In this document: piece after piece, positions 1 through 64,000 of the stretch | How the letters are laid out: every line of letters starts with the position of its first letter | Numbering within the stretch: position 1 is the stretch's first letter | NCBI GenBank assembly: GCA_951812745.1 | Contig: OX638327.1 | Coordinates: forward strand, 2,257,501-2,321,500 | DNA from: an uncultured Nitrospirales bacterium | GTDB taxonomy: Bacteria; Nitrospirota; Nitrospiria; Nitrospirales; UBA8639 | DNA: 64,000 nucleotides | Direction of reading: 5' to 3' | The notes under the pieces: generated by a model | What the model was told of the DNA's origin: nothing | Databases searched by the model: none | Seen by the model: only the letters and a program-made list of their open reading frames with translations | Made by a program: the position numbers and the translations under genes

Positions 1-536
1 CGAGTCCCGTCTGGGACAGTGAAATCCAGTTGACCTGGTTCCACAACACCTTTTCCAACCAAATCGATCTGGACCCCGTTCTTGCCGAACAAAGGATTTT
101 CCGCTTGGTCAACCTAAACAAGGTCAGAACGCAGGGGATCGAATTGCACGTGGCTGCCACTCCATTGCCGACCGTGTCTGTCCAAGGGTGGTTGACCTTT
201 CTCGACGCCCGCATCTCAGGGACGAGCGCTCCGCTCCGGAATCGGCCCAAGGCATCGGGTGGCTTGGCAGTCCGGATACGGGCCACACCCGCGTTGACCC
301 TACGCAGCCAACTCCAAGCCGTCGGCCAACGCTTCGACCTGCAAATTCCCACGATGCAAACCAGGGTGCCGGGATATTATCGAATCGACCTCGCCGCCAC
401 CTATTCCTTGAACCGCGCATGGAAAATCTTCGGGGCCGTGGACAACCTGACCAACGTGTCGTACGAGGACTTTCTCGGATTCAGCGCACCGGAGACGTGG
501 GTGCGCTTCGGCGTGGAAGGCAATTGGGAGATGTAA
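1..536 (+). CDS. TonB-dependent receptor, C-terminal part (cut by window start)
   Basis: The reading frame is open from position 3 and ends with TAA at 534-536, so only about 177 C-terminal residues are visible. The TTG at 30 is not a start, because the frame continues upstream. Alternating amphipathic strands, the phrases VNLNKVRTQGIEL and IFGAVDNLTNVSYEDFLGF, and a last strand ending in an aromatic-rich segment are typical of the 22-strand barrel end of TonB-dependent outer-membrane receptors, which import siderophores, cobalamin or other large ligands. The plug domain and TonB box lie outside the window, so the ligand cannot be inferred. Confidence 0.85.
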   Translation, partial: SPVWDSEIQLTWFHNTFSNQIDLDPVLAEQRIFRLVNLNKVRTQGIELHVAATPLPTVSVQGWLTFLDARISGTSAPLRNRPKASGGLAVRIRATPALTLRSQLQAVGQRFDLQIPTMQTRVPGYYRIDLAATYSLNRAWKIFGAVDNLTNVSYEDFLGFSAPETWVRFGVEGNWEM

Positions 537-563
537 CGGCCGTCAGGTGAGCGATACACGCTT

Positions 564-941
564 TCAGGATTGCGGAGGCCAATCTATTTCGACCTGTCGC
601 CCACAATAAAAGCAGGCAATTCTATACCTGGCCTTGCGGCGAGGACTGGGGAGAGAGGTAAACACCACGGGCGCGCGATCATAGGGGCACACCGGCTGGA
701 GGTGCAAGAGATGGTCATCGATAATCGCTTGTAATTCACCCCCATCCCACTGCGAGGCCGTTTCCTCTTGTCCACGGACGCGCTCCTCCCACCCGCATGT
801 ATCACATCGGAGACGGTACGACTTCACGCGCGCGTGAGGGTGAGAGACCTCGGTACAATCCACGTGTCCGGGGCAAGCCCCCTGAAGACAGGTGATGGGT
901 TCATGCCGAAGGGCCTTGATAAACGCGTCGGGCGCCGTCAT
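564..941 (-). CDS. Small protein with two CxxC pairs, putative zinc-binding
   Basis: Encodes 125 residues that I do not recognise as a named family. Two CxxC knuckles are visible, RCDTCGWEE near residue 45 and ACFYCGRQV near residue 110, together with additional cysteines at the N-terminus (CLQGACPGHVDC). This pattern suggests one or two zinc-ribbon-like folds and a cytoplasmic role. The gene stands alone, convergent with the TonB receptor gene and followed upstream by a small hairpin repeat. No function is proposed. Confidence 0.6.
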   Translation of the reverse strand: MTAPDAFIKALRHEPITCLQGACPGHVDCTEVSHPHARVKSYRLRCDTCGWEERVRGQEETASQWDGGELQAIIDDHLLHLQPVCPYDRAPVVFTSLPSPRRKARYRIACFYCGRQVEIDWPPQS

Positions 942-975
942 CGTGTTTCTCAGATTGTCGGGTTACGCCGGGAAT

Positions 976-1001
976 GTCGGATTACGCTCTGCTAATCCGA
1001 C
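976..1001. repeat. Palindromic GTCGGATTA hairpin repeat
   Basis: Nine-base arms GTCGGATTA and TAATCCGAC surround an eight-base loop. A related hairpin with arms GTCGGGTTA/TAACCCGAC and the same flanking 'CGACCT' occurs at 56160-56187, so this is a dispersed REP-like element and could also act as a bidirectional transcript end. Confidence 0.6.
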
Positions 1002-1020
1002 CTGCCCCGACCTGCCTGGC

Positions 1021-1290
1021 CTAGATTTTATGAAAACTGATATGATCCTTGTATTCCTGAATGGCCGCGCGTAACGAGGATTTGCCGAGAGGGATGTTGG
1101 CCTCGAGCGTGTCTTCAATCGCAGCGTCGTCGATGACCACTTCGTATTTCTCCTGCACGTTGGTCAGGATCACCCCTTTCTCGACCTGCCGGGGCAGAAA
1201 AATTTCCGTCCACACTTCTTTTTCCACGAGACAGACCTCGCAAAAACGTTCATACAACATTTCCAACCGTTCAGGATCGGTTTCTTTCAT
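1021..1290 (-). CDS. Conserved-looking hypothetical protein
   Basis: Encodes 89 residues, acidic and without a signal peptide or membrane segment. A good ribosome-binding site (GGAG about ten bases before the ATG) supports the start at 1290. The sequence (MKETDPERLEMLYERFCEVC at the start, then a mixed alpha/beta segment) matches no family I recognise. It lies between the CxxC protein and gltX, and is transcribed away from gltX. Confidence 0.55.
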   Translation of the reverse strand: MKETDPERLEMLYERFCEVCLVEKEVWTEIFLPRQVEKGVILTNVQEKYEVVIDDAAIEDTLEANIPLGKSSLRAAIQEYKDHISFHKI

Positions 1291-1573
1291 GCCTCAGGAC
1301 TCCTCTAAGGGTTCGCGCCTTCGTGAACAATGCCTGGCCCGCTTTCCTCTGCTTGTTGGACTGTTCTGGATGATTCTGTCACACTGACAAAAGGGCCTGA
1401 TCGTTGGAGTACTTTAACCGGGTCCGATTGTCCTTGTCCACCACCCACGCGATAAACGCGTCCGCTCCGTTTCAACGGCCCGTGGTCAAAAGAAGGGCTA
1501 GCCAAGACGGGGGGTTCTTTGCTAGAGATACGCAGCGTTCTGGATGCCATTTCCAACACAAGGGTGAACCTCT

Positions 1574-2989
1574 ATGAGCGACGTCAGAGTTCGCTTTGCA
1601 CCGAGTCCCACGGGGTATCTCCACATCGGAGGCCTGCGCACGGCCTTGTTCAACTGGTTATTCGCCCGACGGCACGGCGGTACATTTCTTCTGCGGATTG
1701 AAGACACGGACCGCGACCGATCAACGGATGCCGCCATCGACGCGATCCTCAACGGACTGCGCTGGGCCGGGCTGGATTGGGATGAGGGGCCCCATCGTCA
1801 AAGCGACCGGTTGGATCTCTACCGGCAGAAAGCCATGGAATTGCTTGAACGGGGTAAAGCCTATTGGTGCGTGTGTACGCCGGAAGCACTCGAAGCTCGC
1901 AGGAAAGAGGCTCAGGCCAAAGGGGAACCTCTGAAATACAATGGCCGGTGTCGGGAACGGGGCCTGACGAATCCCACGGAACCGGCGGCGCTCCGGTTTC
2001 GATCGCCCGAAGAAGGGCAAACCGTCGTCGAGGACCTGATCAAAGGTACCATCGTGTTCGACAACGCCGTGCTGGACGACCTCATCATTCTTCGATCAAA
2101 CCGCTATCCCACGTATAATCTGTCCGTCGTGATCGATGACGCACTTATGGGGATCACACACGTGATTCGCGGTGACGATCACGTCAACAACACGCCTCGG
2201 CAGGTGCCATTATTCGAAGCGTTGGAGTATCCGATGCCCAAGTTTGCCCACGTGCCGATGATTTTGGGTGCGGACAAAGCCCGGCTGTCCAAACGACATG
2301 GAGCCACGTCGGTGCTGGCGTATCAGGAAATGGGCTATTTGCCGGAAGCCCTGGTGAATTATCTCGTCAGGCTGGGGTGGTCGCACGGCGACCAAGAAAT
2401 TTTCTCGATGCAGGACATGATCGAGAAATTTTCCTTTGACCACGTGCAAGCATCCCCAGCGGTGTTCAACCCGGAAAAACTGCAATGGCTCAATGCCGAA
2501 TACCTGAAACGGGAAGAGCCCCGGCACCTCGCAGAATTGTTACTTCCCTTTTTGGAAAAGCACGGGTACGACCGGGCCGGACGCGTCCAACCCCAGGGCG
2601 GCCTTGAAGCGGTCGTGCCTCACCTGTGCGAGCGCGCCAAAACGCTGGTCGAAATGGCGGACTGGACCCTGCCCTATATTACGGAACCCGTAGCCATGGA
2701 TGAAGCGGCGGCGGAAAAGTTTCTCATCCCCGCGATTGCTCCCAGCCTCAACAAGTTCGCCCAACGAGTCAAGATGGTCGAACCCTTTTCCAAAGAGACG
2801 CTCGAGCCCGTGGTGCAACTCATCCTGGAGGAAGACCATTTGAAGATGGGAAAATTCGCCCAACCCCTTCGCGTTGCCTTAACGGGAAGAACCTTTAGTC
2901 CGGGCATTTACGAAGTCATGGCTTTATTGGGCAAGGAATGGACCGTCCAGCGAATCGAACAGGCGCTCCACAGAATCCCCTCGTCTTGA
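1574..2989 (+). CDS. gltX: Glutamyl-tRNA synthetase
   Basis: Class I aminoacyl-tRNA synthetase that charges tRNA-Glu (and possibly tRNA-Gln, later amidated) in the cytoplasm. The 471-residue length is normal for bacterial GluRS. The HIGH-type signature SPTGYLHIGG is at residues 11-20 and the KMSKS-equivalent RLSKR at 237-241, followed by the anticodon-binding helical domain. The bases before the ATG (AGGGTGA) can serve as ribosome-binding site; nearly the same string precedes the next gene at 3090. No tRNA gene was seen nearby. Whether it is discriminating or non-discriminating cannot be told from these motifs alone. Confidence 0.97.
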   Translation: MSDVRVRFAPSPTGYLHIGGLRTALFNWLFARRHGGTFLLRIEDTDRDRSTDAAIDAILNGLRWAGLDWDEGPHRQSDRLDLYRQKAMELLERGKAYWCVCTPEALEARRKEAQAKGEPLKYNGRCRERGLTNPTEPAALRFRSPEEGQTVVEDLIKGTIVFDNAVLDDLIILRSNRYPTYNLSVVIDDALMGITHVIRGDDHVNNTPRQVPLFEALEYPMPKFAHVPMILGADKARLSKRHGATSVLAYQEMGYLPEALVNYLVRLGWSHGDQEIFSMQDMIEKFSFDHVQASPAVFNPEKLQWLNAEYLKREEPRHLAELLLPFLEKHGYDRAGRVQPQGGLEAVVPHLCERAKTLVEMADWTLPYITEPVAMDEAAAEKFLIPAIAPSLNKFAQRVKMVEPFSKETLEPVVQLILEEDHLKMGKFAQPLRVALTGRTFSPGIYEVMALLGKEWTVQRIEQALHRIPSS

Positions 2990-3089
2990 ACGAGCAGGGC
3001 GGGCGCCGCTACCCCAGAGGGAACGGGCGACAGAAGAGATGCCTGTTCGTATCAATTGTCAGCGAACGGGTGAACCTTTACAATGACTC

Positions 3090-3743
3090 ATGGCCAATCC
3101 CGCCCATCTCGATCTGTTACGCCAAGGCCTGGAAGTCTGGAACAAATTTCGACGGACCCAACCAACCGTGCAACCCGATCTCCGTGAAGCTGACCTGTCG
3201 GGTTATGATTTCACGAGAATGGATTTTACCAGGTGCGACCTGACCGGCGCGGATTTGTCCGACGCCTATTTGCTGCAGGCCACTTTGGAAGAAGCCGATC
3301 TGACCGGAGCCAATCTCACGGAAGCGGACATCATCGAAGCCAACCTGCTCAAGGCGACCCTGACCAACGCGACGCTCGTGATGGTGGACCTCAGTGGAAC
3401 GGGGCTGATCCGTGCGGATCTCGCAGGCGCGGATCTCACCAAAGCCAACCTGACGCGCGCCTCACTGCCGTGGGGAAACTTACAGGGATGCCAGTTGGTG
3501 CAAACCAACCTGAAGATGGCCGACTTGCGGGAAGCCGATCTCACGGGATCGGACTTGTCCGAAGCCAATCTGCAGGACGCCTCCCTGACGGGAACCATCT
3601 TTCAAGGGGCAAATCTACAGGGCACAAAACACGTCTCCATGGCGTACCTTGGAAAGGCGAAGACGCTGTTCCAAGCCAACCTCGATCCTCAAATTCACGA
3701 AGAAGTTGAGAAGAACTACCCGCACCTGCTGAAGCAATTGTAA
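3090..3743 (+). CDS. Pentapeptide-repeat protein
   Basis: Encodes 217 residues dominated from about residue 30 to 195 by tandem A(D/N)LxX pentapeptides such as ADLTGANLTE, which fold as a right-handed quadrilateral beta-helix. No signal peptide is visible, so it is probably cytoplasmic. Some members (Qnr, MfpA) mimic DNA and protect gyrase, but most have no known role, and nothing here points to gyrase. It follows gltX by 100 bases on the same strand and may be cotranscribed with it. The C-terminal 20 residues leave the repeat and are charged. Confidence 0.9.
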   Translation: MANPAHLDLLRQGLEVWNKFRRTQPTVQPDLREADLSGYDFTRMDFTRCDLTGADLSDAYLLQATLEEADLTGANLTEADIIEANLLKATLTNATLVMVDLSGTGLIRADLAGADLTKANLTRASLPWGNLQGCQLVQTNLKMADLREADLTGSDLSEANLQDASLTGTIFQGANLQGTKHVSMAYLGKAKTLFQANLDPQIHEEVEKNYPHLLKQL

Positions 3744-3841
3744 GCCCTGTTGTCAAACTCCCGGGCAGCCTTTCTGCCTCTACTGCAAGTGGCCCTGGCT
3801 TCCCTCCGCTACGCTTCCTTCGCGTCGTTCCTTCGCTTCGC

Positions 3842-4783
3842 TCAGGACAGGCGTCGGATCAGAACAAGACGGCCCAGGAGATGTTCTGGAGGATTCATGG
3901 AAGGCTCAATCAGATCGACACGCTGGCCGACGCCTTGAACAAGACGGAGACCCTCCGAAGTCTGCACGAACCCTTTGGCTCGCAGGGCGTGGCCGGCTCG
4001 AATCCGTTGGACCAGCGTCTCGGGGGCGATACCCGACTCAATGACACATTCTTCAGCTTCGAACGCTTCATGAGTATGTGGTTCATGTGACGGCGGCTTG
4101 GCCTCTCGCTTGGAAACCTTCCCGGGATCAGGAGGAAACAGCACCGGCGTACCCACGCGGGCGTGAACGGCAGGGACGGTCGGAGTCCCCGGAGCCAAGT
4201 GCTGCACTCGTTCATAAACCTGCTCACGTTGTTCTGAAGGCACCAGATCCAGTTTATTCACGATCAATAAGTCGGCCGATGACACCTGTTGTTCAAAGGT
4301 CCCTTCCAGATCACGCCCTTCAGCGACCTGTTCGGCGTTCACCACCACCGCCGAGAGACATTCACCGATCCACTCGGACACCGGTTCACGCCAAAAATTC
4401 AGGAGCGTGTCAAAAGGCAACGCCACCCCGGACGTTTCCACGACGATCCGGTCAGGGTGGACCTCTTCACGGATCCGTTGAAGCGTCGTCACGAGTTCAT
4501 CGGACAGTTTGCAACAGACGCACCCGCCTTCCAATTCGACGTAATTGTCCTGGTTGCCCAACAGGGCCTGATCGATTCCCAATTCCCCGAATTCGTTCGA
4601 CACGACTGCGATCCGCACTCCCTGCGCCTGCGCCTCTTCAAGCAGGTGCCGCACGAGCGTGGTTTTCCCAGCCCCCAGGAATCCGGACACGACCAGCGCC
4701 GGCACGCCGGTTCCAGTAACCGGCAAGGCATCTAGCGACTTTTTGTGATCACGTGATGAAGGGGGATTGTTCTGGGACGTCAT
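3842..4783 (-). CDS. CobW/COG0523 family G3E GTPase, putative metal chaperone
   Basis: P-loop GTPase of the CobW (G3E) family, which delivers zinc, cobalt or other metals to client enzymes. Of the 313 residues, Walker A GFLGAGKT is at 34-41, the metal-binding CVCC motif at 88-91, the guanine-specificity motif NKLD at 176-179, and the CobW C-terminal domain occupies the last ~80 residues. A His-rich linker near residues 230-245 (SHEPHTHEAFE) is a further likely metal site. There is no neighbouring metalloenzyme or Zur box that identifies the metal. It is a cytoplasmic single gene, convergent with the pentapeptide-repeat gene. Confidence 0.9.
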   Translation of the reverse strand: MTSQNNPPSSRDHKKSLDALPVTGTGVPALVVSGFLGAGKTTLVRHLLEEAQAQGVRIAVVSNEFGELGIDQALLGNQDNYVELEGGCVCCKLSDELVTTLQRIREEVHPDRIVVETSGVALPFDTLLNFWREPVSEWIGECLSAVVVNAEQVAEGRDLEGTFEQQVSSADLLIVNKLDLVPSEQREQVYERVQHLAPGTPTVPAVHARVGTPVLFPPDPGKVSKREAKPPSHEPHTHEAFEAEECVIESGIAPETLVQRIRAGHALRAKGFVQTSEGLRLVQGVGQRVDLIEPSMNPPEHLLGRLVLIRRLS

Positions 4784-4846
4784 AAATTTTGGATTGCTGA
4801 TTTTGGATGTTTGACAACCACCGCCGGGCTTTATGAGAATGCCTGA

Positions 4847-5026
4847 ATGGACTCGCCTTCGCCAACCTCATCCGACCTCCCGTCGGGGACCGAACTCCCC
4901 GACCGCCAATGCACCTGGTGCCGGGTCACCATGGCGAAACGCCTCGTGGCCGACGGTCGCTTCATTCATTACACCTGCCCGTCCTGTCTCTTTCAACATA
5001 CGACCGGCAAAACACCCACACCCTGA
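4847..5026 (+). CDS. Small zinc-ribbon protein (59 aa)
   Basis: A short frame from ATG 4847 to TGA 5024-5026. It has two well spaced CxxC knuckles, QCTWC at residues 21-25 and CPSC at 44-47, 18 residues apart, with an intervening segment VADGRFIHYT that reads like the beta hairpin of a zinc ribbon. The N-terminal 20 residues are Pro/Ser-rich and probably disordered. It is divergent from the CobW-type metal chaperone gene (63 bases between starts), which makes a zinc connection worth noting, although function is unknown. Confidence 0.55.
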   Translation: MDSPSPTSSDLPSGTELPDRQCTWCRVTMAKRLVADGRFIHYTCPSCLFQHTTGKTPTP

Positions 5027-5107
5027 CGAGACAAGAGACATCGGTCGAACAAGCCGTAACAGAACGCGTTCGCACTGTCTTGCTACGATCAAGGCAGGAA
5101 ATCTTGG

Positions 5108-6370
5108 CTAGAATAAATTCGACACGATGCGCGTGCCGCCGACCCACGTGCCGATGACACTTCCGATGGTGGGAAACAAAAAGGCCAGGAACACCCGTAA
5201 CAATCGACTCTGCCACCAGCGCCGGGGAACGGCCACGTCTTCGGCCACGGTTTGAAATTCACGAACGAGCGGTGGTTGCATATAGGCCTGGACAAACGCC
5301 GTCACGTACCCGACGCCGATTACCGGCGTCAGACTCGTAAACGGCGCCCCGGCCACGGCCACGACAATCGTGAACGGGTGAGCCCAGGCCAGCAATGCTC
5401 CCAACCCACTAGGCACGCCGTTGGCCACGATCCAAAAGACCGCATTGTCTCCGGCTGCTGCGGCTCCTTTTTGATAGCCGATCAAGGCGATTGAACCGAC
5501 AATGATTGCCGGGATTGCCCATCCCACCCATTTCCACACCGGCGACACGGGCGGAATGACATCCAAACCGTCCAGGTTGCCCTGCCGCTCGCCTTGGAGA
5601 ATGGCCTTAATCCCCTCCACGTGTCCGGCTCCAACCACCGAGACGAGCGTCTTGCCTTCGGCCTGTAAGGTCTTCTCCGCCAAATAGTGGTCCCGTTCGT
5701 CGATCAACACCTTTTTCAACGTTGGGATTTCCTTGCCTAATTCCTGCATCATGTCAGACAACACGTCCTGCTTTTTCAAATCCTGTAAAGATTCCTCGCT
5801 CACGGGCTTGGTGTCGAACACGCTCAACATCAGCGACGAGACCAGCATGCTTTTCTTGAAGAACGGGGTGGACCGCCAAGCCCGTCGCATGGTGATGCGC
5901 ACGTCGCGGTCGCAGAGGACAATGGGGACGTCGTGCTTTTTCGCCACGTTGATGGCTTCCAGCATCTCGGTGCCGGGCAGCACCCCCAGCTGATCCCCCA
6001 GCCGTTTTTGATAAGAGGCCATTAAGACGTTGGCCAACATGGTGCTGAGCTGTTTTTTCCTGATCACCTCTTTGAGGTCGAAAGCCTCCCATTTCTGCTG
6101 CTGGGACAAGGCTTCGTACCGGCGGGCATCCAATTCCACACAAACCGCATCCGGACGTTCCTCTTCGATGACGGCACGAACCAGATCCGCGGACTCCTGG
6201 GACACGTGAACCGTCCCGACCAGAATGATCGTTTTGTCTCGAACGGTAAGGACGTGCACTTCCGGAGACGATCTGACGTTCACGGGAGCGGCCTTCGGCG
6301 GCGGCATGGATTCCGGTAAATCACCTGATTCCATCGTGACACCATGGCCGGAACAATTTTTTTCTGTCAA
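5108..6370 (-). CDS. TraB/GumN-family protein with C-terminal membrane domain
   Basis: A TraB-family protein of 420 residues. The N-terminal half has the family's hallmark ILVGTVHVSQESADLV around residue 50 and the ERPDAVCVELDARRYEAL segment; a second conserved block VVGAGHVEGIKAIL is near residue 245. The last ~140 residues contain several hydrophobic segments, so the protein is membrane-anchored. TraB is named for pheromone shutdown in enterococcal plasmids, but most homologues are of unknown function and are suspected metal-dependent hydrolases. The longest start is TTG at 6370, preceded by TGAGG; ATG at 6334 is an alternative and loses 12 residues. Confidence 0.85.
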   Translation of the reverse strand: MTEKNCSGHGVTMESGDLPESMPPPKAAPVNVRSSPEVHVLTVRDKTIILVGTVHVSQESADLVRAVIEEERPDAVCVELDARRYEALSQQQKWEAFDLKEVIRKKQLSTMLANVLMASYQKRLGDQLGVLPGTEMLEAINVAKKHDVPIVLCDRDVRITMRRAWRSTPFFKKSMLVSSLMLSVFDTKPVSEESLQDLKKQDVLSDMMQELGKEIPTLKKVLIDERDHYLAEKTLQAEGKTLVSVVGAGHVEGIKAILQGERQGNLDGLDVIPPVSPVWKWVGWAIPAIIVGSIALIGYQKGAAAAGDNAVFWIVANGVPSGLGALLAWAHPFTIVVAVAGAPFTSLTPVIGVGYVTAFVQAYMQPPLVREFQTVAEDVAVPRRWWQSRLLRVFLAFLFPTIGSVIGTWVGGTRIVSNLF

Positions 6371-6440
6371 GAATCGGCCTCACAGGCTTCGCCCTGTTTA
6401 TGCTACAATTTTTTCTTCGCTTTTCTGACATGAAGAGCCC

Positions 6441-6740
6441 GTGATGAAGACGCAACAACTCCAGATTTCCAGTTACCGATTATCCTATTGGCATGCGACA
6501 CAACGAGCCCGCCATGAACCGGGAGACGTTCTCGACTGTGTCTTTTGTCAATATGCCGAAGGAGTCGCGTTAATGAAAGACGTGGTAGCCCACCTGAAGG
6601 GAAAGGGCTTTCCGATCATTGAGTATGATGAACGCTCATTTATTGTCGAACTCCACAACGTCAAACCCCGGACCCCTCACAATTCCGTCGCCACGAAACA
6701 GGCCCTGTTTGACTATATCGGCGGCACGCAACGGGGTTGA
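6441..6740 (+). CDS. Hypothetical protein (99 aa)
   Basis: A soluble protein of about 99 residues, divergent from the TraB gene. GTG at 6441 is immediately followed by ATG at 6444, and the second is the more likely start. It contains two cysteines in DCVFCQYAEG, a single CxxC pair, and a mixed alpha/beta pattern. I do not recognise a family. The compact composition and divergent promoter region (AT-rich, 6371-6440) support a real gene. Confidence 0.55.
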   Translation: MMKTQQLQISSYRLSYWHATQRARHEPGDVLDCVFCQYAEGVALMKDVVAHLKGKGFPIIEYDERSFIVELHNVKPRTPHNSVATKQALFDYIGGTQRG

Positions 6741-6769
6741 CCCAATACACACGGCTTCGACGGCCGGCC

Positions 6770-7081
6770 TTACAAATCCAACATGTACGTGACGTTATCT
6801 CCCCCGAACGCCTTGACTTTCCCTTCGATCATCTTCTCGTTCTGACTGTACACTCTCACGGTAACGTCCTGAAGCCCCGTTAACGACTTCATCTGCTGCA
6901 TCAACATCAGCACGATCTTTCGGCTGCGATCCCGATCGACCGCCAGCCGCCGGTAAAACTCTTCCGTGACGTGCAGTTGCAGCAGATCACCCTTGACCAA
7001 AAGGTCATCCACAGCCGCGGTCTGACCCAATAGCGCACGCATGCGCTCGGCAACCTGTTCATCTGTCAAGGCTTGACTCAT
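6770..7081 (-). CDS. Hypothetical protein (103 aa)
   Basis: Encodes 103 residues: an N-terminal helical part (LTDEQVAERMRALLG), then alternating strands (DDLLVKGDLLQLHVTEEFYR; VTVRVYSQNEKMIEGKVKAF). No cysteines, signal peptide or membrane segment is present. It is convergent with the preceding gene and separated from the aminopeptidase gene by a repeat cluster. No family is recognised. Confidence 0.55.
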   Translation of the reverse strand: MSQALTDEQVAERMRALLGQTAAVDDLLVKGDLLQLHVTEEFYRRLAVDRDRSRKIVLMLMQQMKSLTGLQDVTVRVYSQNEKMIEGKVKAFGGDNVTYMLDL

Positions 7082-7095
7082 GTCGTTGAGAATTT

Positions 7096-7213
7096 CCCCC
7101 TCACCTTAATCCTCTCCCATCAAGGGAGAGGAAATTTTATTGACAACCAGCAAAACCCTCTCCCCACTCCATAACTCCCTCTCCCCCGGCGGGAGAGGGT
7201 TGGGGTGAGGGGG
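7096..7213. repeat. CCCTCTCCC-type inverted repeat cluster
   Basis: Two adjacent dyads built from 'cctctccc' and 'gggagagg' arms (about 7108-7131 and 7155-7199) followed by 'ttggggtgaggggg', which pairs with 'ccccctcacc' at the left edge. The same element type is at 17045-17173 and, shorter, at 55209-55235. It lies in the 3' region between two minus-strand genes and may terminate or process transcripts. Confidence 0.7.
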
Positions 7214-7223
7214 AATATGCGAT

Positions 7224-9011
7224 TTAGGCTATTCGTTCCGTCGCCTGTTCCAACCAGGCGGCCGTAGATGAATCGACCAGCGGCCCGATGACCTCCCGCA
7301 CGCGGGTGTGGTAGGCATTGAGCCAATCTACTTCCGTCGCATTCAATAAGGTCCGGTCGATAAGCGATGCATCAAACGGCACGAGCGTGATCGTCTCGAA
7401 CGCCAACCATTTCCGTCCTCCCTCGCCAGCCGCCGGGATCACGACCACGAGGTTTTCCAAGCGAATCCCGTATTCTCCGCTTTTGTAATACCCTGGTTCG
7501 TTTGAAAGAATCATCCCGGGTTTCAACGCGACCGTATGCCCACCTTTCGAAATACGCTGAGGGCCTTCGTGCACGCCCAGGTAACTCCCCACACCGTGCC
7601 CGGTCCCATGGTCGTAATCCAAGCCCACTTCCCAAAGAGGCCGCCGGGCCAGCGTATCGAGTTGCGCGCCGGTCGTTCCATTCGGAAAGGTGGCCATGGC
7701 GAGAGCAATATGTCCTTTGAGGACCCGGGTATACCGATCCCGTTGCTCGGGTGTCGGGGACCCGATGGCGATCGTTCTGGTGATGTCGGTCGTGCCGTCC
7801 AAGTATTGTCCCCCTGAATCCACCAGATATAACGTACCGGGCTCTAGTCTTCGACACTGCTCTTCGACCGCCCGGTAATGCACGATGGCCCCATTGGGGC
7901 CGGCAGCGGAAATGGTGGGAAAACTCATATCTTTCCAGAGCGGCTGCCGGCGGCGACAATCATCCAGATACGATTGGACATCACGTTCGGAGAGTTGTCC
8001 CGTCTGTACTTCGCGACTCACCCAGGCCAGGAATTCACACACCGCGGCACCATCTCTTTTGTGCGCTTCTCGCGCCCCACTGATCTCCACCGCGTTTTTA
8101 CAGGCCTTGGGTAACAAACATGGGTCTTCCTCTTCGATCACTTGGGCCCCAAATCGAGCCAGGCGTTCGGGGATCCAACTCGCCGTGCGGTTCGGATCGC
8201 ATAACACGCGCGCCCCCGCCTTTCCCAATTGTTCCAACGCCTCGCGAAAGTCGGAGAGGGAACGAATCCCCACGGAAGGGCCCAAGTGCGGCGCCAAGGC
8301 CTCGGACACTTTGTTCGTATCGAGAAAGAGCGACGCCGTGCCGTCCTGATACAGCAGGGCAAAACCAAGAGGTAACGGCGTATGCTCAACGTCGCCGCCA
8401 CGAACGTTCAAGAGCCAGGCAATGGAATCCGGTGCCGTCAGGACGGCAACGCCGATATTCTCATTTTTTAATTGTCTGGAAAGCTTGTGTCGTTTGTCTT
8501 CCGAGGACTTTCCCGTATAGACGATATCATGCGGCACCACCTTGGCCGCAGGAGGAGCGGGACGAGAATCCCATAACGCATCAATGGGATTCGGTTCACA
8601 TGGCATCAACGCGGCGCCGGCTTTGGAACAGGCCTCTTCCAATCGCTTGACTTCTTGCGGCGTATGCAGCCACGGATCGTACCCCAGTTTGTCATCCGGC
8701 CGCAGCACAGCGGACAACCACGAAGGCACAGGTTCCTCTATCAGATGCCGGGGGGTCCACACCTGCACGTCGACTTGCGAGCGGACTTGCAGGGTATATC
8801 GTCCGTCCACGAAGATCGAGGCCTGCTCGGCGAGTACCACCGCCGTCCCTGCCGAACCCGTAAACCCCGTCAACCACGCCAATCGCTCGGCACAAGCCGG
8901 CACATACTCATTCTGATACTCGTCGGCATGCGGGACAATGAATCCGGACAGACCTTGCCTAGCCAATTGTCCACGCAATGCACGGACCCGCTCTTCACAT
9001 GCAATTGCCAT
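7224..9011 (-). CDS. Xaa-Pro aminopeptidase (M24B family)
   Basis: Metallopeptidase that removes N-terminal residues preceding proline. The 595-residue length and two successive creatinase-like N-terminal domains followed by the pita-bread domain resemble the long cytosolic aminopeptidase P (XPNPEP1 type). The dinuclear metal ligands are visible: YLDGTTDITRT with two aspartates, GTGHGVGSYLGVHEGP with the histidine, NEPGYYKSGEYGIRLENLVVV with two glutamates. GTG at 9014 precedes ATG at 9011; I prefer the ATG. It is a single gene, and an intergenic repeat follows its 3' end. Confidence 0.93.
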   Translation of the reverse strand: MAIACEERVRALRGQLARQGLSGFIVPHADEYQNEYVPACAERLAWLTGFTGSAGTAVVLAEQASIFVDGRYTLQVRSQVDVQVWTPRHLIEEPVPSWLSAVLRPDDKLGYDPWLHTPQEVKRLEEACSKAGAALMPCEPNPIDALWDSRPAPPAAKVVPHDIVYTGKSSEDKRHKLSRQLKNENIGVAVLTAPDSIAWLLNVRGGDVEHTPLPLGFALLYQDGTASLFLDTNKVSEALAPHLGPSVGIRSLSDFREALEQLGKAGARVLCDPNRTASWIPERLARFGAQVIEEEDPCLLPKACKNAVEISGAREAHKRDGAAVCEFLAWVSREVQTGQLSERDVQSYLDDCRRRQPLWKDMSFPTISAAGPNGAIVHYRAVEEQCRRLEPGTLYLVDSGGQYLDGTTDITRTIAIGSPTPEQRDRYTRVLKGHIALAMATFPNGTTGAQLDTLARRPLWEVGLDYDHGTGHGVGSYLGVHEGPQRISKGGHTVALKPGMILSNEPGYYKSGEYGIRLENLVVVIPAAGEGGRKWLAFETITLVPFDASLIDRTLLNATEVDWLNAYHTRVREVIGPLVDSSTAAWLEQATERIA

Positions 9012-9154
9012 CACGCCACTCGACCTCTTACTTCAGCATAACTCTTCAATTATGACACGATCCTATGACCGAAGGCAGGGTTAAAACTCCTCAACGTCGG
9101 CATTCTCCCGATTCCAAGAAACCTCGATAGGTGGCGAAGGTCGCGAATCCGAAT

Positions 9155-10222
9155 TCATGCAATCTGGGAGAGCAAGTTCTCAGCAAGGGACTCCACCTCA
9201 TTTTGACTAAACGCCGATCTTTGATTCCTAACATAAGAGGCGATTTGATGCTCGGACAGCGTTCTCACATACTGAAATTCCTGATTCGGCCTGCGATTCA
9301 TTAAGCAGAGGATGTTTTTCGGGGATATTTTTTTGTTCCCCCAGTGGGTGGAAAAGTTATCGATATCCCCTCTCTCAACGGCCTGATTCAGTAACACAAA
9401 AATCGCAAAATTGCTTCTTTTTAATTGCTTAATCGGAGAAAATAACTCCGGGTTCTCCATTGAATCCCTGCTCCAATTCTTTGTTTCCACCAAATAAAGC
9501 CCGGTGGGTCCGACGACAACGTGATCTATCTGTATTGAAAATATTCTGTCGTCATTGTTTTTGTCATACACAGGGGGAGAAAATTCCAACCTGTAATCAT
9601 TGATGACTGTGTACATATCAGGCAGTCTTGATAATTCCCGCGCCACCCTTTCCTCACCTTCGGCTCCGTAAAACAGGGATTTATGTTTCCTGAAAACCGA
9701 AAGGATTCTTTCCTGTTCTTCTATATCACTGGCTGAATAGCGTTCTATCCATTCTTCGGGGTTATTTTTTCTATCTTCGATTTCAGACCTCAGACTGTCA
9801 ATCTTTGCAAATCCCTTCCTGAAAGGTCTTTCCACTTCATTCTCAAAAGCGTTTTCTAAAACGGCTTTTCTCTTTGTTAATCTCCTTTTCCGAAAAAAGA
9901 AAAACAGCCGCATAAACATGTTCCGTTCTTCGTTTCCGGCAAGGGTCCCTTTCAGTTCTTCCAATTCATGTATGAGTAAAGATTCTCTTTCCTGAATTTT
10001 CCGATGAAGTTTCAATGATAATCTTTCATATTCTGACTCAAGATCAACAACTTCATGTCTCAAAATTTCGCCATATTTTTGCCTGATACGATCAAGGGAA
10101 TGGTTGTAATCATTTTGGAACGACCGAATTTTATCAATCGTTCTGAAGTCACCTATCCCCTCGCTTTCAAGTTCAGCAATTAACTGAGTCAGAGAACCTA
10201 CTTGCCTATAAATCCTGGCCAT
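9155..10222 (-). CDS. NERD-domain protein
   Basis: Encodes 355 residues with a long coiled-coil N-terminal half (residues ~20-170, rich in Glu, Lys and Arg). A NERD (nuclease-related) domain follows at about 190-330. The core IQIDHVVVGPTGLYLVETKNW gives the D-x(n)-E-x-K pattern of the PD-(D/E)XK fold. NERD proteins are suspected nucleases or nucleic-acid processing factors, some in defence. Base composition is more AT-rich than its neighbours, which suggests transfer. Its 5' end abuts the broken BrnT remnant at about 10227, so it may have entered by the event that destroyed the toxin gene. Confidence 0.85.
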   Translation of the reverse strand: MARIYRQVGSLTQLIAELESEGIGDFRTIDKIRSFQNDYNHSLDRIRQKYGEILRHEVVDLESEYERLSLKLHRKIQERESLLIHELEELKGTLAGNEERNMFMRLFFFFRKRRLTKRKAVLENAFENEVERPFRKGFAKIDSLRSEIEDRKNNPEEWIERYSASDIEEQERILSVFRKHKSLFYGAEGEERVARELSRLPDMYTVINDYRLEFSPPVYDKNNDDRIFSIQIDHVVVGPTGLYLVETKNWSRDSMENPELFSPIKQLKRSNFAIFVLLNQAVERGDIDNFSTHWGNKKISPKNILCLMNRRPNQEFQYVRTLSEHQIASYVRNQRSAFSQNEVESLAENLLSQIA

Positions 10223-10298
10223 ACGATGACATCATTCAAGCATCGATGTTTCAAGCAAGGACCGACAAACGCGGGCCATGGTGGATTTCCTTGACACG

Positions 10299-10349
10299 TT
10301 GCGTACAATGAGCCGCAAGGAGCGAGTGCGCTATGAACAGGAAACGTAA
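10299..10349 (+). pseudogene. 3' remnant of a BrnT-type toxin gene
   Basis: In the frame ending at TAA 10347-10349 the residues LRTMSRKERVRYEQET closely resemble the C-terminal tail of BrnT toxins (…ISAR..SRKER..YE…). Upstream of about 10299 the resemblance stops. The tail overlaps the start of the BrnA-like gene by 17 bases, as in intact brnTA operons. The toxin body is missing. The evidence is only about 16 residues, so this is a reasoned call, not a certain one. Confidence 0.5.
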
Positions 10350-10599
10350 ATCCATTCCCGCCTTCGAAAGTGAGGGGGAAGAACGGGCCTTTTGGGAAAG
10401 TCACGACTCCACCGACCACGTGGACTGGAGCAAGGCCCAACGTGTCCGGTTTCCCAATCTCAAACCGTCCACCAAGCCGATTTCCCTGAGATTGCCGGTT
10501 GCGCTGCTTGAGCAAATCAAGACCGAGGCCAACAAGAGGGACGTTCCTTACCAGTCACTGATTAAGGTCTGGCTGTCCGAAAAGGTTGCTTCCATCTAG
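10333..10599 (+). CDS. BrnA/CopG-type antitoxin, probably orphan
   Basis: Encodes 88 residues. The middle SEGEERAFWESHDSTDHVDW and the C-terminal ribbon-helix-helix region PISLRLPVALLEQIKTEANKRDVPYQSLIKVWLSEKV are characteristic of BrnA/CopG-family antitoxins. These bind their own operator and neutralise a BrnT ribonuclease. Only the last codons of a toxin gene are visible upstream, so the antitoxin appears to have lost its partner. Confidence 0.8.
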   Translation: MNRKRKSIPAFESEGEERAFWESHDSTDHVDWSKAQRVRFPNLKPSTKPISLRLPVALLEQIKTEANKRDVPYQSLIKVWLSEKVASI

Positions 10600-10679
10600 G
10601 CCACGACCCCTCTTCGCTCATCAGTCCGGTGCGGGCGGGGGATGATTCGTTTTCGCCGTGATAATCGCTACGGCTAGGG

Positions 10680-11186
10680 TCATGAGTTCATCCGTGACAT
10701 CGGGAATTGAGGGAAGTGACGATTCCAAGTCTGCATGGTGAACACCAAACAACTTTCCACCACTTTCTGCTTCCATTTCCCCGATGATGGGCCGTGTACC
10801 GGGAGGTTCCGTTTGAGAGCATCTTTCCTGTTGAGAAGTTCAGCATCAGTCAGCGAGTCAAGCCCGATGACGACCCAATAATGGATAGGCTTGCCAACGT
10901 GATCGCACGCCCATTCATAAAGAAAGGAATCGCGGAATTTCTTTATCAGGTCGGCATCAAGTTCGCTGGCAAGAAATTTTCTTGCGAACTCTTTTTTATT
11001 TTCTGGCTGGGTTTGAGGATTGTCAGGGTCCTTGATTTCGATGAAACATATCCGGTCGGTTAACTCAACGATAAAATCGACGGCCTTCATGCAGTGGGAC
11101 AGTCCATGCGTTGCATCATCGAATTTCCTGGCGGTCGTGCCGGGTGGGAACCTGATTTTCAGGCTCCCTTCCTTCAGCGTGGTCAT
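10680..11186 (-). CDS. PD-(D/E)XK-like protein coupled to an AAA ATPase
   Basis: Encodes 168 residues. The segment KAVDFIVELTDRICFIEIKDPDNP (about 33-56) has the D-x(11-14)-E-x-K layout of PD-(D/E)XK nucleases (D37; E-I-K near 50). The remainder is helical, without membrane segments. Its ATG overlaps the stop of the upstream ATPase gene by four bases (ATGA, 11183-11186), so the two are translationally coupled and likely form one system. Defence against phage or plasmids is plausible from this architecture and from the island setting, but it is inference. Confidence 0.6.
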   Translation of the reverse strand: MTTLKEGSLKIRFPPGTTARKFDDATHGLSHCMKAVDFIVELTDRICFIEIKDPDNPQTQPENKKEFARKFLASELDADLIKKFRDSFLYEWACDHVGKPIHYWVVIGLDSLTDAELLNRKDALKRNLPVHGPSSGKWKQKVVESCLVFTMQTWNRHFPQFPMSRMNS

Positions 11187-12205
11187 ACGCCAACACCGTT
11201 GATGCTGCGCGTGACTTCCCGGTCATACAGGTCGGTAAAGGCTTCAGCAATAGCGTTCGGATGAATGTCCACGTAGGAATCAGCCGTATTGGAAACGATC
11301 TCTCCACGTGTCGGTTCTCTATGGAGCGAATGGAAAGCCACTTTGTCCTGTTCTTCTTTTTGCAAATCCAATTCCTTGAGAATCGCGTAATCGTGGGTGG
11401 CAATGAATATTTGCACCCCCATACGCTGGAGCTTGAGCAGGATTTCTATCACCGGGCCAAAGAGCTTGGGATTCAGATTGGTTTCAGGTTCGTCCCAAAA
11501 GAGAACTGAACCGGTAAGCAACGTTCCATTCTGAATAAGTAGCCACAAGAGCCCAAGCTTGCGCATTCCCTCGGCGAGCAGGGCGAACTCCAAATTTCCT
11601 TGTTCATTGCGGAGGAAGAATTCTTCATTGACCGTCGTCACTTTACCCGCGATGACTTTCTGCAAACTAATGAGCAACCGCTTGCGATCCTGGTCCGTGG
11701 GACCACGCAGTGGCGGTTCGTAGGCGCGGTTGAGGACGTCCGCGTAGACTTCCTCAAAATGTATCTCGCGTTGTGCATACAGGGACTGGAAGCCCGGTGC
11801 ATTGGAAAGCATCTCTTTGACCGGGATATACACACTCTTGACGGGGGAGTCCGTCCAACCCTTGAAGCCGGTGACCTTAGCTGAATCGGGACCTGCTGCA
11901 TGATTGGAAAAGGACGCTTTCAGCCTTTGCCGTTTTCGGTGTACCTCGACCGTACACCGCGAACTTGTCTTCTGTCGTTTCACCAGTCGGCCCAGGGCTC
12001 TGCCCGATGGCATAAACACGCGAATAAGTTTTTCCGCGAAACCGGCCTTTGTCTTACTGATGTCACAAGCGGCATAAGCCAACTTCATCAGATGAGTCTT
12101 GCCCGTTCCATTGGCACCAACAAGCACGTTAATGCCAGGAGATACCGTGAACTCCAGCTTTCTGAAAGCCGTGAATCGTTCCAAACTCAACTTTGTAATG
12201 GCCAT
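11183..12205 (-). CDS. AAA ATPase, OLD/RecF-like (AAA_15/21 type)
   Basis: Encodes 340 residues of an ABC/SMC-type ATPase. Walker A GANGTGKT is at 30-37; the signature region LLAEGMRKLGLLWLL lies near 215-230. Walker B VLFWDEPETNLNPK follows, with a switch histidine FIATHDYAIL. The whole is a single ATPase domain without a fused Toprim or nuclease domain. The effector function is therefore presumably supplied by the coupled downstream gene. Similar ATPase-effector pairs are frequent in defence islands. Confidence 0.8.
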   Translation of the reverse strand: MAITKLSLERFTAFRKLEFTVSPGINVLVGANGTGKTHLMKLAYAACDISKTKAGFAEKLIRVFMPSGRALGRLVKRQKTSSRCTVEVHRKRQRLKASFSNHAAGPDSAKVTGFKGWTDSPVKSVYIPVKEMLSNAPGFQSLYAQREIHFEEVYADVLNRAYEPPLRGPTDQDRKRLLISLQKVIAGKVTTVNEEFFLRNEQGNLEFALLAEGMRKLGLLWLLIQNGTLLTGSVLFWDEPETNLNPKLFGPVIEILLKLQRMGVQIFIATHDYAILKELDLQKEEQDKVAFHSLHREPTRGEIVSNTADSYVDIHPNAIAEAFTDLYDREVTRSINGVGV

Positions 12206-12375
12206 CTCTTTTCCCCTGTGCGTCGATTATTCCACTATATCACATAGGAAGTTTACGATCTGCCCTAAAGACGTTTCCTTTATCGTACAAGGGGGCAACC
12301 GTCTTCGTGCTGCGCAGGCCGGGATAAGATTGGCGTGAGGGATGCTTCGTTTTGCCGGCCGGGAAGGAATACCGC

Positions 12376-13248
12376 TCAACCGCCGAGCGCGGCCTGGACC
12401 GTTTCGCCGATCTCCGCGGGATTGCGGACGACCTGCACGCCGGCGGCTTCGAGGGCGGCGATTTTTTCCTTGGCCGTGCCTTGCCCGCCGGTAATGATCG
12501 CTCCGGCATGGCCCATGCGCCGGCCGGGAGGCGCCGTCATACCGGCAATAAATCCAATGACCGGCTTCGTCATTTCTCTTTTGATGAATACGGCGGCTTT
12601 TTCCTCGGCGTCCCCGCCGATCTCTCCGATCATGACCACGGCCTTCGTCTCCTCGTCGTGCTCGAACATTTGCAGCAGGTCGATGTACCCCGTGCCGATG
12701 ATGGGATCACCGCCGATGCCCACGCAGGTGGTCTCACCAAGTCCCAAATTCGTCAACTGGTTCACGGCTTCGTAGGTCAGGGTCCCGCTGCGGGAAATCA
12801 CACCGACCTTGCCTTTTTTATGAATGAACCCGGGCATGATGCCGATCTTGCACTCGTCCGCCGTGATGATACCCGGACAATTGGGACCGATGAGCCGGGT
12901 CTGCGTACTGGCCAGAGCGCGTTTCACCCGGACCATGTCATTGACGGGAATCCCTTCCGTGATGCACACCACCAACCAAATTCCCGCATTGGCCGCCTCG
13001 AGGATGGCGTCGGCCGCAAAAGGCGGAGGCACGAAAATCAACGACGTGGTGGCTTCCGTCTCTTTCACGGCGTCGCGGACCGTGTGAAAAACCGGGATGC
13101 CTTCCACTTCCTGCCCGGCCTTACCGGGAGTCACCCCTGCGACAACCTGGGTGCCGTACGCCTGGCACTGGGTCGCGTGGAAGGACCCTTCTTTTCCCGT
13201 AATCCCCTGGACGACCACTCGCGTTGACTTATTCACCAAAATGCTCAT
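12376..13248 (-). CDS. sucD: Succinyl-CoA synthetase (ADP-forming) subunit alpha
   Basis: Catalyses succinate + CoA + ATP to succinyl-CoA, the direction needed in the reductive TCA cycle, with SucC. The 290 residues have the usual CoA-binding Rossmann domain at the N-terminus ([18 protein letters not shown]) and the phosphorylated histidine H247 in [11 protein letters not shown]. An AAGGAA ribosome-binding site precedes ATG 13248. It is the last gene of the minus-strand series from aclB. Confidence 0.96.
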
Positions 13249-13316
13249 GCGCTATTCCTTCCCTTGTTCAATCACTTCTTTCTGCTGACGTGGGCAAGCT
13301 CGAACGATGGGGGCGA

Positions 13317-14501
13317 TCACCCCCTTTTCCGTTTGCGCTTCATGGCCACGATTTTTTGCGCGGCTTCCCAGAGATCCGTCGCGACGTCCACCTTCAACCC
13401 CGATTCGAGGAGAATCTTCCGCCCCTCTTCCGCATTGGTGCCTTGGAGGCGAACGACCACGGGCAAGGTGATGCCGACCTCTTTCGAGGCCTCGATCACG
13501 CCATTGGCGATCCGTTCACACCGCACGATGCCTCCGAAAATATTGATAAAAATGCCTTTGACTTTTCTGTCCTTGAGGAGGATGCGAAACCCGGCCGCCA
13601 CGGTCTCTTTGGTGGCGCCTCCGCCCACGTCCAAAAAGTTGGCGGGTTCCGCGCCGGCCAACTTGATCACGTCCATCGTGGCCATGGCCAACCCCGCGCC
13701 GTTCACCATGCACCCGATATCCCCGTCCAGTTTCACGTAATTGAGATTATTGGCACCCGCTTCGATTTCAAGCGGCTCTTCCTCGTGCAGGTCACGAAAC
13801 GCCTGCACGTCCTGATGCTTGTACAACGCGTTGTCGTCGAAGGTGACCTTCCCGTCGAGTGCGATGAGTTGTTTGTCCGTGGTAATCACCAAAGGATTGA
13901 TCTCGACCAATGACGCATTTTTTTCCATAAACAAGCGATACAGGTTCCCCAGCATCTGAATGAAGGGCGTCACCACGGCTTTTTCCAGAGAGGGCAGCCC
14001 CAAGGCAAAAGCCAGATTCCGGCCGTTGTACGGATGAAACCCGACGGCCGGATCAATCGTTTCCCTGAACAGTTTTTCCGGGGTCTTCTCCGCCACCTCT
14101 TCGATTTCCATGCCCCCCTCGGTACTCGCGAGGAACGTGGGACACCCGCTGTCCCGGTCCACCAACAGGCTCAGATACAATTCCTTGTCGATCCCCGCCC
14201 CTTCCTCAATCAACAGCCGCCGCACCTTTCTGCCTTTCGGCCCGGTTTGATGCGTCACCAGGGTTTTCCCGATGAGTTCCCGCGTCAGGGCCGGCACCTC
14301 CTCGCGCTGTTTGGTGATTTTGACGCCGCCGGCCTTACCCCGGCCCCCGGCGTGAATTTGGGCCTTGACCACGTAGACCGGTACATCCAAGGCCGCAGCC
14401 CACTTTTCAGCGGCACGCGGAGTCTTCACGTCCTTGCCGCGCGGCACCGGCACCCCGAATTGCGCAAACAACTGTTTCGCTTGAAATTCATGGATATTCA
14501 T
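13317..14501 (-). CDS. sucC: Succinyl-CoA synthetase (ADP-forming) subunit beta
   Basis: ATP-grasp subunit of succinyl-CoA synthetase, 394 residues from the start chosen here. The frame stays open upstream to 14681, but the family start [20 protein letters not shown] begins at 14501, and AGGAG lies seven bases before it. The glycine-rich ATP-binding segment [17 protein letters not shown] and the C-terminal flavodoxin-like domain ([19 protein letters not shown]) are present. It lies 68 bases before sucD. A palindromic repeat separates it from frdA, so sucCD may be partly uncoupled from the upstream genes. Confidence 0.96.
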
Positions 14502-14583
14502 GATTCTCCTCTTGAAGAAAAAGACTGACTCAGCGATCTCTTCTTGCCAGAAAACCGATAAAACTCTACAAAACCACTTGAAG

Positions 14584-14708
14584 GCAGGATGTTCAAAAAA
14601 GCCGTCCAGCGCGGCCGCAGCAAGCGAGGAGGCGAGGCGTACGTTTGAAGTACGTTGAGCCTCCGAGCGCTGCGAGAACAAAGCTGGTGGGTTTTTTCAA
14701 CATCCTGC
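14584..14708. repeat. 125-bp palindromic intergenic repeat (Nitrospira-like)
   Basis: The ends GCAGGATGTTCAAAAAA and TTTTTTCAACATCCTGC are near-perfect reverse complements, and the interior carries nested dyads around GAGGCG...CGTAC...GTACGTTGAGCCTCC. The element overlaps the last base of frdA. From memory, elements with this organisation and the central 'GGCGAGGCGTACG' are abundant in Nitrospira genomes; this is recollection, not a search result. The strong hairpin with a T-run end could terminate or attenuate transcription between frdA and sucC. Confidence 0.75.
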
Positions 14709-16288
14709 TAGGGTTGTTCGGTATAGGCGGGCAGCACGACCGGCGACGTGAGCTGGTTCGTGATTTTGTGCTTTTTCGCTTCGGCCCGGAAACGCTGCAA
14801 ATGGTTCAACGTCAACCGGCCTTGAGGAATGGTTTGAGCGCGCGCCGCCACCGTTAACCCCGATCGTTTGCCGAAGACCATCAAATCCAGCAACGAATTG
14901 CCCATTAAACGATTGCGCCCGTGCAGTCCCCCGGACGTTTCGCCGGCCACGAAGAGGTTCTTCACGGACGTTTCGCCGTTGACGTCGATTTTCACTCCCC
15001 CGTTCTGATAATGAAGCGTCGGATAAATCAGGACCGGGTCTTTACGGATATCGACGCCGTACCGTGCATATTGGCGCACCATGGCGGGGAAATGCTTATC
15101 CAGCGTGCCTTCACCGTGTTCCTCTTCGAGCAACGGGGTATCCAACCACACGCCGACGCGACCGGTCGGCATTCGGACGCCGCGTCCTTCTTCGCATTCC
15201 CGGATAATGGAGGATGACACCACGTCGCGGGTATCCAACTCATTCACGAACCGTTCGCCCTTCCCATTGACCAGGTGCCCGCCTTCCGACCGTATCCCCT
15301 CGGTGACCAACTGCCCGACGAGTTGTTCCGGGTACACGCCTCCGGACGGATGATATTGAAACGTATCGATTTGGACCAGCGGGGCCCCGATGCGATAGGC
15401 CAGGGCGAGACCGTCGCCCGTGGCGCCGTAATGATTGCTCGTGGGAAAGCCTTGAATGTGCAACCGCCCGATGCCGCCGGTCGCCAAAATGACGGTTTTG
15501 GCGGCAACCACGACAAATCGTTTATTGTCCAGATCCTGAAGCACCGCGCCGGCACACGCCCCGTGCTCGTCACTCACCAGTTCCACGGCGGCGACGAATT
15601 CCAGGATCTGGATTTTCTGGTTGAGCACCTCATCCTTGAGCACCCGCATGATTTCAAGGCCGGTGTAATCCGAGCAGGTGAGCAGCCGCGCCCTGGTACT
15701 GCCTCCACCTTTCTTGACGTGGAGGTTGCCGTCGGCATCCCGATCGAAGAGCACGCCCAATTCCAACAACCATTTCGCAATGGACGGCCCCTCTTCCACC
15801 ATCGTCCTGAGCAACTCGTGGTCGTTCTTCATGTGACCGCCCTTGAGGGTATCCAGGAAATGCTGGACCGGGGAGTCATCGGGCGCCACGGCAATCTGCA
15901 TGCCGCCCTGCGCCATCACCGAATTCGAATCAGCCAGGCGCAGCTTCGTGGCCAGGAGCACCTTGGCCCCCTGCCCGTGCGCGTGGAGCGCCGCGGCACA
16001 CCCCGCGCCTCCGCCTCCCACCACCAACACGTCCACCTCGTAGTCCGGCGTCAAAGGGAGGTCTTCGGACACCACGCTGTCGCCTTCCAGGACGGAAGCA
16101 AGTTCCCGTACCGTCATCTCCCCTTCATTGGGCCCGAAGACAACGGGACGGTACGCGGCTTCACGATGATCGGGATGAAATTTCTTGATCAGGGTGTCGC
16201 GCTCGGCCGGAGAGAGTTTGGGTAGGGTCTGTTGTCGCCGGGCGTCACGGGAGGTGTGGACCACGTCGTGCAGGGCTTGAATATCCAC
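14708..16288 (-). CDS. frdA: Fumarate reductase/succinate dehydrogenase flavoprotein subunit
   Basis: FAD-containing subunit that interconverts fumarate and succinate, 526 residues. About 85 N-terminal residues precede the FAD-binding motif VDVLVVGGGGAGCAAALHAHGQGAKVLL. The flavinylation-type segment and active-site region SNHYGATGDGLALAYRIGAPL and the capping-domain residues GRVGVWLDTPLLEEEHGEG follow. The long N-terminal extension and the absence of typical C-terminal length set it apart from E. coli FrdA. The start is GTG 16288, with GGGGAG upstream. It is cotranscribed with frdB (17 bases apart). No membrane-anchor subunit gene is adjacent. Confidence 0.9.
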   Translation of the reverse strand: MDIQALHDVVHTSRDARRQQTLPKLSPAERDTLIKKFHPDHREAAYRPVVFGPNEGEMTVRELASVLEGDSVVSEDLPLTPDYEVDVLVVGGGGAGCAAALHAHGQGAKVLLATKLRLADSNSVMAQGGMQIAVAPDDSPVQHFLDTLKGGHMKNDHELLRTMVEEGPSIAKWLLELGVLFDRDADGNLHVKKGGGSTRARLLTCSDYTGLEIMRVLKDEVLNQKIQILEFVAAVELVSDEHGACAGAVLQDLDNKRFVVVAAKTVILATGGIGRLHIQGFPTSNHYGATGDGLALAYRIGAPLVQIDTFQYHPSGGVYPEQLVGQLVTEGIRSEGGHLVNGKGERFVNELDTRDVVSSSIIRECEEGRGVRMPTGRVGVWLDTPLLEEEHGEGTLDKHFPAMVRQYARYGVDIRKDPVLIYPTLHYQNGGVKIDVNGETSVKNLFVAGETSGGLHGRNRLMGNSLLDLMVFGKRSGLTVAARAQTIPQGRLTLNHLQRFRAEAKKHKITNQLTSPVVLPAYTEQP

Positions 16289-16305
16289 GTATCAGGCGCA
16301 CTCCC

Positions 16306-17025
16306 CTACGACTTGATCGTGGCCGAGGTTTGTTGCAATTCATCATCGGTCATCTTCAGGATTCGGTCCCAGTCGTCATCGTACTGTCCATCGGCAATGG
16401 CTTGAATCCGGTCGAAGAGGCCGGGCGGCTTTTCCATTTCCCGAACGCCGTAGGCTCGACTCGCATAGACTCCCACCAGATTCGGCGCAATATCGGCAAT
16501 GCAGACCGGCACGCACAAGCCGCACATCACACAGTCCATGAACGTCTCCGACACCGCTTTGAAGTCCCCGAAGACGGCTTTCCACACGCCTTCCCGCACG
16601 TCGATCTGTTGCGGGCAGGCTTCGGTGCACGCGTTGCAGTTCCTGCACAAGGGCGCTTCCGGATACAGCTTGAACAGGTCCTGCTTGGGATTTTCGAGTT
16701 TATTCAAATCGTACGTGGCCTTGCGCGCGGGAAACGCCGGGGCGAACGAAAACGACATACCGTCTTCCACCGCGTGCGAACACCCGAGGCAGGTTTTCAC
16801 TTTCGGATCGTCCTTGGTGCGATAATAGGTCGCACAGGCCCCGCAAAACCCGCCCAGGCAGCCTGCCCCCCGTGTGACTTCATGGCCGGTATACCAGAGC
16901 GCCTTCATCAGGGTAATCCCCGCCGGGACCCGGAAGGATTTCCCCGCGATCTCCACCGTGACCATGGGTGGTCGAAGCGCGTCTTCCTGGCTCACGGCTT
17001 TGCCCGTGTCGAATGAATCCGTCAT
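16306..17025 (-). CDS. frdB: Fumarate reductase/succinate dehydrogenase iron-sulfur subunit
   Basis: Encodes 239 residues. The N-terminal ferredoxin-like domain carries the [2Fe-2S] ligands in RGAGCLGGFCGACATYY plus the distal cysteine of TCLGC. The C-terminal domain carries two cysteine clusters, CRNCNACTEACP and CVMCGLCVPVC, for the [3Fe-4S]/[4Fe-4S] centres. It passes electrons to or from FrdA. The AAGGAG site upstream supports ATG 17025. Without an adjacent cytochrome b subunit, the complex may be soluble or use an anchor encoded elsewhere. Confidence 0.92.
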   Translation of the reverse strand: MTDSFDTGKAVSQEDALRPPMVTVEIAGKSFRVPAGITLMKALWYTGHEVTRGAGCLGGFCGACATYYRTKDDPKVKTCLGCSHAVEDGMSFSFAPAFPARKATYDLNKLENPKQDLFKLYPEAPLCRNCNACTEACPQQIDVREGVWKAVFGDFKAVSETFMDCVMCGLCVPVCIADIAPNLVGVYASRAYGVREMEKPPGLFDRIQAIADGQYDDDWDRILKMTDDELQQTSATIKS

Positions 17026-17044
17026 GTCCGTTTGGCCTTACTCC

Positions 17045-17173
17045 TTTGTTCCCCTCACCCTACCCTCTCCCACAAGGGGAGAGGGTTCTCTCGTCCCACT
17101 TCTTCTCCCAAGGCGGGAGAGAATTTTCTTCTCACTCCCTCTCCCTGGACGGGAGAGGGTTGGGGTGAGGGTG
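17045..17173. repeat. CCCTCTCCC-type inverted repeat cluster
   Basis: Fills the gap between the aconitase stop and frdB start. Three dyads with 'ccctctccc'/'gggagaggg' arms lie inside outer arms 'cccctcaccc' and 'ggggtgaggg'. It belongs to the same family as 7096-7213. Its place inside the rTCA operon suggests possible mRNA processing or partial termination. Confidence 0.7.
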
Positions 17174-17179
17174 AAGAAA

Positions 17180-19429
17180 TCATGCATTCAAGGCATTCAG
17201 CGCCGAGCCGGATTGAAACCACTTCACTTGCTGTTCGGTCATGCTGTGATTAGCTTGAATCGTGATCTCTTTTCCATCCTTCTTATGAATCACCACGGAC
17301 ACCGGCTTCCCCGGCGCCAAATCGCTGAGCCCGGTCACGCTGACGCGGTCTTCCTGTTCGATTTGATCATAGTTCGCAGGGTCCGCAAACGTCATGGGCA
17401 GAATGCCTTGCTTCTTCAAATTCGTTTCATGAATGCGGGCAAAGCTCTTGGTCAGAACGGCTTTCACGCCCAGAAAACGCGGAGACATGGCCGCGTGTTC
17501 GCGGCTGCTGCCTTCGCCGTAATTCTCGTCGCCGACCACGAACGACCCGATGCCCTTGCCTTTGTAGTCACGAGCGATCTGCGCCATGGTGAGATCCGAT
17601 TCTCCGGTCAACACGTTGTTGCCTTTTCCCGCTTCACTGGAAAACGCATTGTTCGCACCCAGGAACATGTTGTCACTGATCTTGTCCAAATGTCCGCGAA
17701 ACTTGAGCCAGGGTCCCGCCGGAGAAATATGGTCCGTCGTGGTTTTCCCCTTGGTCTTGATCAGCAACGGCAACTTGTCGAAATCCTTGCCGTCCCACTT
17801 GGGAAAGGGCTGCAACAATTGCAGACGTTCGCTGTTCGGAGGCAGATCGACGGCCAACCCCTCGCCGTTTTCCGCCGGAGGAATGAAGCCTTCTTCGCCC
17901 TTGGCAAAGCCCTGGGCCGGCAATTCATCCCCTTGCGGAGGATCGAGTTTCAATTGTTTGCCGTCCGGGGTGGAAATGGTGTCTTGCAGGGGATTGAAGC
18001 CCAGGTTGCCGGTCAGGGCATACGCGGCAACCAACTCCGGACTGGCCAAGAAGGACAGCGTGTCGGCAATCCCGTCGTTGCGACCGGGGAAGTTCCGGTT
18101 AAAAGTGCTCACGATCGAATCGGATTTTCCTTTGACGCCGTCGGCCCGTTTCCACTGCCCGATACACGGGCCGCAGGCGTTCGCCAACACGGTCGCGCCC
18201 AACTCTTCGAACGTCTCCAAAAAGCCGTCGCGCTTCATGGTATGAAAGATCCGTTCCGAGCCGGGCGACACCAAAAACGCGGTCTTGGCTTTCAGGCCCG
18301 CTTTCAACCCTTGTTGGGCAATATGCGCGGCCCGGCTGATATCTTCATATGAAGAATTCGTGCAACTGCCCAACAAGGTTGCTTTCAACTCCACGGGATA
18401 CCCTTTCTCCTTGGCCTCGGCCTCCAACGAAGAAATGGGGCGGGCCAAGTCCGGGGAATGCGGGCCCACGACGTGCGGTTCCAAGGTCGAAAGGTCGATT
18501 TCCAGGATCTCGTCGAAATATTTTTCCGGCGACTCATACACTTCAGGATCGGCCACCAGCATCGACTGGTTGGCTCGCGCCAGGTCGGCGATCTCTTGGC
18601 GCTCCGTGATCGTGAGATAGTCCACCATCTTCTGGTCAAAGGGAAAGATCGACGTGGTGGCCCCGAGCTCCGCGCCCATGTTGGTGATCGTGCCCTTGCC
18701 CGTGGCGCTGATCGTTTCCGCGCCGGGACCGAAATACTCGACGATCTTATTGGTGCCGCCTTTCACCGTCAATTTGCCGCAAATATACAGGATCACGTCT
18801 TTGGGCGAAGCCCAGCCGTTCAACCTGCCGGTGAGCCTGACCCCGATCAGCTTGGGATGCAGCACTTCCCACGGCAACCCGGCCATGACCTCACCCGCGT
18901 CGGCGCCACCGACGCCGATCGCCAGCATGCCCAGCCCGCCGCCGTTCGGCGTATGGGAATCGGTCCCGATGATCAACCCGCCCGGGAAGGCGTAATTTTC
19001 CAGGACCACCTGATGAATAATGCCCGCACCCGGTTTCCAGAACCCGATGCCGTATTTCCTGGCGGCCGATTCCAGGAAGTTATAGACTTCGCGATTTTCA
19101 TCGCAGGCACGCAGTAAATCCTTGGACGATCCCATTTCCGCCCGGATCAAATGGTCGCAATGAATGGTGCTGGGCACCGCGGCTTTTTTCTTACCCGCCT
19201 GGATGAATTGCAACATGGCCATCTGAGCCGTAGCATCCTGCATGGCCACCCGATCGGGACGAAGCGCCAACATGGCTTTTCCCCGGTCCCAGACCTGGGT
19301 CGCAAGATTATCGGCATGGGAAACCAGAATTTTTTCGGCCAGGGTCAACCCACGACCGAACTGTTTTCTCGCCGCTTCCACGGCAGTTGGCATTTTGGCA
19401 TACAATGTTTGGACAAGTTCAATCGACAT
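17180..19429 (-). CDS. acn: Aconitate hydratase
   Basis: Isomerises citrate and isocitrate via cis-aconitate with a [4Fe-4S] cluster. The 749-residue length and the phrases STIHCDHLIRAEMG, IIGTDSHTPNGGGLGMLAIGVGGADAGEVMAG and LGSCTNSSYEDISRAA place it with the mitochondrial-type aconitases, not bacterial AcnA or AcnB. Cluster cysteines are in GSCTNSS and ACGPCIGQW. It is placed between the ATP-citrate lyase and fumarate reductase genes, which fits the carboxylating direction: isocitrate is turned into citrate for cleavage by AclAB. GGAGAA precedes ATG 19429. Confidence 0.95.
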   Translation of the reverse strand: MSIELVQTLYAKMPTAVEAARKQFGRGLTLAEKILVSHADNLATQVWDRGKAMLALRPDRVAMQDATAQMAMLQFIQAGKKKAAVPSTIHCDHLIRAEMGSSKDLLRACDENREVYNFLESAARKYGIGFWKPGAGIIHQVVLENYAFPGGLIIGTDSHTPNGGGLGMLAIGVGGADAGEVMAGLPWEVLHPKLIGVRLTGRLNGWASPKDVILYICGKLTVKGGTNKIVEYFGPGAETISATGKGTITNMGAELGATTSIFPFDQKMVDYLTITERQEIADLARANQSMLVADPEVYESPEKYFDEILEIDLSTLEPHVVGPHSPDLARPISSLEAEAKEKGYPVELKATLLGSCTNSSYEDISRAAHIAQQGLKAGLKAKTAFLVSPGSERIFHTMKRDGFLETFEELGATVLANACGPCIGQWKRADGVKGKSDSIVSTFNRNFPGRNDGIADTLSFLASPELVAAYALTGNLGFNPLQDTISTPDGKQLKLDPPQGDELPAQGFAKGEEGFIPPAENGEGLAVDLPPNSERLQLLQPFPKWDGKDFDKLPLLIKTKGKTTTDHISPAGPWLKFRGHLDKISDNMFLGANNAFSSEAGKGNNVLTGESDLTMAQIARDYKGKGIGSFVVGDENYGEGSSREHAAMSPRFLGVKAVLTKSFARIHETNLKKQGILPMTFADPANYDQIEQEDRVSVTGLSDLAPGKPVSVVIHKKDGKEITIQANHSMTEQQVKWFQSGSALNALNA

Positions 19430-19501
19430 AGGACGTTCTCCGCATGGTTTCCGAGCCCCGATCCTGTTTGCGGACCGGGTCAGGAAAAACCGTCAATGTT
19501 G

Positions 19502-21328
19502 TTATTTGAGTGGCGGCACTTCCCGACGCGCGGGTGCCGCGTAGTTCACCAGATAATTGAACAACCGGATCAACCGGCTGCCCTGACGTTTTTGATCGGC
19601 CCAATGACCAATCAACCCGATGGTTCTGGACAGGACGAAGAACCCGTTCAGACTGTCGACCGGGAATCCGAGATCGACGAGGACGGCCGCCATGGTCCCA
19701 TCGACGTTCAAAATCAGATTATCCTTCTTCGCCGCCGTGATCTTTTCGACTTCCAGGGCAAAATCCAAATGCGGGGTGGCAAGGTCCAAACTCTTCACGT
19801 ACCCGACCAATTCCTTCACGCGTTTATCGGGATTCCGCAGGCTCTTCACCCGATGCCCGATCCCCGGCACCGGCCCGACGTTTTTCTTCATGTGCGTCAG
19901 AAACTCGTCCACGGACATGTTGTTGTCGATGGCATGGCTGAAATACCGGCCCGCATCGGTCACGGCTCCCCCGAATCGGGGACCGATCATGATCAACCCG
20001 GCTGCCACCGCTTGTGACAACCCGATGCCGGCACACGCCCCGATGATGGTGGTCAACGCTCCGCTGACGCACGGACCGTGATCCGCCGACAGGATGATGA
20101 TTCTCCTGATGATTTCGGCTTCTTGCTTGGACACCAGCCGCTTATCCCACAGGAGCCCGATGATGTGAGGAATGTCGTAGCCTTTGTTGATGAGTTCGGA
20201 CGCCGGATACCCTTCATACAAGGGCTCGTCACCCCGGTCATCGCTGATGGTGGACTTGATCAGGGGAGCCACCAGGATATCGCCGTCTTTCATGCCCTGT
20301 TCCACGGTCCTGGGAAGCTTGGGTTGTTCCGCTTCACTGAGTTCGGGAATCGGCGTCACTTCACCGGACTTCACCAGCGCTTCATACGTTTGCTTGATCG
20401 CCGGTCCCAGGGCGCCAAAGGTATCGGGAACGATGGCCCCGGCTTTCTTCAAGGCTTCCGACTTTGCCCGGGCCGATCCTTCTCCCTGGAGACCTTCCTT
20501 GGCGCCGGCGTGCCCGAATTTCATGCCCTTCGGCAGACTTTCCTGGCAAAAACCGGATACCACGGCCAAGAGTTGGATGCGACGTTTCTTCGCGCCGTAC
20601 CATTCCGCGGCCCGTTCCTCCAAGTCGCCGCCCATCTCGCCGACAACGACGACAGCCTTGGTTTGCGGATCGTTTTCGAACATGTCGAGATACGTCACGT
20701 AATCCGTGCCCGGGTAGGCGTCCCCGCCGATGCCGATGGCGGTCGTCACGCCGTCGGCGAATTGCGAGCAAATCCAAATGATTTCATTCGACAGGCCACC
20801 GGACTTCGTGATCACCCCGAAAGAACCCGGACGATAGAGTTTGCAGGCCACCAGGTTGTCAAACGCGCCACCGATTACCCCCAACCGGCATTCTCCGGCC
20901 GACAACACGCCGATGGATGAAGGCCCGTTGAAAACTTTCCCGAGTTTCCGCGCGTACGCCCCGAGCAATTTGGAATCTTTTTCAGGCAAGCCTTCCGTGA
21001 TCATCGACACCACTTGAATGCCGGAATTGTCCAAGGCTTCCTTGGTGCCGGCATAGGCGCGATCCGCGCCGATATAAACCAGGCTGGTATTGATTTCCGG
21101 ATGGTTCGCAGTGGCCTCGGCGACCGTTTTGTAAACCGGAATCGTGAGAAGTCGGTTTCCGCAGACGATTTCATTGGTTTTTCCGGCATCCGGAGGATAC
21201 ACAAACGCCGAAACGTTTAAGGGCTGCTGAATCATGTGGCGGAACTCACCCATTCGCCGGGCCGCGTTCACGCCCGCCACCCCGCCCTGGATCACAACAT
21301 GTGTTTCTTTCGTCGCCAAAATGCTCAT
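19502..21328 (-). CDS. aclA: ATP-citrate lyase alpha subunit
   Basis: Large subunit of ATP-citrate lyase, the key rTCA enzyme that cleaves citrate to acetyl-CoA and oxaloacetate. The 608 residues equal the length of the green-sulfur bacterial AclA. The N-terminal part resembles succinyl-CoA synthetase alpha, with the phosphohistidine motif GMKFGHAGAKEG. The C-terminal part resembles citrate synthase (ACAGIGLSQAVAAGLIMIGPRFGGA; GIGHRVKSLRNPDKRVKEL). AGGAGAG precedes ATG 21328. The stop of aclB is 57 bases upstream, so the two are cotranscribed. Confidence 0.97.
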   Translation of the reverse strand: MSILATKETHVVIQGGVAGVNAARRMGEFRHMIQQPLNVSAFVYPPDAGKTNEIVCGNRLLTIPVYKTVAEATANHPEINTSLVYIGADRAYAGTKEALDNSGIQVVSMITEGLPEKDSKLLGAYARKLGKVFNGPSSIGVLSAGECRLGVIGGAFDNLVACKLYRPGSFGVITKSGGLSNEIIWICSQFADGVTTAIGIGGDAYPGTDYVTYLDMFENDPQTKAVVVVGEMGGDLEERAAEWYGAKKRRIQLLAVVSGFCQESLPKGMKFGHAGAKEGLQGEGSARAKSEALKKAGAIVPDTFGALGPAIKQTYEALVKSGEVTPIPELSEAEQPKLPRTVEQGMKDGDILVAPLIKSTISDDRGDEPLYEGYPASELINKGYDIPHIIGLLWDKRLVSKQEAEIIRRIIILSADHGPCVSGALTTIIGACAGIGLSQAVAAGLIMIGPRFGGAVTDAGRYFSHAIDNNMSVDEFLTHMKKNVGPVPGIGHRVKSLRNPDKRVKELVGYVKSLDLATPHLDFALEVEKITAAKKDNLILNVDGTMAAVLVDLGFPVDSLNGFFVLSRTIGLIGHWADQKRQGSRLIRLFNYLVNYAAPARREVPPLK

Positions 21329-21385
21329 CGAACTCTCCTACGTCTTCAATATCAATATGTTGAAAAAAGTCTCTCCCGAGGGCTG

Positions 21386-22582
21386 CTATTTCTTGGCCAG
21401 GGCCATATCGACGATATCGGTCAGCGGGGTCCGGCGATCAAACACTTCGATATTAAAGCCTTCGTCCTTCAACGCCGTCATGGCCGCCAGGCCCTGCTTC
21501 TCGTTGGGCCCGCCTCGCCGCACCCAAATTCTCACGCCATCCAGTTTCCCTTCGGTCTTGGCTTTGCGAAACGCATTGATAATGCCGCCGAAGGTCTTCT
21601 TGACGTCGGTGAAATTGGCAATAGCCCCGCCCACGATGATGTTTTTGATGCCCGGGAGGGAACAGACCTTGTCGGTCAGGACTTCGACGGCCCAATCCGG
21701 AGGATCGCCGGAATATTCGGCGTAATTGGCCAACTTGCCGCCTCGGGCCACCACCGCATCCGAGTAATACACGCTGGCTCCACCACCCGCCGGCAACATC
21801 GCCGTGTCTCCACCCGGAATTTCGATCAGCTTCACGGAGCCTTTCACCTTCGAGTCGACGGCCATGACCTCTTCTTCATTCTGGGTATAGGCTCGACCGA
21901 ATTCCGCGGCAAAAGGAAAGGTCCAGTCCGGATGACGGAACTTGGCGTCTCCGTCCAACAGGGTCACGGCATCCAGCGCGACCAGTTCGCCGGCGGCGTT
22001 GCGCACCACCGGATTGATTTCCAAATACTGCGCGTCTTCATTGTCGAAGCAAAGGAACAGCTTTCTCGCAAAATCGGCCACTTTGGCGATCAGGTCACCG
22101 GTGAACCCGGCTTCCTTCGCAAGGACCTCAAGAGACGCGTCGGACGGAGCATCGCCCACGACAACGGAGCAGCGTTTCACGCGATCCCAATTGGACTCCA
22201 CTTCAACTCCGCCACAGTTGGCGACCATCACGTCCGCACCGTCGCGGGTGGACTTCACGGCCACGTAATATTCCTCGCTATGGTCCACGGCTTCGGACAC
22301 GATCACTTCCCGAACGGTCAACGTTCCGACGGTCCGTCCGAGCATTTCTTTCGCGGCCGCCTTGGCCCCGTTGAGATCCAGGCCCACCTTCACCAGGCCG
22401 AGTTTAAAGCGCGAACCCAACGCCTCATGCGCCTTGACCACCAACGGACTGTTTTTCAACCAATCATTGGCCTGCGCCAACTGTTCCAGTTCTTCAGAAG
22501 AACCGACCACGGCATAATTCGGGGTTTGCAGACCCCATTTTTTCAACAAGCCCATTCCCGGGCCTTCAAGTACCTTTGCCAT
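21386..22582 (-). CDS. aclB: ATP-citrate lyase beta subunit
   Basis: Small ATP-grasp subunit of ATP-citrate lyase, 398 residues, the same size as Chlorobium AclB. It starts MAKVLEGPGMGLLKKWGLQTPNY. It has the ATP-grasp acidic segment CFDNEDAQYLEINPVVRNAAGELVALDAVTLLDGDA and a CoA-ligase-like C-terminal domain (IIVGGAIANFTDVKKTFGGIINAF). It is the first gene of the rTCA operon; AAGG precedes the ATG. A possible promoter is listed separately. Confidence 0.96.
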   Translation of the reverse strand: MAKVLEGPGMGLLKKWGLQTPNYAVVGSSEELEQLAQANDWLKNSPLVVKAHEALGSRFKLGLVKVGLDLNGAKAAAKEMLGRTVGTLTVREVIVSEAVDHSEEYYVAVKSTRDGADVMVANCGGVEVESNWDRVKRCSVVVGDAPSDASLEVLAKEAGFTGDLIAKVADFARKLFLCFDNEDAQYLEINPVVRNAAGELVALDAVTLLDGDAKFRHPDWTFPFAAEFGRAYTQNEEEVMAVDSKVKGSVKLIEIPGGDTAMLPAGGGASVYYSDAVVARGGKLANYAEYSGDPPDWAVEVLTDKVCSLPGIKNIIVGGAIANFTDVKKTFGGIINAFRKAKTEGKLDGVRIWVRRGGPNEKQGLAAMTALKDEGFNIEVFDRRTPLTDIVDMALAKK

Positions 22583-22638
22583 AATTCAACCTTTAGTTAG
22601 TCTGAATGATAAACAGCGATCACGACATCAAGCGGGTT

Positions 22639-22667
22639 ATTGTAAAGAGAATGCACCATAGCCGCAA
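22639..22667 (-). promoter_or_regulatory. Possible sigma70-type promoter of the rTCA operon
   Basis: On the minus strand, TTGCGG (22667-22662) and TACAAT (22644-22639) are separated by exactly 17 bases, about 60 bases before the aclB ATG. It matches the consensus at three of six and five of six positions. No operator dyad was seen next to it. Confidence 0.4.
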
Positions 22668-23005
22668 TCAATCGAAAGGCCCATATTAGGGGTCACGAAA
22701 GACCCAGACCAGAGCCTGACCACGCAGTTTCCCCGATGATAACAAATGCCGGGGACAAGGTTAGCGGGGATGACAAAGGGGCTCCATTTTCATCCCTTGG
22801 GGTGCAGGCGGCCAGCCCTGAGAGTAGCGAAGGGTAAGAAGGGGTGAGGAGAGGTAGAGGTATTCGTAGGGCCGCATCTTATGCGGCCAACGGAGGGCGC
22901 CCCATCTGGGTCTTCTTGTTTGGGGCGAATTATCAATCAGGAGTGAAGAAACGATGTCGGGAACGGTTTGTTGATGAAGTGGCGGGGGTTCGGTAGCTTA
23001 TGGGG
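22668..23005. other. Gene-free stretch upstream of aclB
   Basis: No convincing coding frame on either strand. It contains a strong hairpin, GGCCGCAT-CTT-ATGCGGCC at 22870-22888, and purine-rich tracts, and leads into the transposase remnant at 23006. Confidence 0.5.
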
Positions 23006-23128
23006 ATGGGACGACCGAAACGAGCAGACGCAGGCGGCTTGGTTGACCACGTGCTCAATCGTACGAACGTACGGTTGAGGATGTTTGAGAAAGAGGGGGC
23101 CGACGGGAACCAGCAATACGGTTCCTGA
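23006..23128 (+). pseudogene. N-terminal remnant of a REP-associated (Y1) transposase
   Basis: The 40-residue frame begins MGRPKRADAGGLVDHVLNRT and continues to FEKEG. This is the conserved N-terminus of IS200/IS605-like REP-associated tyrosine transposases, including the HVLNR strand. It then runs into a stop at 23126-23128, long before the catalytic HUH and tyrosine. The sequence after the stop begins a different gene. Such transposases mobilise REP-type hairpins, several of which are in this window. Confidence 0.6.
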
Positions 23129-23183
23129 CACTGTTTCTGGCCTCACGTCGGGTTTGTCGTACTTGGCGAATCAAGGGGGAACC

Positions 23184-23750
23184 GTGGTCGATTGGGGAAG
23201 AGCCGAGTGCAATCAGGTGGAAGCGGTAGTCCGCAAGCTTTGGGGCTACCTGTCGATGGAAGTGTCGGCAATCCATGTCGAGCCTCCGGAGCAAGTGCCC
23301 GGCAGCTACCACAAGCTCTTGGTCCACAACGCCGGCATGACGGCCACCCTTGAAGCGCACTGGGGCCAACGGCTGGCCGTAGACCTCATAGCGGATGACC
23401 TGATTGTTGACGAACGCTCGCTCTACCGCTTCGTCGGGCTGTACACCGGGGAGGACGGAGAGCACCAGGTGGTGGAACTGGCCGCCATTCGCATCGTGTT
23501 GGACGCCTTCCCGGCGCTGTTGCGTCCAGAGTTTATCGAAGGCGTCCGCCCTTTCGGGGGCATCCTGGCTCGCGCGGGCATCACGTTCCGCGCGAGGCCA
23601 TCAGGATTTTTCCGGCTCGAAGCCGACGAATTCATCGCACGGAAAGCGAGCATAGCTTTCGGCGCAACGCTCTACGGCCGGGTGAACGAACTGCGCGGTG
23701 AAGGCGATGTGCTGCTATGCGAAACCGTGGAGATGTTGCCACGCGTCTGA
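23184..23750 (+). CDS. Chorismate-lyase-like (UbiC/UTRA fold) protein
   Basis: About 188 residues from GTG 23184 (preceded by AGGGGG). The sequence VDLIADDLIVDERSLYRFVGLYTGEDGEHQVVELAAIRIVLDAFP and the end GRVNELRGEGDVLLCETVEMLP resemble the chorismate lyase/UTRA alpha-beta fold. Chorismate lyase makes 4-hydroxybenzoate from chorismate, but the fold is also used as a ligand sensor, and no DNA-binding domain is present here. The frame is open back to 23085, which overlaps the transposase remnant, so the true start is uncertain. It is flanked on both sides by a short repeat, TCCTGACAC-GTTT / TCCCTGACACCGTTT. Confidence 0.5.
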   Translation: MVDWGRAECNQVEAVVRKLWGYLSMEVSAIHVEPPEQVPGSYHKLLVHNAGMTATLEAHWGQRLAVDLIADDLIVDERSLYRFVGLYTGEDGEHQVVELAAIRIVLDAFPALLRPEFIEGVRPFGGILARAGITFRARPSGFFRLEADEFIARKASIAFGATLYGRVNELRGEGDVLLCETVEMLPRV

Positions 23751-23815
23751 ACGCCAGAGAACGCTTGACAAGCCAAGAAAAACAGTCCCTGACACCGTTT
23801 TTGTCGTTTCGGTCG

Positions 23816-25141
23816 TCAAAAAATTTCCTTCCAGGTTCTCACCAGAGTCGGGACGGCCAGCAGCGCGGCTTGCAGGCGGCAACTATCGTACTGGACGCTC
23901 AAGGGTCCCGTCTGGTCGATCCGGCCTGCCCAAATCCCCCCGCGAATCACGGTGCCGCTTCCCTGCCCGCGGAGAAACAAAGTGCCGGTCACCAGGATCA
24001 TGCCATGCCAGTGGACCTCGCCTTCCAAAGTGGCGTTTCCCTCCACCAGGAGAATGCCGGAACCGCTGGTTTGCCGAATCCGTATGCCGTCCGGTTGAAC
24101 AAATGACGTTCCATTCGCGAGAAACACCATTGGCACATCGGCCTGTCCCAACTGCTGGTTGGTTTGATCCGCAGTCAACACACTCGCTCCCGCGCTAAGA
24201 TCCGCAAGAGCGCCTCCAAGATCCAACGTAAGCGCATTCGGCTGTGGACTCGCGGGGTTTCCCTGGAATTGAATGGAAGGAGTGCTCGTGACCGTTCCTC
24301 CGAAAAGCACCGGCGGCAGACTGTCCGCCCCGCCACAGGCGTCATGGCCATTGATTACGCCGGACGCTCCATTGAGGCTCACGTTTCCGGAGGCATACAG
24401 CGCCCCGAGGTGGTTCGGGCCGGGAGGATGAAACACTTCCGTCTCCAAAACCACACTGCCCGTCGTGTTTCCATGCGAGACAATCTTCTGGAGAGGCAAC
24501 CACGGCGTGGCCTTCGTTGTCGTGAAAGAGACCGGGAGCCTACTGGTCTGTGAGGGATACCCAAAGTACACGACGTTGCCCCGGTTGCCCTTGCTATGGC
24601 GAGAGGTGCTGCCGTCTTGGTCAAGATAATGCGGCGTGGCAGGACGATGCCCAGCCCGCTCTGCATCGTATTCGGTTTTATGGCGAATCTTCACCCAGTA
24701 CGGCAGTTCCGTCTGCAAACTGTTCGGTTGCACCACCGTATTGGATGGATTGCCCGGGACAGGAATCACGTTGGTGTCATGGGGGGAATAATCGGGATCG
24801 ACGGATGGAGACCAGGCTGCAGACTCCACGACGTAGGCCGTCCACAACGGATCGGGCGACACTGCCGGATCCGCGATGAAGGCCGCTGCAGTTCCCATGG
24901 TCTTCCGCAAACGCGAACGCGCTTCCGCCAAGCCGGCCTCGGCGGCGTAGAATTCCTGAACTGCCTGCCTGTGGTTCCCGCTGATCTGGATTTCCGTCGA
25001 TGTGGTCTGTAAGACCGTGGCCGTCACGATACCCACAACGGCCACCAATAAAAGAACAGCTACAAGCGCAAAACCGCTGTTATGGTTCGCGTTCGGGCTT
25101 GCGATCATCGTGTGACTCGAGCACCGAACCATATCTGTCAT
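23816..25141 (-). CDS. PilX-like type IV pilus assembly protein
   Basis: Encodes 441 residues. The segment NSGFALVAVLLLVAVVGIVTATVLQTTSTEIQISGNHRQAVQEFYAAEAGLAEAR near residues 21-75 is a class III prepilin-like helix followed by the PilX N-terminal region. The probable prepilin peptidase site is G-F. Unlike ordinary minor pilins it continues with a ~350-residue beta-rich domain containing repeated glycine-rich strands (VVLETEVFHPPGPNHLGALYASGNVSLNGASGVING), probably exposed. No other pilus gene is adjacent. Several in-frame ATGs lie before the hydrophobic segment, so the start is uncertain. Confidence 0.75.
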   Translation of the reverse strand: MTDMVRCSSHTMIASPNANHNSGFALVAVLLLVAVVGIVTATVLQTTSTEIQISGNHRQAVQEFYAAEAGLAEARSRLRKTMGTAAAFIADPAVSPDPLWTAYVVESAAWSPSVDPDYSPHDTNVIPVPGNPSNTVVQPNSLQTELPYWVKIRHKTEYDAERAGHRPATPHYLDQDGSTSRHSKGNRGNVVYFGYPSQTSRLPVSFTTTKATPWLPLQKIVSHGNTTGSVVLETEVFHPPGPNHLGALYASGNVSLNGASGVINGHDACGGADSLPPVLFGGTVTSTPSIQFQGNPASPQPNALTLDLGGALADLSAGASVLTADQTNQQLGQADVPMVFLANGTSFVQPDGIRIRQTSGSGILLVEGNATLEGEVHWHGMILVTGTLFLRGQGSGTVIRGGIWAGRIDQTGPLSVQYDSCRLQAALLAVPTLVRTWKEIF

Positions 25142-25178
25142 TCCTGTATGTGTTCAGTAATTCGTTGACAGAATGAAG
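25136..25178 (+). repeat. Dispersed repeat CTGTCATTCCTGT...TTCGTTGACAG
   Basis: Copy 1 of a ~42-base repeat with core TGTTCAGTAATTCGTTGACA followed by GAATGAAGG. Copies 2 and 3 are at 39022-39062 (plus) and 40357-40405 (minus), either side of the IS110 gene. It overlaps the PilX-like start by a few bases. Confidence 0.6.
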
Positions 25179-25350
25179 GGCTGACCACACCAGAATTGTC
25201 ATGCTGCGCCGGAGGCGAAGAATCTCGTCGTTTCCACAACAACGCCTATAAAAGCAGATCCTTCCCGTTGCTCAGGATGACCATTTGGTATTGTGTGCCA
25301 TACAAAAAGAGACTTTCAAACCGAAACATGTTCCCCTTATCCGTCAACAC

Positions 25351-25415
25351 TGGACTCGATCGCTCCGCCGGACTATAATATTCTGTTAGGCTTCCTGCCA
25401 TGGCTGTCTGAGCGT
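25351..25415 (+). promoter_or_regulatory. Shared promoter-leader element, copy 1 (P450 gene)
   Basis: ACTGGACT with hexamer TGGACT (25351-25356), a 17-base spacer and TATAAT (25374-25379). It is followed at once by a dyad TTAGGC (25386-25391)/GTCTGA (25406-25411) with an inner TGCC/GGCT pairing. The element is homologous to those at 30346, 36798 (plus) and 30207, 36636 (minus). Paired positions vary together between copies. It may be an operator at the transcription start or a 5' leader hairpin. Confidence 0.7.
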
Positions 25416-25485
25416 CACGGCCCTGCCCGTTGGCAGCCGCGTGGGGGAAAACGTTCCTCCAACACGTCTAGGGACATAATCTCGG

Positions 25486-27504
25486 ATGAGACTGACCGAA
25501 GAAATCATACTTCTCTTGCTCAACGAAGACAGCGGCTATCTCGAACCGGTCGCAGGTTGGAATCTGTCGTGCGTGCTGGCCGGCGCCGTGCTGGCAGACC
25601 TTGACCTCGAATCCCGTATCGACACCGCTTTCGACTCGCTTGTGGTGGAGGATACAACACCAGTGGGAGACGATCTCCTCGACCCTGTACTCGCAACCAT
25701 TGTCGGTGATCCCGAACCACGTACCGTCAATTACTGGGTCGAGAAGATCGCCAACACGTCGGACGAGATCCTGGATCAGTCTCTCGACCGGTTGGTAAAA
25801 TATGGAATTCTCGACTATGCGAATGGCGGCTTCTGGTCTCTTTCGCGAAACGCGGCCAATGTCGGCTACAGTATGTCGTCCGACAACGAGTCCAGGGCGA
25901 TCATACGCCGGCGAATCGTCGAGACGATCCTCGGGGACGGCATACCCGACCCCCGTGATGCCATCCTCATCGGTCTTGCCAATGCCTGCGACGCATTCAG
26001 GTTTCTTCTGCAACCGGAAGATTATGAGGCTACACGGAACCGTATCGAGCTGCTAAGCAGGCTGGACCGCACGAGTCGATCCGTCGCCACCGCCGTCGTA
26101 GCGACCTCGGTCCATCGCTCCATTCCGATAGCGACAAAACCCATTCCCAACATCAGCTTCTTGAAAGTGCTCCGCAACGATGCACTTTGGGAAGGCAATA
26201 TGGCCAGACTGCTGGCCGACCTTTACCGCGAGTATGGCCCGGTCTTTGCGGTCAAGTTCCCTCTTTACAGGAAAAGAGTTTTCGTCCTCGCCGGGAACAA
26301 GGCGAACATCTGGTTCAACCGGCATGCTCGGACGAACCTGCGATCGAAGGACACCATGATGGGGATGGAGTCGGTGCTCGGCGCATCGAGAAGCCTGTCG
26401 GGCATGGATGGGGCCGAACACTACCGCATGCGCAAGGCGCAACACATGGCCTTCACCCGAACCCGCATGAACGAACATCTCGGAGATATGTTTCAAGCGA
26501 TCCGGCTGGAAATGGATTCGTGGAACGAAGGCGACGTGCTCGTCGCGCGTAACGCCTGTCGCCGAATTATGTCCGGCCAGGTGTCTGAGCTCATGGTCAG
26601 CCTGAACCTGGCGGACTATATGGACGACATCCTCGCATTCAAGAACCGCATGTTGGTCACCCACGTGCAGAAGGCCTTGCCGAAGTTCTTCCTGCGAACG
26701 CCGCGAATGGCCGCCGCCGCACGGCGCATAGACCATGTCTATTCCATGATCCGGAACTCGCACACGCCGGCTCAGCGCGAAAACAAGCCCCGCGACCTGG
26801 CCGACGACCTGCTCAGCCTGCACGCCGGCGACCCCCAGTACTTTCCGGAGACCGATATCAAGTTTTCGACGATCATCCCGTTCGTGGCGGCCATGTATGC
26901 GGGTACGGCCATGGCGTTCGCGGTTTTTGCGATGTTCTCCAATCTGGACATCTATCAGCGCGTGCGCCGGGAAGCCGAGGCGCTGTTCGCGAACGGAGAT
27001 CCCGACCCGGAAGCCTTCAGGGAGGAAACGATCGACAACGCCCACCGGCTGGTTCTCGAAACCCTTCGACTCTACCCCAGCGTGCCATTGCAACTGAGAA
27101 CCGTCATGAACAATTGCATCGTGGAGGGCTTTGAACTACCCGTCGGGTCACGAGTCGTGCTCGCCTCCACCGCGGTTCATTACCTGGAAGAGAATTATCC
27201 GGATCCACAGACGTTCGATATTGACCGATATCTGCCCGGGCGCGAGGAGAACAAGAAACACGGAGCGTATGGGGCCTTCGGTTTCGGCACGCATGCATGC
27301 CTTGGCCCAAGAGTGGCGGAATATCAAATGGCGATCAGCCTTTTGATGATTGCCTACTACTTCGAACTTGAAATACTCCCGTCAAGCTATCCGCTCAAAA
27401 TCAATCCGTTTCCGACTTGTACCCCTCGCAAAAGCCTCAAATTCCGAGTCAAGTCGAAGCGCCCGATCACTTCAGGTCAACAGGCGGTTGCCAGCAACGC
27501 CTAA
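25486..27504 (+). CDS. GPP34 (GOLPH3-like) - cytochrome P450 fusion protein
   Basis: Encodes 672 residues with two domains. Residues 1 to about 215 match the GPP34/GOLPH3/Vps74 fold (LTEEIILLLLNEDSGYLEPV at the start; ACDAFRFLL near 170), known in eukaryotes as a phosphoinositide-binding membrane adaptor. Residues ~220-660 form a complete cytochrome P450: I-helix AGT at 472-474, ExxR at E525-R528, heme-binding FGFGTHACLG with C605. No transmembrane anchor is present, so the GPP34 part may dock the monooxygenase on membranes. The neighbours (sterol desaturase-type, sterol methyltransferase-type, Rieske oxygenase) suggest a sterol or other polycyclic lipid substrate, possibly a CYP51-like 14-demethylation. 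Redox partners are not adjacent. The substrate is inference; the fusion itself is seen directly. Confidence 0.87.
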   Translation: MRLTEEIILLLLNEDSGYLEPVAGWNLSCVLAGAVLADLDLESRIDTAFDSLVVEDTTPVGDDLLDPVLATIVGDPEPRTVNYWVEKIANTSDEILDQSLDRLVKYGILDYANGGFWSLSRNAANVGYSMSSDNESRAIIRRRIVETILGDGIPDPRDAILIGLANACDAFRFLLQPEDYEATRNRIELLSRLDRTSRSVATAVVATSVHRSIPIATKPIPNISFLKVLRNDALWEGNMARLLADLYREYGPVFAVKFPLYRKRVFVLAGNKANIWFNRHARTNLRSKDTMMGMESVLGASRSLSGMDGAEHYRMRKAQHMAFTRTRMNEHLGDMFQAIRLEMDSWNEGDVLVARNACRRIMSGQVSELMVSLNLADYMDDILAFKNRMLVTHVQKALPKFFLRTPRMAAAARRIDHVYSMIRNSHTPAQRENKPRDLADDLLSLHAGDPQYFPETDIKFSTIIPFVAAMYAGTAMAFAVFAMFSNLDIYQRVRREAEALFANGDPDPEAFREETIDNAHRLVLETLRLYPSVPLQLRTVMNNCIVEGFELPVGSRVVLASTAVHYLEENYPDPQTFDIDRYLPGREENKKHGAYGAFGFGTHACLGPRVAEYQMAISLLMIAYYFELEILPSSYPLKINPFPTCTPRKSLKFRVKSKRPITSGQQAVASNA

Positions 27505-27773
27505 CCGACCAACGCTGCCGTCGCCCTGAGGCACATCAAAACCGGAAGAAAGCGAGGGGTGCGAAGCCCAGAAAGGTGATCACGGAGGTGAGCGGGATGC
27601 AACGGCTCGAGATTACCGAAATAATGCAATATATGTTATAGTTTGCTTCAATCGTTTATCGAACTTGTGCCGGTTATGTCTATTCGTCCATTTCGAAAAA
27701 CATATGCGTTGCCAAGCGAGTCAGCATTTCCGGCCAATTGAACTGATCCTGAAATCAACGGAGCAGCAGTCCT

Positions 27774-28496
27774 GTGGTTGCCCAAATCAATTTCCCATTG
27801 ATTGCAGGCCTGGTCGGCGTCTATTTCTTCTCCGTGATATTCACCGTCCTACAGACACGAGCGGCAAAATCCGAACGATACAAGCAGTATCGGCTCTACA
27901 CGCCGGTTAATGATCCGCTTGCCAACACCAGCAAGGTCCCGCGAACCTTCTTTATCATCCTTTTTATCGCGTGTATTTGGACCGCTTACCTCACGCAAGG
28001 GTACGATTGGGTCATTCATGACGAACCGTCCGCCTTCGCCGTGCTGCCGGTGCAGATTTTAGCCGTCCTTCTGATCTATGATTTCATGTTCTATTGGGTG
28101 CACCGCGTATTTCATCTCCCGTTGCTCATGAGGTACGTCCACTATGTTCATCACAAGGTCCGCTTCCCGACTGCCATAGACGATTACTATCTGCATCCTA
28201 TTGACACGCTATGGGTCACCACCCTGTTTTTCCTGAGCGTCACCATCGTCGGCCCCTTCAACACGACGACCTTTATCGCGACGCTATTCGTTTGGGTGTT
28301 TATGAACAATTCCATACACGGCGGCCTGAACTTGCCCAATCCTGTCTTCAGGCTGACGAACTACTTGGCACGAATGCACAATGTTCACCACGGGAAAAAC
28401 ATGAGTTCAAACTTCGGTTCGTTTTTCCCATTTTGGGACATGCTGTTCGGGACCCATCATAGGAGTAAGAAAGAGCACTACGGTCAGATCAACTGA
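27774..28496 (+). CDS. Sterol desaturase/fatty acid hydroxylase superfamily protein
   Basis: Membrane di-iron oxygenase of 240 residues, related to ERG3/ERG25 (sterol C5-desaturase, C4-methyl oxidase) and fatty-acid hydroxylases. The histidine boxes are HRVFH (110-114), HYVHH (123-127) and HNVHH near residue 203, with a final THH near the C-terminus. Hydrophobic segments occur at about 8-25, 58-73, 88-108 and 145-175. The start is GTG 27774, with GGAG eight bases upstream. It follows the P450 gene by 269 bases on the same strand. It could act on sterols, hopanoids or fatty acids; sequence alone does not decide. Confidence 0.88.
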   Translation: MVAQINFPLIAGLVGVYFFSVIFTVLQTRAAKSERYKQYRLYTPVNDPLANTSKVPRTFFIILFIACIWTAYLTQGYDWVIHDEPSAFAVLPVQILAVLLIYDFMFYWVHRVFHLPLLMRYVHYVHHKVRFPTAIDDYYLHPIDTLWVTTLFFLSVTIVGPFNTTTFIATLFVWVFMNNSIHGGLNLPNPVFRLTNYLARMHNVHHGKNMSSNFGSFFPFWDMLFGTHHRSKKEHYGQIN

Positions 28497-28602
28497 TCCG
28501 GTTTCCTGGATAAAGAAATCCGTTCCCGCATTACCTGCGGCGGAATCAGGAGGGTGCCTTGCCCGTAAACTATTCTCTTTGGCGAGAAGAACGCCGGGGG
28601 AC

Positions 28603-29637
28603 CTAAAGGGGTTTGCGAGCCAGGAAACAGTACAACGGCGTGAAGATCCCCGACTTACCGCCCGCGACGTAGGCGTCTGCGGTTCGATCCAGGAGACGGA
28701 CGACTTCCGCGGAGCCCTTCGGAAACAGCCGCAGCACCTCAGCCAGCTTCGATCCTGCGATAAACACTCTGCGGCCCCATGGAATCCTGCACACGAGGTT
28801 ACCCAGCGTCCCGTGCCGCGTCTCCATGGGTTGATACCAGGGTGTGGACGGCCCCTCCTTGACGTCACGGTCCATCCCCTCGATGACCTGGAATCCCGCC
28901 GCTTCGAGCGCACGATTTACTTCCCCGAACGTCGCGATGTCCTTCAGCGCAATGCCACGCATGAGTTCCCGCTTGATGGCCCGGTGCCGGCTGTCGTTCG
29001 GATCGTACTTATCCGTCAGACACATATCCTGACCCCAGAACAGAGCTCCGGGTTTCAGCACACGGAATATCTCCGTGAACGCGCGTTGCTTGTCCGGCGC
29101 ATGGCACGTTGACTCGATGGCATAACCCCGGTCGAACGTCTCGTCTTTGATGGCGCTCATATCCATGAAGCTGCACGTCTCGTAATCGACCATGTGGTCG
29201 AGCCCCGCCTCGGCATTCAACCTTTTCGCATTTGCCAACTGGATTTGATTGATGTTGATCCCGACAACCCGGACACCGGCCTCCCGGACGACCCGGCGCA
29301 TCGGACCGCCGATCCCACAGCCGACATCGACGACCGTCATACCCGGATGCAACTCCAGCTTGGCGATCATCAACCGCTGATGACGGAGTTTGGAGTCCTC
29401 CAGACTCTCCTGAGGCGTGAGGGGAGCAAAGTGCAGGGATTCACCCCAACCGTACACCATAAACTCGCTGCAAAGATCGTAGTAGTCTTTCACCGTTTGG
29501 GTGTGGTCGTACCCGTTCACACCGGCAGCCTCCGGCGTCGCCCGGTCGATCCAGCCGTCGAAGTGCTCCACGCGACGGGTGACGTCCCCCTCCCGGTACG
29601 CCTCTTTCAGCGCGTTCGGTAGTTTGCCTAGTTGCAT
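28603..29637 (-). CDS. Sterol 24-C-methyltransferase-like SAM methyltransferase
   Basis: Encodes 344 residues. The hallmark of sterol methyltransferases, YGWGESLHF, is at 62-70 (compare the Y(E)YGWGxSxHF sterol-binding motif), followed by the SAM motif VVDVGCGIGGPMR (102-114). The second region YAIESTCHAPDK and a C-terminal SMT-type domain (LEAAGFQVIEGMDRDVKEG; PWYQPME) are also present. These enzymes add a methyl group at C-24 of the sterol side chain using SAM. The gene lies 92 bases downstream of a pseudogene on the same strand and is probably expressed from the shared promoter at 30179-30207. The C-terminal segment looks complete. Tocopherol or other gamma-type methyltransferases are alternatives, but the YGWG motif favours SMT. 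Confidence 0.85.
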   Translation of the reverse strand: MQLGKLPNALKEAYREGDVTRRVEHFDGWIDRATPEAAGVNGYDHTQTVKDYYDLCSEFMVYGWGESLHFAPLTPQESLEDSKLRHQRLMIAKLELHPGMTVVDVGCGIGGPMRRVVREAGVRVVGININQIQLANAKRLNAEAGLDHMVDYETCSFMDMSAIKDETFDRGYAIESTCHAPDKQRAFTEIFRVLKPGALFWGQDMCLTDKYDPNDSRHRAIKRELMRGIALKDIATFGEVNRALEAAGFQVIEGMDRDVKEGPSTPWYQPMETRHGTLGNLVCRIPWGRRVFIAGSKLAEVLRLFPKGSAEVVRLLDRTADAYVAGGKSGIFTPLYCFLARKPL

Positions 29638-29729
29638 GGCGAGGTTTCTCTTTTCACTTCTGTGTCCACTGCGAAAACCGTGTCAGCGATGGAGAGGACG
29701 GCGCATCCGGCGGCCTCGTCCATCTCCAC

Positions 29730-30060
29730 TCACTCCGGACGATCCGGATAGAATTGCCGGCAATACCGTCGATACGCTCCAATCTCCCCGTCCGAGCGAC
29801 ATAAAATGGGGTGGGGCCGATACTGTTTTCGGCCCCATATGACGATATCCCGCAAAACGTCCCGTTTCTGGGCAACCATGATGATTTTGTTCATAAGCCT
29901 GCTGCACAGGCGTGACTGCAGGAAGCGCATGCCGACGTACCATCCAGAATCCGTAGCGCGCGCATCGGGTGCGAACACCGGCAGAAGAAACAGGGCAAGG
30001 ACGGCCGCCACAACGAAAATTTAAGCATGCCTGTTCGGCATGAAACACGTCTCATGGCAT
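29730..30060 (-). pseudogene. Chimeric remnant: OMP signal peptide joined to Rieske C-terminus
   Basis: The 93-residue frame (30011 to 29730) starts with an exact match in type to residues 18-42 of the outer-membrane protein at 35581-36480 (LFLLPVFAPDARA...GWYVG). It switches at VG-MRFL to the last ~65 residues of the Rieske protein at 34390-35466 (SRLMNKIIMVAQKRDVL). The OMP start codon region is recognisable up to about 30054 but frameshifted. It records deletion of an OMP body and most of a Rieske gene in one event. It may now act only as a long leader for the methyltransferase gene. Confidence 0.8.
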
Positions 30061-30106
30061 CTTCTCGCTTTCAGTTCGACTCCTGTCTTCCCAGATCATG
30101 CCCGCG

Positions 30107-30135
30107 GCGTGGGGTAGTAGCGTTTTGCCCCACGC
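30107..30135. promoter_or_regulatory. Conserved leader hairpin GCGTGGGG/CCCCACGC
   Basis: Arms of eight bases, with loop TAGTAGCGTTTTG on the plus strand (CAAAACGCTACTA on the minus). It is located in the 5' leader of the minus-strand transcript from 30179. The equivalent sequence before the intact OMP (36534-36563) keeps the loop but has weaker arms, and the P450 leader has CAGCCGCGTGGGGGAAAACG. Confidence 0.5.
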
Positions 30136-30178
30136 GGCTGCTGTAGGGCCAAGCCAATCGGGCTGCCTGACGGGCGAC

Positions 30179-30207
30179 ACTATAGCTCATCGGAGCGATG
30201 GAATCCA
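30179..30207 (-). promoter_or_regulatory. Shared promoter element, copy 2 (minus, toward methyltransferase)
   Basis: On the minus strand ACTGGATT (hexamer TGGATT at 30207-30202), 17-base spacer CCATCGCTCCGATGAGC, then TATAGT (30184-30179). The spacer closely resembles that of the P450 promoter (CGATCGCTCCGCCGGAC). It now reads into the chimeric pseudogene and the sterol methyltransferase gene. Confidence 0.6.
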
Positions 30208-30267
30208 GTTCTATGTATTGCACTCTTTGGATAATGCGCCCGCCATTCTGCTCGGCGAGGATGGCAC

Positions 30268-30296
30268 CAACGAGGCGGGGGCTTGCGGCCTCGTTG
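30268..30296. promoter_or_regulatory. Perfect inverted repeat between divergent promoters
   Basis: CAACGAGGC and GCCTCGTTG flank an 11-base spacer midway between the minus promoter (30179-30207) and plus promoter (30346-30374). The second block keeps it at 36720-36748 with one arm change. It is a candidate operator for a shared regulator. Confidence 0.5.
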
Positions 30297-30345
30297 GGAC
30301 GTAAGATGGAGGAACTTGCCTGTCAGTAAGTGCAATGCATGATAC

Positions 30346-30409
30346 TGGAATTCATTGTTTCACTGAGCTATAATTCCCCCCATCAGGCGTCCTGCCGCGG
30401 CAGCCTGAG
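30346..30409 (+). promoter_or_regulatory. Shared promoter-leader element, copy 3 (MMPL gene A)
   Basis: TGGAAT (30346-30351), 17-base spacer, TATAAT (30369-30374). The following dyad has TCAGGC (30383-30388)/GCCTGA (30403-30408) around TGCCGCGGCA. The arms differ from copy 1 and copy 5 while keeping pairing. Confidence 0.7.
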
Positions 30410-30443
30410 CGTCCCGGCCCTCCCCTACTGCAGCCACCTGGCG

Positions 30444-30530
30444 ATGATAGAGATGCACTTCCAGCACACAACCGCCAATGGAACCGACTGGTTCGCCGCG
30501 GCGGCACGCCGCCGGACCGCAAAGCCATGA
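30444..30530 (+). CDS. 28-aa leader peptide coupled to MMPL gene A
   Basis: A short frame, starting MIEMH and ending RRRTAKP, whose TGA (30528-30530) overlaps the ATG of the transporter gene as ATGA. The equivalent frame at 36895-36981 has the same length and the same overlap. Of five base differences counted between them, three are silent and two change a residue (F/L, D/G). There is no good ribosome-binding site directly before the transporter start. A hairpin GGCGG-CACG-CCGCC (30500-30513) lies just upstream, so coupling may be required. It resembles no protein I know. Confidence 0.45.
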   Translation: MIEMHFQHTTANGTDWFAAAARRRTAKP

Positions 30531-32818
30531 GTTCCGAATATCTGGACCGCTACACCGCGTTCATGTTGCGCCACCGATGGCTGGTCATCGCGTCGGCCGT
30601 GGCGGTCATGGTGGTTCTGACGGCCGGCCTCCAATTCATCACCGCCTCCAACGACTGGCGCGACAACCTGGACGAGAACAATCCTCAACTCCTTGCATAC
30701 GACGCCTTGGAGGATACCTATTCAGCGACCAATGCGGCGATGATCGCAGTCGCGCCCAAGGGGGGGGCGGTCTTCACCCGCGAGGCGCTCGGCGCCGTCG
30801 AGGAGTTGACCGAGGCCGCGTGGCGCGTGCCCTGGTCCACCCGGGTCGACTCCCTGACCAACTATTACCACAGCGAGGCGGTCGAGGACGACTTGACCGT
30901 CGATCGGCTCGTGGACGATGCCGGATCGCTGAGCGATGACGACCTCGCGCGGATTGAGCGGATTGCGTTAAGCGAGATCAGTCTCGCGGGCCGTCTCGTC
31001 TCCTACGACGGGCGCGTGGCCGGAGTGGTGATCAGTTTCGCGTTACCCGACGAAAACTCGAACGCCGCGGTGGCCGAGATTACCGACCATGTCCGCAACC
31101 TCCTGGACGAGATCCGGGCGGTCCACCCGGATATCGGCTACCACATGACCGGCGACGTCTTCGTGAACCACGTCATGACGGAGGCGGTCGACGACGACAT
31201 GCGGATCCTCGCGCCGGCCGCATTCCTGGTCATCGTGTCCGTCGCCGCCATCCTTCTGCGCTCCCTGCTCGCCACGCTGTCCCTCGTCCTGGTGCTCATC
31301 TTCGTTATCGGCTCGACCATGGGCGTCGTCGGCTGGGCCGGCTTGGTGCTCAACGCCGCCAACTCCGGCGTTCCGATTATCATCATGACGATGGCCATCG
31401 CAGACTCGGTCCACATCATCGATTCGATCTTCTCCGGTATGAGACAAGGGCTGGACAGGGACAGGGCGATCGCCGAATCGCTGCGCGACAATGCCTGGCC
31501 GGTGTTCCTGACGACGGCCACGACGATGATCGGATTCCTCAGCCTGAACGCCTCGGACTCTCCGCCTTTTCGGGTCCTCGGCAATCTCGTGGCGTTCGGC
31601 ATGTTCTCCGCCTTCGTGTATTCCATGACGTTTCTGCCGGCGCTCCTGTCGGTCCTGCCGTTGCGCGCGCGTCCCGGACGCGCCGGGCAGTCCGCTTTCT
31701 TCGATCGCTTCGGGGCCTTCGTCGTCGCGCGCCGCACGCTCCTGCTCTGGTCCATGGCCGCCGTGGCGGTCGCCCTCATCGCCGGCATCCCCCGCATCGA
31801 GCTGACGGACAACTGGTTACAGTATTTGGATGAGCGTTACGAGTTTCGGCGCGACACGGACTTCGTGGTCGAGAATCTGACCGGCATGGAAAACCTGGAA
31901 TACTCCCTGAACGCCGGGCGGGAAGGCGGCATCACCGATCCCGACTATCTGCGCAAGGTCGAGGCGTTCGCCGAATGGTTCCGCGCCCAGCCCGAAGTGG
32001 CGCACGTCCAGGCGTTTCCGGACATCATGAAGCGCCTCAACAAAAACATGCACGGCGACGACCCGGCCTTCTACCGGCTGCCCGAAGACTCCGAGCTTGC
32101 CGCGCAGTATCTGCTGCTCTATGAGCTTTCGGTTCCCTTCGGCAGCGACCTCAACAACCGCATCAACATCTCCAAGTCCGCCACGCGCATGACCGTGACG
32201 ATGCTCAGACTGAAGGCCGAGGAGCAGCGCGAACTCTCCGTGCGCGGGCAGGATTGGCTCCGCGCCAACGCGTCCGACCTCGCGACCGAGGCAACGGGGA
32301 TCAGCCTGGTCTTCGCCCACCTGAACATACAGAACACCAAGAGCATGTTGGGGGGCACGGTCACGGCCATGGCCCTCATTTCGCTGCTCCTGATCGGGAT
32401 TTTCAGAAGCGTGCGCCTCGGCCTCGTCAGCCTCGTGCCCAACTTCATCCCCGCGACCATGGCCTTCGGCGTCTGGGGCTATCTGTACGGCGAGGTGGGG
32501 AACGCCGGATCTCTCGTGACCGCAATCGCCTTCGGCGCCGTCGTCGACGACACGATTCACTTCATGAGCAAGTATCTGAAGGCGCGTCGCGAGGGCCGGT
32601 CCGCGTCCGAGGGGGTGCAGTACGCTTTTCGGTCGGTCGGTCGACCGCTGTTTACCACGACCATGGTCCTGGTGCTGGGCTTCCTGGTGTTCGCTTCGTC
32701 GGGATTCGTGATCAGTTGGATGCTCGGCCTCCTGGTTGCGCTCACGATCGGCTTCGCGCTGCTCTGCGATTTCCTGCTTCTCCCGCCCTTATTGATAGCC
32801 ATCGACCGTAAGACCTAG
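30527..32818 (+). CDS. MMPL/RND-family lipid transporter (copy A, intact)
   Basis: Inner-membrane RND-superfamily transporter of 763 residues. The topology is the usual one: a helix at ~16-36, a periplasmic domain to ~225, five to six helices to ~425, a second periplasmic domain to ~605, and a final group of helices to ~760. Members of the MMPL/HpnN branch move hydrophobic lipids such as hopanoids, and BstA of Methylococcus carries sterols. The surrounding sterol-type genes suggest such cargo here, which is inference. RND family helix-4 region GVPIIIMTMAIADSVHIIDSIF and the C-terminal equivalent AIAFGAVVDDTIHFMSKY carry the conserved acidic residues used for proton coupling. Translation is probably coupled to the leader peptide. 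Confidence 0.88.
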   Translation: MSSEYLDRYTAFMLRHRWLVIASAVAVMVVLTAGLQFITASNDWRDNLDENNPQLLAYDALEDTYSATNAAMIAVAPKGGAVFTREALGAVEELTEAAWRVPWSTRVDSLTNYYHSEAVEDDLTVDRLVDDAGSLSDDDLARIERIALSEISLAGRLVSYDGRVAGVVISFALPDENSNAAVAEITDHVRNLLDEIRAVHPDIGYHMTGDVFVNHVMTEAVDDDMRILAPAAFLVIVSVAAILLRSLLATLSLVLVLIFVIGSTMGVVGWAGLVLNAANSGVPIIIMTMAIADSVHIIDSIFSGMRQGLDRDRAIAESLRDNAWPVFLTTATTMIGFLSLNASDSPPFRVLGNLVAFGMFSAFVYSMTFLPALLSVLPLRARPGRAGQSAFFDRFGAFVVARRTLLLWSMAAVAVALIAGIPRIELTDNWLQYLDERYEFRRDTDFVVENLTGMENLEYSLNAGREGGITDPDYLRKVEAFAEWFRAQPEVAHVQAFPDIMKRLNKNMHGDDPAFYRLPEDSELAAQYLLLYELSVPFGSDLNNRINISKSATRMTVTMLRLKAEEQRELSVRGQDWLRANASDLATEATGISLVFAHLNIQNTKSMLGGTVTAMALISLLLIGIFRSVRLGLVSLVPNFIPATMAFGVWGYLYGEVGNAGSLVTAIAFGAVVDDTIHFMSKYLKARREGRSASEGVQYAFRSVGRPLFTTTMVLVLGFLVFASSGFVISWMLGLLVALTIGFALLCDFLLLPPLLIAIDRKT

Positions 32819-32914
32819 TGAGGCCTGCCCGTCTCGCCCGAACGAGGCACGGGGTGGGTGGAGAATGTCAACGTCTTCCAAACGTGAGCCCGCATTGGGA
32901 GAGAGCAAGAAGAC

Positions 32915-34303
32915 ATGACTACCGACGGGAACAGGACAACGCCGCGGCGCATAGCCATCGTCGGCGGAGGCATATCAGGGCTTGGGGCTGCATGGGCGTT
33001 GCATCATCACCCGGACCGATTTGACTTCCGGCTGTTCGAGGCACAGGACCGGATTGGCGGAAACGCGGTCACCGCCGATATGCCGCAGGACGACGGCAGC
33101 ACGATTCCGTTCGACATTTCCGTCACCGCCTGTATTCCGTCGGTCTACCACCACATCCTGTTGTTGCTGAAGGAGTTTGGCATCGAGTTGCTCGATACCC
33201 GGTTCAACTACAGCGTGAAGTACCGTGGCCGGATTTATGCCCATGATTTCGAATCCGACATCAGAGAGCAACTACAACCCGAGATTGCGAAGTTTCAACG
33301 AATCCTGAGGCGTCTGCACCGGTTTGGTTGGCTGACCCGTGCCCAATCCAAGTTTCTGAACGCCCTCAACCCGTTCAACTACATCAGCATGGGGACGGTT
33401 CTGAATCTGTACGGTTTCTCCGGGGACTTCAGGTACGAGATACTGAAGCCCATGTTCGTCAACTTCATCCTGGCGACGAACGTGTTCGATATGCCCGCGG
33501 CTCTCTTTACGAGATATCTCGAATTCTTCGATATCGAAACCGCCACGCCCATGCAGACGTGGGACCAGGGAACACGACGCATCTACGAGAACCTGTCCGC
33601 CAATTTCCGAGACAAGATCTGCCTCAACCGGCCCGTCCGGAAGGTACGCCGCCGGTCGTCCGGCGTCGTGGTCGAGGACGAGGACGGCGTGAAGGAGACG
33701 TTCGACGAAGTGATCTTTGCATGCAATGCGAACCAGACACTGATGATCCTCGACCAACCCACGATGCTGGAGCGCTACATTCTCTCGTCGATACGTTACG
33801 AGAGCGAACTCCACAACCATACGATCGTCCACTTTGACTCCTCAGTCCTTCCGGATAACGAAGCAAAGCCGCTGACAACGCGGAGCAATCACATAGAACA
33901 ATACGGTTCCAGACCGGACAATTATGAAATCACGTACATCATGCACAACCAGCAGCCGTGGGCTCATCGCTCCGACAAGCCCTGTCTGGTGACCTACAAC
34001 CCGATCAGTCCAATCGATGGACAAAAGATTATCGGAAGGTGGTGGTTTCAGCATATCATCCATGACGTGCGCCACGTTGCATGGCTCGTTCCCTTGTTCC
34101 GCTTCATCCAGGGCAAGAAACGCACTTGGCACTGTGGCGCCCATACGCTGATCAACAGCCAGGAGACCTGCCTGGTTACCGGGCTCGCCGCCGCAAGACA
34201 ACTTGGTGCGGATTACCCCTTCGACGAACCCGAGGCAAGGCGGTGGTTCAATTATTACGGGAGTATCCTGTATGGTCGGAGGTTCAGGAAAGCGAAGGGC
34301 TGA
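32915..34303 (+). CDS. FAD/NAD(P)-dependent oxidoreductase (amine oxidase-like, COG2907 type)
   Basis: Flavoprotein of 462 residues. The dinucleotide-binding GxGxxG is at 17-22 (IVGGGISGLGAAWAL), followed by the GG-doublet equivalent FEAQDRIGGNA. A C-terminal FAD contact reads CLVTGLAAARQLGADYPFDEPEAR. The family includes desaturases, protoporphyrinogen oxidase-like enzymes and the COG2907 group often found with lipid-modifying genes. It follows MMPL-A by 96 bases without its own copy of the shared promoter, so it is probably cotranscribed. A dehydrogenation or desaturation of a lipid ring is plausible but unproven. Confidence 0.8.
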   Translation: MTTDGNRTTPRRIAIVGGGISGLGAAWALHHHPDRFDFRLFEAQDRIGGNAVTADMPQDDGSTIPFDISVTACIPSVYHHILLLLKEFGIELLDTRFNYSVKYRGRIYAHDFESDIREQLQPEIAKFQRILRRLHRFGWLTRAQSKFLNALNPFNYISMGTVLNLYGFSGDFRYEILKPMFVNFILATNVFDMPAALFTRYLEFFDIETATPMQTWDQGTRRIYENLSANFRDKICLNRPVRKVRRRSSGVVVEDEDGVKETFDEVIFACNANQTLMILDQPTMLERYILSSIRYESELHNHTIVHFDSSVLPDNEAKPLTTRSNHIEQYGSRPDNYEITYIMHNQQPWAHRSDKPCLVTYNPISPIDGQKIIGRWWFQHIIHDVRHVAWLVPLFRFIQGKKRTWHCGAHTLINSQETCLVTGLAAARQLGADYPFDEPEARRWFNYYGSILYGRRFRKAKG

Positions 34304-34389
34304 AGACGACCAGCCATCCGCGACAAAGGGCAATCGACGGCAGGTCGCGTGCACGAGCGGCAGATCGCTGCGCGCGGTCCTGCGGCATG

Positions 34390-35466
34390 CTAGCCGTTAA
34401 CGGAACTCAACTCGATTTCATCCCGGCCTGTCTGCGGATGGTGCTCCGGATAGAATTGCCGGCAATACCGTCGATACGCTCCAATTTCCCCGTCCGAGCG
34501 ACAGAGCAGCGGGCGGGGCCGATAGTGTTTTCGGCCCCAGATCACGACGTCCTGCAACACGTCCCGCTTCTGGGCAGCCATAATGATTTTGTTCATGAGC
34601 CTGGTGCGCAGGCGCAACGGCAGGAAACGCATGCCCACGATCGGCCGCTTCGGTTTCAGTATGTGCCGTACCTGGCTGACCAGCACCAGTTCGACGAGTC
34701 TGCCGTCGATGGGCGTTGCGAGCACCCACAAACGCGTATGCATGTCGATCGCATGCTCGTGAACCTCGACGAACGAATAGCCCAACCCGTGCACGTGGGT
34801 GACGGCGGAAACATCGTACGTGAAGACCTTGATCCCGGCGATGGTCTGGGTTCGTTTGAAGTCGAAGCAACTCTTGAGGTAAGCGCCGTCTATTGAGACC
34901 GGTCCGATCCCGTGCACGCTGTTGTAGCCATGCACGTAGCGCAGATGTCCGAGGTCCACGGAATTCTCGGTCGTTTCCTGGGGATGCCCCGGGAACCGGA
35001 AACTTCGGAATTCCAAATCGGTCCAGTCGGTACCGGTGGGTGGCGCGTCTGGAAGCTCCCATTGCGGCGGCCGGCCGCCGTTGCCCCACCAGGCAAAAAC
35101 CAGACCCAGAATTTCGCGCGTCGGGAAGACCTTCAGTCTGGCAGTTCCGGGCGGCGGCGCATAGGGCGTGGCCACGCATTGGCCGGTGACATCGTACTCG
35201 AAGCCGTGGAACGGACAGACGAGGCAGCCGTTGCGCACGCGGCCTCCGGCTTCCGGCCCCAGTTCGGAGCCCAGATGCGGGCAGATCGCCTCGGCCACAC
35301 AGATGTCCCCGTCCTCGTTGCACCATGCGACAATTTCCTCGCCCAGCCAGGTTTTTTGAAACAACTTCTCCCGCTCGATCGTTTTGCGGCTGGCGATGAA
35401 ATACCAGCCTTCCGGAAAGGGAGAAAGCAAGGGGGGGGCGTTACGCTCGTCTCGACTGGTTGTCAT
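34390..35466 (-). CDS. Rieske non-heme iron oxygenase, sterol-acting type
   Basis: Encodes 358 residues. The Rieske [2Fe-2S] ligands are C62-x-H64 and C84-x2-H87. The mononuclear iron site is N168-x2-D171-x2-H174-x4-H179. The layout and C-terminal domain resemble the single-component oxygenases of steroid metabolism: cholesterol 7-desaturase (DAF-36/Neverland), KshA, and the bacterial sterol C-4 demethylase SdmA. A reductase partner is not adjacent. It is downstream of, and probably cotranscribed with, the outer-membrane protein gene (114 bases). A fragment of a second copy of this gene survives at 29730. The exact reaction cannot be assigned. Confidence 0.85.
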   Translation of the reverse strand: MTTSRDERNAPPLLSPFPEGWYFIASRKTIEREKLFQKTWLGEEIVAWCNEDGDICVAEAICPHLGSELGPEAGGRVRNGCLVCPFHGFEYDVTGQCVATPYAPPPGTARLKVFPTREILGLVFAWWGNGGRPPQWELPDAPPTGTDWTDLEFRSFRFPGHPQETTENSVDLGHLRYVHGYNSVHGIGPVSIDGAYLKSCFDFKRTQTIAGIKVFTYDVSAVTHVHGLGYSFVEVHEHAIDMHTRLWVLATPIDGRLVELVLVSQVRHILKPKRPIVGMRFLPLRLRTRLMNKIIMAAQKRDVLQDVVIWGRKHYRPRPLLCRSDGEIGAYRRYCRQFYPEHHPQTGRDEIELSSVNG

Positions 35467-35580
35467 GGGTATCCGCCATCCCCCGGTCCGGAGGCTGCGG
35501 CTTCGCTGACCGGCAACCGCTTAAGGATCACGCCATTGCATTCTGTGTCCCGTCCGGACGTTCAGAGTCTGCATGGACGC

Positions 35581-36480
35581 CTAGAATCGATAGCGTACGC
35601 CGATCTCGAAGAGATGAACTTGCATATCAGTCGTCGCCGTGGCCGTTGCACCCATGGCACTTCTGCCGGTGAACTCCAACTGGTTGGATTTTAACAGGCG
35701 GTAGCCCAATTGGACGGTAATGGCATCGGTCACCTCATAGCCCAGCCCTGCGCCGACCTGATAGGCGAACACCGTATCGGTGCTGGAAAGTTCGGGTACA
35801 GTCCCCGGGTCCAGTTTGGCCTGGGCTATGGCCCCTTGTCGGATTCCTTCTTGGACTGCAGGAGGCAGTGAGGCGAAGCCAGGTGTTGCTTGTTGCGCTT
35901 GTAGGACCGCAAGCTCGTTCGCAGCCCCTTGCGCGACCTCGTTACGGTCATATTCCACGTCGCCCCAATCGACCTGGACGACACCGAGGCCGCCGCCGAT
36001 GTAGGGTTTCCAACGGGAACCGGTATCAAAGTCGTACCAGACATTCACCATGCCGCCCAGTTGGTTTGCCGAGCCGGACACGTCGATGGGATGATCCCCC
36101 TCAATATCAATTGTCCCTAGTCCCGGCACGGTAGTGGTCCGTCCCTTGTAGGTCAGATCGCCGATTGCGGCTCTGGCGAAGAACACTTCGCCATCGACAC
36201 GGAACCCTGTGCCGAATTCATAGCCCAGTGTACCGCTGACCCTGAACCCCGTCTTGTACGAGTTGACGGCGTCCGCCTTGTACGGGATTCCTCCCGCTTG
36301 CCCACGCTCGACGCTCTCCGAGTCGTCAATGAACATGACCGGTACGTTCAAGCCGACGTACCATCTCGAATCCGCAGCGCGCGCATCGGGTGTGAACAAC
36401 GGCAGAAGAAATATAGCAAGGACGGCCGCCGTAACGAAAATTCGTCTAAGCAGATTTGCACGATGGAAAGTCAGTCTCAT
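35581..36480 (-). CDS. Outer-membrane beta-barrel protein
   Basis: Encodes 299 residues. The signal peptide (hydrophobic core ~14-30) ends at DARA-ADS near residue 35. The mature part alternates aromatic strands (SRWYVGLNVPVMF; MVNVWYDFDTGSRWKPYIGGGLGVVQVDW) and ends in VRYRF, the classic C-terminal barrel signal recognised by BamA. It looks like an 8- to 10-strand OmpW/OmpA-type barrel. GGAG lies nine bases before ATG 36480. Its position between lipid-modifying and lipid-export genes suggests a role in outer-membrane lipid handling, which is inference. Confidence 0.85.
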   Translation of the reverse strand: MRLTFHRANLLRRIFVTAAVLAIFLLPLFTPDARAADSRWYVGLNVPVMFIDDSESVERGQAGGIPYKADAVNSYKTGFRVSGTLGYEFGTGFRVDGEVFFARAAIGDLTYKGRTTTVPGLGTIDIEGDHPIDVSGSANQLGGMVNVWYDFDTGSRWKPYIGGGLGVVQVDWGDVEYDRNEVAQGAANELAVLQAQQATPGFASLPPAVQEGIRQGAIAQAKLDPGTVPELSSTDTVFAYQVGAGLGYEVTDAITVQLGYRLLKSNQLEFTGRSAMGATATATTDMQVHLFEIGVRYRF

Positions 36481-36607
36481 GGCATCTCCTCGCTTTCAGC
36501 TCGACTGCTGTTTTCCTGATCGTGTCCCGAGGCGTGGGGTAGTAGCGTTTTGCTCCATGCAGCTTCCGGCGTGCTGGACAGGAACACTCAGGCTGTCTTA
36601 TGGGCGG

Positions 36608-36636
36608 CACTATAGCCTATTGGAGCTATAGAATCC
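36608..36636 (-). promoter_or_regulatory. Shared promoter element, copy 4 (minus, OMP-Rieske operon)
   Basis: On the minus strand TGGATT (36636-36631), a 17-base spacer and TATAGT (36613-36608). Downstream on that strand lies ACAGCCTGAGTGTTCC, a match to the core GCAGCCTGAGYGTYCC found after the plus-strand copies. Confidence 0.6.
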
Positions 36637-36719
36637 AGTGTCATGTATTGCACTCTTTGCAGTTACACTTAAAACTTTTTGGATGGTCCACTCGTCGTTC
36701 TGCTGGGCGAGGATGGCGC

Positions 36720-36748
36720 CGACGAGGCGGGGGCTTGCGGCCTCGTTG
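36720..36748. promoter_or_regulatory. Inverted repeat between divergent promoters, second block
   Basis: CGACGAGGC and GCCTCGTTG with the same 11-base spacer as at 30268-30296. It lies between the minus promoter (36608-36636) and plus promoter (36798-36826). Confidence 0.5.
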
Positions 36749-36797
36749 GGACGGGAGGCGCAGGAGCGGGTCTTCCAGTGAGTCCGATGCATGATAC

Positions 36798-36860
36798 TGG
36801 AATCTGCTATTTCGCTGAGCTATAATATCCCCCTCAGACTTCCTGCCGTGGCACCCTGAG
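36798..36860 (+). promoter_or_regulatory. Shared promoter-leader element, copy 5 (MMPL gene B)
   Basis: TGGAAT (36798-36803), 17-base spacer, TATAAT (36821-36826), then the dyad CTCAG (36833-36837)/CTGAG (36856-36860) with inner TGCC-GT-GGCA. Confidence 0.7.
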
Positions 36861-36894
36861 TGTTCCTTCCATCCCCTACGGAAGCTTAGTGGCG

Positions 36895-36981
36895 ATGATC
36901 GAAATGCACCTCCAGCACACAACCGCCAATGGAACCGGCTGGTTCGCCGCGGCGGCACGCCGCCGGACCGCGAAGCCATGA
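36895..36981 (+). CDS. 28-aa leader peptide coupled to MMPL gene B
   Basis: Counterpart of the frame at 30444-30530, with the same length and the same ATGA overlap with the transporter ATG at 36978. It differs by two residues (L for F, G for D). Conservation of length and overlap after duplication is the main support. Confidence 0.45.
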   Translation: MIEMHLQHTTANGTGWFAAAARRRTAKP

Positions 36982-37922
36982 CCTCCGTCACTCTGGACCG
37001 CTACACCGCGTTCATGTTGCGCCACCAATGGCTGGTCCTCGCGTCGGCCGTGGCGGTCATGCTGGTTCTGACGGCCGGTTTCCAATTCATCACCATCTCC
37101 AACGACTGGCGCGACATGTTGGACGAGGACAATCCTCAACTCGTTGCTTTCGACACCTTGGAGGACACCTACACGGCAACCAATGCGGCGATGATCGCAG
37201 TCGCGCCCAAGGGGGGGTCCGTCTTCACCCGCGAGGCGCTCGGCGCCATCGAGGAGTTGACCGAGGCCGCGTGGCGCGTGCCCTCGTCCACCCGGGTCGA
37301 CTCCCTGACCAACTATACCCACACCGAGTCGGTCGAGGACGACTTGACCGTCGAACAACTCGTGGATGACGCGGGATCGCTCAGCGATGACGACCTCGCG
37401 ACCGAGGCAACGGGGATCAGCCTGGTCTTCGCCCACCTGAACATACAGAACACCAAGAGCATGTTGGGGGTCACGGCCATGGCCCTCATTTCGCTGCTCC
37501 TGATCGGGATTTTCAGAAGCGTGCGCCTCGGCCTCGTCAGCCTCGTGCCCAACTTCATCCCCGCGACCATGGCCTTCGGCGTCTGGGGCTATCTGTACGG
37601 CGAGGTGGGGCCCGCCGGATCTCTCGTGACCGCGATCGCCTTCGGCGCCGTCGTCGACGACACGATTCACTTCATGAGCAATGAAGGCGCGTCGCGAGGG
37701 CCATTCCGCGTCCGAGGCGGTGCGCTACGCCTTCCGGTCGGTCAGGCGCTGTTCACAACGACCATGATGCTGGTACTGGGCTTCCTGGTGTTCGCTTCGT
37801 CGGGATTCGCGATCAGTTGGATGCTCGGCCTCCTGGTTGCGCTCACGATCGGCTTCGCGCTGCTCTGCGATTTCCTGCTCCTCCCGCCCTTATTGATAGC
37901 CCTCGACCGAAAGACACAATGA
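36978..37922 (+). pseudogene. MMPL/RND transporter copy B, internally deleted
   Basis: An open frame of 314 residues against 763 in copy A. Residues 1 to ~140 match the start of copy A, then the sequence jumps to the C-terminal transmembrane group. The jump lies at CGACCTCGCG (37391-37400), a ten-base string present in copy A at 30940-30949 and 32275-32284. Recombination between them removes 1335 bases, exactly 445 codons. A further stretch (FMSNEGASRGPFRVRGGALRLPVG) is read in a shifted frame that later returns. Both periplasmic domains and half of the helices are lost, so transport by this copy alone is unlikely. Confidence 0.85.
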
Positions 37923-38071
37923 TGCCTGCCCATCTCGCCCGATCGGTGAACGGGGTTTTCGCGCTTTGCCTAGCCATTCCGGTTTTGCTAGGCATGTCGC
38001 AATCGCCGCGCGGGATGACGCCACCCCCGAGGAAATCGGGTTGGAGCCATCTCGCCAACTATCTGAAATAA
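37919..38071 (+). CDS. 50-aa membrane or exported peptide
   Basis: The ATG at 37919 overlaps the MMPL-B stop (ATGA), and the frame ends at TAA 38069-38071, seven bases before the TPR gene. The N-terminal third (SVNGVFALCLAIPVLLGM) is a hydrophobic helix after a short basic start; the rest is basic and proline-rich (TPPPRKSGW). The homologous bases after MMPL-A are still recognisable, but the start codons have become TAGTGAGG. No family is recognised. Confidence 0.45.
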   Translation: MMPAHLARSVNGVFALCLAIPVLLGMSQSPRGMTPPPRKSGWSHLANYLK

Positions 38072-38078
38072 GCATTTC

Positions 38079-38819
38079 ATGAACACGTCCCTATTCCGCA
38101 CCTTCCTGACAATTCTCTACATGTTCATGCCGGCGGGGACCGCGGGCGCGCAGTCGATCGAAGAGGCACGCATCGTCTATGCCGAGGGCCGCTTCATGAA
38201 GGCCGCCGATCTTGCCCAGGTTCTCGACACCTCCGAAGGCTATGCATTGGCGGCCAATTCACTGGCGATTTACGGCTATTACATTGCGCCGGATAGCGAA
38301 AAGGAAGGCTTGTTCAAGCGAGCCGAAAAACTCGCGCGAAAGGCGAGCCGGCTCGACGCGGCCAACCCGGAAGCCCATCTCCAATTAGCCCATGCCATGG
38401 GACGTCACGCGCAGGTGATGGGAACATTGAAGGCATTGAACGAGGGCTACGCCAGCCAAGTGCGCGATGCCATTCAAGAGGCGCTTCGGCTGGACCCGGA
38501 CATGGCAGCCGCCCATTTGAGCTTCGCCGCCTGGCATGCGGGAGCCGTCAGCAAAGGCGGACTCTTAGCCCGTCTGCTCTATGGGGCGAACGAAGAGGAC
38601 GCTCGCGCACATTTCGAGCGGGCCCTCGAATTGGCGCCTCAAGAGAAGATCGTGCTTTTCGAGTACGCATTTGGCCTTCTGAGCCTGGATGCCGATCACA
38701 ACCGCGAGAAAGCGCGCGACCTGCTCAAACGCGGGATACAATTACCTTCGAAAGACGCCCACGATCGCATCATTCACCGGAAGGCGGTCGAGCGGCTGAC
38801 GGCTCTCGACGGCGGATAA
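38079..38819 (+). CDS. Exported TPR-like helical protein
   Basis: Encodes 246 residues. The signal peptide (FLTILYMFMPAGTAGA) is cleaved near residue 24, so the protein is periplasmic or outer-membrane-associated. The mature part is all-helical with TPR-type repeats, for example KASRLDAANPEAHLQLAHAMGRHA, EALRLDPDMAAAHLSFAAWHA and FERALELAPQEKIVLFEYAFGLL. It is in an operon with MMPL-B and the 50-residue peptide. By analogy with BstC beside BstA in methanotroph sterol transport, it could be the periplasmic partner of the MMPL transporter. The analogy is architectural, not established by identity. Confidence 0.78.
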   Translation: MNTSLFRTFLTILYMFMPAGTAGAQSIEEARIVYAEGRFMKAADLAQVLDTSEGYALAANSLAIYGYYIAPDSEKEGLFKRAEKLARKASRLDAANPEAHLQLAHAMGRHAQVMGTLKALNEGYASQVRDAIQEALRLDPDMAAAHLSFAAWHAGAVSKGGLLARLLYGANEEDARAHFERALELAPQEKIVLFEYAFGLLSLDADHNREKARDLLKRGIQLPSKDAHDRIIHRKAVERLTALDGG

Positions 38820-39180
38820 CTCGGCTGGGAGCGCCAACACCCTCGGCGGGTGGCCCATGGCGCATCCAAAGAACGCCGCCGGCAATAACCGGTGTTATGG
38901 CCCCCCTCCCCCAGGACCGTTTTACACGAAACAAAATCCTGGATTCCTGCTTTCGCAGGAATCCTCCATGCAAGCTCGCCACCTGCACACTAAGGGATGA
39001 AAATGGGACCACTCGCACTAGTCTGTCATCCTTGTCAATGTTCAGTCATTCGTTGACAGTCTTTGCCTGCATGAGGGAGAAGCCACCATCCTGCGCAATC
39101 CGCCTCATCTGTCATCCTGAGCTTGGCCTGAGCGGAGCGAAGCAACTGTGTTGAATGCACACCAGATCGCTTCTCGGTTT
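38820..39180. repeat. Gene-free stretch with hairpin and dispersed repeats
   Basis: No supported gene. It holds a perfect hairpin GGATTCCTGC-TTTC-GCAGGAATCC (about 38940-38963). Copy 2 of the CTGTCATCCTTGT...TTCGTTGACAG repeat is at 39022-39062, and a GTCATCCTGAGC...GAGCGGAGCGAAGC string is near 39114-39145. The IS110 gene follows at 39181. Confidence 0.6.
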
Positions 39181-40260
<1,080 letters not shown>

Positions 40261-40356
40261 GGACACACAAGGATCTCGGCGTTGAGGCGTTCGGTGGTTG
40301 GGCAAGAGATTCTTCGCCTCCGGCTCAGAATGACCATTCTGGTGTCGGCGTCCCTT

Positions 40357-40405
40357 CATTCGGTCAACGAATCACTGAACACAGACAAGGATGACAGACG
40401 CAGGC
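40357..40405 (-). repeat. Dispersed repeat, copy 3 (inverted)
   Basis: Minus-strand reading CTGTCATCCTTGTCTGTGTT, CAGTGATTCGTTGACCG, GAATGAAGG. It is opposite in orientation to copy 2 on the other side of the IS110 gene, and it shares the GAATGAAGG extension with copy 1. Confidence 0.6.
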
Positions 40406-40446
40406 TATTGCTGGCTATTTTCATACCAGGATGATAGTGTGGCGAG

Positions 40447-40968
40447 ATGATGGCACGTCACGTTTCACCCTCGATTTCGCTTTTGATCTTCTTCCTTTGG
40501 TTGCCTGAACTGCTCCTCGCTGCGAATACGACGTCCACGCCGCAACCGGGCTTTCAGGGGATTCCCTGGGGAAGTGCGTTGGCTGAACTGTCTCAACTCG
40601 TCCTTGTCGAGCCTGACGGTCGGGTCGATATTTTTGAATATCAGGAAGGCCCGCCGCAGTTTGCGAACGAACCGGTCGAATCCATCAAGTTCTACGCCAT
40701 CGATGCCAAATTTGCTCGGGTGATGATCCGGTACCGAACCGAAGAAACGCACAACCGGATCAAGGAAGCTCTGGAGTCGGAATTCGGGAAAATTCAACAC
40801 AGCCCCGGCTCGATGATCCGGGGGCTGAACCAGGAATACTCCTGGCGTCTCGAGGAAACCGAAATCGGTTTGAGTTACCGGGGACTGGGAGAACGCGGGT
40901 TGCTGATGATTCAGAGCCGTATCCTAGCGCCGCGGTTTCTCGATCTGTTGAGCGACCATACGCATTAG
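40447..40968 (+). CDS. Exported hypothetical protein
   Basis: Encodes 173 residues with a signal peptide (SISLLIFFLWLPELLLA, cleavage near residue 25). The mature part starts with FQGIPWGSALAELSQL, a motif seen in periplasmic proteins of unknown function in which FxGIxWGt begins an alpha-beta repeat, and it appears to hold two such halves (SIKFYAIDAKFARVMIRY; YSWRLEETEIGLSYR). It is convergent with the PLP decarboxylase gene. No function is proposed. Confidence 0.65.
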   Translation: MMARHVSPSISLLIFFLWLPELLLAANTTSTPQPGFQGIPWGSALAELSQLVLVEPDGRVDIFEYQEGPPQFANEPVESIKFYAIDAKFARVMIRYRTEETHNRIKEALESEFGKIQHSPGSMIRGLNQEYSWRLEETEIGLSYRGLGERGLLMIQSRILAPRFLDLLSDHTH

Positions 40969-40985
40969 CCCACGACGCCAGCGGC

Positions 40986-42626
40986 TTAGCCCTCGATCTG
41001 ATTCCTGGCTTCCAACACCTTCCGAACGACCACTTCGATTTGTTCCTCATCGGCAAAGGGGGAAAGGATAAAGGATTTCAACGCCACGATCGGCTCCCCG
41101 TATTCCGAAGTACGATAGCAATCCGTTAAGGACAACATCGCCCCCCGTCCTTCCATCGCCTCTTGATGGACGTACTGGAACACCTGCCGGTTATACTCAT
41201 TGTGCGATCTCAACATCTCTCGATTGGCAACGTCTTTGCTTTCCGCCTCTTTGATCCGAAACGTATCGATCCCATGAGGATACACCCGAAACAGGGTCAC
41301 CGGGCCGAAATTTTCCCGATTCAAGACCGTGGTACAATCGTGCCCCTCCAAATGTTCACGGAGCAACTGGGCCATCTCCACAATGTGGCCGATAATGACT
41401 TGCAAGCCTTGCTTCCCGAACAATTTCATATTTGCCAGTGCCGCGAGAATCCCGCCTCCCGCGCGAGAGGTCTCGACGGTATACAGCCCCGGCCGGTGGG
41501 TTCCGAATTGATAGAGATACGGCATCTGCTCTTGAGGCCGATGAATGAAGTCCAGGTCGTCACGATGTTTGAACAACACCAGGCTCGAGATATACGGGGC
41601 AAACCCCGATTTGTGAAAATCGATCCCCACGCTGTCGGCCAGAGCCAAACGGTGGATGGGAACACGCGCCCCGGCCAACGCGCGAAGGGTGCGCGGTCGG
41701 AATCCTAAGGCATTGCGCTCGAAATCATAGTCGTTAAATACCGACCAGGCCCAGCCGATCACGGCATCGGCGTGAACGTGGGGTCGGTACGGAAGCTGAA
41801 ATTCGTTCACCAATTCATCGCGCACCGCCACGATCCCGGCAAGATCGTCAAGCCCAAAGGCATCGGTGGTCCCCATGGTGGCGATCACGGCGGCGATTTT
41901 CCCGCCCCGTCTGAGGATCGTCCTGGCTTGCTCTCGAAAGGCCTCGACTCTCATGGCGTTTCGCGAGTCCGTGGGAACCGTGACGACACTCTGCGATCCG
42001 AGGCCCAACCACCCCGCAATGTTGTATCGACAATAATGACTGGCCTCGCTGGCAAAGATGACCGCGTCCTCCCGCACTCCTGACGTCATGGCGCCGGGGA
42101 TCGCTTTTTCCAATCCGATTTTGGCGCCGTAAAGCGTCGTGCCGGTCCCGCCGAAGGTGAACACCCCTCCGGCGCGATCAGGCTCGTATCCCACGAGACG
42201 CGCGGTCATCGCCACCATCTCCACTTCCGCCAGGGCCAAGCGGTGACTATATTCGTCCCATCCGAGATTGGGGTTATACAAGGACGCTAAAAGAACCCCG
42301 ATCAGAGAGGAGATGGTCGGCGGAGGGACCACGTTCTGTTGCGTGTGGGGATGTCCGGGAATGGTCAACCCCGAACAATACGACACCAGCTCAGCGGTGA
42401 CGTCCTCGACACTCAGGCCGCTATCGGGAAGACTCGCTTCCCGAGCCTTGGCATAGTCCAGGGGCATTCGTTGCCCCAGAATGGGCCGCTCACTTTTCAG
42501 CTCGTCCATCGCATCCATCGCGCGCATGACGCTATGGACAAAGTAGCTGTCATGAACGCGATCGGAAATCGGCTGAGGAAAGCAGACGCGGATCCTGGCC
42601 AACAGGTCGCGGTACGGTGCGGTCAT
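40986..42626 (-). CDS. PLP-dependent group II decarboxylase
   Basis: Fold-type I PLP enzyme of the glutamate/tyrosine/aromatic amino acid decarboxylase family, 546 residues from the start chosen. The PLP-binding histidine and aspartate are in the FASEASHYCRYN and HVHADAVIGWAW segments. The Schiff-base lysine is in DSVGIDFHKSGFAPY. The frame extends to 42671, but GGAGGG seven bases before ATG 42626 decides the start. The closest functional type (glutamate, aromatic or diaminobutyrate decarboxylase) cannot be fixed. It is divergent from a 2OG-oxygenase-like gene, so the two may share a regulatory region and a pathway. Confidence 0.85.
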   Translation of the reverse strand: MTAPYRDLLARIRVCFPQPISDRVHDSYFVHSVMRAMDAMDELKSERPILGQRMPLDYAKAREASLPDSGLSVEDVTAELVSYCSGLTIPGHPHTQQNVVPPPTISSLIGVLLASLYNPNLGWDEYSHRLALAEVEMVAMTARLVGYEPDRAGGVFTFGGTGTTLYGAKIGLEKAIPGAMTSGVREDAVIFASEASHYCRYNIAGWLGLGSQSVVTVPTDSRNAMRVEAFREQARTILRRGGKIAAVIATMGTTDAFGLDDLAGIVAVRDELVNEFQLPYRPHVHADAVIGWAWSVFNDYDFERNALGFRPRTLRALAGARVPIHRLALADSVGIDFHKSGFAPYISSLVLFKHRDDLDFIHRPQEQMPYLYQFGTHRPGLYTVETSRAGGGILAALANMKLFGKQGLQVIIGHIVEMAQLLREHLEGHDCTTVLNRENFGPVTLFRVYPHGIDTFRIKEAESKDVANREMLRSHNEYNRQVFQYVHQEAMEGRGAMLSLTDCYRTSEYGEPIVALKSFILSPFADEEQIEVVVRKVLEARNQIEG

Positions 42627-42779
42627 ACCTTGTTCCCTCCTTGTACTCTTCGGGGATCTCGAACGAGTCACACGTCAAATGGCATTGTATACTATTGTAC
42701 CAGGGAGAGAGTCTCTAGACCGACGTCGTTGCTGTATGGAAGACCATCCCATTGACGCACGAGGATCCGATGGCGCACC

Positions 42780-43580
42780 ATGGCGGAAATCCGTCACGTG
42801 GACAAGGAATCGCTCGTGCCACCCTCTCCTGAAACCTTCGCGATCAATCCCGACTGCCAAGTTTCCATCGAACAGATCGGCCTGGGCCGTCACAAGGTGG
42901 TCATGGTCGACGGGTTCTACCGGTATCCCGACCAGGTTCTGCAACTGGCCTTGGATCTTCCGTATACCGATCGATTCGAGATCGTCGGCAACTTTCCCGG
43001 CGTTCGGGCGTCGGTCAACGTCGAGACCGGGTCGATCGTGGATGCGATCAGTGACTTCTGGGGCATGAAACTGCACCCGTTTTTCGCCCCCCAGCCGGTC
43101 GTGTTTCAAGGCATCACCAACCAGCAGTACCGCCTCAACGTAGGGCAGCGTCAGCCCCATATCGACCAGGACGTGACCGCCATGGTCTACCTGAACCCCG
43201 CCGACTCCTGCATGGGCGGAACCGGCCTGTACCGTCACGTGCCCACGGGTTTGGAACGAGTGCCCATCGTGCCGGACCGGGAGATTCGCGAACTGGCCGA
43301 CAGGTTGGAACTCAGCGACGAATTTCTCAACAGTGCGGAGGGCTATGAAAATTTTCAGAACAGCATGATCTTTAACCCCTTGTTTGCCAACCGGGAGAAT
43401 GCCTATATCAATGACGGGAACGCCTATTGGGAACTCCTCTTCCTCATCCCCATGAAGCCCAATCGTCTGATCATTTTCGATGGGCGCTGCTTTCATTCAC
43501 AGCACATCACGGCCGACCAGTACACCCAGGCCTTCCGGGTCAACCAGGTCCTGTATCTCAGCCAGAAGCCAAAATCCTGA
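42780..43580 (+). CDS. 2OG-Fe(II) oxygenase-like protein (DUF6445 type)
   Basis: Encodes 266 residues. The jelly-roll facial triad is suggested by RQPHIDQDVTAMVYLNP (HxD) and, ~120 residues later, CFHSQHITADQYTQAFRVNQVLYL, which has the distal histidine and the 2-oxoglutarate-binding arginine. The family is usually labelled DUF6445, without a known substrate. Divergent to a PLP decarboxylase, it might hydroxylate an amino acid or amine product. The ATG at 42780 was taken as start, with no strong ribosome-binding site seen. Confidence 0.7.
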   Translation: MAEIRHVDKESLVPPSPETFAINPDCQVSIEQIGLGRHKVVMVDGFYRYPDQVLQLALDLPYTDRFEIVGNFPGVRASVNVETGSIVDAISDFWGMKLHPFFAPQPVVFQGITNQQYRLNVGQRQPHIDQDVTAMVYLNPADSCMGGTGLYRHVPTGLERVPIVPDREIRELADRLELSDEFLNSAEGYENFQNSMIFNPLFANRENAYINDGNAYWELLFLIPMKPNRLIIFDGRCFHSQHITADQYTQAFRVNQVLYLSQKPKS

Positions 43581-43622
43581 TCGTCCCGTCAGGCGTGTCT
43601 GTGTTCAGTCATGCGACATGTT

Positions 43623-44627
43623 TTACGACATGTCGACTTTGACGGTGATGGCGTGAATCTCCATCACTTCGGTAGAGGAAGGTCGGGTGGTGAGCGTCTG
43701 CACCGCGTTGTGTGCATTGGTAGCTCGGACCATGAGCGTGTATTCCCCTGATTTCGGAATGCTCCATTCATACTTCCAGGGCGTCCATGTATACGGAGAT
43801 AGTTTGGGGAGGAGCGTACCCGGCTTCCACGTCTTTCCTGCGTCCGTACTCACTTCGATGCGTTGAATGGCGGTCCTTCCGTTAAAGGCGATGCCGTTGA
43901 TTGTGTAACGCGGCGTCGTGATGAGTTCCCTGTCGCCTGGCACGTCAATGCGTGAGGACAGTTTCACCAACGCGGTATCCGACCAGCTTTGTTGTTGCCA
44001 ATACCCTTTATAGTCGTGAGGCACAAGTTCCAGGCCGGTCAGCCATTTGACGTTCTTCATGCCGTAGATGCCCGGCACGATCACCCGGGCGGGATACCCG
44101 TGATCGGGCGGCAGGGGCACGCCGTTCATCTTCACGGCGAGCAGGACGTCCTCTTCAAGGGCCCGGGAGAGGGGGAAGCTGTCGGAATAGTCGTCCGCTC
44201 CACGAAGCACCAGGTCAAACGCCGTGGGGTCGAATCCGGCTTCGTCGAGCAGGTGATTCAGTTTCACGCCCTCCCACTCCGCCGTGCCGATTGAATAACC
44301 GCCGACCGTATTGCCGATACATTCCAGCGTGGCAATCATTGTCGTTTGCGGGCGTTTCAACAGATCCGCGAAAGACCAGGAGGCCGGCTGTTTGACCATT
44401 CCGCCGACCTGTAACGACCATTGCTCCAGGTCGATCTCCGGCGTCAGGTCATAAGAGGTCACGTAAAAGTCTTCATTGGAGGTGATGGCCGGCGTTTCGC
44501 GGCCCTTGCCGCGAAACAAGCCGAACAACTGGGCGTGAACGAGAGAAGAGGGATGAAAGACAGCCAGCCCCAACGAGGCCAACAGACTTTTCCCGAACGT
44601 TCTTCTGGATATGAGGGACACGCGCAA
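43623..44627 (-). CDS. Tat-exported sulfite oxidase-family molybdoenzyme
   Basis: Encodes 334 residues. The Tat signal SRRTFGKSLLASLGLAVF at the N-terminus indicates folded export to the periplasm. The molybdopterin domain contains the Mo-ligand cysteine in TMIATLECIGNTVGG and the WEGVKLNHLLDEAG segment. An Ig-like dimerisation domain follows (RIEVSTDAGKTWKPGTLLP; YEWSIPKSGEYTLMVRATNA), as in sulfite oxidase and SorA, but not YedY. No heme domain is fused and no cytochrome gene is adjacent. Sulfite oxidation or another oxotransfer is possible. Confidence 0.88.
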   Translation of the reverse strand: MRVSLISRRTFGKSLLASLGLAVFHPSSLVHAQLFGLFRGKGRETPAITSNEDFYVTSYDLTPEIDLEQWSLQVGGMVKQPASWSFADLLKRPQTTMIATLECIGNTVGGYSIGTAEWEGVKLNHLLDEAGFDPTAFDLVLRGADDYSDSFPLSRALEEDVLLAVKMNGVPLPPDHGYPARVIVPGIYGMKNVKWLTGLELVPHDYKGYWQQQSWSDTALVKLSSRIDVPGDRELITTPRYTINGIAFNGRTAIQRIEVSTDAGKTWKPGTLLPKLSPYTWTPWKYEWSIPKSGEYTLMVRATNAHNAVQTLTTRPSSTEVMEIHAITVKVDMS

Positions 44628-44864
44628 CCCGCTTTCTGCTTACAGTATAGTTCTTTTTCCGGTGGAATTGAATCGCCTGTGGATAGTGCGCCAAGAATGG
44701 TGGTTTCATTGATTGCCGGATCGAATAGGGTATTGGCCTGTCAACGTGAATAGGCTATAAGTACACAGCGAACCATCGATTGGGAAGCACGTAAAGAAAT
44801 CGACTGCCCCCGCCGGTCGGCAAAGAACAGACCCCCCTTCAAGGTATGCCACTGAGAAACTGAC

Positions 44865-47800
44865 GTGCCCGGCCAATTATTCACCCACTACTTCCTCGCC
44901 GACGGCATAAAGGCCACAGCCGAGTGGAAAACCTCTCTCGACAAGCCTGAAGCGTTTACCACGTTCAAAGACGGCGTGCGTCAGAAGTACGAGGCCCTCA
45001 GCCTTTCCGCAGACCCCAACGAAGCCGCCACCGAGCAGGACTTGATTCGTCCCGTCTTGGATCTGCTTGGATGGTCCGATTACCTCCCACAGCAAGGCTC
45101 GACCCGTAACGAAGACATTCCCGATCACCTGCTTTTTGCCGACGCTGGCGACAAGCGGCGTGCTGCCGCAAAAAAGAAGCCCAGCGGTCGCTACCGGGAC
45201 GCGTTGGTGGTGCAGGAAAGCAAGCGCTTCGGCCTCGCTTTGGATGCCCATGATAAGGACGACAAGGTCATAGTCGGCACGCCACATGGGCAGATCCTCA
45301 GGTATCTCTCGACCGCCGAGACCGCTTCGGATGGCAGCATTCGCTGGGGCATCCTGACTAACGGCGGCGTGTGGCGTCTCTACGATTACCATGCTCGGCC
45401 CCGCGCTAGTGGTTACTTTGAAGCCGATCTGGCGGAACTGCTCGAACCAGGCAACGAAGACGGCCTCCGGGTCTTCCACCTGCTGTTCCAGCGTGAGTCC
45501 TTTATTCTTCAGAAGGGCGCCACGACCACGTTTCTGGAAGCCGCTCTCGTAGAGGGTCGTCGGTATGAGGAGCGTGTCGCGCAGGATCTTTCGGGTGTGG
45601 TGTTCGAGCGTGTCTTCCCCAACCTGGTGCAGGCAGTTGCGGACGCCACAAGCGAGAGTCTCGTAAAAATCCGGGAGGCCGCCCTCATTTTCCTCTACCG
45701 GCTGCTTTTCGTGCTGTACGCCGAAGATAGAGGACTCCTGCCGGTCAACGACTCACGGTACGACGACTACGGCCTGCGAAAGCGAGTGCGGGACGACATC
45801 GCACGCAGGATGGCCGACAAAGACACCTTCTCGGCCCATGCCACCAGCTACTACGACCACCTGATGTCGCTCTTCAGGCTCATCGACAAGGGCGACCCGT
45901 CTATCGGCCTGCCGCCCTACAACGGGGGGCTGTTCGCAGCCGCGACGTTGCTGGAAGAAGCCCGCCTGTCTGACGAAACGATCGCTCCCATCATCTACGA
46001 TCTGAGCCACACCACGGCTGGCGAGCGACGCTTCGTCAACTACCGCGACATGTCGGTGCAGCAACTCGGCTCGATCTACGAACGCCTCCTTGAACACGAG
46101 CCGGTCCGCGATAACGACGGTACAATCGTCATTCGTCCCAATCCTTACGCCCGCAAGGACAGCGGCAGCTTCTTCACGCCCCAGGAACTCGTCGATCTGA
46201 TCGTCGAGCGGACGTTGAAACCACTGGCCGAAGAGCGTCTCAAGGCGTTTGAAGACAAAGCCGCCGAACTCAAGAGCCAACGCCGGCCAAAGACCCAACG
46301 GAAAGCCGAATTGCTCAAGCTGGACCCGGCCGAGGCGGTCTTGAATCTGAAGGTCCTGGACCCGGCCATGGGAAGCGGCCATTTCCTGGTCACCGCCGTG
46401 GATTTCCTATCCGATTACGTCGCCGAACTGATCGAGTATGTTCCGGCCGTACCGCAGTGGCGCGACGCCGACTATGCTTCGCCACTCGTGAAGCGTGTGG
46501 CCACGATTCGCAAAGAGATCCTTCAACGAGCCCAAGAAGCTAAATGGGTCATGGACGAGTCCCAGCTTACCGATCAGGCCATCATCCGACGCATGGTGCT
46601 CAAGCGTTGCATCTACGGAGTCGACAAGAATCCTCTGACCGTCGAACTGGCCAAGGTGTCCCTGTGGCTGCACAGCTTTACCGTAGGCGCGCCGTTGTCC
46701 TTTCTCGACCACCACCTCCGCCACGGCGACTCGCTGGTCGGATTGCGGGTGGGAGACGCCACCGATGAGTTGCACCGGCTCGGTGGGATGTTTGCCAGCA
46801 GCGCCATAGCGGGAGCGGAAGCCGCTACGGCAGGTATGCAGAGCATCGAGGAAATGTCGGATGCCGACGTGGCCGAAGTGCGCAAGTCGGCAGCACTGTT
46901 TCACGGAGTGGAGAAGAAGACAGCGGAACTCCGCGGGTTATTGAATGCCCTCTGCGGCCTGCGCTGGTTTACTGCAGGCATGAAGCAGAAAGATCGCGCT
47001 GAATTTGAGAGGCCGCTGGTCCGGATGCTCGCCCTGCAACCTGCGGACGCCTACAAGCTACTGGCTCGAGGGCCGGAGCCCAAAGGCGACGTTCCGCCCA
47101 ATTGCGATGCCATTGCTTGGTCGGAGTTTGTCGAATTGTGGCGGAAAACCGTATCCATTGCCGGCTGGGAAGGTTTCCTGCACTGGGAAGTGGCTTTTCC
47201 GGGGATATGGCGCGATTGGCAAAGCACCAGCCCGCAAGGCGGGTTTGATGCCGTGATCGGCAACCCGCCGTGGGACCGCATCAAGCTGCAAGAGGTGGAA
47301 TGGTTCGCCACCCGCAACCCCGAGCTTGCCCTTGCTCCGACAGCAGCCACGCGACAAAAAGGCATTCAACGGCTACGCAAACAGGGATCGCCCCTCGCAG
47401 CCGAGTTTGATGACGCCAAGAGTCGCGCGGAGCGACTTGGGGAAGTCATTCGTGCATCCAGCCACTACCCTTTGCTCAGCGGCGGCGACATCAACCTCTA
47501 CTCGCTGTTCGTCGAACGGGCGATGAGCTTGATCAAGTCCAACGGGTTCGTAGGTCTGCTGATCCCGTCGGGCATTTATGCGGACAAGACCGCTGCCCGC
47601 TTCTTCAAGTCCGTTTCCACAAGCGGACGGGTGGGCGGCCTGTTCGATTTCGAGAATAAGAAGATATTCTTCAAGGACGTTCATGCATCCTTCAAATTCT
47701 GCGCCCTCATTTTCGGTGGTGCGGAGCGCCGGTTCGATGAAACCAAGTGCGCCTTCTTTCTGCACGACACGAAATCGATTCATGACGAGGAACGCTGCTT

Positions 47801-48887
47801 TCCATTGACGCCTGAGGATTTCACCCGTGTGAATCCTAACACCGGCACCGCGCCTATTTTCCGCACCCGCCGTGATGCCGAGATTACCCGCCGCATCTAC
47901 GAACGGCACCCGGTGCTGGTGGACCGTGTAAGAGGTGAGGAGCGCAAGGCGTGGCCGGTGAAGTACACGACGATGTTTCACATGGCCAACGACTCCCACC
48001 TTTTCCGCACCGTCGAGCAACTCAAAGCGGAAGGCTTCTATCCCGTCGAAGGCAACCGCTGGAAGAAGGGGAAGGATCTATACTTGCCACTGTACGAAGG
48101 CAAGATGGTGCAGGCCTTCGACCATCGCGCCGCCAGCATCACCAATCGTGAGGGCAACCTGTTTCGCCCAGGGCAGCCCGACAGAACCCTTGACGAAGAA
48201 TACCGTGATCAAGCTTTCTCGCCTCGTCCTCGTTATTGGGTCAGCCAGCAGGACAGTGCCGTTATCAAGAAATTCGATTGGTTTTTGGCCTTCAAAGACA
48301 TTACGGCGTCAACCAACGTCCGTACCATGATTGCCGCTGCCATTCCTCGGGTTGGGTGTGGACACACGCTGCCGGTCCTTCTTCCATCCGAAGACCGATT
48401 CAATGTTGTAAGCGCAGCCTGTCTTCTTGCCAATCTCAATAGCTTCGGGTTCGATTACGTTGCTCGTCAGAAAGTTCAAGCCACCCACCTCACGTGGTTC
48501 GTTGTTGAGCAACTCCCCGTCATTACGCTGGCCGAATACGACCGCCCATTTGGCGGGACGACTGCCCGAGACCTCGTCCGCGACCATGTGCTTCGTCTCA
48601 CCTATACCGCCCACGATATGGCCCCCTTCGCCCGTGACCTCGGCTACGACGGCCCGCCCTTTGCTTGGAACGAAGAAGAACGCCGCCACCTGCGCGCCCG
48701 CCTCGACGCGCTCTACTTCCACCTCTACGGTCTCACGAAGGAAGACGCGGAATACGTGCTAGACACCTTCCCCATCGTCCGCAAGGAAGACGAAGCCGCC
48801 TTCGGCCACTACCGCACCCGCGCCCTCATCCTCGCCTACATGAACGCCCTCTCCGCCGGCGACACGGAGACAGTGGTGGCCGTTTAG
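44865..48887 (+). CDS. Single-chain type IIG restriction-modification enzyme (Eco57I-like)
   Basis: Encodes 1340 residues. The N-terminal nuclease-like region (TEQDLIRPVLDLLGWSDYLPQQG; YRDALVVQESKRFGLALD, an E-x-K core) is followed by helical parts. An adenine methyltransferase domain comes next, with motif I VLDPAMGSGHFLVTA near residue 497 and motif IV VIGNPPWD near 800. The target-recognition region forms the C-terminal third. Such enzymes cut and methylate through one polypeptide, with specificity fixed by the recognition domain. The start is GTG 44865. Its last ~65 codons are duplicated at 49672-49870, beyond the Mrr-like gene. Confidence 0.88.
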   Translation: MPGQLFTHYFLADGIKATAEWKTSLDKPEAFTTFKDGVRQKYEALSLSADPNEAATEQDLIRPVLDLLGWSDYLPQQGSTRNEDIPDHLLFADAGDKRRAAAKKKPSGRYRDALVVQESKRFGLALDAHDKDDKVIVGTPHGQILRYLSTAETASDGSIRWGILTNGGVWRLYDYHARPRASGYFEADLAELLEPGNEDGLRVFHLLFQRESFILQKGATTTFLEAALVEGRRYEERVAQDLSGVVFERVFPNLVQAVADATSESLVKIREAALIFLYRLLFVLYAEDRGLLPVNDSRYDDYGLRKRVRDDIARRMADKDTFSAHATSYYDHLMSLFRLIDKGDPSIGLPPYNGGLFAAATLLEEARLSDETIAPIIYDLSHTTAGERRFVNYRDMSVQQLGSIYERLLEHEPVRDNDGTIVIRPNPYARKDSGSFFTPQELVDLIVERTLKPLAEERLKAFEDKAAELKSQRRPKTQRKAELLKLDPAEAVLNLKVLDPAMGSGHFLVTAVDFLSDYVAELIEYVPAVPQWRDADYASPLVKRVATIRKEILQRAQEAKWVMDESQLTDQAIIRRMVLKRCIYGVDKNPLTVELAKVSLWLHSFTVGAPLSFLDHHLRHGDSLVGLRVGDATDELHRLGGMFASSAIAGAEAATAGMQSIEEMSDADVAEVRKSAALFHGVEKKTAELRGLLNALCGLRWFTAGMKQKDRAEFERPLVRMLALQPADAYKLLARGPEPKGDVPPNCDAIAWSEFVELWRKTVSIAGWEGFLHWEVAFPGIWRDWQSTSPQGGFDAVIGNPPWDRIKLQEVEWFATRNPELALAPTAATRQKGIQRLRKQGSPLAAEFDDAKSRAERLGEVIRASSHYPLLSGGDINLYSLFVERAMSLIKSNGFVGLLIPSGIYADKTAARFFKSVSTSGRVGGLFDFENKKIFFKDVHASFKFCALIFGGAERRFDETKCAFFLHDTKSIHDEERCFPLTPEDFTRVNPNTGTAPIFRTRRDAEITRRIYERHPVLVDRVRGEERKAWPVKYTTMFHMANDSHLFRTVEQLKAEGFYPVEGNRWKKGKDLYLPLYEGKMVQAFDHRAASITNREGNLFRPGQPDRTLDEEYRDQAFSPRPRYWVSQQDSAVIKKFDWFLAFKDITASTNVRTMIAAAIPRVGCGHTLPVLLPSEDRFNVVSAACLLANLNSFGFDYVARQKVQATHLTWFVVEQLPVITLAEYDRPFGGTTARDLVRDHVLRLTYTAHDMAPFARDLGYDGPPFAWNEEERRHLRARLDALYFHLYGLTKEDAEYVLDTFPIVRKEDEAAFGHYRTRALILAYMNALSAGDTETVVAV

Positions 48888-49101
48888 GAAGGGTAATGAA
48901 AGTTGTTTCTGGCCCCATATTCGACAAGCCCATTGGTTCGCATGCAACTCTAGGGCCGTAACATGCACGCAACTCCGTAAGTGTATGCTTTTGGTGTTTT
49001 TGAATGAAGGTAGTGTCCGTGGCGAATGTGCTTGAAATGCTGCTATCAAGCAGAATTGTTTGTCCATCGATGCTAAGATCGAAAGGATGGAGACGTTTCC
49101 C

Positions 49102-49665
49102 ATGATTGAGAATGTCCAACCCGTTGACATCACGCCGGAACAATTTGAGCACCAAGTCTGCGACTGGCTCAAGGCATCTGTAGACGGGCTAAAAAATTTC
49201 ACAATCACACACTCGTCGACGCTTGAGGGCGACAGCGGTGAATATGAAATCGACATGATAGCCGAGTTTGAGATTTTCGATGGGGCATTAATCAAGGTGC
49301 TGGTCGAATGCAAACGGTACAAGAACCCGGTTAAACGTGATGTAATTTTGATTCTCGAATCAAAGATTCGGGATAGCGATACCCATAAAGGAATGGTGTT
49401 TTCCACTTCGGGATTTCAAAAGGGGGCAATTGAGTATGCACAACAGCGCGGAATTGCGACGGTTACTGTACAGCATGGACACACAAACTATTTCACTAGG
49501 GCAGCGGGCACGAGGCCCGCTGCACCGCCACCGTGGGTGAAATTGTCCAAATATATTGGTTGGTTCATAACGCTAACGGATGAAGGCAATGAGTCACGTA
49601 CCTTAATTGACGACGATCGCAAAGATCCTTTAATTGAATGGTTCAACTCGGAAATGCCTACATAA
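49102..49665 (+). CDS. Mrr-like restriction endonuclease
   Basis: Encodes 187 residues from ATG 49102, chosen because GGAGA lies eight bases upstream; the frame is open from 49060. The Mrr-type catalytic core is seen: EYEIDMIAEFEIFDGALIKVLVECKRYKNPVKRD has D and E-x-K. A second conserved strand is KGMVFSTSGFQKGAIEYAQQRGIATVTV. It probably cuts modified or foreign DNA. The gene sits precisely between two copies of the IIG enzyme 3' end, and its composition is more AT-rich than the flanks. Confidence 0.82.
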   Translation: MIENVQPVDITPEQFEHQVCDWLKASVDGLKNFTITHSSTLEGDSGEYEIDMIAEFEIFDGALIKVLVECKRYKNPVKRDVILILESKIRDSDTHKGMVFSTSGFQKGAIEYAQQRGIATVTVQHGHTNYFTRAAGTRPAAPPPWVKLSKYIGWFITLTDEGNESRTLIDDDRKDPLIEWFNSEMPT

Positions 49666-49671
49666 CATTCA

Positions 49672-49870
49672 TCTGCGCGCTGGCCTCGACGCGCTCTACT
49701 TCCACCTCTACGGCCTGACCAAGGAAGACGCGGAGTACGTGCTGGACACCTTTCCCATCGTCCGCAAGGAAGACCAAGCCGTCTTCGGCCGCTACCGCAC
49801 CCGCGACCTCATCCTCGCCTATATGAACGCCCTCTCCGCCGGAGACACGGAGACAAAAGTGGTAATTTAG
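49672..49870 (+). pseudogene. Duplicated 3' end of the type IIG gene
   Basis: The frame reads LRAGLDALYFHLYGLTKEDA and onward to the stop, matching the last ~65 residues of the 1340-residue enzyme with few changes (R to G, E to Q, H to R, A to D, and the final residues). It has no start of its own. With 48690-48887 it brackets the Mrr-like gene as a direct repeat of about 200 bases. Confidence 0.85.
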
Positions 49871-49952
49871 GTAATTATTAGGCTGCCATTGCGTTTCAGG
49901 TGAAAAGAGGGCACTTGATGAACATTAAAATTAATGAGATTCTATCTGATAT

Positions 49953-51803
49953 ATGAAACTGATTAGGTTCCGAATCCAACACTATAAGTCAATCACAGAT
50001 TCCGGCTGGTGCTGGCTTGCCTCTGATGTTACGACCCTTGCGGGAAAAAACGAATCAGGGAAAAGCGCAATTCTTGAAGCGTTGCGGGATTTCCAGAATG
50101 AGGTTCAGTCCATACCTGATGGCGCAATACCCATTGATGATAGTGGCGAGCCAATGCTTGAGATGTGCTTTGAAGTCGAAAAGTCAATTCTGGATGAGAT
50201 CGCCGAAGAAACAGGCATTACGCTTGCCGATGAAACACGAAAATACATGTCGAAAAATGGCGTAACCATTATCAAACATCACGAGGGCAGATACGATTTG
50301 GATGAACAAATTGGTAGCCTTCTCAATGAGGCAAGAAATGAAGCAAACGCAACGAGAAAAAATCAAATTCAACACATCATTGGCTATCTATCAAACTTTG
50401 ACCATTTTTCAACATTTGAAACCCCCGAGTTAGAAGGTGATATAGCAACCATTCGAGACAACGTTCGTCTTTACCTCCAAGGTGCACACGCCCATGCTGC
50501 TTCAATAACCGATGAAGGAGTAAGGCAAAATGCGCAGACTGCATTAAATACATTGGAAACAGAAAATGATGCTTTGGACAATGAAGATGCTGCCAGCAAA
50601 TTTGCGGCTGCTCTGATAGACCGGACACCTTATTTTATTTTCTTCAGTGATTTTTCAGATATTCTGCCGTTCGAAATCCCATTCTCGGAAGCAAAAAACC
50701 ACAAAACCGTCCAAGATTTTGCGAAGCTCGCGGGTCTTGATTTGGACGAGGTTATTAGCGCAACTGATTCCCAGCGGCGCAGAAATATATTGAGTAGATA
50801 TTCTGCAAATATTAGTGGTGATTTTAAGGGCCATTGGAAACAAGACGAGCTTGACCTTGTTGCTGAAGCAGACGGAGAAAATCTGCGTCTGGGCGTTAGA
50901 AAATCCGGTGGCACTTTGTTGTTTAAGGCAGAACAACGCAGTAAAGGATTTCAGTGGTTCCTTTCCTTTTATCTGCGACTCAATGCCGAGCAAGCCGAAA
51001 CAAATGTGATTTTGATCGATGAACCTGGACTGTACCTGCACTCAAAGGCACAGAAAGATGTATTGAAAGTGTTCGAAACCCTTTCAGAGGAATCTCAAGT
51101 TGTCATTAGCACGCATTCGCCATATTTGATCGATGCTCAACGATTGGACAGGGTTCGTTTGATTTTGAAGGATGATCAGAAGGGAACGAGGATCGAAAAC
51201 AAAATTCATAAAGACGCGGATGCAGAAACGCTCACTCCAATTATTACAGCCATTGGCCTTGATCTAGCACACGACTTCTCGATTGCAGGGAAGAAAAATG
51301 TTTTGTTAGAAGGTATTTCCGATTATTACTTCATGCAGGCGTTGCGAGAGCACACGAAAGGAAACAAAGCCAATTTTATTCCCTGCGTGGGAGCACAGAA
51401 AATCCCTCAACTTGTCTCTTTACTCATTGGGTGGGATTTAGAGTTTTTGGCGGTTTTAGATAATGATTCTGAAGGGAAGAGGATAGCCAAGGAACTTAGT
51501 GAAAAGTTATCGATTGAACAAGATCGTATTATCTTTATTTCAGAAAAAAATGGTTTTGCTGTTGAAGACTTGTTCACACATGAGGATTTTAACAATTATG
51601 TGCTTGAGGAACCCATACATGAGGATGCTGCCACGTCAAATTCAAAATTCCTGAAAGAAAATAGATTGGACAAGGTCTTACTGGCGAAGACATTTTTCGA
51701 GAAGATGAAGGGTGACAAATCAAATATCAAGTTGTCGGAAGAGACAAGTGAGGCCTTTAAAAAGGTATTCGATAAGATTAACACAGGGTTTAGGAGCGCC
51801 TGA
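49953..51803 (+). CDS. OLD-family nuclease (ATPase plus Toprim)
   Basis: Encodes 616 residues. The ABC-type ATPase has Walker A GKNESGKS at 31-38 and Walker B NVILIDEPGLYLHSKAQ near 350, with switch histidine VISTHSPYLID. It is followed by a Toprim domain: KKNVLLEGISDYYF near 447 supplies the conserved glutamate and LAVLDNDSEGKR the DxD-type metal ligands. OLD enzymes act in phage exclusion, often with a partner such as GajB; no helicase partner gene is adjacent. The gene is markedly AT-rich compared with its surroundings, indicating recent transfer. Confidence 0.88.
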   Translation: MKLIRFRIQHYKSITDSGWCWLASDVTTLAGKNESGKSAILEALRDFQNEVQSIPDGAIPIDDSGEPMLEMCFEVEKSILDEIAEETGITLADETRKYMSKNGVTIIKHHEGRYDLDEQIGSLLNEARNEANATRKNQIQHIIGYLSNFDHFSTFETPELEGDIATIRDNVRLYLQGAHAHAASITDEGVRQNAQTALNTLETENDALDNEDAASKFAAALIDRTPYFIFFSDFSDILPFEIPFSEAKNHKTVQDFAKLAGLDLDEVISATDSQRRRNILSRYSANISGDFKGHWKQDELDLVAEADGENLRLGVRKSGGTLLFKAEQRSKGFQWFLSFYLRLNAEQAETNVILIDEPGLYLHSKAQKDVLKVFETLSEESQVVISTHSPYLIDAQRLDRVRLILKDDQKGTRIENKIHKDADAETLTPIITAIGLDLAHDFSIAGKKNVLLEGISDYYFMQALREHTKGNKANFIPCVGAQKIPQLVSLLIGWDLEFLAVLDNDSEGKRIAKELSEKLSIEQDRIIFISEKNGFAVEDLFTHEDFNNYVLEEPIHEDAATSNSKFLKENRLDKVLLAKTFFEKMKGDKSNIKLSEETSEAFKKVFDKINTGFRSA

Positions 51804-51915
51804 TTTTTGAAAACCAGCTCTATCATCTTATTGGTTTTACACGCACTAGGGGTTTCCCAAAGTCGCGAAGGTGTTGTCATGAAGCATCAGCATGAAGAAC
51901 CGCAAGGAGGTCCTC

Positions 51916-52113
51916 ATGAAGTACAAGATTGCCCTTCACCACTCTGACGAAGGTTACAGTGTATCGGTGCCTGGCTTGCCCGGATGTTGGTCCCAGGGCA
52001 AAACCGAAGCAGAGGCCCTCGCGAATATCGAAGCCGCCATCCGGGAATATTTCAGCGTCGTCGAAGACCTGTTAGGGGACGCCGAAGTCCGAGAAATCGA
52101 ACTGGCCGTCTAA
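51916..52113 (+). CDS. HicB-like antitoxin
   Basis: Encodes 65 residues, MKYKIALHHSDEGYSVSVPGLPGCWSQGKTEAEALANIEAAI..., the typical HicB N-terminal partial RNase H fold with the GCWSQG turn. AAGGAGG seven bases before ATG 51916 fixes the start. No hicA is found on either side, so this is a solitary antitoxin-type protein or a DUF1902-like relative. Its stop overlaps the stop of the convergent Phd gene by four bases. Confidence 0.8.
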   Translation: MKYKIALHHSDEGYSVSVPGLPGCWSQGKTEAEALANIEAAIREYFSVVEDLLGDAEVREIELAV

Positions 52114-52400
52114 CCTTCTTCCCGCTCGCCTAAGACCGTCGAACGCACGGCCCCTTGCGGGTCTGCCGGACGCGGCAGGTTCCAGAAATCCGCCGGCAGG
52201 GACTGCTCTCCGCGTTTGAGCAAACCCTTTCTTTCCATTTCTTGCAAGTGTTCGGACATAGATACGTCATTTCTAATGGGCAGCAAGCGTGCAATGGGCC
52301 GGCCATGCTCGGTTATCAGGACTTCTTCACCTGTTTTGACTTGTCGCAGGTAAGAACTTAACGACATCTTGAGTTGTGAGATGGTTGCGGTCTTCTTCAT
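52110..52400 (-). CDS. Phd/YefM-type antitoxin, no toxin adjacent
   Basis: Encodes 96 residues. The N-terminal Phd fold ATISQLKMSLSSYLRQVKTGEEVLITEHGRPIARLLPI is intact, and the C-terminal half is variable (toxin-binding in the family). The gene that would normally follow, a PIN or Doc toxin downstream on the minus strand, is replaced by the HicB gene, which runs the other way. Confidence 0.82.
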   Translation of the reverse strand: MKKTATISQLKMSLSSYLRQVKTGEEVLITEHGRPIARLLPIRNDVSMSEHLQEMERKGLLKRGEQSLPADFWNLPRPADPQGAVRSTVLGEREEG

Positions 52401-52591
52401 GGAATGACCTGTCCGGCTAATATTGTCAGGCCACTGTAGTCATTGTCAGCCTTTCAAGCAAATGAGCATGAATTTGGTTGTTGGTCGGGCTAGCAAAGCC
52501 TGACTCCAAACTCTCTTTGGATTCGTGCCAATCACTTCCCTACAAAAAGTCGTGAATTAACGTCTTTTTGTCCAGCTTATTCACTTCTACT

Positions 52592-52625
52592 TTGTGTATT
52601 TTGGTGAATTTGTTACAATAAATCC
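52592..52625 (+). promoter_or_regulatory. Promoter of the Fic gene, possibly leaderless
   Basis: TTGTGT (52592-52597), 16-base spacer and TACAAT (52614-52619). The start codon at 52626 is only six bases after the -10 box, so transcription would start at or near the ATG. TTCAC and GTGAA half-sites surround the -35 region. Confidence 0.5.
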
Positions 52626-53498
52626 ATGGCAACCTCGAAACCGATGAAAAAGCGAATCCAGGTATTAAAGGAAGAATACGATGCATTGCGTCCGGGAAAG
52701 GAGTCGCTGTTGTCGATGATCGACGAGGTGGAAATACCTGAAAACGTCTACAATTCCAACGCTATCGAAAACTCGACACTCACTCTTGAGGAAACCGAGA
52801 AAATTCTGTTGGAGCAGAAGCTGTCACGGAACGTGTCGTTGCGGGAGGTGTTCGAAGCGAAAAATCTGGCACGGGTTATCGACTATAAACGCAAGAAAGT
52901 GAAGGAAAGTGAACTGGGCAAGGACCTGATCGTCCTATTTCACCAGATGCTTATCGGAGGCATAGATGATGCAATCGCTGGTCGCTTTCGTAGAAAGGGA
53001 GAGTATGTGCGGGTAGGTGCGTATATCGCACCTGCGCCTGAGCTCGTGGAGCGCATGATCGAGACCGCCCTGCTTGAATATTCCAGTGATCTCGGTACGT
53101 ATTTTTTGGACAAGATTGCCAGGTTTCATCTGGATTTCGAGACCATCCATCCCTTTTGCGACGGCAATGGCCGCATAGGGCGTGTCATCATCAATTTTCA
53201 ATTGCTCCAACTTGGCCTGCCGCGCATTATCATTCGCAACAAGGAAAAGGACGTCTACTATCGAGCGTTCAGCGATTATCGGGCAAAGAAAACGACAAAG
53301 ACGATGGAAGGCATCTTGTCGCTGGCTCTCGTCGAGTCGCTGCACAAGCGGCTGAGCTATCTGAGAGGTGAGGAGATCATCAGGCTGTCGGATTATATCA
53401 AGCAGAACGGGCTTTCGGCGCCGGCTGTGACCAACGCTGCCCGCCGCCAGACCATTCCTGCCTTCCGCGAAAAGGGAGTGTGGAAGATCGGACTGTGA
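52626..53498 (+). CDS. Fic-domain protein (predicted AMPylase)
   Basis: Encodes 290 residues. The catalytic motif HPFCDGNGRIGR starts at H175. An inhibitory helix motif S-x3-E-N is at S44-N49, so this is a class II (N-terminally autoinhibited) Fic protein. The C-terminus carries a short winged-helix-like segment (LSDYIKQNGLSAPAVTNAARRQTIPAFREKGVWKIG). Fic proteins transfer AMP (or other groups) to hydroxyls of target proteins. Because the inhibitory motif is built in, no separate antitoxin is needed. Confidence 0.9.
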   Translation: MATSKPMKKRIQVLKEEYDALRPGKESLLSMIDEVEIPENVYNSNAIENSTLTLEETEKILLEQKLSRNVSLREVFEAKNLARVIDYKRKKVKESELGKDLIVLFHQMLIGGIDDAIAGRFRRKGEYVRVGAYIAPAPELVERMIETALLEYSSDLGTYFLDKIARFHLDFETIHPFCDGNGRIGRVIINFQLLQLGLPRIIIRNKEKDVYYRAFSDYRAKKTTKTMEGILSLALVESLHKRLSYLRGEEIIRLSDYIKQNGLSAPAVTNAARRQTIPAFREKGVWKIGL

Positions 53499-53520
53499 GT
53501 GACTTGTAAAAGTTTAAAAT

Positions 53521-53528
53521 TTTTAATA
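53521..53528. repeat. Target site duplication TTTTAATA (left)
   Basis: Eight-base direct repeat adjoining the left end of the IS1595 element; the partner is at 54364-54371. Confidence 0.85.
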
Positions 53529-54363
53529 GGTAATTAGGGCGAAACGTAACCAAAATAGATCTTGAGAAACTGTTTGAAGACATTCTCCTGTCGGTGATTA
53601 AAGCGATACTCCACTTCTTTCAAATACATCGGGAAATGATACTTGGAGACCCCGCGATACTGATACAAGATATGTTTGGCATAACTCCAAAAGCCTTCAA
53701 TGCCATTAATGTGATTCTTCGTCCGCCGGCTCACCAAGGTTTTCGCATGATTCACCGTATGATGGTGGCCATAGCGTTTTAGCGATTGATACCCCCGAAA
53801 GGCATCGGTGAAATAGACCGAGCCTTTCCGGGTGTGCGCCTGAATATGGTGCAACAATTCTTCCGCACTAACGGACTCGACGACTTTCGTGTATACGCGC
53901 CCTTCCCGCTCCAGGAGCCCGAACACGACACTTTTGCCGGCGGTGGCCCGGCCGCGTTGGCCTTTGCGCCGGCCGCCGAAATAGGCCTCATCCAGTTCGA
54001 TCTCGCCTTTCAGTTTCCCCGCTTCCAACTCGGTGACATGATACAACGCTTCCCGTATGCGGTGATAGACGCGAGTGACGACTTTCACGTCCAGGCCCAG
54101 ATCCTGGCTCAACCGATAGGCGGGTTGCAATTGATAGAAGCCTTGCAGGATCCGGATCTCGCGGCGCAGCCGCCGGAGGCTCTTGTTTTTGCCACAGCGC
54201 CCACATTTCACGTAGCCGCGGCGGGTGTGCAGGACCTGAAAGGAGCCGCAGAAAATGCACTTGCGACCGCGCAAAAAGTTGGCCGCACAACTAAAAACCG
54301 TATGTCGTCCTGTAACCATGCTGGTTTTCTACCATACATTGGTTACGAAACGCCCTAATTACC
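53529..54363. mobile_element. IS1595-family insertion sequence, apparently complete
   Basis: The 835-bp element has terminal inverted repeats: GGTAATTAGGGCG, three unlike bases, CGTAACCAA at both ends, so about 22 of 25 positions match. It is bounded by an identical 8-bp TTTTAATA duplication, the usual target-site length for IS1595. It is inserted in an AT-rich intergenic stretch between the Fic gene and a Phd-VapC pair. Confidence 0.93.
53534..54319 (-). CDS. IS1595-family transposase (ISXO2-like)
   Basis: Encodes 261 residues. The N-terminal zinc ribbon (CIFCGSFQVLHTRRGYVKCGRCGKNKSLRR) is followed by a helix-turn-helix. The DDE/N catalytic domain follows: IELDEAYFGGRRKG gives the first Asp, VYFTDAFRGYQSLKRYGHHHTVNH the second, and TKNHINGIEGFWSYAKHILYQYRGVSKYHFPMYLKEVEYRFNHR the rest. 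It has no frameshift and fills the element almost end to end, so it is probably functional. Confidence 0.93.
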   Translation of the reverse strand: MVTGRHTVFSCAANFLRGRKCIFCGSFQVLHTRRGYVKCGRCGKNKSLRRLRREIRILQGFYQLQPAYRLSQDLGLDVKVVTRVYHRIREALYHVTELEAGKLKGEIELDEAYFGGRRKGQRGRATAGKSVVFGLLEREGRVYTKVVESVSAEELLHHIQAHTRKGSVYFTDAFRGYQSLKRYGHHHTVNHAKTLVSRRTKNHINGIEGFWSYAKHILYQYRGVSKYHFPMYLKEVEYRFNHRQENVFKQFLKIYFGYVSP

Positions 54364-54371
54364 TTTTAATA
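54364..54371. repeat. Target site duplication TTTTAATA (right)
   Basis: Right copy of the eight-base duplication made by IS1595 insertion. Confidence 0.85.
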
Positions 54372-54465
54372 AATGTTAAATAATTTATAATATTTATAGA
54401 AATAATTATTTATCAAATGTTTTAAAGTTTTAAAAAAATGTTGCAATATTAAAAAAAGGGAAAAC

Positions 54466-54765
54466 ATGGTCAAAAAAGTCGGCACGATCCAGTTGAGGAA
54501 AGACCTGACGGCGCTTCTGGCCGAGGTGGTCGAGAACGGCCGGCGCTTTATCATCGAGAAGCGGGGCAAGCCCCTGGCGGCGCTGGTCAGCGTCGAGGCT
54601 CTGGAACTGATCGAGCAGCAGCAGACGACTTCGGCTAACCCTCAGGGCGCTCTGGCCCTGGCCGGTGCCTGGGGCGAATTGAAGGAGCGGGAGTTGGAAT
54701 CGCTGTTGGCCGACGTCCGGGCCGAGCGGGGTGGCGACGCTTGTCGCACGGAGGGTAAAGCCTGA
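54466..54765 (+). CDS. Phd/YefM-type antitoxin
   Basis: Encodes 99 residues. The Phd fold VGTIQLRKDLTALLAEVVENGRRFIIEKRGKPLAALVSVEAL occupies residues 5-47. A long acidic and basic helix for toxin binding follows. Its stop codon overlaps the start of the PIN toxin gene by one base (TGATG at 54763-54767), so the two form a coupled toxin-antitoxin operon. An AT-rich leader of ~95 bases upstream is the likely autoregulated promoter. Confidence 0.88.
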   Translation: MVKKVGTIQLRKDLTALLAEVVENGRRFIIEKRGKPLAALVSVEALELIEQQQTTSANPQGALALAGAWGELKERELESLLADVRAERGGDACRTEGKA

Positions 54766-55169
54766 TGTATCTGTTGGATACGGATATCCTGGCTAACCTG
54801 ATGGGCCGTTGTCCCTCGACCGCGTTGATTGCGAAACTGGCCTCGGTGCCGCCTGAGCAGCAATGCACTTCCAGTATCACCCTTGAGGAGTTGCTCGTCG
54901 GCGCGAACCGGTTTGGCCGGAGGTCGGCTGCCTTGCTGAGCCAGATCGACTCGCGGCTCATCCCAAACCTGCAGGTCCTGCCTTTCGATGCCGCGGCGGC
55001 GAGGCGTTGCGGAGAATTGCACGCTTTGTTGGCGCGGAAGGGATCGGCGGTGAGTGAGACGGCCTTGCGTGTTGCTGCGCTCGCGCTGGTTCGGGATCTC
55101 ACGCTGGTTTCCGCGCATCCCCAGTACTTCAAGCGGGTTCCCGGCCTCTCCGTTGAGAATTGGCTGTAA
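54765..55169 (+). CDS. vapC: VapC-type PIN-domain toxin
   Basis: Encodes 134 residues. The PIN-domain acidic residues appear as LLDTDILANLM (D5, D7), SSITLEELLVG (Glu), SETALRVAALALVRDLTLVSAHPQYF and the final strand LSVENW. VapC toxins are Mg-dependent endoribonucleases that usually cut tRNA or the rRNA sarcin-ricin loop. The overlap with the antitoxin gene supports a functional pair. In the middle acidic position S-E replaces the more usual D in the family, which could be a variant. Confidence 0.88.
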   Translation: MYLLDTDILANLMGRCPSTALIAKLASVPPEQQCTSSITLEELLVGANRFGRRSAALLSQIDSRLIPNLQVLPFDAAAARRCGELHALLARKGSAVSETALRVAALALVRDLTLVSAHPQYFKRVPGLSVENWL

Positions 55170-55276
55170 GCTGTCGGGGCAACGCGTTCGACGCTTATCG
55201 CCCTTACGTTGACCCTCTCCCGTCAAGGCAGAGGAGACGTTTTCACCCTTGGCTCGGTTCTATCATGTCAGTCGGA

Positions 55277-55606
55277 TCAGCCTTCCGGCTGAAAGGCCTT
55301 TTCCAGGAGAGGCTTCAGTTCCCCTTTTGACTGCATGGGCCCGAGCACGTCGGTGTCGCCGTAGAATTGCCCGTTGATGAACACCTTGGGCAGGGTGGGC
55401 CACTTGGTCATTTGCGTGAGGACTTCGCGTTTTTCCGGGTCTTCCAACACGTTGATGATTTCGTAGGGATAGCCGAATTGATCGAAAAACTCCATGGTTT
55501 CGACGGTAAAGCCGCATTGGGGCGCGGTTTTGGTCCCTTTCCCATAAATGAGGATTTTGTGTTGTTTCAATTCCTGTTGAATTTTTTCTTCGATGGGATG
55601 TGCCAT
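55277..55606 (-). CDS. grxD: Monothiol glutaredoxin (Grx4/GrxD type)
   Basis: Encodes 109 residues. The monothiol active site PQCGFT has C31, where most family members have CGFS. The glutathione-contact segments WPTLPKVFINGQFYGDTDVL and GELKPLLEKAF are intact. These proteins carry glutathione-ligated [2Fe-2S] clusters and act with BolA proteins in iron-sulfur delivery. The upstream gene is a BolA homologue, 14 bases away. The Thr in CGFT is a conservative change. Confidence 0.93.
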   Translation of the reverse strand: MAHPIEEKIQQELKQHKILIYGKGTKTAPQCGFTVETMEFFDQFGYPYEIINVLEDPEKREVLTQMTKWPTLPKVFINGQFYGDTDVLGPMQSKGELKPLLEKAFQPEG

Positions 55607-55620
55607 GCTGTGTTTCCCTC

Positions 55621-55860
55621 CTATGAGCCATCCGTTGTTTCAGTCGTCAGTTCCAGTGCATGGATTCGTCCGTCTTTCAGCGGCTCGTCCAAGGCTTGAT
55701 AAATGAGCCGGTGGCGGTCCAAGACATTTTTCCCTTTGAACAGATCCGAAACCACGCGGACGTTCAAGTGATCCATGGTTCCCGTCCGGTCCGTGACGGT
55801 GACCTGGGCATCGGCTAATGATTGCCGGACGTATTCCGTGATGGTTTGCGGAGTAATCAT
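55621..55860 (-). CDS. BolA-family protein
   Basis: Encodes 79 residues. The BolA class II KH-like fold is seen: an N-terminal helix (TITEYVRQSLADAQVTVTD), strand HLNVRVVSDLFKGKNVLDRHRLIYQAL with the conserved RHRLIY helix, and a final strand. It lacks a separate long loop and most resembles the IbaG/YrbA-like short type. With the downstream monothiol glutaredoxin it probably forms a [2Fe-2S]-binding pair. Confidence 0.9.
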   Translation of the reverse strand: MITPQTITEYVRQSLADAQVTVTDRTGTMDHLNVRVVSDLFKGKNVLDRHRLIYQALDEPLKDGRIHALELTTETTDGS

Positions 55861-56159
55861 GATGCGCCCTACCTCCTGTCGAAGCCCGAATCAGCTTGGG
55901 CACATAATACTGAAAGCCCGCGCCTTTGTGCAACGACACTCGTCCGCCCCTCGTCGCGCAGGGGCGAAAACCTGCATTTTTCCCTGCCTTTCTTTTTCTG
56001 TCATCCTTGCGGACGCGAGGATCCAGAGTCGTTATTTTTTGCATTCGTAGCCACGCCATCTCCCGGCGCCTGCGGGCGTGGCTGCGCCCCGGTCCCGAAT
56101 CCTAGTTGGGGGCGAGGACTGTCTGAGCGAAGCGAACGGGCAGTTGTAGGGGCTGCGGT
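55861..56159. other. Gene-free stretch
   Basis: About 300 bases without a supported gene. It includes GTCATCCTTGCGGACGCGAGG (a common dispersed genomic string) near 56000-56020 and GCCTGCGGGCGTGGC. It ends in a REP-like hairpin. Confidence 0.5.
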
Positions 56160-56187
56160 GTCGGGTTACGCCTTCGGCTAACCCGAC
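56160..56187. repeat. Palindromic GTCGGGTTA hairpin repeat
   Basis: Arms GTCGGGTTA and TAACCCGAC around a ten-base loop, related to 976-1001. It touches the stop codon of the minus-strand esterase gene and may act as its transcript end. Confidence 0.6.
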
Positions 56188-56910
56188 CTACGTTTTCTGT
56201 GAACCGCACGCGTGATTCAGAAACAGGCCGAGTTGGTCCAGGACTTGCGGAGGAATTTCGTGCCCCCCTCGGAATTCATGCCAGGTCACAGGGAGCCCGT
56301 GTTGGATCAGGGAGTCCTTGAGTTGGATAGCTGTTTCGTGAGGGAGTATGGGGTCGTCCGTTCCATGACTCTGAAACACGGGGAGCCCTTTGCGGGTTGG
56401 CCATCGTGCTTCCCATTCGGGTTTCGCAATAATGCTGCCCGACATGATGATGAGCCCGGCGAACGGACGAGTACTTCGAAGGACCGTATCGCAGGCCAAC
56501 ATGGCGCCTTGAGAGAACCCGCCGAGGACGACCTGATCCGGGGGAAGGCCTTCATGCCGGTCGAGGTCGTCCAACATGGCGAGCACGCGCTCGCGGGCGC
56601 CCGCCAGCCCGTCGGGCACCTCGTCGATATCACGTCCACGCCCCTCAGCCATCTGACGCGTGATCCGGTCCACGTCGAGCATCCACCAGGCCCGTCCCTC
56701 GGGCAGGCCGTCGTCCAGCTTCAGGGGCGCGACGGGGAACACGAACCGCACCTCGTCCGGGACCCGGACCATCCTCCACAAGGCGACCAGGTCGTCACCG
56801 GGCGCTCCGAACCCGTGCAGGAGAATGATCACGGGTCCGTTCCCGCCGCCCTCGCGGTCCGGGCCTCCCGCCATGTGGACGTCGAGCCCCCCGTACGTGT
56901 GCAGGCGCAT
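56188..56910 (-). CDS. Alpha/beta-hydrolase, phospholipase/carboxylesterase type
   Basis: About 240 residues from ATG 56910; the longer frame to 56967 overlaps the upstream gene and has no conserved content. The oxyanion motif ILLHGFGAPGDDL, nucleophile GGFSQGAML, acid GTDDPILP and histidine RGGHEIPPQVL are all present, as in the Abhydrolase_2 carboxylesterase family. It probably hydrolyses short-chain esters or lysophospholipids in the cytoplasm. Confidence 0.88.
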   Translation of the reverse strand: MRLHTYGGLDVHMAGGPDREGGGNGPVIILLHGFGAPGDDLVALWRMVRVPDEVRFVFPVAPLKLDDGLPEGRAWWMLDVDRITRQMAEGRGRDIDEVPDGLAGARERVLAMLDDLDRHEGLPPDQVVLGGFSQGAMLACDTVLRSTRPFAGLIIMSGSIIAKPEWEARWPTRKGLPVFQSHGTDDPILPHETAIQLKDSLIQHGLPVTWHEFRGGHEIPPQVLDQLGLFLNHACGSQKT

Positions 56911-56938
56911 CGCAATCGACTCCCCGGCACTGCGAGCG

Positions 56939-57118
56939 TTAATGGCCCATCTTGGGCGCGCCGGCATTGGCGCCTTCGGTCACGAGCGGGATGCGCAGCA
57001 CTTGTTGGCAGTGCGTGCAGGTGACCCGCAGGGTATCCTTGTTTGAACGGTCGATATCCTGTTCTTTGATCCAGAACAGTTTTTCACATTTCGGACATTT
57101 TCTGACGAGCATGGGCAT
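56939..57118 (-). CDS. Small zinc-ribbon protein (59 aa)
   Basis: Starts MPMLVRKCPKCEKLFWIKEQ with the first CxxC at residues 8-11 and a second pair in VTCTHCQQVLRIPLV near 34-37. The spacing and the KLFWIKEQDI strand fit an MJ0042-like or similar zinc ribbon. ATG at 57118 is preferred over a longer frame to 57190. It is 28 bases upstream of the esterase gene, probably in the same transcript. Confidence 0.65.
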   Translation of the reverse strand: MPMLVRKCPKCEKLFWIKEQDIDRSNKDTLRVTCTHCQQVLRIPLVTEGANAGAPKMGH

Positions 57119-57234
57119 GATGGCTTTCCCGGCTGGTAGGGTTGTTGAACAAACTCGAAAACTGACGGACGTTGTGCCTCCTGTTGGCAATTGCGGGCGA
57201 TTTAGTGTAATACAAACGGGCTGCCGTTCTCTAC

Positions 57235-57657
57235 ATGATCATCTATGCCGACCATAAGGATTTTGACCCCGCCGCGTTGTTGCCTCTGTTCGAGCACGCG
57301 CCCTGGGCTCGCGGCCGGACCGTGGCCGAGACGACCCACATGGTCCGGCAAACCGATCTGTTCATCACGGCCTGGGACGACCACCGGGTCGTCGGGTGTG
57401 GACGGGTTCTGACCGATTACGTGTATCGCGCCTCCATCTGGGACGTCATTGTCGATCCGGCGTATCAGGGACAGGACGTGGGGACGGAAATCATTCACCG
57501 GATCCTGAACCATCCGGCCCTTCAACGCGTCGAGCTGTTCTGGCTTTGTACCCGCGACAAACACACATTCTACGAAACGCTCGGCTTCAGTGCCAAGGAA
57601 CAGACCGGCATGGTGTGGGATCGACGGAAACGCTCCTCCCCCCCTCCGCCGCGATGA
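57235..57657 (+). CDS. GNAT-family N-acetyltransferase
   Basis: Encodes 140 residues. The acetyl-CoA-binding motif A is IWDVIVDPAYQGQDVGTEIIHRIL near residues 68-91, followed by motif B FWLCTRDKHTFYETLGF. The substrate is unknown; similar short GNATs act on amines or protein N-termini. ATG at 57235 is the first codon of a clean frame, and it is divergent from the zinc-ribbon gene. Confidence 0.88.
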   Translation: MIIYADHKDFDPAALLPLFEHAPWARGRTVAETTHMVRQTDLFITAWDDHRVVGCGRVLTDYVYRASIWDVIVDPAYQGQDVGTEIIHRILNHPALQRVELFWLCTRDKHTFYETLGFSAKEQTGMVWDRRKRSSPPPPR

Positions 57658-57699
57658 ATACAGGTATGGCCCGGTCGAAGGCCGCTCCTACACCACGTT

Positions 57700-60600
57700 T
57701 TATTCTACTTTCAAATTCTTGCGCACCCAGTGACGCGAAAACCAAGGGTACAGCGATGGAATCACCAGCAGGGTCAGCAGAGTACTGGACACCAATCCAC
57801 CGACGACCACCGTAGCCATGGGGCGCTGAATTTCTGAACCGACACCGGTTGCGAGTAACAAGGGGATCAACCCCAACGCGGTGGTTAAGGCGGTCATGAG
57901 TACGGGTCTCAGGCGAGAGAGGGCCCCTTCTTCAATGGCTTGCCTGAGCATCCTGTTCTCAGTGAAACGCCGGTTGATGGACGTCACCATCACGACCCCG
58001 TTCAGCACCGCCACACCAAACAGCGCGATGAAACCTATTGAACTGGGCACCGATAAATATTGCCCGGACAGCCAAAGCGTGATAATGCCGCCGATTAAAG
58101 CCAGGGGGATGTTGATCATGATCAGAGCGGCCTGGCCTAACGAACCGAAGGCGAAGTACAGCAACAGGAAGATCAGCGCGAGGGACGTGGGCACCACGAT
58201 CATGAGTCGCGCCTGAGCCCGTTGCTGGCTTTTGTATTGACCGTCGAAGACCACGCTGTAGCCGTCGGGCAGGTCGATGTCACGGCTGATCCGTTCCTTC
58301 AGTTCGTTCACCAGGCCGCCCATGTCGCGGCCATCCACGTTGGATAGGACCACGACGCGGCGTTGCACGTTGTCGCGGCGAATTTGCGGAGGCCCGGTTT
58401 CGATTTCGATGCTTGCCACTTCGCCCAAACGCACCCACGCGCCGTTCGGCGATTCGATCAGCAGATCACGAATGGCGTCGGCGCTCCGGCGGACGGATTT
58501 TTCCAGTCGCACGTAGATGTCGTAACGCTCGTTGCCCTTGATGACCTGCCCGGCGGACACGCCGCCGATCCCGTCCGACACCAGCGAGACGATTTCCTCC
58601 ACGGCCATCCCGTAGCGCGCCAGCGCCTCGCGGTCGGGGCGCACCACGAGCTGGGCTTCGCCGGCGATTTTCTCCAGGGAGACGCCGCGTGTGCCTTGGA
58701 CCTGCTTGACCAACGTCTCGATTTCCTTGCCTTTTCTCGCCAGCACGTCCAGGTCGGGGCCGAATAATTTGACGGCGAGTTGGGCGTCCACGCCGGACAG
58801 CAATTCATCCACCCGGGTGGCGATGGGTTGGGAAAAGGAGAACAACAACCCCGGGTGCACGGACAGTTTCTCTTCCATCAGGGCTTGCAGTTCATGGCGG
58901 TTGCCGGCGGACGTCCATTCCGCCGGCGGGTTCAACCCGACGTAGGTTTCGATATTGGACACCGGTTCGGGGTCTCCGCCAAGATCGGGGCGGCCGATGT
59001 GACTCAGGACGGTGGTGACTTCCGGAAACTCCATCAGGATTGCTTCCAGCTTGGGTGCGAGCGCCACGGACGTCTGCAGGCTCGATGACGGTGCCAGGGT
59101 CGTGCGGATGTTTAACGTCCCTTCTTCCAGTTCCGGCACGAACTCGGTGCCCAGTTGCGTCATGATCGCCATGGACAGGACGAACAAGGTCGCCGCGGAA
59201 CCGACGACAAGCGTGCGTTGCTTCAGTGCCCTGTGCAGCACGTAACGATACACCCGTGCGATGGGCGGCAGGACCGGGCTTTCCCTGTGTCGCGGCGCTT
59301 GTTGGAAGACAAAGCTTGCCAAAGCGGGGATCATCACCAGCGCGACCAGCAACGAGGCCAGCATCGCCACGATGATGGAAATGGCCATCGGCATGAATAA
59401 TTTGCTCTCGACCCCTTCCAGGGAAAACAGGGGGGAAAAGACCACGGCAATAATCATGACGGCAAAAAATACCGGGCTGGTTACTTCGTGGGTGGCCGCT
59501 TGAATGAGCAAGTTCATGCGTCGCTTCCTGCTTTGCACAACGCCCAGATAAGCCTCGGCAGGGACAGCATCGGGCTTGGTCAGACGAGAAAAGATGTTTT
59601 CCATGACCACCACCGTGCCGTCCACCATCATCCCGATGGCGATCGCCAGGCCGCCCAACGACATCAGGTTGGCCGAAATACCCCAATAGGCCATGACGGT
59701 GAGAGCCAGTCCGATCGACAGCGGTATGGACAGCAACACCAGCAACGTGGCGCGCAGGTTCATCAGGAAGATCGCCAGCACGATGATGATCAGGACGAAT
59801 GCCAGCAACAGCGCGTTGGTCACCATGGCGACGGCCTTGTTGACCAGGTCGGCCTGGTCATAGTAGGGATACAATGTCACACCGTCGGGCAGGGCCTGCG
59901 CGATCAGCGGCATCCGGTCGTAGATGCCTTCGATGGTGGCATTGGTATTGGCTCCTATGCGTTTGAACACGATACCCGCCATGACCTCGCCGCGCGATTG
60001 CGGCCGGCCTTGGGCGTCGCGGTCGGTCATGGTGACGGCGCCCTGGCGGATTTCACCACCCAATTCCAGTCGTGCGAGGTCTTTCACCTTGACCACGACG
60101 CCGTCGACTTCCTTGACCGGAGTGTTGCCGATGTCCGTGAGCCCGTCGGTGCCGCTGCGTATCCAGCCGACCGCGCGCAGGACCAATTGCTCGTCGCCGC
60201 GGTTGACGTACCACCCGCCCGCGTTGCGGTTGTTGGCTTCGATTGCTTCAATGACCTGGCTGATGGACAGGTGGTAACTGAGCATGCGGGCCGGGTCCAA
60301 TTGCACCTGATACTGCAACACGTCGCCGCCGAACGAGAGGACGTCGGTCACGCCGTCGATCGGCAGCAACAGCAACTTGACCACCCAATCGTTCAGGCTG
60401 CGTAATTGCATGGCGTCGACGTTGCTGTCTTCGTCGGCCAACAGCACGTACTGGAACACCATGCCCAACCCCGAGGTGTTGATCCCCATCTCGGGCGTGC
60501 CGACGCCGTCGGGAATGTTCTCACGCGCGGCTTGCAGTCGCTCGAACACCAGTTGCCGGGCGAAGTAGATATCGGTGCCGTCCTTGAAGACGACCGTCAC

Positions 60601-60876
60601 CACGGACAAGCCCGTTTTGGAAATCGAGCGGACTTCCGCAACGTCGGGCAGTGAGTACATCACGGCCTCGATGGGATAGGTGATCAGTTGTTCGACTTCC
60701 TCGGCCGCCAGACCCGGTGCTTCGGTCTGCACGTCCACGTCAATGTTCGTGACTTCCGGAAAGGCATCGACGTTCAGTTTCTGTAACGAGAAGACCGAAC
60801 CGATCAGGGCGGCGATCAAACCCAGCACCACGAGCAGGCGGTTACGGACCGCCCAATCCACCATTGCATTCAACAT
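57700..60876 (-). CDS. Heavy-metal efflux RND pump (CzcA/CusA family)
   Basis: Inner-membrane RND pump of 1058 residues. Twelve helices (first at ~12-30, clusters at ~335-530 and ~860-1040) and two periplasmic porter domains are present. The helix-4 region GGLAIAIGMMVDGTVVVMEN carries the proton-relay aspartate. It lacks the DFG of CzcA and reads more like the CusA version AVGAMVD, so Cu/Ag cannot be excluded against Co/Zn/Cd. It is the third gene of a metal-resistance operon (channel, adaptor, pump). A 14-base gap separates it from the adaptor gene. Confidence 0.92.
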   Translation of the reverse strand: MLNAMVDWAVRNRLLVVLGLIAALIGSVFSLQKLNVDAFPEVTNIDVDVQTEAPGLAAEEVEQLITYPIEAVMYSLPDVAEVRSISKTGLSVVTVVFKDGTDIYFARQLVFERLQAARENIPDGVGTPEMGINTSGLGMVFQYVLLADEDSNVDAMQLRSLNDWVVKLLLLPIDGVTDVLSFGGDVLQYQVQLDPARMLSYHLSISQVIEAIEANNRNAGGWYVNRGDEQLVLRAVGWIRSGTDGLTDIGNTPVKEVDGVVVKVKDLARLELGGEIRQGAVTMTDRDAQGRPQSRGEVMAGIVFKRIGANTNATIEGIYDRMPLIAQALPDGVTLYPYYDQADLVNKAVAMVTNALLLAFVLIIIVLAIFLMNLRATLLVLLSIPLSIGLALTVMAYWGISANLMSLGGLAIAIGMMVDGTVVVMENIFSRLTKPDAVPAEAYLGVVQSRKRRMNLLIQAATHEVTSPVFFAVMIIAVVFSPLFSLEGVESKLFMPMAISIIVAMLASLLVALVMIPALASFVFQQAPRHRESPVLPPIARVYRYVLHRALKQRTLVVGSAATLFVLSMAIMTQLGTEFVPELEEGTLNIRTTLAPSSSLQTSVALAPKLEAILMEFPEVTTVLSHIGRPDLGGDPEPVSNIETYVGLNPPAEWTSAGNRHELQALMEEKLSVHPGLLFSFSQPIATRVDELLSGVDAQLAVKLFGPDLDVLARKGKEIETLVKQVQGTRGVSLEKIAGEAQLVVRPDREALARYGMAVEEIVSLVSDGIGGVSAGQVIKGNERYDIYVRLEKSVRRSADAIRDLLIESPNGAWVRLGEVASIEIETGPPQIRRDNVQRRVVVLSNVDGRDMGGLVNELKERISRDIDLPDGYSVVFDGQYKSQQRAQARLMIVVPTSLALIFLLLYFAFGSLGQAALIMINIPLALIGGIITLWLSGQYLSVPSSIGFIALFGVAVLNGVVMVTSINRRFTENRMLRQAIEEGALSRLRPVLMTALTTALGLIPLLLATGVGSEIQRPMATVVVGGLVSSTLLTLLVIPSLYPWFSRHWVRKNLKVE

Positions 60877-60890
60877 GGCTCTTCGATGGT

Positions 60891-62117
60891 TTAGTGGCTG
60901 TGAATCTCGAAGCCGCTTTTGGCGAGTTCAGCCCCCAGGTAAAACGCTCCCTCCGTCACGACCGGCATGCCTTCCGCAATCCCTGAAATGGGGATTTTTT
61001 TACCGCGTGTCGTGCCCCGGTGAATGCGGGTCTGTTTGAAATGACCGGGTTTGAACTCGACGAACACCGTCCAGTTGCCTTCGTCGTCCTGCACCAGGGC
61101 CGACTCGGGCACCGCCAACGTGGGTTTTGCGTCGTCGACACGTGCGGTGATGGTGACCTGAACGAACTCGCCGGCGTGATGGTGCTCGCCGCGCGGTGTG
61201 ACTGCGATACGCACCCGGATGGTTCGCGTCTGCTCGTCGAGTAAGTGATGCTTCTGGATGACGTTCCCCTCATGCCAATGTCCGCCGATATTGATCCGTG
61301 CCGGTGCGCCGATCTCGATATGGTCGGCTTGAAGGGGGGGCAGGTTGGCTTCCACCCACACCCGACGTTCATCGGCGATCAGGAACAGGCTGTGGCCCGC
61401 TTTGATGCGTTGGCCGACGCGAAAATCGTCACGCAGCACCGTCCCGGACATCGGGGCATTCAGTTGAAACTGTCCCAGCGCGACTTTCGTCCTGCGAGTG
61501 ACGACGGCGTTGATCTGTTTGTTGTCCAGGCCGTAGGCGCTCAATTTCAGCCGGCCTTGCTCATAGGCCACTCGGGCCTGGACAAAGTGTTTGGCGCTCA
61601 CGACTCCTTTGCCCAGCCTGCGCACGCGCTGCCATTCGTTTGCCAAGATCCTGAGTTCACCTTGGGCTGCGGCCACCTCGATACTGGCCAGTGTGATCAG
61701 GGGTTGGCCGGCTTTGACCTCGTCGCCGAGCCTGGCATGTCGCTTGACGACCACGGCGTCGATTAAGGGTGTCACCTCGGCACTGCGGTATTGGTCGAGT
61801 TGGATTTCACCCGGTGCGGAAATGAATTCAGGCAGTAATTCCGCCTTGAGAATTGTGACGTGGATATTTGCGGCTCGGATGGATTCGGCGGACAGTTCGA
61901 CGACCCTTCCCTCGGCTTCTTCCCCGTGGCCTGCTTGACCGGATACGGTTTCATCGTGGCCTGCCTGCTCGCCGTGTCTGGCTTCACGGCTGTCCCCGTG
62001 ATCGGTCGCGTCGTGGGTGTGTTGCCCGGTCGCGTCCGACGACGTGAGTGCGGCTGTCACGAGAACGGCGGCGCCCAACCCAATCATCGACAACGGGACT
62101 GTGCGAAGACGCTTCAT
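60891..62117 (-). CDS. RND efflux periplasmic adaptor (CzcB/CusB family)
   Basis: Encodes 408 residues from ATG 62117, chosen over the longer frame because GGGGAGA lies upstream and MKRLRTVPLSMIGLGAAVLVTAAL is a signal or anchor sequence. The following HTHDATDHGDSREARHGEQA segment is a His-rich metal-binding stretch. Lipoyl, beta-barrel and hairpin regions follow (ELLPEFISAPGEIQLDQYRSAEVTPLIDAVVVKRHARLGDEV; LNAPMSGTVLRDDFRVGQRI). It bridges the inner-membrane pump and the outer-membrane channel. Confidence 0.9.
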   Translation of the reverse strand: MKRLRTVPLSMIGLGAAVLVTAALTSSDATGQHTHDATDHGDSREARHGEQAGHDETVSGQAGHGEEAEGRVVELSAESIRAANIHVTILKAELLPEFISAPGEIQLDQYRSAEVTPLIDAVVVKRHARLGDEVKAGQPLITLASIEVAAAQGELRILANEWQRVRRLGKGVVSAKHFVQARVAYEQGRLKLSAYGLDNKQINAVVTRRTKVALGQFQLNAPMSGTVLRDDFRVGQRIKAGHSLFLIADERRVWVEANLPPLQADHIEIGAPARINIGGHWHEGNVIQKHHLLDEQTRTIRVRIAVTPRGEHHHAGEFVQVTITARVDDAKPTLAVPESALVQDDEGNWTVFVEFKPGHFKQTRIHRGTTRGKKIPISGIAEGMPVVTEGAFYLGAELAKSGFEIHSH

Positions 62118-62133
62118 TGGTCGTCTCCCCGAA

Positions 62134-63432
62134 TCAGTCAGGGGTGCCGTCCGTTTTCGCATAGGTGTCGACGTTGAGCCATTCATCGACTTTTCCGGAT
62201 GCGACCAGCCATTCAAACCAGGCGAGCCACAGCGCCTGACGTAGTTGAAGGGCGCTGTCCTGGCTGTCGATAGTCCGGCTGGTTTGCACCAGGAATTCCG
62301 TGGCGTTGAGTTCGCCGGATAGCCACAGGCGACGGAGATGGTCTGCCTGTTGCTGAGCGCTGGACGGTCCGATGCGCTGCCAATCCCGCCAGGCGTTGTG
62401 GGCGATCCTGTAGCGCTCGAATGCGTTGACGAGGCGGGCGCGGGCGCGCCGTAAGATGTCGTTGACCGTCTGTTGCGCCTGTTGATATTGCTGGTAGGCC
62501 GCCGTGACTTCATATCTGAAGGGATTGCGAAGGGGGAGGGGGAGGGTCAGGTTCACCCCAATCAGCGGCTGACCGGCTTCGTCGCCATGGGTGACGCCGA
62601 CGGTCGGATCGAGGACTTTTTGGCGCTTCCGTAACGAGATCACTGCCTTGGCTGAATCGACTCGACGTTGCGCCGCTTGCACTTCCGGTAACGCCGTCAA
62701 CAAGGATTCCAGGTCATCCTGGGCCGGCAACGCGGGCAGCCCTGCCTCCAACGTGGGCCAGGGCGTGGTGATATTCGGAGGGATGAGGTTGGTCACCTGT
62801 TGCCGGGCATCGATCAGCGCGGTTCTCACGGTGGCTTGTCTCATCCGGGCGTCGGCAAAGACCAGAATCGCCAGGTTGAATTCGACCCGAGCCATATCCC
62901 CGGCCTCAAAGCGTTTCTTTGTCAGCGCGGCGAAGTCCTGCATCAAACGAACGCGCTTTGTCGCGAGGGCGTCGCGCTCGACGCCCGTCTGGTAGCCGGC
63001 CAGACCCGATAACAGGTCCGCGGTGACGGCCCGGCGCGTGAAGATGTAGTCGGCGTGAACGGCGAGGCGGTCCGCCGCCGCGACCGCGGTACGGGCCGAG
63101 CGTTTGTCGACCAGGTCGATCCTCTGCCGTAAGCCCAGGTAGTGCCTGTTTTCATGGGCATGTTGCGTCTCGACTGAAAATCTCGGGTTGTAGAGGGGTC
63201 TTGATGCGGCCGCTTGAAATGCCCCCCTCGCGTTCAAAGCCGAGCGCGCCGCTTGGACGCGCGGGTTGGACGGCACGACGTTCCGCACGAATTCAATCAG
63301 CGCGGGGCTGGAGGCCGGAAAGGCCGACACCGCATGCTTCCCGTGGGGCGGTTCAGTCGCCTGGCCGGCGGTGGCCAGGCTTCCGAGAAGCAAGACGGTG
63401 AGAACAGTTCTTGAAGGTTTCAATCGACACAT
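62134..63432 (-). CDS. Outer-membrane efflux channel (TolC/CzcC type)
   Basis: About 432 residues from ATG 63432; a TTG at 63444 is a possible longer start. The signal peptide (TVLTVLLLGSLATAGQA) and two OEP-type repeats of long coiled helices are present (NPRVQAARSALNARGAFQAAAS; VRLMQDFAALTKKRFEAGDMARVEFNLAI; RARARLVNAFERYRIAHNAW). Together with the adaptor and pump downstream it forms a tripartite exporter. It is the first gene of the operon on the minus strand. Confidence 0.9.
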   Translation of the reverse strand: MCRLKPSRTVLTVLLLGSLATAGQATEPPHGKHAVSAFPASSPALIEFVRNVVPSNPRVQAARSALNARGAFQAAASRPLYNPRFSVETQHAHENRHYLGLRQRIDLVDKRSARTAVAAADRLAVHADYIFTRRAVTADLLSGLAGYQTGVERDALATKRVRLMQDFAALTKKRFEAGDMARVEFNLAILVFADARMRQATVRTALIDARQQVTNLIPPNITTPWPTLEAGLPALPAQDDLESLLTALPEVQAAQRRVDSAKAVISLRKRQKVLDPTVGVTHGDEAGQPLIGVNLTLPLPLRNPFRYEVTAAYQQYQQAQQTVNDILRRARARLVNAFERYRIAHNAWRDWQRIGPSSAQQQADHLRRLWLSGELNATEFLVQTSRTIDSQDSALQLRQALWLAWFEWLVASGKVDEWLNVDTYAKTDGTPD

Positions 63433-63568
63433 GATGAGGAGCAACCCGTAGAAGTCTTGTCCTCTATAATGAATCTCCCTTACGTTTCTTTCAAGTGCCC
63501 CACTACCGGAAACGAAGCAGGGAGAACGGTTCCCGCGAGAGGATCACGCCAAACCGCGAACCGCCGAA

Positions 63569-64000
63569 TCAATGAAGGCCGGCGGGTTCGAGGTAGTGAA
63601 GCATATAGGCGAGGCCGATCCCCGCGAAGAACGCCAGCGTAAGTTTGGTACGGTCATGGCTGTGAAAATGCACTTCCGGGAGCAGGTCGCTCAGGGCGAT
63701 ACACAGTAACGCCCCGGCCGCGAACGCCAACGCTGCCCCGACCACGTATTCCTCCCACGGGCCGAGCATTCCCACGCCCCAGAACGTCAACAACGCGGCC
63801 ACCGGGCAGACCAGGGAAAAGAGGACATTGGCCAACACACGCTGGTGCCTTCCGAAACCCGCGGCCCGCATCGTGCTGATAATGGAGAGGCCATCGAGGG
63901 GTTTATGGAGCACGATCGCCAGAAACACACTGAGACTGAGGCCGATCGCACCGTCGGACTCACCGGCCCTGATGCTGGTGCCCAACGTCACCCCTTCCGT
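63569..64000 (-). CDS. ZIP-family metal transporter (5' end outside window)
   Basis: The frame is open to the right edge, so at least 140 C-terminal residues are visible. The metal-site helices SLSVFLAIVLHKPLDGLSI (with HKxxDG) and AAGALLCIALSDLLPEVHFHSHDR match the ZIP TM4/TM5 signatures. ZIPs import or export zinc, iron or other divalent metals. It is adjacent to, and in the same orientation as, the metal efflux operon, suggesting joint metal homeostasis. Confidence 0.87.
   Translation of the reverse strand, partial: TEGVTLGTSIRAGESDGAIGLSLSVFLAIVLHKPLDGLSIISTMRAAGFGRHQRVLANVLFSLVCPVAALLTFWGVGMLGPWEEYVVGAALAFAAGALLCIALSDLLPEVHFHSHDRTKLTLAFFAGIGLAYMLHYLEPAGLH

Follow-up and report, generated by a model that had tools for sequence, protein, structure and literature searches.

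The 64,000-nucleotide stretch of DNA analysed here (the window) carries a gene that joins a GPP34 (GOLPH3-like) domain to a cytochrome P450, and since this fusion recurs in two phyla beside genes for making or handling sterols, its product is probably a haem-thiolate enzyme that is tethered to a membrane and modifies sterols by an unusual mechanism, and not a phosphoinositide sensor. The fusion itself is real and old.

Both domains matched their Pfam models in frame and well above the cut-offs (Table 1), confirming the full N-terminal GPP34 domain and the complete C-terminal P450 read by the first-pass annotation, the latter also through C605 and the ExxR motif. The linker joining the two halves is short, and by hydropathy the window protein has no segment resembling a membrane helix apart from the I helix. 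Structure prediction, with the window, L022 and L023 sequences as input (L023 belongs to genome G410, within the second-phylum group of 18 genomes), gave a pLDDT of 35 for the whole fusion protein and 42 for the GPP34 domain. The same annotation had taken the fusion as natural while naming a frame error as the alternative, and the natural fusion is borne out by an intact single frame in ten other genomes (42–77% identity) and in additional second-phylum genomes. Both halves are under purifying selection (dN/dS of about 0.16–0.30 for each domain). An assembly or frameshift artefact joining two neighbouring genes could draw on the copy of genome G004 (L022, 97% identical to the window fusion), which is split by a frameshift, but the frame is open in 17 rows from two phyla and dN/dS is low in both halves. 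Recurrence in 11 of the 14 genomes of the genus and in five second-phylum genomes, together with this purifying selection, excludes an assembly error, to which we assign practically no probability. The G004 frameshift sits within the GPP34 part, and the adjoining FA_hydroxylase gene is frameshifted as well (L022:3214-6216), through error or decay.

Table 1. Features of the fusion gene, of its neighbourhood and of other GPP34 fusions (positions without a locus name are those of the window).
Feature	Position	Strand	Evidence and remarks
GPP34-cytochrome P450 fusion gene	25486..27504	+	672 aa; ATG at 25486, TAA ending at 27504, 0 internal stops; orthologues known
GPP34 domain, residues 3-206	25492..26103	+	PF05719, E=1.3e-31, 110.6 bits (cut-off 29.1)
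F116-W117-S118-L119, counterpart of GOLPH3 hairpin tip F194-F197	25831..25842	+	profile alignment
Cytochrome P450 domain, residues 226-643	26161..27414	+	PF00067, E=4.6e-40, 138.2 bits (cut-off 22.8)
I-helix segment A468-AMYAGT-474	26887..26907	+	acid-alcohol pair absent; 1 residue shorter than other P450s
ExxR motif E525-R528	27058..27069	+	invariant in all aligned rows
Haem-binding loop FGFGTHACLG, Cys605	27277..27306	+	H603, C605, G607 invariant
FA_hydroxylase-type membrane enzyme (sterol C-5 desaturase / C-4 oxidase superfamily)	27774..28496	+	PF04116, 95.8 bits
Sterol C-24 methyltransferase homologue	28603..29637	-	PF08498 Sterol_MT_C, 60.6 bits, plus methyltransferase domains
MMPL/RND transporter with sterol-sensing domain	30527..32818	+	PF03176, 121.4 bits; PF12349, 33.3 bits
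FAD-dependent amine-oxidase-like protein	32915..34303	+	PF01593; recurs near fusions
Rieske oxygenase with KshA C-terminal domain	34390..35466	-	PF00355; PF19298, 91 bits; recurs near fusions
Outer-membrane beta-barrel protein	35581..36480	-	PF13505; recurs near fusions
TPR protein	38079..38819	+	copies 70-73% identical near second-phylum fusions
GPP34-Rieske ferredoxin	L094:6065-7006	+	
GPP34-Rieske ferredoxin	L105:6721-7689	-	
GPP34 + four-helix membrane segment	L097:6389-7576	-	one genome only

Our survey of GPP34 fusions took in two phyla. In the phylum of the window organism, GPP34 was present in 11 of 395 genomes, confined to the window's genus and always as the P450 fusion; in the second phylum the fusion was found in 5 of 18 genomes, two of them with two copies. 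Searched with the fusion as query, the window genome (a single contig of 2,346,994 bases) returned, besides the fusion gene, a second P450 with 24% identity, which sits, as read by eye, between two sulfotransferase-like genes (L002:35-3825). Genome G009 holds an extra, divergent fused paralogue (L041, 30–31% identity), which is preceded by a sulfotransferase gene and followed by DruA and a HerA-like ATPase gene (L041:5247-16878). A haem-motif scan matched two loci. Plasmid searches returned no GPP34, and P450s only as stand-alone proteins, while protein scans of viral contigs returned no relative of the fusion protein. The fused-protein tree resolved two subclades, with the window copy among second-phylum copies, and because each subclade mixes both phyla, the tree points to horizontal transfer of the fusion, a reading open to possible mis-binned contigs in metagenome bins, the window genome itself being one contig.

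The gene neighbourhood provides the link to sterols. Pfam matches in the relatives' loci identified a squalene epoxidase-oxidosqualene cyclase (SE-OSC) fusion, ERG24, sterol methyltransferases, a P450 bearing AGQHTS, the CYP51 motif, and a Rieske oxygenase with a 3-beta-HSD-like protein, the SdmA/SdmB pattern; OSC/lanosterol synthase, CYP51 and ERG24 occurred together in most congeneric loci. Using tblastn with a sterol gene set (SE-OSC, CYP51, ERG24, C-24 methyltransferase, KshA-type Rieske oxygenase and sterol-sensing-domain MMPL transporter), we found at least one sterol-synthesis or sterol-transport-type gene no more than 20 kb away at 18 of 19 fusion loci, the one locus lacking such neighbours being the divergent paralogue L041. 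The same search found no sterol genes at GPP34 loci without a P450 (0/15) or in control stretches of the own genome (0/4). The association between fusion and sterol genes (Fisher, 8.6e-9) was computed over loci that are not independent, and since the neighbourhood genes are kept as a block within a genus, locus counts overstate independence. SE-OSC and ERG24 orthologues were present in 10 of the 11 fusion genomes and in none of the three congeners devoid of the fusion, and second-phylum fusion copies adjoin an SE-OSC or a sterol-sensing MMPL gene.

The window itself places the fusion next to an FA_hydroxylase-type enzyme, a C-24 methyltransferase homologue and a transporter with a sterol-sensing domain; copies of this transporter, 75–79% identical, adjoin fusions in both phyla. 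The window organism's complete genome, however, contained no SE-OSC, CYP51 or ERG24 orthologue, and its best cyclase match, 27% identical, is probably a squalene-hopene cyclase. Lacking SE-OSC and ERG24 orthologues, the organism probably modifies sterols obtained from elsewhere. The window's transporter/TPR set is comparable in kind to the Methylococcus sterol transport genes (PMC10942540). Adjoining the methyltransferase is a fragment (29733-29936, minus strand) that matches the KshA-type Rieske gene over its C-terminal part at 84% identity, a remnant of a duplicated or rearranged Rieske copy. At lower window coordinates, ATP-grasp/CoA-ligase, flavoprotein, aconitase and both ATP-citrate-lyase-type genes follow in series (13317-22582, minus strand), a row of reductive TCA cycle genes adjoining the sterol genes; in most congeners the neighbours of the fusion include ATP-citrate-lyase genes and a PilX-like gene. 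A stretch of 93 bases (40306-40398) is 88% identical, in inverted orientation, to intergenic DNA upstream of the L022 fusion (L022 2854-2946), possibly a small dispersed repeat.

A profile built from the fused GPP34 domains matched no PDB entries other than Vps74 and GOLPH3. The PI4P residues and membrane-inserting hairpin of GOLPH3 have been described (PMC13408441). R90, R171 and R174 of human GOLPH3 align with A32, D93 and L96 of the window protein, and across the 17 close fusion rows their counterparts are A/I/G/V, D/E and L/I, with arginine in none; the other GPP34 proteins of the second phylum, L097 excepted, retain only the R174 counterpart. A tryptophan near GOLPH3 W81 (W25) is retained in the close rows. 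At the place of the hairpin tip, 16 of 18 fused rows carry F-W-x-L, the structure models being of low pLDDT. With the residues of a putative hairpin tip retained and the pocket arginines replaced, membrane insertion by the tip is plausible, while recognition of PI4P through the GOLPH3 pocket is not. Thus, of the two roles first suggested for the domain, holding the enzyme at a membrane would fit the retained hairpin-tip residues, whereas sensing of a head group through the phosphoinositide pocket is not supported, its arginines being replaced.

Within the P450 half, the 'AGT' at residues 472-474 is present in the window sequence, as first annotated. Its reading as an oxygen-activation motif did not survive alignment of the fused rows with 19 other P450s of the same order and the same loci, since the acid-alcohol pair is missing at that place: the fused rows read A-[AS]-[MV]-Y-[ALIM]-G and are one residue short, whereas the others read A-G-[HYQ]-[EH]-T, so that AMY-AGT or SVY-LGD stands in place of AGxET or AGxHT. 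The position of the gap decides whether tyrosine occupies the acid or the alcohol place, and the pair is absent under both. It is missing in 17 of 18 fused P450s, the exception being the L041 paralogue (L-H-T-T). This pair is usual, not universal, among O2-activating P450s. With it lost, the fused P450 may carry out a desaturation, an oxidation driven by peroxide or assisted by the substrate, or a reaction that is not oxidative. Of the lipid-type monooxygenase proposed at first, the lipid-type part thus agrees with the sterol locus, while a canonical monooxygenase is at odds with the lacking motif. The haem loop is degenerate in one row (L099), which may reflect decay. The closest solved relative of the fused-P450 profile is bacterial CYP51, that of Methylococcus capsulatus, with which it shares the haem-loop histidine and a sterol locus. 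Assignment as a CYP51 sterol 14alpha-demethylase was rejected, as the AGxHT motif is absent and the fused P450s form their own clade (100/100 support) apart from the CYP51 of the same loci; they also differ from the Methylococcus enzyme in having an N-terminal GPP34 as partner domain. Given this separate clade, it is the gene neighbourhood that suggests a sterol as the substrate.

GPP34 is joined to other partners in the second phylum. Two genomes encode a GPP34-Rieske ferredoxin fusion (PF05719, 145.9 bits; PF00355, 61.4 bits), the Rieske part of which has the naphthalene dioxygenase ferredoxin as best PDB match; at L094 a weak PepSY_TM-like membrane gene follows it. The membrane segment of L097, with histidines 310, 324, 378 and 392 forming two H-x13-H pairs, may resemble a bis-haem cytochrome b; this C-terminal part had no match in Pfam or the PDB. 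Two stand-alone GPP34 lineages also occur. No nearby sterol genes were found by tblastn at the Rieske, cytochrome-b-like or stand-alone loci, and neither the Rieske- nor the cytochrome-b-type fusion occurs in the genus of the window organism. Frames of 385-684 aa at L095, L100, L106, L108 and L109 were rejected as fusions, as their GPP34 begins at an internal Met and their upstream part overruns another gene. At L095 (7832-9744, minus strand) the stand-alone GPP34 begins, as read by eye, at the end of a PiT-type phosphate permease-like gene on the same strand, and the arrangement is similar at the other four. This range of partners suggests that GPP34 serves redox and transport proteins in general as a membrane or docking module, and its fusion to a Rieske ferredoxin and a cytochrome-b-like domain as well makes it possibly a reusable membrane module for redox enzymes.

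We propose that GPP34 would be a monotopic membrane anchor that uses its hydrophobic hairpin tip and recognises no phosphoinositide, and would keep the P450 at the bilayer, where sterols reside. These sterols would be made by the locus in relatives and likely be taken up from outside in the window organism. The P450 would modify either the ring or the side chain of the sterol, in a step that follows those of the C-24 methyltransferase and the KshA-type Rieske oxygenase or runs parallel to them. As it lacks the usual proton relay, the favoured reaction would be a desaturation, a peroxygenation or an oxidation assisted by the substrate.

Other assignments of the two halves can be weighed on the same data. 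Were the GOLPH3 pocket to bind a phosphoinositide or another anionic head group and thereby place or gate the P450, this would suit a true PF05719 member akin to Vps74 and GOLPH3 that retains W25 near W81. To our knowledge, however, phosphoinositides are not expected in such bacteria. Moreover, none of the 17 close rows keeps R90, R171 or R174, and in human GOLPH3 the R90L change by itself costs most of the Golgi localisation (PMC13408441), which leaves pocket binding very improbable. GPP34 might instead be a docking or oligomerisation module and not only an anchor, so that GPP34-tagged redox proteins come together on the membrane, by contact between their GPP34 domains or via a shared partner supplying the P450 with electrons. 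The two GPP34-Rieske genomes, the single cytochrome-b-like fusion and the monomer-monomer contact made by GOLPH3-family hairpins (PMC4414131) speak for such assembly. We nevertheless judge it unlikely, as these fusions are missing from the window's genus and lie away from sterol loci, and the cytochrome-b-like one occurs in one genome, with a C-terminal part unmatched in Pfam or the PDB. That GPP34 serves P450, Rieske ferredoxin and cytochrome-b-like protein alike as a reusable docking module, gathering a sterol-oxidising electron chain on the bilayer in two phyla, has a slim chance of being correct.

The catalytic half invites a different question, namely whether the fused P450 is still an oxidase or has become a haem protein acting as a sterol-binding regulator or an isomerase/dehydratase-type catalyst. 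The shortened I helix and the pair lost from 17 of 18 fused rows, but retained in the other aligned P450s of the order, would accord with such a change. Yet all aligned rows keep the cysteine ligand and ExxR, and some P450s without the threonine are active oxidases through substrate assistance. Although interruption of the pair hinders normal compound I formation in ordinary P450s (PMC9112060), we regard loss of oxidase function as rather doubtful and retain the membrane-bound, sterol-modifying enzyme as the preferred reading.

P450s joined to a second module are familiar from CYP102, a P450-reductase fusion, and from the Methylococcus CYP51-ferredoxin fusion, in which the partner modules supply electrons. 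The present protein likewise combines a P450 with a second module in one chain, but its partner is a lipid- or membrane-type domain. Relative to GOLPH3 and Vps74, it has the same domain at nearly full length and the putative hairpin-tip residues in common, but lacks the PI4P-pocket arginines, and whereas GOLPH3 as an adaptor is separate from the Golgi enzymes it serves, the fusion carries its enzyme with it. Streptomyces SCO4440 and other bacterial GPP34 proteins share the domain, but not the P450; as SCO4440 affects peptidoglycan dimers (PMC12402492), bacterial GPP34 proteins are, contrary to the initial statement, not wholly uncharacterised, although assigned roles are indeed scarce. Nitrospiria are among the classes reported for steroid gene clusters and SMT loci (PMC9531527; PMC10070321), the former carried by sponge-associated members (PMC9531527). 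The gene set of the sponge-symbiont ERG24-CYP51-LSS clusters (PMC9531527) and of the bacterial SMT loci (PMC10070321) is the same as that beside the fusion in relatives; the window genome differs in lacking cyclase, CYP51 and ERG24 orthologues. A GPP34-P450 turned up neither in PMC9531527 and PMC10070321 nor in the wider open-access literature searched.

Hardly any role has been assigned to bacterial GPP34 domains, and the presence of the fusion in sterol loci links the domain to membrane lipid enzymes, a link testable in one purified protein. The fusion also bears on how bacteria place and complete their sterols, and its P450, devoid of the usual proton relay, offers a way into unusual sterol chemistry. 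If the docking-module reading were true, GPP34 would be a prokaryotic counterpart of GOLPH3 in keeping lipid- or glycan-modifying enzymes at the right membrane. Moreover, if the organisms are sponge symbionts, as the published steroid clusters suggest, the enzyme could contribute to the unusual sponge sterols used as biomarkers.

Follow-up and report, generated by a model that had tools for sequence, protein, structure and literature searches.

The 3' end of a predicted type IIG restriction-modification gene brackets an Mrr-type nuclease gene and recurs as orphan copies in related genomes

Results

Organization of the locus

The window, a stretch of 64,000 nucleotides from an uncultured Nitrospirales bacterium (contig OX638327.1), belongs to a genome assembled as one contig of 2.35 Mb (G000 in our numbering). 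When the range 44000-54000 was searched for repeats, a single direct-repeat family was returned, with copies at 48687-48888 and 49670-49871. Both are 202 nt long, have a spacing of 983 nt and align without gaps at 89.6% identity, with 21 differences. The first is the end of a restriction-modification gene and the second stands alone behind a nuclease gene; we call them tails. A search of the whole genome returned exactly these two copies (E 6e-102 and 2.5e-73), far beyond chance. The original prediction, that the 3' end of a IIG gene is repeated on both sides of an Mrr gene, is thus borne out, with coordinates right to within a few bases. The features of the locus are as follows.

43623..44627, minus strand: conserved gene at the flank of the hotspot (comparison with relatives)
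44865..48887, plus strand: predicted type IIG restriction-modification enzyme, Eco57I family, 1340 aa (Pfam Eco57I, PADLOC)
48687..48888, plus strand: tail copy 1, the last 66 codons of the IIG gene and its stop codon (repeat, genome search)
48889..49059, plus strand: spacer between the IIG stop codon and the Mrr open reading frame (genus comparison)
49060..49665, plus strand: bracketed gene, predicted Mrr-type nuclease (Mrr_cat) of up to 201 aa (Pfam)
49670..49871, plus strand: tail copy 2, orphan, beginning 4 nt past the Mrr stop codon (repeat)
49953..51803, plus strand: AAA/OLD-like TOPRIM protein, after tail 2 (family models, comparison with G302)
51892..52113, plus strand: HicB-like antitoxin of the same island (Pfam)
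52626..53498, plus strand: Fic protein (Pfam), whose counterparts in G276 and G227 directly follow a tail or tail remnant

The protein encoded at 44865-48887 matches Pfam Eco57I (E 1.3e-19) and the PADLOC model REase_MTase_IIG (E 1e-73), and the PADLOC model of the DISARM methylase DrmMI scores higher on it (6.9e-88). Going by family models only, it is predicted to be a type IIG enzyme, that is, a methyltransferase and a nuclease in one long protein. Likewise, the open reading frame at 49060-49665 is predicted to encode an Mrr-type nuclease from its Mrr_cat catalytic domain (E 1.8e-13, 51 bits for a Pfam cut-off of 21). No solved structure related to the IIG or the Mrr protein was found (Mrr searched at E 0.01). 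The GC content, about 0.6 in the IIG gene, drops to about 0.46 in Mrr, goes up again around tail 2, and is 0.41-0.46 over most of the OLD-like gene and 0.37 at its end, so that a piece of a GC-rich gene sits between two AT-richer genes.

Two further observations concern the surroundings. An IS1595-type transposase gene (53534-54319) lies between the Fic gene and what we take to be a toxin-antitoxin pair. The conserved flank gene adjoins a gene that is presumably nuoN in several relatives: the two are about 0.1-1.9 kb apart in G200, G065, G302 and G386, and about 62.6 kb apart in G000 (C1:2238527-2301126; the window starts at 2257501), which is a large insertion or rearrangement.

Tail and body across the genus

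Fourteen genomes of the genus were compared, the relatives being mostly fragmented MAGs. The tail was found in 11 of them (17 matches, 12 of which lie in open frames shorter than 200 aa) and the body of the IIG gene in six. Five genomes have a tail without a body (G171, G185, G227, G386 and G065), and three have neither (G200, G242 and G340). The body in G276 extends past the end of its contig, so that the first tail is out of sight; the visible tail lies on another contig with a different neighbour ahead. A protein search with residues 1-1245, which short heads would escape, gave no further body fragment in the five body-less genomes; by DNA comparison, the first 97 bp or so of the gene were detected in G185 and G227.

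Outside the genus, tails were found in 12 of 369 genomes of the class around G419 and in 17 of 395 genomes of the phylum around G416, mostly in long frames. Frames shorter than 200 aa made up 1 of 14 matches in the class, 4 of 22 in the phylum and 1 of 7 in another search outside the genus, as against 12 of 17 in the genus, in counts for which the queries differed between searches and some short frames lay at contig ends. Since the outside tails are mostly attached to long frames, we set aside the idea of a wider phenomenon: orphan tails appear particular to this genus, as far as the sampling goes.

Comparing related strains for loci with one tail and no Mrr gene had been proposed together with the original prediction, and such an allele exists in G302 (L050). 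Its order is the conserved flank gene, the IIG gene in two frames, one tail, the OLD-like gene and HicB, with no Mrr. It is 86.5% identical to the window over 4.1 kb on the IIG side and 86.0% identical over 2.4 kb on the tail-OLD-HicB side. Mrr has no close relative in the other 13 genomes of the genus, in which one weak match of 27% identity occurs in G185 at another place; the spacer at 48889-49059 is unmatched in the same 13 genomes. Therefore no donor locus is seen among them. Within the IIG gene, the synonymous divergence from G302 drops to 0.15 and 0.02 in the part at 47865-48464 (about residues 1000-1200), versus about 0.3-0.5 elsewhere, which we read as a recent exchange of part of the gene, perhaps its target-recognition region.

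Other genes bracketed by the same tail, also proposed as a check, occur in three genomes. The order in G227 is tail, a gene for a 79-aa protein, genes for proteins of 563 aa and 110 aa, an SDH protease gene, tail, a Panacea-HTH gene, a gene for a 129-aa protein, a shortened tail and Fic. In G185 it is tail, 79-aa gene, TIR gene, SDH protease gene, a shortened tail and AAA plus DUF3226, and in G171 it is tail, a DUF2442 gene with a fragment of the SDH module, and tail.

Junctions of the tails

The orphan tails have a common right end, the stop codon, and their left ends differ. The left ends fall at about 48636 (behind a Type ISP gene), at 48649 (downstream of the SDH-type protease gene), at 48670 (G171), at 48680-48698 (G386 and G065) and at 48687 (behind Mrr), and those of shortened copies at 48791 and 48801; a 25-bp remnant in G065 starts at about 48862. 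About eight distinct left junctions are thus all inside the last 250 bp or so of a gene of 4023 bp. By simple arithmetic, which assumes random placement and independence, the first five of these junctions would all fall there by chance with a probability of about 1e-6.

The G171 tail follows, at a distance of about 15 bp, the sequence that lies upstream of the IIG gene. The tails of G386 and G065 are joined to a short upstream segment, one that G302 also has ahead of its IIG gene. In G185 and G227 the IIG gene is reduced to its first 97 bp or so and its last 250 bp or so, with a Type ISP enzyme gene in between; the G227 protein matches Pfam Type_ISP_C (E 4.4e-86), and the G185 gene was taken as Type ISP from the similarity of its start and length and from its 82.8% identical end. 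Remnants of the heads of other genes, an SDH protease and Fic, are also present. The scan for gene-end fragments was muddied by spurious overlapping frames and was used for these two heads only.

The short upstream segment of G386, G065 and G302 is presumably an hsdM head. Four genomes have it ahead of the IIG gene or of what is left of that gene (L050:8090-8172, L049:7060-7150, L047:9809-9892 and L042:7014-7097), and it reads like the scar of an earlier system. The 25-bp remnant in G065 (L047) is the end of another tail, about 130 bp past the tail and after the start of a 79-aa gene; it is a deletion that left only the last bases.

Divergence of the tails

Tails 1 and 2 of the window are no closer to each other than tails of different species are. 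In a tree of the tails, weakly supported and poorly resolved, the two do not pair, and no grouping by position is seen. A difference of this size agrees neither with an assembly duplication nor with a recent copying event at the locus; an assembly duplication, the artefact considered with the original prediction, is rejected in view of the 10% divergence and of the orphan tails of other genomes. In four pairs of genes, the synonymous divergence was lower in the attached tails than in the rest of the gene, with 0.234 versus 0.376, 0.281 versus 0.324, 0.147 versus 0.435 and 0.377 versus 0.581.

The orphan tails change as coding sequences do. Their frames are open and free of stops, and their dN/dS is 0.21, versus 0.23-0.31 in attached tails. 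Of the private changes of nine orphans, 23 are synonymous and 18 nonsynonymous (p 1.6e-5 against 0.246, without correction for mutation bias), and five pairs of orphans with the same left junction show a synonymous excess (p from 0.018 to 4e-6). A coding-like pattern is what would be expected if the orphan tail were kept as a useful small protein, a free C-terminal domain. However, four orphans (G171_1, G185_1, G386 and G227_2) have no in-frame start codon ahead of the tail, the only one ahead of tail 2 of the window is a TTG inside Mrr, and left-shortened copies exist, so that we consider this explanation very unlikely. Coding-like change in orphans that lack starts is better explained by renewal through recombination with functional copies than by selection on a peptide, and it could also mostly predate detachment. 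Moreover, two tails of G227 that lie behind different left neighbours have in common a 24-nt insertion found in no other copy. The coding-like change, the start-less orphans and this insertion are in keeping with tails that recombine repeatedly, both inside one genome and from genome to genome. On the opposite side, a PHI-type test on the 200-bp tail gave no recombination signal (p 0.95, 0.21 and 0.96).

A tail that serves as the site-specific attachment site of an integrase-mediated element would account for the common right end and the varying left ends of the orphans, and for the fact that 48813-48848 is the most synonymously conserved 12-codon window of the gene (pS 0.045 for a median of 0.487, five body copies). 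Yet this block has a pS of 0.000 in four attached tails and of 0.18-0.20 in the orphans, like their surroundings, so that no core is conserved in all copies. A search of the whole genome for tyrosine recombinases (Phage_integrase) placed none with the element: the only two such genes lie at 1.33 and 1.50 Mb, versus 2.31 Mb for the tail. The core has no exact match in viral contigs and only weak matches in phages and plasmids. Given the variable block in orphans and the distance of the recombinases, we prefer general homology to a specific site and hold an attachment site to be highly improbable. In the pair of outside enzymes L028 and L107, moreover, the block at 48813-48857 varies about as much as the remainder (pS 0.417 versus 0.509, only 12 synonymous sites). 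A sigma-70 promoter kept in the tail was dropped as well: a scan of 48600-49980 gave 0 sites, where 1.5 are expected by chance.

Exchange of neighbours at the tail

We compared the 500-bp flanks of 17 tail copies, leaving out the 25-bp remnant, in 129 cross-genome pairs. The left flank alone was common to 21 pairs, the right flank alone to 6, both to 1 and neither to 101; hence 27 of the 28 pairs with any common flank share one side only. Neighbours are thus exchanged on the left and on the right of the tail. Tail 2 of the window and the tail of G302 both have the OLD-like gene on their right, with Mrr on the left in the first and the IIG gene in the second. G386 and G065 have the same left neighbour and different right ones, with 95.5% identity left of the tail and 88.4% within it. 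G276 and the third tail of G227 both have Fic on the right and differ on the left.

Genes of the island and its surroundings were taken as controls, with VapC, NuoN, Def, SorA and HigA as presumed assignments; the gene named HigA has Pfam HTH_3 only and adjoins a HigB_toxin gene. Both flanks were shared in none of the pairs of Fic (10 pairs: 9 neither, 1 left only), HigA (10 pairs: 7 neither, 2 right only, 1 left only) and the SorA-like gene (15 pairs: 11 neither, 3 left only, 1 right only). The counts were 9 both, 11 right only and 7 too short for Panacea (one G171 copy being probably counted twice, from overlapping loci), 3 right only for OLD/AAA, 3 both for SDH, 21 both for Def, 10 both, 5 left only and 5 neither for VapC, and 4 both and 62 left only for nuoN. 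Since the control genes of the island are shuffled too, one-sided sharing of flanks is not special to the tail, and the tail is not the sole joint. The whole island is shuffled; what is special to the tail is that a remnant which is not a gene recurs at the borders.

Discussion

We think it probable that this locus is a defence hotspot that turns over by recombination and in which the 3' end of the IIG gene is retained as a recurrent patch of homology. The window would be one allele of this hotspot in a genus of Nitrospira-like (sponge-associated) bacteria, where defence genes may be gained, lost and replaced through recombination while the IIG 3' end would remain as a patch of about 200 bp bordering the exchanged segments. 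The segment made of Mrr and the orphan tail has the intact IIG gene, complete with a tail, on one side and the OLD-like gene on the other. It would most likely have arrived when the tail recombined, by homologous or homeologous pairing, with DNA of a related strain where Mrr already preceded a tail. The product would be the tail-Mrr-tail arrangement, which could loop out again via recombination between its tails. Two origins had been put forward for the second tail: either tails were exchanged in an insertion, or a second IIG gene lost its main body. The one-tail allele of G302 and the other bracketed genes in the genus make exchange the better idea. What the data show is the repeat, the one-tail allele, the orphan tails of the genus and the change of neighbours at the tail; recombination as the mechanism and a related strain as the donor are inferred, and the tail may drive the exchange.

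The other origin would make tail 2 the remnant of an old duplicate of the IIG gene, the body of which was deleted, with Mrr in the gap and a tail that does not promote exchange. Deletions that remove the body and leave the tail are plainly visible in G171, G386 and G065, and head remnants of the SDH protease and Fic genes occur as well. However, none of the 14 genomes holds two bodies, the body-less genomes have no internal body fragment whereas random deletions should leave every length, the left junctions are confined to the very end of the gene, and the tails do not group by position in the weakly supported tree. We therefore consider a deletion remnant unlikely. Body loss is the less likely of the two ideas as a general account, because no genome has two bodies and remnants start only within the last 250 bp or so of a 4-kb gene, though it could still apply to the window itself. 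The preferred recombination scenario may also be read in the other direction, with an ancestral tail-Mrr-tail arrangement from which G302 lost Mrr via recombination between the tails. The comparison between G000 and G302 alone gives no direction, and direct repeats of 200 bp favour looping out. On the other side, Mrr is absent from the 13 other genomes of the genus, bar the weak match in G185, and the one tail in G302 does not clearly look like a hybrid of tails 1 and 2. We thus hold the loss of Mrr in G302 to be rather doubtful and infer an insertion in the window.

Going one step beyond turnover by recombination, one could imagine the IIG tail as a self-perpetuating homology address, so that every defence gene with a tail at its end could recombine with all the other tails of the population. 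We put this forward tentatively, as a possibility we do not favour. If it were true, defence genes could be exchanged, stacked and excised like cassettes without an integrase, and orphan tails would persist through constant renewal by recombination.

Several known systems resemble this locus in part. Nobusato et al. reportedly described in 2000 the insertion of restriction-modification genes with long target duplication in Helicobacter pylori. Such insertions, with a long and variable target duplication, are mentioned for bacteria including Helicobacter in PMC3031569 and PMC4978471, the latter of which also mentions a restriction-modification cluster with a direct repeat at its flanks, possibly inserted in another such cluster. 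As in that system, a restriction-related gene lies here between long direct repeats, and the related genome G302 has the single-copy, uninterrupted site. Unlike in Helicobacter, the copies of the window share only 90% identity, the repeat consists of the 3' end of another restriction-modification gene, and orphans of this tail stand next to many different genes across the genus. The 89.6% identity of tails 1 and 2, no higher than that of tails from other genomes, would fit an old duplication of the local target as well as a foreign tail.

The immigration control region, from yjiA to yjiN, is described in PMC12707154 as a defence hotspot in which systems, Mrr included, are replaced; that paper names a mobilizing integrase for the neighbouring hotspot 37, unlike for the yjiA-yjiN region. 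The present locus is similar in its fixed chromosomal place, its changing defence genes including Mrr and its replacement of systems. It differs in that a remnant of a restriction gene recurs inside the island and marks several internal borders. Integrons and integrase-based cassette arrays likewise hold different genes bracketed by a repeated element. Unlike in integrons, there is no tyrosine recombinase at the window locus and no conserved site in the orphans, and the copies are diverged coding sequence. A literature search of titles and abstract openings, incomplete in coverage, found no description of restriction-gene tails that stand as orphans where cassettes meet.

Little is understood of the ways in which individual defence genes move into and out of islands when no integrase takes part. 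This locus lets the borders be followed to the base throughout a genus, from the intact gene to body-less scars, the replacement of one restriction-modification gene by another and Mrr between tails. That the tail recurs at the borders between exchanged defence genes suggests that gene ends held in common help the exchange. Should the tail really provide the homology, remnants of gene ends would offer defence genes a simple, general and testable path of turnover; should it be just a scar, the locus would still document clearly the decay and replacement of restriction genes. According to PMC5649159, restriction-modification genes are enriched in sponge symbionts. Finally, a recurring set of genes follows the first tail at L049:10933-14366, L041:9742-12288 and L051:4112-7106. 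It consists of the 79-aa protein (with a gene in G227 and G185), either a TIR protein or a 563-aa protein that matches no family, the 110-aa protein (G227 and G197) and a ClpP-like SDH protease. The set may be a candidate defence operon in which the effector can be exchanged.
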